From positions 1 to 16,612 of the forward strand of contig NZ_JAJCLZ010000031.1 of the NCBI RefSeq assembly GCF_020559915.1: a DNA stretch of 16,612 bases, given 5' to 3'. Position numbers and translations under genes: made by a program. Shown here in pieces: positions 1 to 16,612 of the stretch. The notes beneath the pieces are model-generated. The model searched no databases, was not told the origin of the DNA, and worked only from the letters and a program-made list of their open reading frames with translations. Positions within the stretch are counted from its first letter, which is position 1, and each line of letters starts with the position of its first letter. The stretch comes from Ruminococcus sp. 210702-SL.1.03 (GTDB lineage: Bacteria; Bacillota; Clostridia; Oscillospirales; Ruminococcaceae).

Positions 1-778
1 CGCAACGTTTGTCGGCGGCATCATTTCAACTCACGCGCTCACGTGGAGCGCGACGCGTGGGACATGGGTCAGCATTTCCAGCAGCTAATTTCAACTCACG
101 CGCTCACGTGGAGCGCGACATCGCCAAAACCGCAACACCAGCTCTGCTCCTCATTTCAACTCACGCGCTCACGTGGAGCGCGACCGGAGGGTTGGGCGCG
201 CCGGCTCGACGACACAAACCTCATTTCAACTCACGCGCTCACGTGGAGCGCGACCATAAGAGCCCTGCGCCATGCGCAGACAGGGCAATTTCAACTCACG
301 CGCTCACGTGGAGCGCGACCCTCCTGATACTGATGTTCCCGCGACTGTAAATATTTCAACTCACGCGCTCACGTGGAGCGCGACGTCCCTATCCGCGCGG
401 AGCTGCAACCATTTGTACATTTCAACTCACGCGCTCACGTGGAGCGCGACCTAGACGGCTTGACTCGCTTACTTCGCATGCACATTTCAACTCACGCGCT
501 CACGTGGAGCGCGACCGGCGTACATGGCCCGGAGGGGGTATCGCTGCATTTCAACTCACGCGCTCACGTGGAGCGCGACTTAATACAAAATGTATTATAA
601 TAGTACTATAATGAATTTCAACTCACGCGCTCACGTGGAGCGCGACCAATTTTTTCAGGTGCTTAAAATACCATTCTGACATTTCAACTCACGCGCTCAC
701 GTGGAGCGCGACGAAAGCGCTAACGAACGTGCAGGGGTCAGCGGACATTTCAACTCACGCGCTCACGTGGAGCGCGAC

Positions 779-812
779 TCGGGGGTTCGATTCCCCCTAA
801 CTCCATTTTAAA
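779..812. other. CRISPR spacer 12: contains the 3' end of a tRNA-like gene
   Basis: The spacer contains a complete T-arm: stem GGGGG (781-785), loop TTCGATT (786-792) and stem CCCCC (793-797). It is followed by a 7-base acceptor strand TAACTCC (798-804) and a discriminator A (805). The loop is the canonical T54-T55-C56-R57-A58 form. This looks like a tRNA or tmRNA 3' end, the usual attachment core of integrating elements. It is part of the array, not a tRNA gene of this locus, because the 5' half is absent. Confidence 0.85.
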
Positions 813-976
813 ATTTCAACTCACGCGCTCACGTGGAGCGCGACCACACCAAATTGGTGGTATAATATAATCAAGGACATTTCAACTCACGCGCTCACGT
901 GGAGCGCGACACTTTGCCCACGAACTAGACCGCATGTGTTCGATATTTCAACTCACGCGCTCACGTGGAGCGCGAC

Positions 977-1208
977 CAAAAACATATGTAAAACTACTTG
1001 ACAGCACACCATTTCAACTCACGCGCTCACGTGGAGCGCGACATTAGTTTCATCGTTGTTACCTCCGTATTTAGCCCATTTCAACTCACGCGCTCACGTG
1101 GAGCGCGACCCAGCTCTTCGACGATTGACGTTAAGCAATCATATTTCAACTCACGCGCTCACGTGGAGCGCGACTGATTTTATTATAGCACCAACTTGGT
1201 GTGCTGTC
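977..1208. other. CRISPR spacers 15 and 18: overlapping pieces of one phage promoter
   Basis: Spacer 15 (977-1010) ends with GACAGCACACC. The reverse complement of spacer 18 (1175-1208) begins with the same 11 bases. Merged at that overlap they give TTGACA, a 17-base gap and TATAAT, with the dyad CACACCAAGTTGGTGC filling the gap, so together they cover a consensus promoter with a built-in operator. Spacer 13 (845-878) carries a variant of the same element: CACACCAAATTGGTG followed by TATAAT, 3 mismatches in 29 aligned bases. Confidence 0.85.
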
Positions 1209-1303
1209 ATTTCAACTCACGCGCTCACGTGGAGCGCGACTAACGATTTTATCGTTAATTTCCTCCGAGATTCTATTTCAACTCACGCGCTCACGTGGAG
1301 CGC

Positions 1304-1448
1304 TGTTGCCCGCCGCGCAAAACCCAAAAAACGCAACAATCCGTAAGTAAGCGTGAAAAATATACAAAACCCTCAAAAACCCTGCAATTACAGCGTTTTC
1401 GGAGTGCAATAAACTGATTGATGTGTAATGATGTAAATATATGGTGTC
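1304..1448. repeat. Candidate prophage left end with transposase-site-like repeats
   Basis: The presumed terminus TGTTGC (1304-1309) is mirrored by GCAACA (1333-1338). Two related blocks follow: CAAAACCC plus A-run, C and GCAA at 1318-1338, and CAAAACCCTCAAAAACCC plus TGCAA at 1365-1387. Looser relatives with CTTGAAAAT lie at about 1556-1573, 1627-1638 and 1731-1746. Spaced copies of one motif near the terminus are what transposase A binding sites (L1, L2, L3 in Mu) look like. No protein-DNA evidence is possible from sequence alone. Confidence 0.45.
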
Positions 1449-1497
1449 AAAAAAATACCGCCAAAAATAGCTGTTTTAATGCTGTTTTGGCGGTATT
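1449..1497 (-). terminator. Rho-independent terminator of the repressor operon
   Basis: AATACCGCCAAAA (1454-1466) and TTTTGGCGGTATT (1485-1497) form a 13-bp perfect inverted repeat with an 18-base loop. On the minus strand the right arm is followed by seven T (plus-strand A run 1449-1455). It therefore ends leftward transcription from the repressor/TPR operon before it reaches the CRISPR array. Confidence 0.8.
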
Positions 1498-1600
1498 AAA
1501 TTTTAGCCGTTATAATCTGTTTTAGCGTTTTAAAAACTGTTTTAATTTCTCGTAAACCCTTGAAAATGCGGCGTTTAGATGCGTTTTAATATTAAAACAG
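1471..1600. repeat. Cluster of YGTTTTAA repeats
   Basis: The core YGTTTT(A) recurs at 1471-1479, 1482-1488, 1517-1524, 1525-1533, 1536-1545, 1581-1590 and, inverted, 1591-1600. The last two form the dyad GCGTTTTAATATTAAAACAG. Similar copies reappear in the late leader at about 11829-11878. The spacing and the partial likeness to the first half of the Mu transposase site (YGTTTCA) suggest binding sites for a phage protein. Which protein is unknown. The segment 1501-1790 otherwise holds only the short motifs listed separately and no gene. Confidence 0.5.
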
Positions 1601-1656
1601 TATTGCTGGAACAGTGGTTGCGACCGCTTGAAAATAGGTCATTTTTTAATGCCAAT

Positions 1657-1708
1657 ATACCAACCAACTGCTTTATTTAATCCCAACTGGTTGGTATTAA
1701 AACCAACT
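1657..1708. repeat. ACCAAC inverted and direct repeats
   Basis: ATACCAACCA (1657-1666) and TGGTTGGTAT (1688-1697) are a 10-bp perfect inverted repeat 21 bases apart. Further ACCAACT-type copies occur at 1664-1669, 1683-1688 and 1702-1708. It lies in the non-coding stretch between the presumed left end and the stop of the TPR gene. Candidate operator or transposase-accessory site; role unknown. Confidence 0.45.
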
Positions 1709-1790
1709 ATGCTACTTAAAAGGTCTCTATCCCTTGAAAATACAGGCTTTTGAGTAGCGCGGCTGTTATTTGAACAGAGCTTTTTCCTCT

Positions 1791-2459
1791 TTACAACTCA
1801 GCATTTGCCTTTTTCTTTTTCCTAGGACGCGGTTTGTATACATAGCCATTTTTCTTTTTCTCTCTCAGCTCGTCTATCTTAGAGGCGGCAAATAGTTTCA
1901 TATCTTTATATTTTAACTTCTTTACTTCCCTCAGAAATTTGAGACCGCCGTCAATGTTGTTCATTTTTACATACACGTCAGCTACTCCGTTTACCGCAGG
2001 AGTATAGGTGTTATCGATGCTAAAAGACGTAAGATACGCTTTGAGCGAATCTTCAAATTGATACTCACCCTCATATGCGTGAGCAAGCTGCCACCATATT
2101 TCCGCTTTGCTTTGCGTAAGCTGATCTGCGACATAATCTCCCATGTCAATCTTTTGCCGCGGCGTACCGCTCCATGTTGCACCACAGTCAATAAACTTGT
2201 TCAAATAATCAATCGCATGCGGTCTGTATTCCGCTCCGGCAAGAACATAGCATTGCGATACAACATACAGCTTGTCCTTGTTCTCTGGCTCACCGCATAA
2301 TCTGACAGCTTCCATCAACAAGGCTTTTTTATTTTCAAAAGTTTTTTCTAATTTCAGAACTTTGCCTATATAAAAAGGGCTAACATCTCTCCCTGAAAGA
2401 TGATTATAGATCTGCAAAGCAAGCTTGTAGTCGGATTTTTCCTTTGTTTTAAACAGCAT
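1791..2459 (-). CDS. TPR-like protein in the repressor operon
   Basis: 222 aa. The middle (about residues 55-180) reads as paired helices typical of tetratricopeptide-like folds: AEIWWQLAHAYEGEYQFEDS followed by a helix with TYTPAVNGVADVYVKMNNID, then FLREVKKL. The C-terminal 25 residues are very basic (KPRPRKKKKA). Its ATG starts directly after the TAA of the repressor gene with no gap, and a GGAGTG site lies 12 bases upstream, so the two are translated from one message and probably coupled. TPR proteins act as protein-binding scaffolds. A partner in the repressor pathway, or a lysogenic-conversion function, is possible but not shown. There is no signal peptide or membrane segment. Confidence 0.75.
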   Translation of the reverse strand: MLFKTKEKSDYKLALQIYNHLSGRDVSPFYIGKVLKLEKTFENKKALLMEAVRLCGEPENKDKLYVVSQCYVLAGAEYRPHAIDYLNKFIDCGATWSGTPRQKIDMGDYVADQLTQSKAEIWWQLAHAYEGEYQFEDSLKAYLTSFSIDNTYTPAVNGVADVYVKMNNIDGGLKFLREVKKLKYKDMKLFAASKIDELREKKKNGYVYKPRPRKKKKANAEL

Positions 2460-3167
2460 TTATATCACTCCGATCACCTTTCCGCGGCAATATATATCAT
2501 CATATTCGTGCAGATTTATATCGTCATATTCTGGATTGAGAGAAATCAATTTATCGCCGCCGAACTTCTTTATAAATCCCTCGTCGTTGATTATAAAGAT
2601 GCCTATATCGCCAAGCTCCACTGACGGCTGAGATTTTATAAGCACAAGATCGCCGTCATGAAATCTGGGTTCCATGCTGTTTCCGGAAACTTTGAGCGCA
2701 AAGTTTGCTTCACTGGTCTCAGAGCTCTCCTCAACCTCTATCATTTCTTTGTCGCAGTTATCAAGATAAACTCCCGTTCCTGCACTTGCAGGCAGCGAAT
2801 AATATTCAATAAAAATAGTGTTTTTACGCTGCTCCAGTGGCGTTTTTGCCGATTCAGAAAGAACTATCGCGCGCTCCAGCAACTGTCCTTGCTGGAAAGC
2901 ATCTAACTTATTATAGTATGTAAGCAATTCCTGTTCATCAGCGGTCAGAGTTTCCGCTGGTGAGCTTTTTTCTTTACCTGTTAGGAGAACATATGGAGAA
3001 ATATCAAGAAACTCACAAATGGGGATAATATACTTTGCCGGTGGGTCAGTTTTTCTATTTTTCCAATTGGTCATTGTGCTTGTATTTATGCCTATATGAT
3101 TGCATAAATCAGATTGTTTAAGTTCTTTTTTATCCAGATATGATAAAACATTATCAATAATAGACAA
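2460..3167 (-). CDS. S24/LexA-type prophage repressor
   Basis: 235 aa from a TTG start at 3167. I chose this start because an AAAGG site lies 11 bases upstream and the XRE helix-turn-helix begins at once (about residues 15-40, with SDLCNHIGINTSTMTNWKNR). Extending to an upstream Met would cross the operator region and add a non-HTH tail. The C-terminal half is an S24 self-cleaving peptidase: cleavage site Ala129-Gly130 in PASAGTG, nucleophile Ser164 in SGNSMEP, and general base Lys200 or Lys201 in GFIKKF. The Ser-Lys spacing is as in LexA. It should hold the early promoter shut and be inactivated by RecA-stimulated autocleavage, linking prophage induction to DNA damage. That differs from phage Mu, whose own repressor is not of this type. 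It is divergent from the early operon. Confidence 0.93.
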   Translation of the reverse strand: MSIIDNVLSYLDKKELKQSDLCNHIGINTSTMTNWKNRKTDPPAKYIIPICEFLDISPYVLLTGKEKSSPAETLTADEQELLTYYNKLDAFQQGQLLERAIVLSESAKTPLEQRKNTIFIEYYSLPASAGTGVYLDNCDKEMIEVEESSETSEANFALKVSGNSMEPRFHDGDLVLIKSQPSVELGDIGIFIINDEGFIKKFGGDKLISLNPEYDDINLHEYDDIYCRGKVIGVI

Positions 3168-3224
3168 AATAAATCCAACCTTTCTGTGCAAATATACAAA
3201 ATTCACATTTGTGAGCAAACCTGA

Positions 3225-3253
3225 TTGACAAATCCCCAAACGTGAGCTATAAT
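3225..3253 (+). promoter_or_regulatory. Early promoter (consensus -35/-10)
   Basis: TTGACA (3225-3230), a 17-base gap and TATAAT (3248-3253) match the vegetative sigma-factor consensus perfectly on the plus strand. Transcription should start near 3260, giving a roughly 100-base leader before the first early gene at 3362. The operator pair begins right at the expected start site, so repressor binding would block initiation. Confidence 0.85.
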
Positions 3254-3261
3254 ATATAATG

Positions 3262-3315
3262 ATATACGATAGTGAACCCAATAGGCGCAATTATCCCTTG
3301 TTCACTATTGTATAT
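3262..3315. promoter_or_regulatory. Inverted operator pair in the divergent control region
   Basis: ATATACGATAGTGAAC (3262-3277) and GTTCACTATTGTATAT (3300-3315) are inverted copies with one mismatch in 16, separated by 22 bases. They lie between the leftward repressor gene and the rightward early operon, the position of operators in transposable phages. The leftward promoter for the repressor must be near here; TTGGGT plus a 17-base gap and TATATA on the minus strand is a weak candidate. Assignment to the S24 repressor is inference from position. Confidence 0.7.
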
Positions 3316-3361
3316 TATATCGCAAAAGTAACATTTAGTCAACAGAATGGAGTGAAAAATT

Positions 3362-3766
3362 TTGACTGTAGAAGATTGGAAAGAAGTTGAAACACGCTTA
3401 TCTATTCCGTATAGCTCTGTAAAGCTTAAAATTGACGGATATGATGTGACTATCGGTCACGCTATGGAAAAGCCTTTAAAATACTGCTTAGCAATATACA
3501 TCGACGGTATTTTTAAAACCAAATGGGTCCTTGAAGACTGTGAGATACGCCGCCGATTTTGTAGCAAGCATACAAAAAGTCTGCTGACAGCTAAAGAGAA
3601 AAAAGCTCTTGACCGAGAGCGCAAAGCGTTTCGAGAGGAAGTTTTGAAAAAGTCAACCTACGACTGGTACTCGCCTTACTGGAACTCGTTTAGACGACTA
3701 AAAGCTCATCTTATCAAAAATAACAAATCAATTGAAATAGGGGAGGACGCATATGAAGTGGACTGA
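3362..3766 (+). CDS. Early phage protein of unknown function
   Basis: 134 aa from a TTG start at 3362 with GGAG (3349-3352) nine bases upstream. First gene of the early operon. The N-terminal half alternates beta-like strands (VKLKIDGYDVTIGH, LAIYIDGIFKTKWV). The C-terminal half is basic and helical, ending in RRLKAHLIKNNKSIEIGED. It recalls a small protein family I associate with Clostridia phages, but no function is known to me. It overlaps the next gene by 14 bases. Confidence 0.75.
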   Translation: MTVEDWKEVETRLSIPYSSVKLKIDGYDVTIGHAMEKPLKYCLAIYIDGIFKTKWVLEDCEIRRRFCSKHTKSLLTAKEKKALDRERKAFREEVLKKSTYDWYSPYWNSFRRLKAHLIKNNKSIEIGEDAYEVD

Positions 3767-3980
3767 AGACGGTCAGCGCAAGGCTTCGCTGGCAAATGAA
3801 CTTTTTTGGCTATTTGTTGTCGCCGGGCTTAAAGTAAAAGACGTTGCATATCGGATCGAAGACGGCGAAGAAGTGTACGTCATTACTATGACGAATAATT
3901 ACACATACCGCGTCAATGTGACTTGCGACAGCCCAATGACTGCGGTATATGACGTAGTAAACTTTATGAAAAACAAATGA
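3753..3980 (+). CDS. Small early phage protein, unknown
   Basis: 75 aa. GGGGAGG lies six bases before the ATG, inside the end of the preceding gene, so expression is probably coupled. The sequence is predicted mixed alpha/beta with a strand-rich centre (EEVYVITMTNNYTYRVNV). I recognise no motif. Product unknown; supported as a gene by the ribosome site and tight operon packing. Confidence 0.65.
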   Translation: MKWTEDGQRKASLANELFWLFVVAGLKVKDVAYRIEDGEEVYVITMTNNYTYRVNVTCDSPMTAVYDVVNFMKNK

Positions 3981-3991
3981 GGTGACCATAT

Positions 3992-4207
3992 ATGGATCAG
4001 AATAGAACTAAGCAGAAAGTGCTTGAAATATTTAATGAAGTGAAGAACACATCGTTCAGGAGCCTTGAGGACGCTGTAGAGGAGAACGGCATGGCATACG
4101 TTTTTGACGTGTGGCTAAGATACGAGGGTATCGTAGGATATACGTCAGACATCTTTGAGGTGCTGAACGCGGTAGGATTTAACATATCGATGCAGGAGGA
4201 TTGGTAA
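3992..4207 (+). CDS. Small early phage protein, unknown
   Basis: 71 aa, acidic and mostly helical. GAGGTG lies about seven bases before the ATG and there is an 11-base gap from the previous gene. Reads like a small soluble regulator or host-takeover protein, but nothing specific is seen. Confidence 0.65.
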   Translation: MDQNRTKQKVLEIFNEVKNTSFRSLEDAVEENGMAYVFDVWLRYEGIVGYTSDIFEVLNAVGFNISMQEDW

Positions 4208-4208
4208 T

Positions 4209-4469
4209 ATGAGCGATGAATCTAAAGCAAGCATACTTGTTATCACATGGGCAGCTGCGTTTTGCGTGGGCTTGGCAAAAGGCGAGAGCACAGGGCTGCT
4301 CATCATTACGCTTGCAACAGCTGTTTTCGCAACGATCATACTGCTTGATATGTTGTGCGAACGAGCGAAAGCGGAGATACGGCTGAAACGCCGCCGACTG
4401 GCAATAAGAGAACGATTCTGCCGCGAAATGGCGGAGATCGAAAGGGGCTGTGATAATGAGCATAGGTGA
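4209..4469 (+). CDS. Small two-helix membrane protein
   Basis: 86 aa. Two hydrophobic segments (about residues 9-25 and 29-46) are joined by a short turn (KGEST). A highly basic cytoplasmic tail follows (RAKAEIRLKRRRLAIRERF). GCAGGAGG sits nine bases before the ATG and only one base separates it from the previous stop. The shape is holin-like, but the position in the early region beside the Ner-like gene argues against lysis. Superinfection exclusion or membrane anchoring are alternatives. Unknown. Confidence 0.65.
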   Translation: MSDESKASILVITWAAAFCVGLAKGESTGLLIITLATAVFATIILLDMLCERAKAEIRLKRRRLAIRERFCREMAEIERGCDNEHR

Positions 4470-4650
4470 AAATTTCAAAAACAAGCGCATTGAACGCGAC
4501 CTGTCGCAGGAAGAGCTCTCAAAGCTTTCCGGTGTGTCAAAGCCGATGATCTCATATATCGAGCGCGGCAAGCGCGTTCCGTCGGTACTTACCGCCCAGA
4601 AGATCGCCCGCGTACTGCGCTGCACCATTGATGATCTTCTGGCAAGCTGA
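4456..4650 (+). CDS. Ner-like XRE helix-turn-helix regulator
   Basis: 64 aa, a bare XRE/Cro fold: the HTH is at about residues 15-40 (LSQEELSKLSGVSKPMISYI, then ERGKRVPS). I start at ATG 4456, eight bases after AAAGGGG; the GTG at 4450 is too close to that site. It overlaps the previous gene by 14 bases. In Mu the small Ner protein sits between repressor and transposase genes and turns down early and repressor promoters. This gene has the same place and size class, so that role is likely but inferred. Bases 4651-4740 hold no gene, only a weak CCGAG/CTCGG hairpin. Confidence 0.85.
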   Translation: MSIGENFKNKRIERDLSQEELSKLSGVSKPMISYIERGKRVPSVLTAQKIARVLRCTIDDLLAS

Positions 4651-4740
4651 TAGATGCCGAAACCGAGTCGGAAAAGGCTCGGTCTGTCGGGGACGGTCTC
4701 CCGGCACTGATGATGGCAGACCAAGTAAGGAGGTGTATTT

Positions 4741-4944
4741 ATGACGCTAAAGGAATTTAAGGCGCAAATGCTGGCGATCACAGTAGCTCAGGCTAAGGTA
4801 CTAGCCGAAGTAAGCTGTCTTGAGGACATAAAAATAGAGCCTGAACAGCTCCGCAGGAATGTTGCGACCATTCTTGCCGTCCTCACAGAAACCGAAGAGT
4901 ATCTGCTTAGCATAGCGAACGAGTGTTCTGGCTCTGATATATAG
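4741..4944 (+). CDS. Small helical early protein, unknown
   Basis: 67 aa with AAGGAGG eight bases before the ATG. It is predicted almost wholly helical (EFKAQMLAITVAQAKVLAEV; LRRNVATILAVLTETEEYLL) and acidic. Lies directly before transposase A. No motif recognised. Confidence 0.6.
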   Translation: MTLKEFKAQMLAITVAQAKVLAEVSCLEDIKIEPEQLRRNVATILAVLTETEEYLLSIANECSGSDI

Positions 4945-4966
4945 TATATCAGAAAACAAATGTTTT
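4934..4966. repeat. Two adjacent dyads upstream of transposase gene
   Basis: CTGATATA-TAG-TATATCAG (4934-4952) is a perfect 8-bp inverted repeat whose centre is the stop codon of the preceding gene. AAAACA-AA-TGTTTT (4953-4966) follows with no gap. They end 13 bases before the ribosome site of gene A. Could be an operator or an mRNA structure that limits transposase production. No T-run, so not a classic terminator. Confidence 0.45.
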
Positions 4967-4991
4967 GTCAAGACCTGTGGGAGGTGAAAAC

Positions 4992-6959
4992 GTGGATCTT
5001 TTGACTGTAAAAGACGCGGCAATGCTTAAAGGCTGCAGCGAACAGTATGTACAAAAATTGTGCAAGAGCGGCAAACTCTCTTGCGTGACCGAAATGAATG
5101 AACGTAATCGTCCGAGGTATATGATTCCCGTTTCATCGCTTTCGGCAGAGCTGCAGACAAGATACTACAAGCAGAAAGGCGAAACAAAAGCTGCTGAAAT
5201 ACAGCTAAAACACAGTTTAGAGCCTGTTAAAACCATAGAGGATTTTACCGCCCAGCAGCGTGAGCTGATACAGAAATGGATCACGATACTTTCTGACTGG
5301 CAGCAATGCCGCGAGAATTACGCAGGCCATAAGACCGAAGCGGACAAGCTGTACATTGCTAAATGCAAGCTCGAGCACCCTGATGTAAAGGTGTCAATGG
5401 ACATCATTTATCGCAAATGGGCAGCGTATAAAAAGGGCGAATTGCAAGGACTATGCGAGAATCGCGGCGGAAGCAATCGCGGCAAGAGCCACATAGATCC
5501 TGAGATATGGGAACAGTTTTGCTACCTGTATTTGTCAGAAAATAAGCCTACGGTATCGCGCTGCTATGAGCTTACCAAGACATGGACAGCTATCAATTAC
5601 CCCGACGCGGCGGCAGATTTCGCAAGCGAGCAGTCTTTTAGGCGGCGCATCAAAACTGAGATACCGCAGGCGGTACTCATCTATATGCGTGACGGCGACA
5701 AAGCCATGAAGGACAAATGTCTGCCGTATATCAGCAGAATGTATGACCAACTGCACGCTAACGATGTTTGGATAGCTGATAACCACACATTCGACATCCA
5801 ATCATACGATGAGGACAGCGGCATGATACACCGACTGTATCTTACGGCATTTCTGGACGCCAAAAGCGGCGTACTGGTCGGCTGGAACATATGCGACAGC
5901 CCTAATTCGCAATCAACGATAATCGCGCTTCGGCACGGTATCATGCGATTTGGAATACCCAAGGCGGTGTACTTTGACAACGGTCGTGAATTTCTTACTC
6001 ACGACGTGGGCGGCAAAGGTCATAGGTCACGAAAGACTGATAACGAGGAGCTTGAACCTCCGACCATACTGCAGCGGCTCGGCATAGAAATGCACAACGC
6101 TATCGTTAGAAACGCTAAAGCGAAGCCGATAGAGCGCACATTTTCGACCGTTACCCTGCAGTTTGCGCGAATGTTTGAGGGCTACTGCGGCGGCACTATC
6201 ATGCAGCGACCGGAAAGTTTGAAACGCCGTATCAAGGACGGCAAGCTCCCTTGCGATTTTGAAGTACGGGAACTGTTGGAAGACTGGATAGACGGCGACT
6301 ACAATGTACAGCAGTACGGCGGCTCTGAGTCATCATTTAAAGGCATGAGCCGTATAGAGGTCTGGAACAAGGACATAAAGCGCGTCGGCGTAAGAAAAGC
6401 TGCCGAAGCAGATCTTAACCTCATGCTCATGCGCTCGACTAGGGTACAAAAAGTCAAGAGAAACGGCGTATTTATCAGCATAGCGGGCGAAAAAGTGTGG
6501 TTCTACGACCCAGAAGATACTTACAGACATCTCGGCGAAGAGGTATATGTGCGCTATGATCCCGCCGACCTGCGGCAAGTACGAGTATACAGCAGCGAGG
6601 ACAAGTATCTATGGACATGGCGCAGCGCGAACGAGCTGCTTGTAGACTATATCACAGAAACCAAAGAAGAAATATCTGACGCAATGGCTGTACAGCGCCG
6701 CACACAGCGGTTTATCAAAGCGGAAGCTAAAGAGATCACTGAGGGTCTTAACAGCGATCGCAGGATAGACCTAGCCGCGGCAGCTGCGCTCAAAGCGGCT
6801 GACGGCAAATCAGCATTTAAGATCATCATGCCTACTAACGTTATCGTAGTACGCGCGGACGAAGAAAATGAAGAGATATGCCAAAAAGCAGCCGGCGACA
6901 GCGTAGTCATTGATCTGGCGAAGATGAACCGAAATATTGAGAAGAGAAAAGAGGAGTGA
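4992..6959 (+). CDS. Mu-type DDE transposase A
   Basis: 655 aa (Mu A is 663) from GTG 4992, seven bases after GGAGG; the upstream TTG at 4965 has no such site. Residues 1-55 form a winged-helix-like DNA-binding domain (LTVKDAAMLKGCSEQYVQKL). The catalytic RNase H-like core has Asp263 (WIADNHTFD), Asp329 (VYFDNGREF) and Glu381 (KAKPIERTF). This spacing is close to Mu A D269/D336/E392. The remainder (about 480-600) is the beta-barrel and C-terminal region that contacts protein B. It cuts and joins phage ends to target DNA for integration and replicative transposition. The stop overlaps the ribosome site of gene B. Confidence 0.96.
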   Translation: MDLLTVKDAAMLKGCSEQYVQKLCKSGKLSCVTEMNERNRPRYMIPVSSLSAELQTRYYKQKGETKAAEIQLKHSLEPVKTIEDFTAQQRELIQKWITILSDWQQCRENYAGHKTEADKLYIAKCKLEHPDVKVSMDIIYRKWAAYKKGELQGLCENRGGSNRGKSHIDPEIWEQFCYLYLSENKPTVSRCYELTKTWTAINYPDAAADFASEQSFRRRIKTEIPQAVLIYMRDGDKAMKDKCLPYISRMYDQLHANDVWIADNHTFDIQSYDEDSGMIHRLYLTAFLDAKSGVLVGWNICDSPNSQSTIIALRHGIMRFGIPKAVYFDNGREFLTHDVGGKGHRSRKTDNEELEPPTILQRLGIEMHNAIVRNAKAKPIERTFSTVTLQFARMFEGYCGGTIMQRPESLKRRIKDGKLPCDFEVRELLEDWIDGDYNVQQYGGSESSFKGMSRIEVWNKDIKRVGVRKAAEADLNLMLMRSTRVQKVKRNGVFISIAGEKVWFYDPEDTYRHLGEEVYVRYDPADLRQVRVYSSEDKYLWTWRSANELLVDYITETKEEISDAMAVQRRTQRFIKAEAKEITEGLNSDRRIDLAAAAALKAADGKSAFKIIMPTNVIVVRADEENEEICQKAAGDSVVIDLAKMNRNIEKRKEE

Positions 6960-6961
6960 TC

Positions 6962-7882
6962 ATGTTTGAATTTACAGAGCGCCAGCAGTGGGCACTGGAC
7001 AAATTTCGCGAGCTCAGCGCAGAGCTGGGCAGCGGAAACAAAGCAGGAGAACAGGTAGGCGTATCCAACGCCACGATGTCAGCTATACGCTCCGGCACAT
7101 ACCGCGGCAACGTGGACAATCAGCTGGCAAAGCTCATCGCGTATTTTGAAACTAAGGAGGAAGCGGCAGGAACGTATGACCCTACCGAATATGTAGACAC
7201 ATCGGTATCGTCCAGCGTGTACGATACTATCCGCAACTGTCAGCTCAAGGGCGGACTTGCGATCGCCTGCGGAGATGCAGGCATAGGCAAAACACAGGCG
7301 GCAAAGCAGTTTGCCAAGGAGCACGCCAGCAGCTGCATATACATAAGCGTAAATCCGTGTATCAAATCGCCAAAGTCGGTGCTCAAGCTGTTGGGCAGCA
7401 GATTTAACATATCTACATCAAGCCTCGACGAGCTTTGGCTAGCAGTCGCTAACAAGCTCTCTGACGGTATGGTGCTCATTATCGACGAAGCTCAGCACCT
7501 CGGCATCAGGACGATAGAAACTCTCAGGAGTTTTTCCGACTATTTTGACGGCAAGGGACAGACGCTGGGAATATGTTTTGTCGGCAATCCTGAGACCGTA
7601 TCGCGGCTGGGCGGCAGGCAGAAAGCAGAGTTTGCGCAGATACGCAACCGCACCAAGCAGACAAAGATATTTACCTCATCGCAGATAAGCAGCAAGGATA
7701 TACGCCTGCTGTTTCCCGCCATCGAAGAAAAGTCGGCGGAAGCCGAATTTCTGCTGAAAATAGCACACAGCTCACAGGCGGTGCGCGGAGCTGTCAACCT
7801 GTACTCCAACGCATATGACAATGGCAATACCACATACAAGGGACTTGTCGCGATGGCAAAATTCATGGAACTGGAGGTGTGA
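6962..7882 (+). CDS. Mu B-like AAA+ target-selection ATPase
   Basis: 306 aa (Mu B is 312). ATG 6962 lies five bases after GAGGAG. Residues 1-60 are a helix-turn-helix (KAGEQVGVSNATMSAIRSGT). Walker A is GDAGIGKT (104-111) and Walker B is MVLIIDEAQ with Asp175-Glu176. An arginine-rich sensor region follows. The protein polymerises on target DNA with ATP, delivers targets to transposase A and protects the element's own DNA from self-insertion. It sits two bases after the A gene, as in Mu. Confidence 0.95.
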   Translation: MFEFTERQQWALDKFRELSAELGSGNKAGEQVGVSNATMSAIRSGTYRGNVDNQLAKLIAYFETKEEAAGTYDPTEYVDTSVSSSVYDTIRNCQLKGGLAIACGDAGIGKTQAAKQFAKEHASSCIYISVNPCIKSPKSVLKLLGSRFNISTSSLDELWLAVANKLSDGMVLIIDEAQHLGIRTIETLRSFSDYFDGKGQTLGICFVGNPETVSRLGGRQKAEFAQIRNRTKQTKIFTSSQISSKDIRLLFPAIEEKSAEAEFLLKIAHSSQAVRGAVNLYSNAYDNGNTTYKGLVAMAKFMELEV

Positions 7883-7885
7883 CAG

Positions 7886-8080
7886 ATGAAACATGGCAAA
7901 AATCCGACCAAAGCGCAGAAGCGGATAATGACATACTACCGACTATGCTATCAGGACTGGCTCGTCACGAAGTGTACCGACAAGGAGCTGCACATAGTGC
8001 ACCGTTACACGGATACGCAAAGGGTGCTGCGAAAAGTCAGCTTTGAACACGATACTCGCTCCGCAGAAAGGAGCGTTTAA
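7886..8080 (+). CDS. DUF6906-like small phage protein
   Basis: 64 aa. GGAGGTG lies a few bases before ATG 7886, only three bases after gene B ends. The pattern MKHGKNPT..QK..., QDWLV and ELHIVHRYTDTQRVLRKV matches my memory of the DUF6906 family of Bacillota phages, whose function is unknown. Basic, with a short beta-hairpin core. Confidence 0.75.
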   Translation: MKHGKNPTKAQKRIMTYYRLCYQDWLVTKCTDKELHIVHRYTDTQRVLRKVSFEHDTRSAERSV

Positions 8081-8081
8081 G

Positions 8082-8261
8082 ATGCCAAAGATACATCTTT
8101 GCAACATTTTTGATTGCGAGCGTGTGCGCCGCAATCAGTGCTGCAACTACTGCAATTACCGTATGATATGCAAAAATCGCTGCCTTAATAAGCACGACCT
8201 TTGCGGGCAGATGATATTTGCTGAAAATCGAAAGGAGCTTGAACATGAACACAGAAAGTAA
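8082..8261 (+). CDS. Cysteine-rich small protein, probable zinc binder
   Basis: 59 aa from ATG 8082, nine bases after AAAGGAG; the in-frame ATG at 8043 lies inside the previous gene with no site. Eight cysteines (C7, C12, C20, C21, C24, C30, C34, C41) within 35 residues suggest one or two metal sites. The C-terminus overlaps the next gene by 17 bases. No family recognised; a DNA- or protein-binding zinc module is a reasonable guess. Confidence 0.7.
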   Translation: MPKIHLCNIFDCERVRRNQCCNYCNYRMICKNRCLNKHDLCGQMIFAENRKELEHEHRK

Positions 8262-8502
8262 GCACAAAAGGCTGTCGAAAGCAGCAAGTTTGACCATACC
8301 GAAGGACATGAGGCTTGCCGCAGGCATACTGCCCGGTACGGCGGTAGATCTTACTGAGGTAAACGACGGTATACTTATCTCGAAGCACGTCCCCATATGC
8401 CGCTTCTGCGGCAGCCCCGAAAAAGTTGTAGAGTATCGCGGCGAGGAGATATGCGCCAAATGTGCCGCAAAAATATGCAAGGAGGCGACCGGAAATGCTT
8501 GA
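8245..8502 (+). CDS. AbrB-type DNA-binding domain fused to a zinc ribbon
   Basis: 85 aa from ATG 8245, seven bases after AAAGGAG. Residues 10-50 have the SpoVT/AbrB swapped-hairpin pattern (SLTIPKDMRLAAGILPGTAV, then GILISKH). Residues 53-80 carry a CxxC...CxxC zinc ribbon (CRFCGSPEKVV and ICAKCAAKIC). AbrB domains dimerise and bind DNA as transition-state or antitoxin-type regulators. This is probably an early-region transcription regulator; targets unknown. It overlaps both neighbours slightly, so it is co-expressed. Confidence 0.8.
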   Translation: MNTESKHKRLSKAASLTIPKDMRLAAGILPGTAVDLTEVNDGILISKHVPICRFCGSPEKVVEYRGEEICAKCAAKICKEATGNA

Positions 8503-9148
8503 ACGCGCTGATGAGAAGATACGCCGCTATAAGGCGATAAAGCAAAAGATAGCCGAGCTCAAAGCAGAAGTTGACGGCATAGAAGCAGAGTTCCTCAAGG
8601 CTATGGAAAGCGACCTCGAGGACACGAAATACAAATCGGTATCATATTCTGACGGCGAGGGAAACAAGGTAACGGCGACCGAAGCTGAAAGCTTGAAAGT
8701 CATCTATCCGTCTTTCCTGAAAAACATTTTCGGGGCGGCGTACAAAGACGTAGTTACAGAAGAGGTAAGCTACAAGGTTTCGGCAGGAGCTGCGCGTATG
8801 CTTATCGCGCTGTATAATCGTGAGTATGTCAGCGGCGGAACGGTAGATCAGCTTGTCAAAACGCTGGGACTTGACGAGCGTACAGAAAAGGCACTTGTCA
8901 AAAAACTCAAAGGCAAGAAGTTTGACACTGACGTTAAAAATCTCAGGAAATTCGGCGGACTTGATGAAGAAACCGCTAAGGAAAACGCATATCTTGTATC
9001 AGAAATATGCGTATGGGAAGATTTCATGCGGCTCATGGAGATAAATCAGCGTACATCGGAAAGCGACATTGCCGAAGCGCTCAAATGGATAGACGGAGCT
9101 ATCACCGTAGATCAGACAGCCAAGATAAAGATAGACATCGCAAACTAA
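8495..9148 (+). CDS. Coiled-coil early protein, unknown (Mu gam position)
   Basis: 217 aa from ATG 8495, following AAGGAGG inside the end of the preceding gene. Residues 1-40 are a charged coiled coil (KIRRYKAIKQKIAELKAEVD). The centre (about 45-100) is strand-rich; the C-terminal half is helical, with repeated RTEKALVKKLKG-like segments. Mu encodes the end-binding nuclease inhibitor Gam in this part of its early region, and Gam also starts with a coiled coil. I see no clear Gam signature, so this stays a positional suggestion. Confidence 0.7.
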   Translation: MLERADEKIRRYKAIKQKIAELKAEVDGIEAEFLKAMESDLEDTKYKSVSYSDGEGNKVTATEAESLKVIYPSFLKNIFGAAYKDVVTEEVSYKVSAGAARMLIALYNREYVSGGTVDQLVKTLGLDERTEKALVKKLKGKKFDTDVKNLRKFGGLDEETAKENAYLVSEICVWEDFMRLMEINQRTSESDIAEALKWIDGAITVDQTAKIKIDIAN

Positions 9149-9161
9149 AGGAGGAGGGGCT

Positions 9162-9683
9162 ATGGCGACCAAAGAACAGATAAGACGTATATACGGCATG
9201 GCGGCGGCATTGGGTATAAAAGGCAGCGGAAAAGATGACCTGCTGCATGAAATGGTATATGGGCTTACGGGCAAGACATCCATCAAAGAGCTTACTGATA
9301 AAGACGTACAGTCTGTGATGGGCGAGCTCGTGCACCGCATGAGGTTTGCCGAAGCTCCTATAAAGTCTAAAAAGCCCAAGAAGCAGGAAGCTGATAACGA
9401 AGAGATCGGCAACTACGGGATGGCGACCAAAGAACAGCAGCGGCTTTGCTGGCGCTACTGCTATCGACTGAAAGAGCTTGACACTAAGCCTCAGCCGACA
9501 GATGTAGGCGACAGAATGGTAGGCGCTATCAAAAAGGTCTGCAATACTAACATAGTAAGCAAAGAAGAACCGTTCCGCTGCGTGACGCAGGAAGACGCGG
9601 CAAAGCTCATAGAACAGCTCAAACGTTATGTCAACACCGCAGAGCGGCGGGCTAAAAGGAGTGGTAAGCTTGTCGGAAGTTAA
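9162..9683 (+). CDS. GemA/Mu gp16-like protein (DUF1018)
   Basis: 173 aa with AAGGAGGAGG before ATG 9162. The N-terminal half has the DUF1018 layout (EQIRRIYGMAAALGIKG, LLHEMVYGLTGKTSIKEL). A basic linker (KSKKPKKQ) leads to a second half beginning again with MATKEQ and ending in a helix (AAKLIEQLKRYVNTAERRAK). In Mu, GemA modulates host genes and DNA supercoiling, and its gene precedes mor, as here. The MATKEQ coding sequence is an exact 18-base repeat (9162-9179 and 9420-9437), pointing to internal duplication of the N-terminal motif. Confidence 0.8.
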   Translation: MATKEQIRRIYGMAAALGIKGSGKDDLLHEMVYGLTGKTSIKELTDKDVQSVMGELVHRMRFAEAPIKSKKPKKQEADNEEIGNYGMATKEQQRLCWRYCYRLKELDTKPQPTDVGDRMVGAIKKVCNTNIVSKEEPFRCVTQEDAAKLIEQLKRYVNTAERRAKRSGKLVGS

Positions 9684-10005
9684 GATAAAATATGAGGAAC
9701 TCAGCGACGAGCAGAAAAACCTTGTTGACTGCATAGGTGCAGAGGCGTTTATAAAGCTGGTCACCTGCTACGGCGGCACTACGCTGTATGTGCCAAAAGC
9801 CGACAGCCTTGCGCGAAGCAAACGTGACGAAGCGATACGGGCGGAGTTTGACGGATACAATTACCGTGAACTTTGCCGCAAATATAAGCTCAGCGAGCGC
9901 ACTATACGGTCAATTACCGCAGAGAAAAATAATCGGCTGCGAAATGCACCGCTTGCTGGACAGATAACCATAGAGGGACTTGAAGACCTAAAAACTGATT
10001 GCTGA
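9670..10005 (+). CDS. Mor-family transcription activator
   Basis: 111 aa from TTG 9670, eight bases after AGGAG; upstream Met codons lie inside GemA. The N-terminal dimerisation part has the family signature YGGTTLYVPK (34-43). The C-terminal half is a helix-turn-helix (YRELCRKYKLSERTIRSITA). Mor (and its relative C) activate Mu middle and late promoters that lack a good -35 box. The gene closes the early operon exactly as in Mu, overlaps GemA by 14 bases and is followed by a strong inverted repeat. Only one Mor/C-type gene is visible. Confidence 0.92.
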   Translation: MSEVKIKYEELSDEQKNLVDCIGAEAFIKLVTCYGGTTLYVPKADSLARSKRDEAIRAEFDGYNYRELCRKYKLSERTIRSITAEKNNRLRNAPLAGQITIEGLEDLKTDC

Positions 10006-10039
10006 AAAAAAGTGAAATGCTTCGGGTGTACAGAACCGT

Positions 10040-10085
10040 AAAAGAATGGTATCATTGGTATAACAACTGATGATACCATTCTTTT
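10040..10085 (+). terminator. Early-operon terminator, possibly overlapping a Mor-dependent promoter
   Basis: AAAAGAATGGTATCAT (10040-10055) and ATGATACCATTCTTTT (10070-10085) form a perfect 16-bp inverted repeat with a 14-base loop, 35 bases after the mor stop. The arms end in A- and T-runs, so it can act as an intrinsic terminator. The loop contains TATAAC (10059-10064), a fair -10 box with no -35 match upstream, which is the form of a Mor-activated middle promoter. Both readings fit the position. Confidence 0.65.
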
Positions 10086-10103
10086 ATGATAGGGGGCAAG
10101 ATC

Positions 10104-10340
10104 ATGAACAGTCAGGAGATCATTACGATAGTATTGCAAATAATACTTACAGGCGGTATCGGCACGATCGCATACTTTCTAAAGCGCACAATAGACCGCA
10201 TAGACAAGTGCGAATCGGACATCGCTAAGATAAAGGAAGACTACATAACCAAAGAGGACTTTTTTCGAGAGCAGGGAAAAACTGACCGAAAACTGGATCG
10301 AATGATGGATATACTGCTGGAGATAAAGGGAGGAAAATAA
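10104..10340 (+). CDS. Membrane-anchored coiled-coil protein (Mu gp25/DUF2730-like)
   Basis: 78 aa from ATG 10104, seven bases after AGGGGG; ATG 10086 lies in the terminator stem. One N-terminal membrane helix (IITIVLQIILTGGIGTIAYF) is followed by a coiled coil (RTIDRIDKCESDIAKIKEDY) and a C-terminal helix (RKLDRMMDILLEI). The TM-plus-TKEDF layout and the order with the next two genes match the Mu gp25-26-27 block. A small holin or lysis role is the main alternative. Confidence 0.7.
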   Translation: MNSQEIITIVLQIILTGGIGTIAYFLKRTIDRIDKCESDIAKIKEDYITKEDFFREQGKTDRKLDRMMDILLEIKGGK

Positions 10341-10341
10341 C

Positions 10342-10668
10342 GTGGATATGGAAAAGCAGATGCAGCTTATAAAGGCTGGAAACTTTAAGGAAAACAACGG
10401 GTCTGTCATGCGCACTATCAATATGCTGCGCCACAAGTATCATAAGCTCAAAAGCGTTAAGTATGCGCTGCCTGATATTTCTGAGGGCGAGGTGCTCGAC
10501 AGCGTGAACTATCTGCACGAAGCCGGATATATACACCTGCGCAGCATACTCACCAAAGAGCCTGCCGCGCTTAGTGACTGCGAGTTTGACGAACTGGAAG
10601 CCAAGCTGACGGCTAAGGGTATAAGCCTGCTGGCAGGCGGCATATCTGACCCCTGTATCGTTGTGTAA
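10342..10668 (+). CDS. Mu gp26-position winged-helix-like protein
   Basis: 108 aa from GTG 10342, eight bases after GGGAGG. The pattern (LDSVNYLHEAGYIHLRSI, LTAKGISLLAGG, ending SDPCIVV) recalls the small phage family labelled VpaChn25_0724, which neighbours DUF2730 and DUF3486 genes in Mu-like phages. That family name is from memory and moderate in certainty. The fold looks like a winged helix. It directly follows the gp25-like gene and precedes the gp27-like gene by 12 bases. Confidence 0.7.
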   Translation: MDMEKQMQLIKAGNFKENNGSVMRTINMLRHKYHKLKSVKYALPDISEGEVLDSVNYLHEAGYIHLRSILTKEPAALSDCEFDELEAKLTAKGISLLAGGISDPCIVV

Positions 10669-10680
10669 GGGGGCGAGCTT

Positions 10681-11229
10681 ATGAGCCGCAGGAAACACAG
10701 CAAGATAGATAAGCTGCCGCCCGACATAAAAGATACCGTAGAGGATATGATACGCAGCGACTTCACTTACTCTGAGATCGCCGATTATATCATGGTACAG
10801 ACAGACGTGCCAATATCGACAGCATCTATCTGCCGCCACGCGCGCAGCCTTAACGAATCCATCGAAACGCTTCGCATGGCGCAGGAAAATTTTCGCTGCA
10901 TAATGGACGAGGTCAATCGCTATCCCGATATGGATACCGGTGATGGCATCATACGGCTGCTGTCGCACTATGTGCTCGAATCAATACACAACACGCCGGA
11001 AGAACAGTGGAAGTCGATAAAGCCCGAAGAGCTTATCAAGCAGGCGACATCGCTAGTCAAGGCGGCAAGCTACAAGAAAAATATCGACATCAAGAATGAG
11101 GATATACTCTCAGCGGGCTTTGAGCAGGTCAAGGGCATGGTCTTTGAAGCGATGGCTAAAGAACGCCCCGACTTGTATAAGGACGTTGCTAAGTTCTTAG
11201 ACGAGAAAAGGAGTGAAGCTGCCAAATGA
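10681..11229 (+). CDS. Mu gp27-like protein (DUF3486), putative small terminase
   Basis: 182 aa with GGGGG eight bases before the ATG. The N-terminus (SKIDKLPPDIKDTVEDMIRS, SEIADYIMV, ISTASICRHARSL) is the DUF3486 helix-turn-helix typical of Mu gp27. The C-terminal half is helical. The family is thought to be the small terminase subunit, which recognises phage DNA for packaging. The stop overlaps the next start as ATGA, so translation is coupled. Odd point: another small-terminase-like gene follows at 11967. Confidence 0.85.
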   Translation: MSRRKHSKIDKLPPDIKDTVEDMIRSDFTYSEIADYIMVQTDVPISTASICRHARSLNESIETLRMAQENFRCIMDEVNRYPDMDTGDGIIRLLSHYVLESIHNTPEEQWKSIKPEELIKQATSLVKAASYKKNIDIKNEDILSAGFEQVKGMVFEAMAKERPDLYKDVAKFLDEKRSEAAK

Positions 11230-11705
11230 TATATGTCGTACACGTCACAAGCGGCATGGAGTACGAGACCGTGCAGGCACTTGTGATGCAGGGGATAAAA
11301 GCATATGCGCCGAAGCACCATCTGCTTGAGCGCAGGCGAGGAGAATGGACTACGGTATCCCGCTATCTTTTTCCGGGATATGTTTTCGCAGATCTGCCGC
11401 AGCTTACCGACGAAGTCTACTACAAGGTACGCAATACAGACGGCGTTATACGTTTTCTCGGCAGCCCATCGCCCGTGCCGCTCTCATATTCGGAACAGCG
11501 CAGAATGCAGTGGATATTCGACGCAGGCGTGCTCGGCGTAAGCAAGGGTCATGTGCATGACGGTAAGATCGTCATAACATCGGGTCTGCTGCTGGGCAGA
11601 GAAAACGATATAATCAGTTTCAGCAAGCGTCAGAAGCGCTGCAAGCTCTGCTGCGTTATAAACGGACGAAAGCATTATTTCAGCCTTTCTGCTGAGCTGG
11701 ATTAA
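11226..11705 (+). CDS. LoaP-like NusG paralogue (processive antiterminator)
   Basis: 159 aa. Residues 1-100 form a NusG N-terminal domain: MIYVVHVTSGMEYETVQAL, then the hallmark RYLFPGYVFADL (46-57) and VRNTDGVIRFLG. The C-terminal 50 residues are KOW-like (GKIVITSGLLLGRENDII, then CVINGRKHYFSL). NusG paralogues of the LoaP group in Bacillota bind RNA polymerase and a leader RNA hairpin and allow it to pass terminators. The gene starts inside the gp27-like stop, is the last of its operon, and is followed by a leader with a hairpin and an intrinsic terminator in front of the head genes. Antitermination of late genes is inference from this context. A transcription-translation coupling role is the alternative. 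Confidence 0.87.
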   Translation: MIYVVHVTSGMEYETVQALVMQGIKAYAPKHHLLERRRGEWTTVSRYLFPGYVFADLPQLTDEVYYKVRNTDGVIRFLGSPSPVPLSYSEQRRMQWIFDAGVLGVSKGHVHDGKIVITSGLLLGRENDIISFSKRQKRCKLCCVINGRKHYFSLSAELD

Positions 11706-11724
11706 CAAATGTCTGACATCTTAT

Positions 11725-11748
11725 CGGCAGGTAGATACGTCCCTGCCG
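11725..11748 (+). promoter_or_regulatory. Leader hairpin, candidate antiterminator recognition RNA
   Basis: CGGCAGG (11725-11731) and CCTGCCG (11742-11748) form a 7-bp stem with a 10-base loop, with no T-run after it. It starts 20 bases after the NusG-paralogue stop and about 170 bases before the terminator. LoaP-type factors need an RNA hairpin in the leader. This one is well placed, but the role is inferred. Confidence 0.5.
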
Positions 11749-11841
11749 CCGGGAACAGACTGCATACATATTTCCGCGCGACATTTTGCTTTATGAGCCG
11801 AATATCGCGAATGGCGAAGCTATGCCCGCTCAAAACAGCGT

Positions 11842-11870
11842 TTTACACCCTATTTTAATGGCGTTTAAAT
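11842..11870 (+). promoter_or_regulatory. Candidate promoter before the head-gene terminator
   Basis: TTTACA (11842-11847), 17 bases, TTAAAT (11865-11870): 5/6 and 4/6 matches to consensus. It lies in a stretch with several YGTTTTA motifs like those near the left end (TCAAAACAGC at about 11830-11839, GCGTTTTA at 11839-11846, TCGTTTTAAAG at 11870-11880). A transcript from here would meet the terminator at 11915 almost at once and would not carry the hairpin at 11725. Weak evidence. Confidence 0.35.
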
Positions 11871-11914
11871 CGTTTTAAAGCGTGCGGCGGTGAAATTACC
11901 CTATGAACTATTGC

Positions 11915-11939
11915 AAGGCGCTCACAGCGCCTTATTTTT
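11915..11939 (+). terminator. Intrinsic terminator upstream of the packaging/head genes
   Basis: AAGGCGCT (11915-11922), loop CAC, AGCGCCTT (11926-11933), then ATTTTT. A textbook terminator on the plus strand, only 12 bases before the ribosome site of the next gene. It should stop the middle transcript ahead of the late genes unless an antiterminator acts. The region 11706-11966 contains no gene. Confidence 0.9.
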
Positions 11940-11966
11940 CGTCCATCGGTAAGGAGGGAATAAAGA

Positions 11967-12431
11967 TTGAATCCGAAAAGAAAACAGGCTATAACGCTGC
12001 TTGACGAAGCTGCGAAAAGTGTGAACGATGTAAAAGTAAAGACCAATGTAAGAAGCCTCGGAGAACTTACCGAGGCTTTTATAAATACTCCCGATAAGGC
12101 TGAACGCAGGAAGATAGCAGCCGACTACAAAAAGCAGCATACCGAACTGCAAAACTTTATCGACGCTAACCCCGAGCTCGTCAATGCAGAAGTGGAACGT
12201 GCCCTGCTCGCCGCAGCACTTGGAGGAGAATACACCGAAGAAGAAGTAAGAGTAGACGCCAGAGGGCGCAGGACGATAAAGCGTAAGGTCAAAAAGGTAG
12301 CTCCTAACCCATCAGCAGCGCTGAGCTATCTGCAAAACAAAGACAAGGAAAACTGGTCGCCTAATCCTAAGGCAGATCCTGAGCTGGAGGATACGTCGGA
12401 GATAGAGGAGGAGCTGTATGGCAAAAAGTAA
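11967..12431 (+). CDS. Small-terminase-like protein (A118/PBSX type, C-terminal part)
   Basis: 154 aa from TTG 11967, eight bases after AAGGAGGG. The C-terminal half has the pattern seen at the end of many Bacillota phage small terminases: LLAAALGGEYTEEEVRVDAR, a basic strand (TIKRKVKKVAPNPSAALSYL), then ENWSPNP. The N-terminal 80 residues are helical, without the usual clear helix-turn-helix, so DNA recognition may lie with the gp27-like protein. Its stop overlaps the large terminase start by 14 bases. A scaffold or adaptor role is an alternative. Confidence 0.65.
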   Translation: MNPKRKQAITLLDEAAKSVNDVKVKTNVRSLGELTEAFINTPDKAERRKIAADYKKQHTELQNFIDANPELVNAEVERALLAAALGGEYTEEEVRVDARGRRTIKRKVKKVAPNPSAALSYLQNKDKENWSPNPKADPELEDTSEIEEELYGKK

Positions 12432-13794
12432 ACCGCTAAAACAGCGCAAAACCATACCGTACAACTTTGGCGAGAAGCATAAACAGTATATCTGCCGCTG
12501 TACGATCAGCATGATAAACTGTGCAGAGGGCGCTGTCAGAGCAGGAAAAACGGTCGATAATGTTGTAGCTTTTTGTCACGAGATAGAAAATACAAATGAC
12601 AAAATACACCTTGCATCTGCCTCAACTGTCGGAAATGCGAAAATAATCCTCGGCGACTGCAATGGCTTCGGCATCGAACACTGGTTCAGAGGTCAGTGCC
12701 GCTGGGGCAAGTACAAAGGCAACGAGGCTCTTATCATAAGAGGTCCGAAAACGCATTACAGAGAGCGCATCGTAATATTCACGGGCGCGATGATGGAAAA
12801 CAGTTTCAAATCTATCCGCGGCAACTCTTACGGTATGTGGATAGGTACGGAGATAAATCTTCACGCTAAAAGCTTTGTCAAAGAAGCTATGAACAGAACC
12901 ATTGCCGCAGATAAGCGCAAGGTGTTCTGGGACTTGAACCCCGACAATCCGAAAGCGTGGATATACACAGATTTTATCGACAAATACGCCGCGGATACAA
13001 AGGCAGGAACATTCGTCGGCGGATATAACTACGAGCATTTTACCATTGACGATAACGTCAATATCTCCGATGAGCGCAAAGCAGAGGTCAAATCACAGTA
13101 CGATATAACATCATTGTGGTACAAGCGTGACATACTAGGTTTGCGCATAGCTGCGGAGGGACTTATCTTTCAGAGCTTTGCCAATAACCCCGAGAACTAC
13201 ACGCTGACAGTTTCTGAGCTTGATAAAAACAGGATCACATCAATACAGATCGGTATAGATTTCGGCGGCAACAAGTCAAAGACAACTTTTGTAGCGACGG
13301 CTTTTGTTGACGGCTTTAAAAAGCTTATAGTTGTTGCAGACCATAAAATAGACGGCGGCAAGGGCGAGGTCAGCCCTGAGATCATAAACACTGATTTTAT
13401 ACGTTTCGTAAAGACGTTATATCAGCGATATAACCCTATTCTGATAAAATTCGCATGGGCGGATAACGAGAACCAAGCTGTCATAAACGGCTTGCGGATA
13501 GCCTGCATAAGAGCAAGGCTGCTTGTCAAGATAGTTGACTGTTACAAAGCCCCGCGCAACGGCAGAATATCGCTGCTTACGTCGATGATGTCACAGGGCA
13601 GATTTTTTGTGCTGGAAAACTGCAAAAACGTCATCGGCAGCTTGTCAGAGCAGATATGGGATCCTAAGATAAAAGACAAAGATGAGCGTCTTGACGACGG
13701 CACTTGCGACATAGACACCGCCGATGCGTTGGAGTACAGTTTCAGCAAGTTCATCAAGCCGTTAATGCTTGCAGGAGGTGAAAACGTTGAATAG
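12418..13794 (+). CDS. terL: Terminase large subunit (PBSX-type)
   Basis: 458 aa; GAGGAGG lies before ATG 12418. The ATPase domain shows Walker A GAVRAGKT (38-45, Lys44) and the Walker B/glutamate region MWIGTEINL. The C-terminal nuclease has RNase H-like acidic residues: Asp281 in IGIDFGGNKSKTTF, Asp in WADNENQAV and a late Asp cluster in DGTCDIDTADALEY. The enzyme cuts phage DNA and pumps it into the prohead. The sequence style is PBSX/A118 rather than Mu gp28. It overlaps the portal gene by 8 bases. Confidence 0.95.
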   Translation: MAKSKPLKQRKTIPYNFGEKHKQYICRCTISMINCAEGAVRAGKTVDNVVAFCHEIENTNDKIHLASASTVGNAKIILGDCNGFGIEHWFRGQCRWGKYKGNEALIIRGPKTHYRERIVIFTGAMMENSFKSIRGNSYGMWIGTEINLHAKSFVKEAMNRTIAADKRKVFWDLNPDNPKAWIYTDFIDKYAADTKAGTFVGGYNYEHFTIDDNVNISDERKAEVKSQYDITSLWYKRDILGLRIAAEGLIFQSFANNPENYTLTVSELDKNRITSIQIGIDFGGNKSKTTFVATAFVDGFKKLIVVADHKIDGGKGEVSPEIINTDFIRFVKTLYQRYNPILIKFAWADNENQAVINGLRIACIRARLLVKIVDCYKAPRNGRISLLTSMMSQGRFFVLENCKNVIGSLSEQIWDPKIKDKDERLDDGTCDIDTADALEYSFSKFIKPLMLAGGENVE

Positions 13795-15253
13795 TCAGAT
13801 CATTAACTGGCTCAATAATCAGTTTGGGTACACCATTTCCAATGATTATTACAGCAAGATAGATGTATGGAAAGACTGGTGGAAGGGATTTCACCAGCCG
13901 TTTCACCGCATTGTATATGAAAACGGAGAAAAGCGAAAAAGCCGCGATATGTATACCATGAAGATGGCAAAAAAGGTCTGCGAGGACTGGGCGGCTATAC
14001 TTATCAATGACAAGACAGCCGTGAAAATAGCCGATGAAACTACTCAGCGCTTTATCAGCGGCGACACTGAAAACGGCGGCGTATTTGGCAGCAACAACTT
14101 CTGGGATCAGGCAAACGACCTTATGGAAAAGATGATGTATTCCGGCACTTGTGCCGTTGTCATACGCCTGAAAAATGCACCGATAAATTCTGAGGGCAGG
14201 CTTATCCCATCGCCTGATACAAGGATAGATCTTAACTACCTTGAAGCTGACAAGATAATCCCTCTTACGATAGACAACGGCGACATTACAGAGGCGGCTT
14301 TTTGTTCCGACATATGCCACAGGGGAAACCACAGGCTGTATCTTGAGATACACAGATTTGAAAATGGTGAGTATGTTATAGAAAACCATATTTTCCGAAC
14401 TGACAGCAAGCAGAAAGAACTGCTTTTTGAAGAAGAGCTGCCAAACGGCGTGCCCAAGATAATACGAACGGGTGCGGACAAGCCTTGGTTCTCTATCTGT
14501 AAACCTGCTATCGTCAATCCGTTTGAAGATAACTGCGGAATGGGCTGTGCTGTTTTTGCTGACGCGATAGATAACCTCAAGGGCATAGACCTTGCCTTCA
14601 ACAACTTCTGCTCCGATTTTTGGCTCGGTCAGAAAAAGGTATTCCTCAACAAAAATATGTTTGCGGATATGACGGGCAGTAAAAAGATCGCACCAGACGA
14701 GGTCAATCAGCAGTTGTTTTATTACATCGGTGAAACTATGGACGACGGCACAGCTAAAAGCCTTGTACAGGAGCATAACCCCGAACTGCGCGTGGCTGAC
14801 AATACGGCAGGCATACAGGCTCAGCTTGATTACCTCAGCTTTAAGGTCGGCTTTGGCACTAAGCACTATCAGTTTAACAGCGGCAGTATAGTCACGGCTA
14901 CTCAGTACACAGGCGACAAGCAGGACTTGATACAAAATGCCCACAAGCATTTTATCAAAGTAGAAAGCTTCCTGCACCGTCTTGTCAAAACTTTGCTTTG
15001 GATAGGTCACAACTACATAGACAGCAGCATCAAAGATGACGCGCTTATATCCGTGGTATTTGACCAGTCACCACTCGTTGACGAAAATGCCGAACGGCAG
15101 CGCGACAAAGACGATGTAGCAGCGGGCTTGATGCAGCGTTGGGAATACCGTGTTAAATGGTACGGTGAATCGGAAGCTGACGCTAAGCGGCGGCTTGCCG
15201 ACGGAGATCCTACCGACGATGAGCTTATGGGCTTTGAGGACGGTGAGGAATAA
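13787..15253 (+). CDS. Portal protein (A118/SPP1-type)
   Basis: 488 aa from TTG 13787, eight bases after GGAGG; the upstream start would lie before that site. Typical A118/SPP1 portal features: N-terminal INWLNNQFGY and the DVWKDWWKGFH motif, a central domain with MKMAKKVCEDWAAILINDKT, and the late TQYTGDKQDLIQNAHKHFIK segment. It forms the ring at the capsid vertex through which DNA passes. It differs from the Mu gp29 type. An antisense reading frame across its span (13754-15010) is a shadow. Confidence 0.92.
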   Translation: MNSQIINWLNNQFGYTISNDYYSKIDVWKDWWKGFHQPFHRIVYENGEKRKSRDMYTMKMAKKVCEDWAAILINDKTAVKIADETTQRFISGDTENGGVFGSNNFWDQANDLMEKMMYSGTCAVVIRLKNAPINSEGRLIPSPDTRIDLNYLEADKIIPLTIDNGDITEAAFCSDICHRGNHRLYLEIHRFENGEYVIENHIFRTDSKQKELLFEEELPNGVPKIIRTGADKPWFSICKPAIVNPFEDNCGMGCAVFADAIDNLKGIDLAFNNFCSDFWLGQKKVFLNKNMFADMTGSKKIAPDEVNQQLFYYIGETMDDGTAKSLVQEHNPELRVADNTAGIQAQLDYLSFKVGFGTKHYQFNSGSIVTATQYTGDKQDLIQNAHKHFIKVESFLHRLVKTLLWIGHNYIDSSIKDDALISVVFDQSPLVDENAERQRDKDDVAAGLMQRWEYRVKWYGESEADAKRRLADGDPTDDELMGFEDGEE

Positions 15254-16612
15254 TGCTGTCACCTCAGACACTGCACGACCTGCCTAATGAGATGGTAGAT
15301 CTCGTCAACGAAGTGCAGGAAGAGATACTGCGAAGCATTGCAAAAAAGCTTGTAAAGGCAGACTACCTAACCCCATCGGCGGAATGGCAGCTATATAAAG
15401 CGGCTCAGCTGAGGATGTCAACCAAAGAGATAAATGAGCTGCTTGCAAAATACACTGGCAAGTCAGTGCGCGAGATCAAGCGGCTCTATACCGCCGCCTG
15501 CAAAGAGGCGATAAGCAACGATGCCAAGATATACCGCGCGTATGGCAAGGACTGCTCCTCTGCTCTAAGGTCGGTCGCGTTATCCAACACGCTAAATGCA
15601 GGTATCAAAAACGCAGGCGGAATGACAAAAAATCTTTGCCGCTCTATGGTGGATTCCTCGCGCGATACCGTAACGCATCTTATGGACAATGCGTGGCTTA
15701 AAATACAAAGCGGAGCGTTTTCTTATCAAGACGCCATCTATAATGCGGTATCTGAGCTTGCGGCAAACGGCATTACCAAAGTGACCTATGCAAGCGGGCG
15801 TACTGATTGGGCAGACGTTGCTGTACGGCGCGCTGTTATGACGGGCATAAGCCAGACCGCAGGTCAGATGCAGCTTGATCTCGCCGCGGAAATGGACTGC
15901 GATCTTGTAGAGGTAACGGCTCATATGGGTGCGCGCCCATCTCATGCGATGTGGCAGGGCAAGGTATACAGCATTTCGGGCAAGACTAAGAAATATCCCA
16001 AGCTCTCCGTTGCTACGGGCTACGGCACAGGTGCGGGACTTAAAGGTTGGAACTGCCGCCATGATTTTTATCCGTTCTTTGAAGGCTTGTCGAAGCGTGC
16101 AAATATGCCTGTGGACATTGCCGAAAGCAACAAGCAGTACGCATTGTCGCAGCGCCAGCGGGCAATGGAGCGCACGATACGCGCTTCAAAACGCAGATTG
16201 GCGGCGCTGGACGGCGCTATATCCGCCGCTGACGATGAGCAATTAAAGATAAATCTGCAAAAGCAGTTTGATAAACATTCTGCTATCTTAAAAGAAAAGG
16301 AAAAGCGGCTTGATGAGTTCTGCGCTGATAATGACCTGTTCCCCGAAAACGACAGGGTGCGCGTAGTTGGATTTGGCAAAAGCGTTTCGCAAAAAGCGGT
16401 ACATGGAAACAAGAAATATCTTGCAAAAAAGCTTGACAAATCTATTATTAATGGTACAATAGATAGTAAGGAATATTCTGAGATGCTGAAGGCAAGGACT
16501 ATAATTGATAAGGATTCACTTGATTCAAACCACAAAGCTCTTCCTAAGACAGGAAAGGCACATAGTATAGTTGATCTTGTTGAAAATGGAAAAGTAGTTC
16601 AACGAAGGATAT
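15253..16612 (+). CDS. MuF-type minor capsid protein, C-terminus beyond window
   Basis: At least 453 aa, open to the window edge. ATG 15253 shares its A with the portal stop (TAATG). The MuF/minor-capsid-2 core shows AHMGARPSHAMWQGKVYSI (from 223) and GLKGWNCRHDFYPFF (from 262). A charged coiled coil follows (about 280-355). From about residue 385 the base composition turns clearly AT-rich and the protein continues as an extra domain (KTGKAHSIVDLVENGKVVQR). MuF proteins help head assembly and often carry C-terminal toxin or enzyme modules. The tail here may be such a module but its identity cannot be read from the part present. Confidence 0.88.
   Translation, partial: MLSPQTLHDLPNEMVDLVNEVQEEILRSIAKKLVKADYLTPSAEWQLYKAAQLRMSTKEINELLAKYTGKSVREIKRLYTAACKEAISNDAKIYRAYGKDCSSALRSVALSNTLNAGIKNAGGMTKNLCRSMVDSSRDTVTHLMDNAWLKIQSGAFSYQDAIYNAVSELAANGITKVTYASGRTDWADVAVRRAVMTGISQTAGQMQLDLAAEMDCDLVEVTAHMGARPSHAMWQGKVYSISGKTKKYPKLSVATGYGTGAGLKGWNCRHDFYPFFEGLSKRANMPVDIAESNKQYALSQRQRAMERTIRASKRRLAALDGAISAADDEQLKINLQKQFDKHSAILKEKEKRLDEFCADNDLFPENDRVRVVGFGKSVSQKAVHGNKKYLAKKLDKSIINGTIDSKEYSEMLKARTIIDKDSLDSNHKALPKTGKAHSIVDLVENGKVVQRRI
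16433..16485 (+). promoter_or_regulatory. Internal promoter and ribosome site inside the minor capsid gene
   Basis: TTGACA (16433-16438), 16 bases, TACAAT (16455-16460), then AAGGA (16468-16472) ten bases before an in-frame ATG (16483-16485, codon 411). It lies at the start of the AT-rich C-terminal extension. It could give separate expression of that domain or be a relic of a formerly free gene. Chance occurrence in AT-rich DNA is possible. Confidence 0.45.

Follow-up and report, generated by a model that had tools for sequence, protein, structure and literature searches.

A CRISPR array of Ruminococcus sp. 210702-SL.1.03 breaks off inside its outermost visible repeat, and the sequence of a Mu-like prophage follows at once. 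Did the phage jump into the repeat, or did the array simply end there? The DNA analysed, here called the window, is a stretch of 16,612 nucleotides (contig NZ_JAJCLZ010000031.1, positions 1 to 16,612). Very probably, a Mu-like phage transposed into a single repeat of this type I-C-like array, which would have silenced its spacers.

Read directly, the window has 20 repeats of 32 bp, ATTTCAACTCACGCGCTCACGTGGAGCGCGAC, beginning at 23, 88, 153 ... 1275, with spacers of 32–38 bp between them. Nineteen of the 20 were complete and identical to one another. Because window position 1 falls within a further spacer, the array continues past the window edge. Repeat 20 matched the others for 29 bases, up to ...GTGGAGCGC, and then had TGTTGCCCGCC where GAC was expected. 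Its three lost bases were all at one end, and the remainder was without any difference. This agreed with the initial annotation, which had placed at 1275–1310 a repeat identical for 29 bases with an abrupt departure to TGTTGC. The features around the break are:

1–1303, minus strand (crRNA sense, repeat GTCGCGCTCCACGTGAGCGCGTGAGTTGAAAT): CRISPR array with 20 repeats and 19 whole spacers; orientation taken from the type I-C locus of R. bicirculans
1275–1303, minus strand: interrupted repeat, 29 of 32 bases, only the 5' GTC (crRNA sense) missing and the stem-loop whole; read directly
1299–1303, no strand: AGCGC, predicted left copy of a 5-bp target duplication, by analogy with the 5-bp duplications of relatives
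1304–1322, plus strand: Mu-like prophage, left terminus TGTTGCCCGCCGCGCAAAA, from comparison with the left ends of relatives
1304–16612, plus strand: Mu-like prophage, left 15.3 kb; its right end is outside the window

The window repeat was two bases apart from the type I-C repeat of R. bicirculans, the two positions pairing with each other in the stem, so that the change is compensatory. The likeness of the repeats and the regular spacers, together with the cas genes adjacent to the similar R. bicirculans array, suggest a type I-C-like array. When 29 genomes from the genus and 396 from the family were searched for the repeat, R. bicirculans (G004) alone had it, and the exact repeat was absent from the viral_contigs collection. 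Spacers 7 (845–878) and 2 (1175–1208) shared similar motifs, ACCAA-TTGGTG with a TATAAT-like sequence; they may derive from similar promoter regions of mobile elements.

Base 1304, the first after the truncated repeat, was the terminal base of the prophage, and aligned with prophage left ends in R. bicirculans 80/3 and Ruminococcus sp. Marseille-P6503. The left end on contig C7 of the latter aligned with window 1303–1457 (69.6% over 158). The first 19 bases, TGTTGCCCGCCGCGCAAAA, differed at two positions from TGTTGCTCGCCACGCAAAA, found in Marseille-P6503 C7, R. bicirculans 80/3 and a water-deer Ruminococcus MAG, and the host bases preceding the terminal TG differed between the window and these relatives. 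The window prophage began with TGT and the relatives’ prophages ended in CA, their right ends being inverted kin of the left-end motif (e.g., TTTTGCGCGTCAAGCTACA). Marseille-P6503 carried two full related Mu-like prophages, and one further left end lay at the edge of a contig. Relatives’ prophages were about 30 kb long (29.7–30.1 kb, n = 3). Phage records and viral contigs held no close copy of the window prophage. The exact left end was absent from viral_contigs, and a degenerate form was found there in one contig only, an already known relative.

Equal 5-mers flanked four of the five relative prophages having both ends on one contig: GATAT in R. bicirculans, AACGC in Marseille-P6503 C4, ACAAA in G317 and CCAGT in G332. 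The exception was the C7 prophage of Marseille-P6503 (G003), with the unlike flanks ATTAC and CAAGC, as expected from the rearrangements of replicative transposition or from an assembly break. A sixth prophage, in G002, had AACAC flanking each end; its ends were on two separate contigs and were paired partly by these like 5-mers, so it was kept separate from the other five. Since relatives mostly duplicate 5 bp, the bases duplicated in the window are predicted to be AGCGC. The break coincides with the left terminus of the family, and the junction is thus where an insertion by this family would place it. Chance does not produce a break that coincides, to the base, with the start of a terminus found at unlike sites elsewhere. 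The reading of the initial annotation, a Mu-like prophage with its left end within a CRISPR repeat, was borne out by this exact terminus, by family members at unlike sites and by their mostly 5-bp duplications. From these sequence comparisons, insertion within the repeat is well supported.

The prophage carried the following genes and sites:

1791–2459, minus strand: open reading frame behind the repressor gene, weak TPR match under Pfam’s cut-off
2460–3290, minus strand: phage repressor with CI-like HTH and S24 peptidase domain; reading frame as listed, the true start may be internal
3225–3253, plus strand: sigma-70-type promoter match, 12/12, toward the lytic genes; consensus matching
4965–6959, plus strand: MuA-type transposase, 664 aa, domain match including the Mu C-terminal domain; profile match
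6956–7882, plus strand: AAA ATPase of MuB type, adjoining the transposase (AAA_22; phrog_296 “DNA transposition protein”, 2.9e-49)
9162–9683, plus strand: GemA (gp16) homologue; domain match
11226–11705, plus strand: NusG-domain protein (Pfam PF02357, 5.5e-16; PHROG “transcription antiterminator”, 3.8e-22)
12418–13794, plus strand: terminase large subunit; domain match
13769–15253, plus strand: portal protein; no Pfam match (phrog_533, 1.3e-87)

A MuA-type transposase with a MuB-type ATPase beside it, GemA and head genes downstream, and unrelated insertion sites place this element among the Mu-like phages. The MuA profile of the transposase matched the Mu transposase structure 4fcy at 3e-15, and the nearest transposases found (68–73% identical) were in Ruminococcus genomes, three viral contigs and one faecal phage record. 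The NusG-domain protein is, to our knowledge, unusual among Mu-like phages. Close to the listed start of the repressor reading frame there was a minus-strand 11/12 sigma-70 match (3342–3314). The facing promoter-like sites between 3225 and 3342 look like a lysis-lysogeny switch, in a consensus scan that gave 9 promoter matches compared with 6.9 in shuffles.

Other origins of the junction were weighed against insertion. A natural leader end of the array, or a decayed terminal repeat, with the phage merely starting nearby, would agree with the place of the lost bases at the extreme edge of the last visible repeat. But the bases past 1303 are a phage terminus, and the 400-base stretch preceding the first repeat of R. 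bicirculans gave matches of only 8–11 bases with window 1304–1803. In R. bicirculans the leader-side repeat was intact; the changed repeats were at the far end and their changes were scattered. The phage terminus and this comparison contradict a natural array end or leader at the junction, and we give that origin almost no credence. A chimera, in which the assembler joined the array to a phage end, is highly improbable; repeats are a known cause of misjoins, but the break was exactly at the phage terminal base, and there was no evident shared sequence at the junction able to bridge a misjoin. Mu-like virions carry host flanks, so that an apparent resident prophage could have been assembled from packaged host DNA, or from a single insertion among the many of a population. 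Mu packages 50–150 bp of host DNA at its left end, compared with at least 1303 bp of a single flank left of the left end in the window, and even then the sequence would still document that the phage had entered this repeat. We consider such an origin more doubtful still than a chimera.

Insertion by transposition being preferred, the phage family might seek CRISPR repeats as a recurrent means of silencing immunity. The window itself and the precedent of S. pyogenes speak for this (Varble 2021, as cited in PMC9379143 and PMC10359306). But CRISPR-spaced repeats were beside none of 28 other ends of the family (0/28, some flanks short), and the target 5-mers of relatives were unlike, with nothing evident in common. 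The sequences flanking the 28 ends were, by eye, also unlike one another. Recurrent integration in repeats, of the S. pyogenes kind, was thus not encountered at these ends; targeted insertion was rejected on this count, and we regard it as having scarcely any likelihood. The 28 ends, taken from sampled genomes and one phage record, represent at most 23 insertions, a few of them perhaps being the two sides of a single insertion, and the shortest flanks among them were 126, 185 and 373 bases. A left-end pattern with two mismatches matched 85 of 396 genomes, many evidently by chance, for its reversed control gave matches as well; a subset of the matches was followed. Ends were accepted by eye in 12/17 left stretches (G001 and L006 being the same DNA) and 4/6 right stretches of a first set. 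The second set gave accepted ends in 7/28 stretches, five of the 28 being repeated from the first set and L008 being the Marseille C4 copy. Stretches without an accepted end were left out of the 28-end count. The insertion in the window was probably ordinary, untargeted Mu-like transposition.

Which side of the array was cut off? On chromosome II of R. bicirculans 80/3, a complete type I-C set (cas3-cas5c-cas8c-cas7-cas4-cas1-cas2) is followed by a leader and by an array in the sense GTC...GAAAT. That array had about 145 repeats, the first, leader-side ones intact and changed ones at the far end. On the strength of this arrangement we read the window array on the minus strand, with its broken end facing the leader; by this comparison only, the broken end would be the leader side. 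The phage would then, by the same comparison, separate 19 or more spacers from the promoter that serves them. The initial annotation had the prophage cutting 19 spacers off from the rest of the array. The 19 spacers stand, and the separation can be refined: it would be from the leader promoter, whether or not further repeats lie beyond the phage. Since the retained 29 bases contain the entire stem-loop, transcription and not processing should be lost. The 19 spacers and those behind them are probably silent.

Transcripts from the phage could in principle replace those from the leader; the repressor gene and the reading frame behind it are both oriented leftward, toward the array. In their path is one further feature:

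1447–1497, minus strand: intrinsic-terminator-like hairpin with a 13-bp outer stem and a U run, for leftward transcripts toward the array; from folding

The hairpin, at 1454–1497, folded at −21.4 kcal/mol, against a shuffle mean of −7.9 (z −5.5), and 0/200 shuffles equalled it. Of four relatives scanned, three (R. bicirculans and the water-deer and S2A_St_30 MAGs) had a hairpin followed by a U run ~145–150 bases in from the prophage left end. The stem sequences differed, with a changed stem in two of them, including R. bicirculans (G004), and another form in the third. The fourth, Marseille-P6503 C7, had its strongest scanned hairpin elsewhere, though the stretch of the window’s hairpin was conserved in the alignment. 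A simple consensus terminator scan omitted the window’s hairpin, probably due to a loop longer than the scan permits, and the two sites it listed were the chance number (1.9). Because this predicted leftward hairpin precedes the array, the phage end appears insulated, and read-through into the array from the phage repressor operon is made unlikely by it. A 9/12 promoter match directed at the array (1464–1436) overlapped the hairpin and was of the chance kind; going by such motifs, weak outward transcription from the phage end toward the array would still be conceivable.

One of the 19 spacers resembled the phage’s own family:

647–680, minus strand: spacer 10 counted from the junction, 4/34 mismatches to a gene of the R. 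bicirculans Mu-like prophage

The matched gene encodes a D12-class DNA adenine methyltransferase (Pfam 2.1e-32) and lies ~0.9 kb short of that prophage’s right end; all four differences were synonymous. The best match of 1000 shuffles of the spacer against three such prophages had 9 mismatches. The other prophages had 5 (G002), 7 (Marseille C7) and 8 (Marseille C4) mismatches. The protospacer-adjacent bases were CTC, and TTC in G002; TTC is the type I-C PAM. A pattern for the spacer-10 stretch was found in 3 of 45 genomes of two genera (G004, G003 and G002), each carrying this Mu-like phage family, and was absent from viral_contigs. Nine methyltransferase loci were found in viral contigs, two being the Marseille prophages; three of the seven others were within 11 mismatches (9–11). 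Genes of this kind thus occur beyond the phage family, and spacer 10 may have been acquired from a different phage.

Matches of the remaining 18 spacers to these Mu-like phages were all weak; examples are 19/20 bases shared by spacer 17 with the Marseille-P6503 C4 prophage and 21/25 by spacer 1 with the C7 prophage. Against 50,697 phage records the window array gave five matches at E up to 1, none convincing. For the R. bicirculans spacers, 7 of 142 had weak matches to these phages at E 0.01 versus 11 of 710 shuffled, a modest excess, and none had eight or fewer mismatches ungapped.

Taken together, we propose that a Mu-like phage jumped into one repeat by means of its MuA-type transposase, with a 5-bp staggered cut that would lie at repeat positions 4–8 in crRNA sense. 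Its nearest transposases and the repeat point to a Ruminococcus-like gut bacterium as host. The left end of the phage would then abut the leader-distal 29 bases of the cut repeat, and the right AGCGC copy is expected beyond the phage. The 19 visible spacers and those behind would lose the leader promoter, the leftward repressor transcript would halt at the hairpin before the array, and the spacers would fall silent. A spacer resembling the phage family may have aided the persistence of such a lysogen; given spacer 10, selection for the lysogen is possible. A bolder version is escape by self-insertion, in which a phage targeted by the array, through spacer 10 and perhaps through spacers beyond view, survived as a lysogen by landing between the array and its leader, the conserved end terminator turning any insertion at this position into a clean off switch for immunity. 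This we put forward only tentatively, as rather unlikely.

The locus offers a natural case, precise to the base, in which a transposing phage sits in a CRISPR repeat. The array appears to be cut on the side of its leader, and one of its spacers resembles the phage’s own family. It makes testable whether untargeted transposition plus selection can match the phages that integrate into CRISPR repeats. A second question is whether cells are left with a silenced yet intact memory, recoverable if the phage departs. In the titles and abstract openings covered, mostly outside the subscription literature, we found no report of a natural CRISPR repeat occupied by a Mu-like phage.

The S. pyogenes prophages reportedly rely on a site-specific integrase and concern another CRISPR type. 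Their integration into CRISPR repeats is described as recurrent and as neutralizing immunity (Varble et al. 2021, as cited in PMC9379143 and PMC10359306). As there, a temperate phage lies within a CRISPR repeat in the window; unlike there, it has a MuA-type transposase, the repeat is type I-C-like and there was no sign of targeting.

For the Mu-like phage DMS3 of P. aeruginosa PA14, which is matched imperfectly by a spacer, part of the isolates are described as resolving the conflict by transposition at the CRISPR locus (PMC11406979). Seven of 18 evolved isolates had ~34–335 kb deletions centred on the CRISPR2 array, and the others had point mutations or small deletions (PMC11406979). The window likewise combines a Mu-like phage with an imperfectly matching spacer, the match here being to a relative of the family, but it is a natural sequence, and the insertion, confined to a single repeat, seems a simple one. 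Inactivation of CRISPR-Cas by IS insertions in cas genes is also described (PMC10359306). In both situations transposition breaks CRISPR immunity, the difference being that here a phage of ~30 kb (length from relatives) sits in the array.

Among Mu-like prophages of Firmicutes, the Faecalibacterium phage Mushu is described with a 5-bp direct repeat (PMC5883640). In this it resembles the relatives of the window prophage. Bacillus phage BalMu-1 likewise has a Mu-type transposase, to which that of the window was only 34% identical. Prophages in CRISPR repeats are already known, and the present locus joins these with a transposing phage as the element and a repeat as the site.
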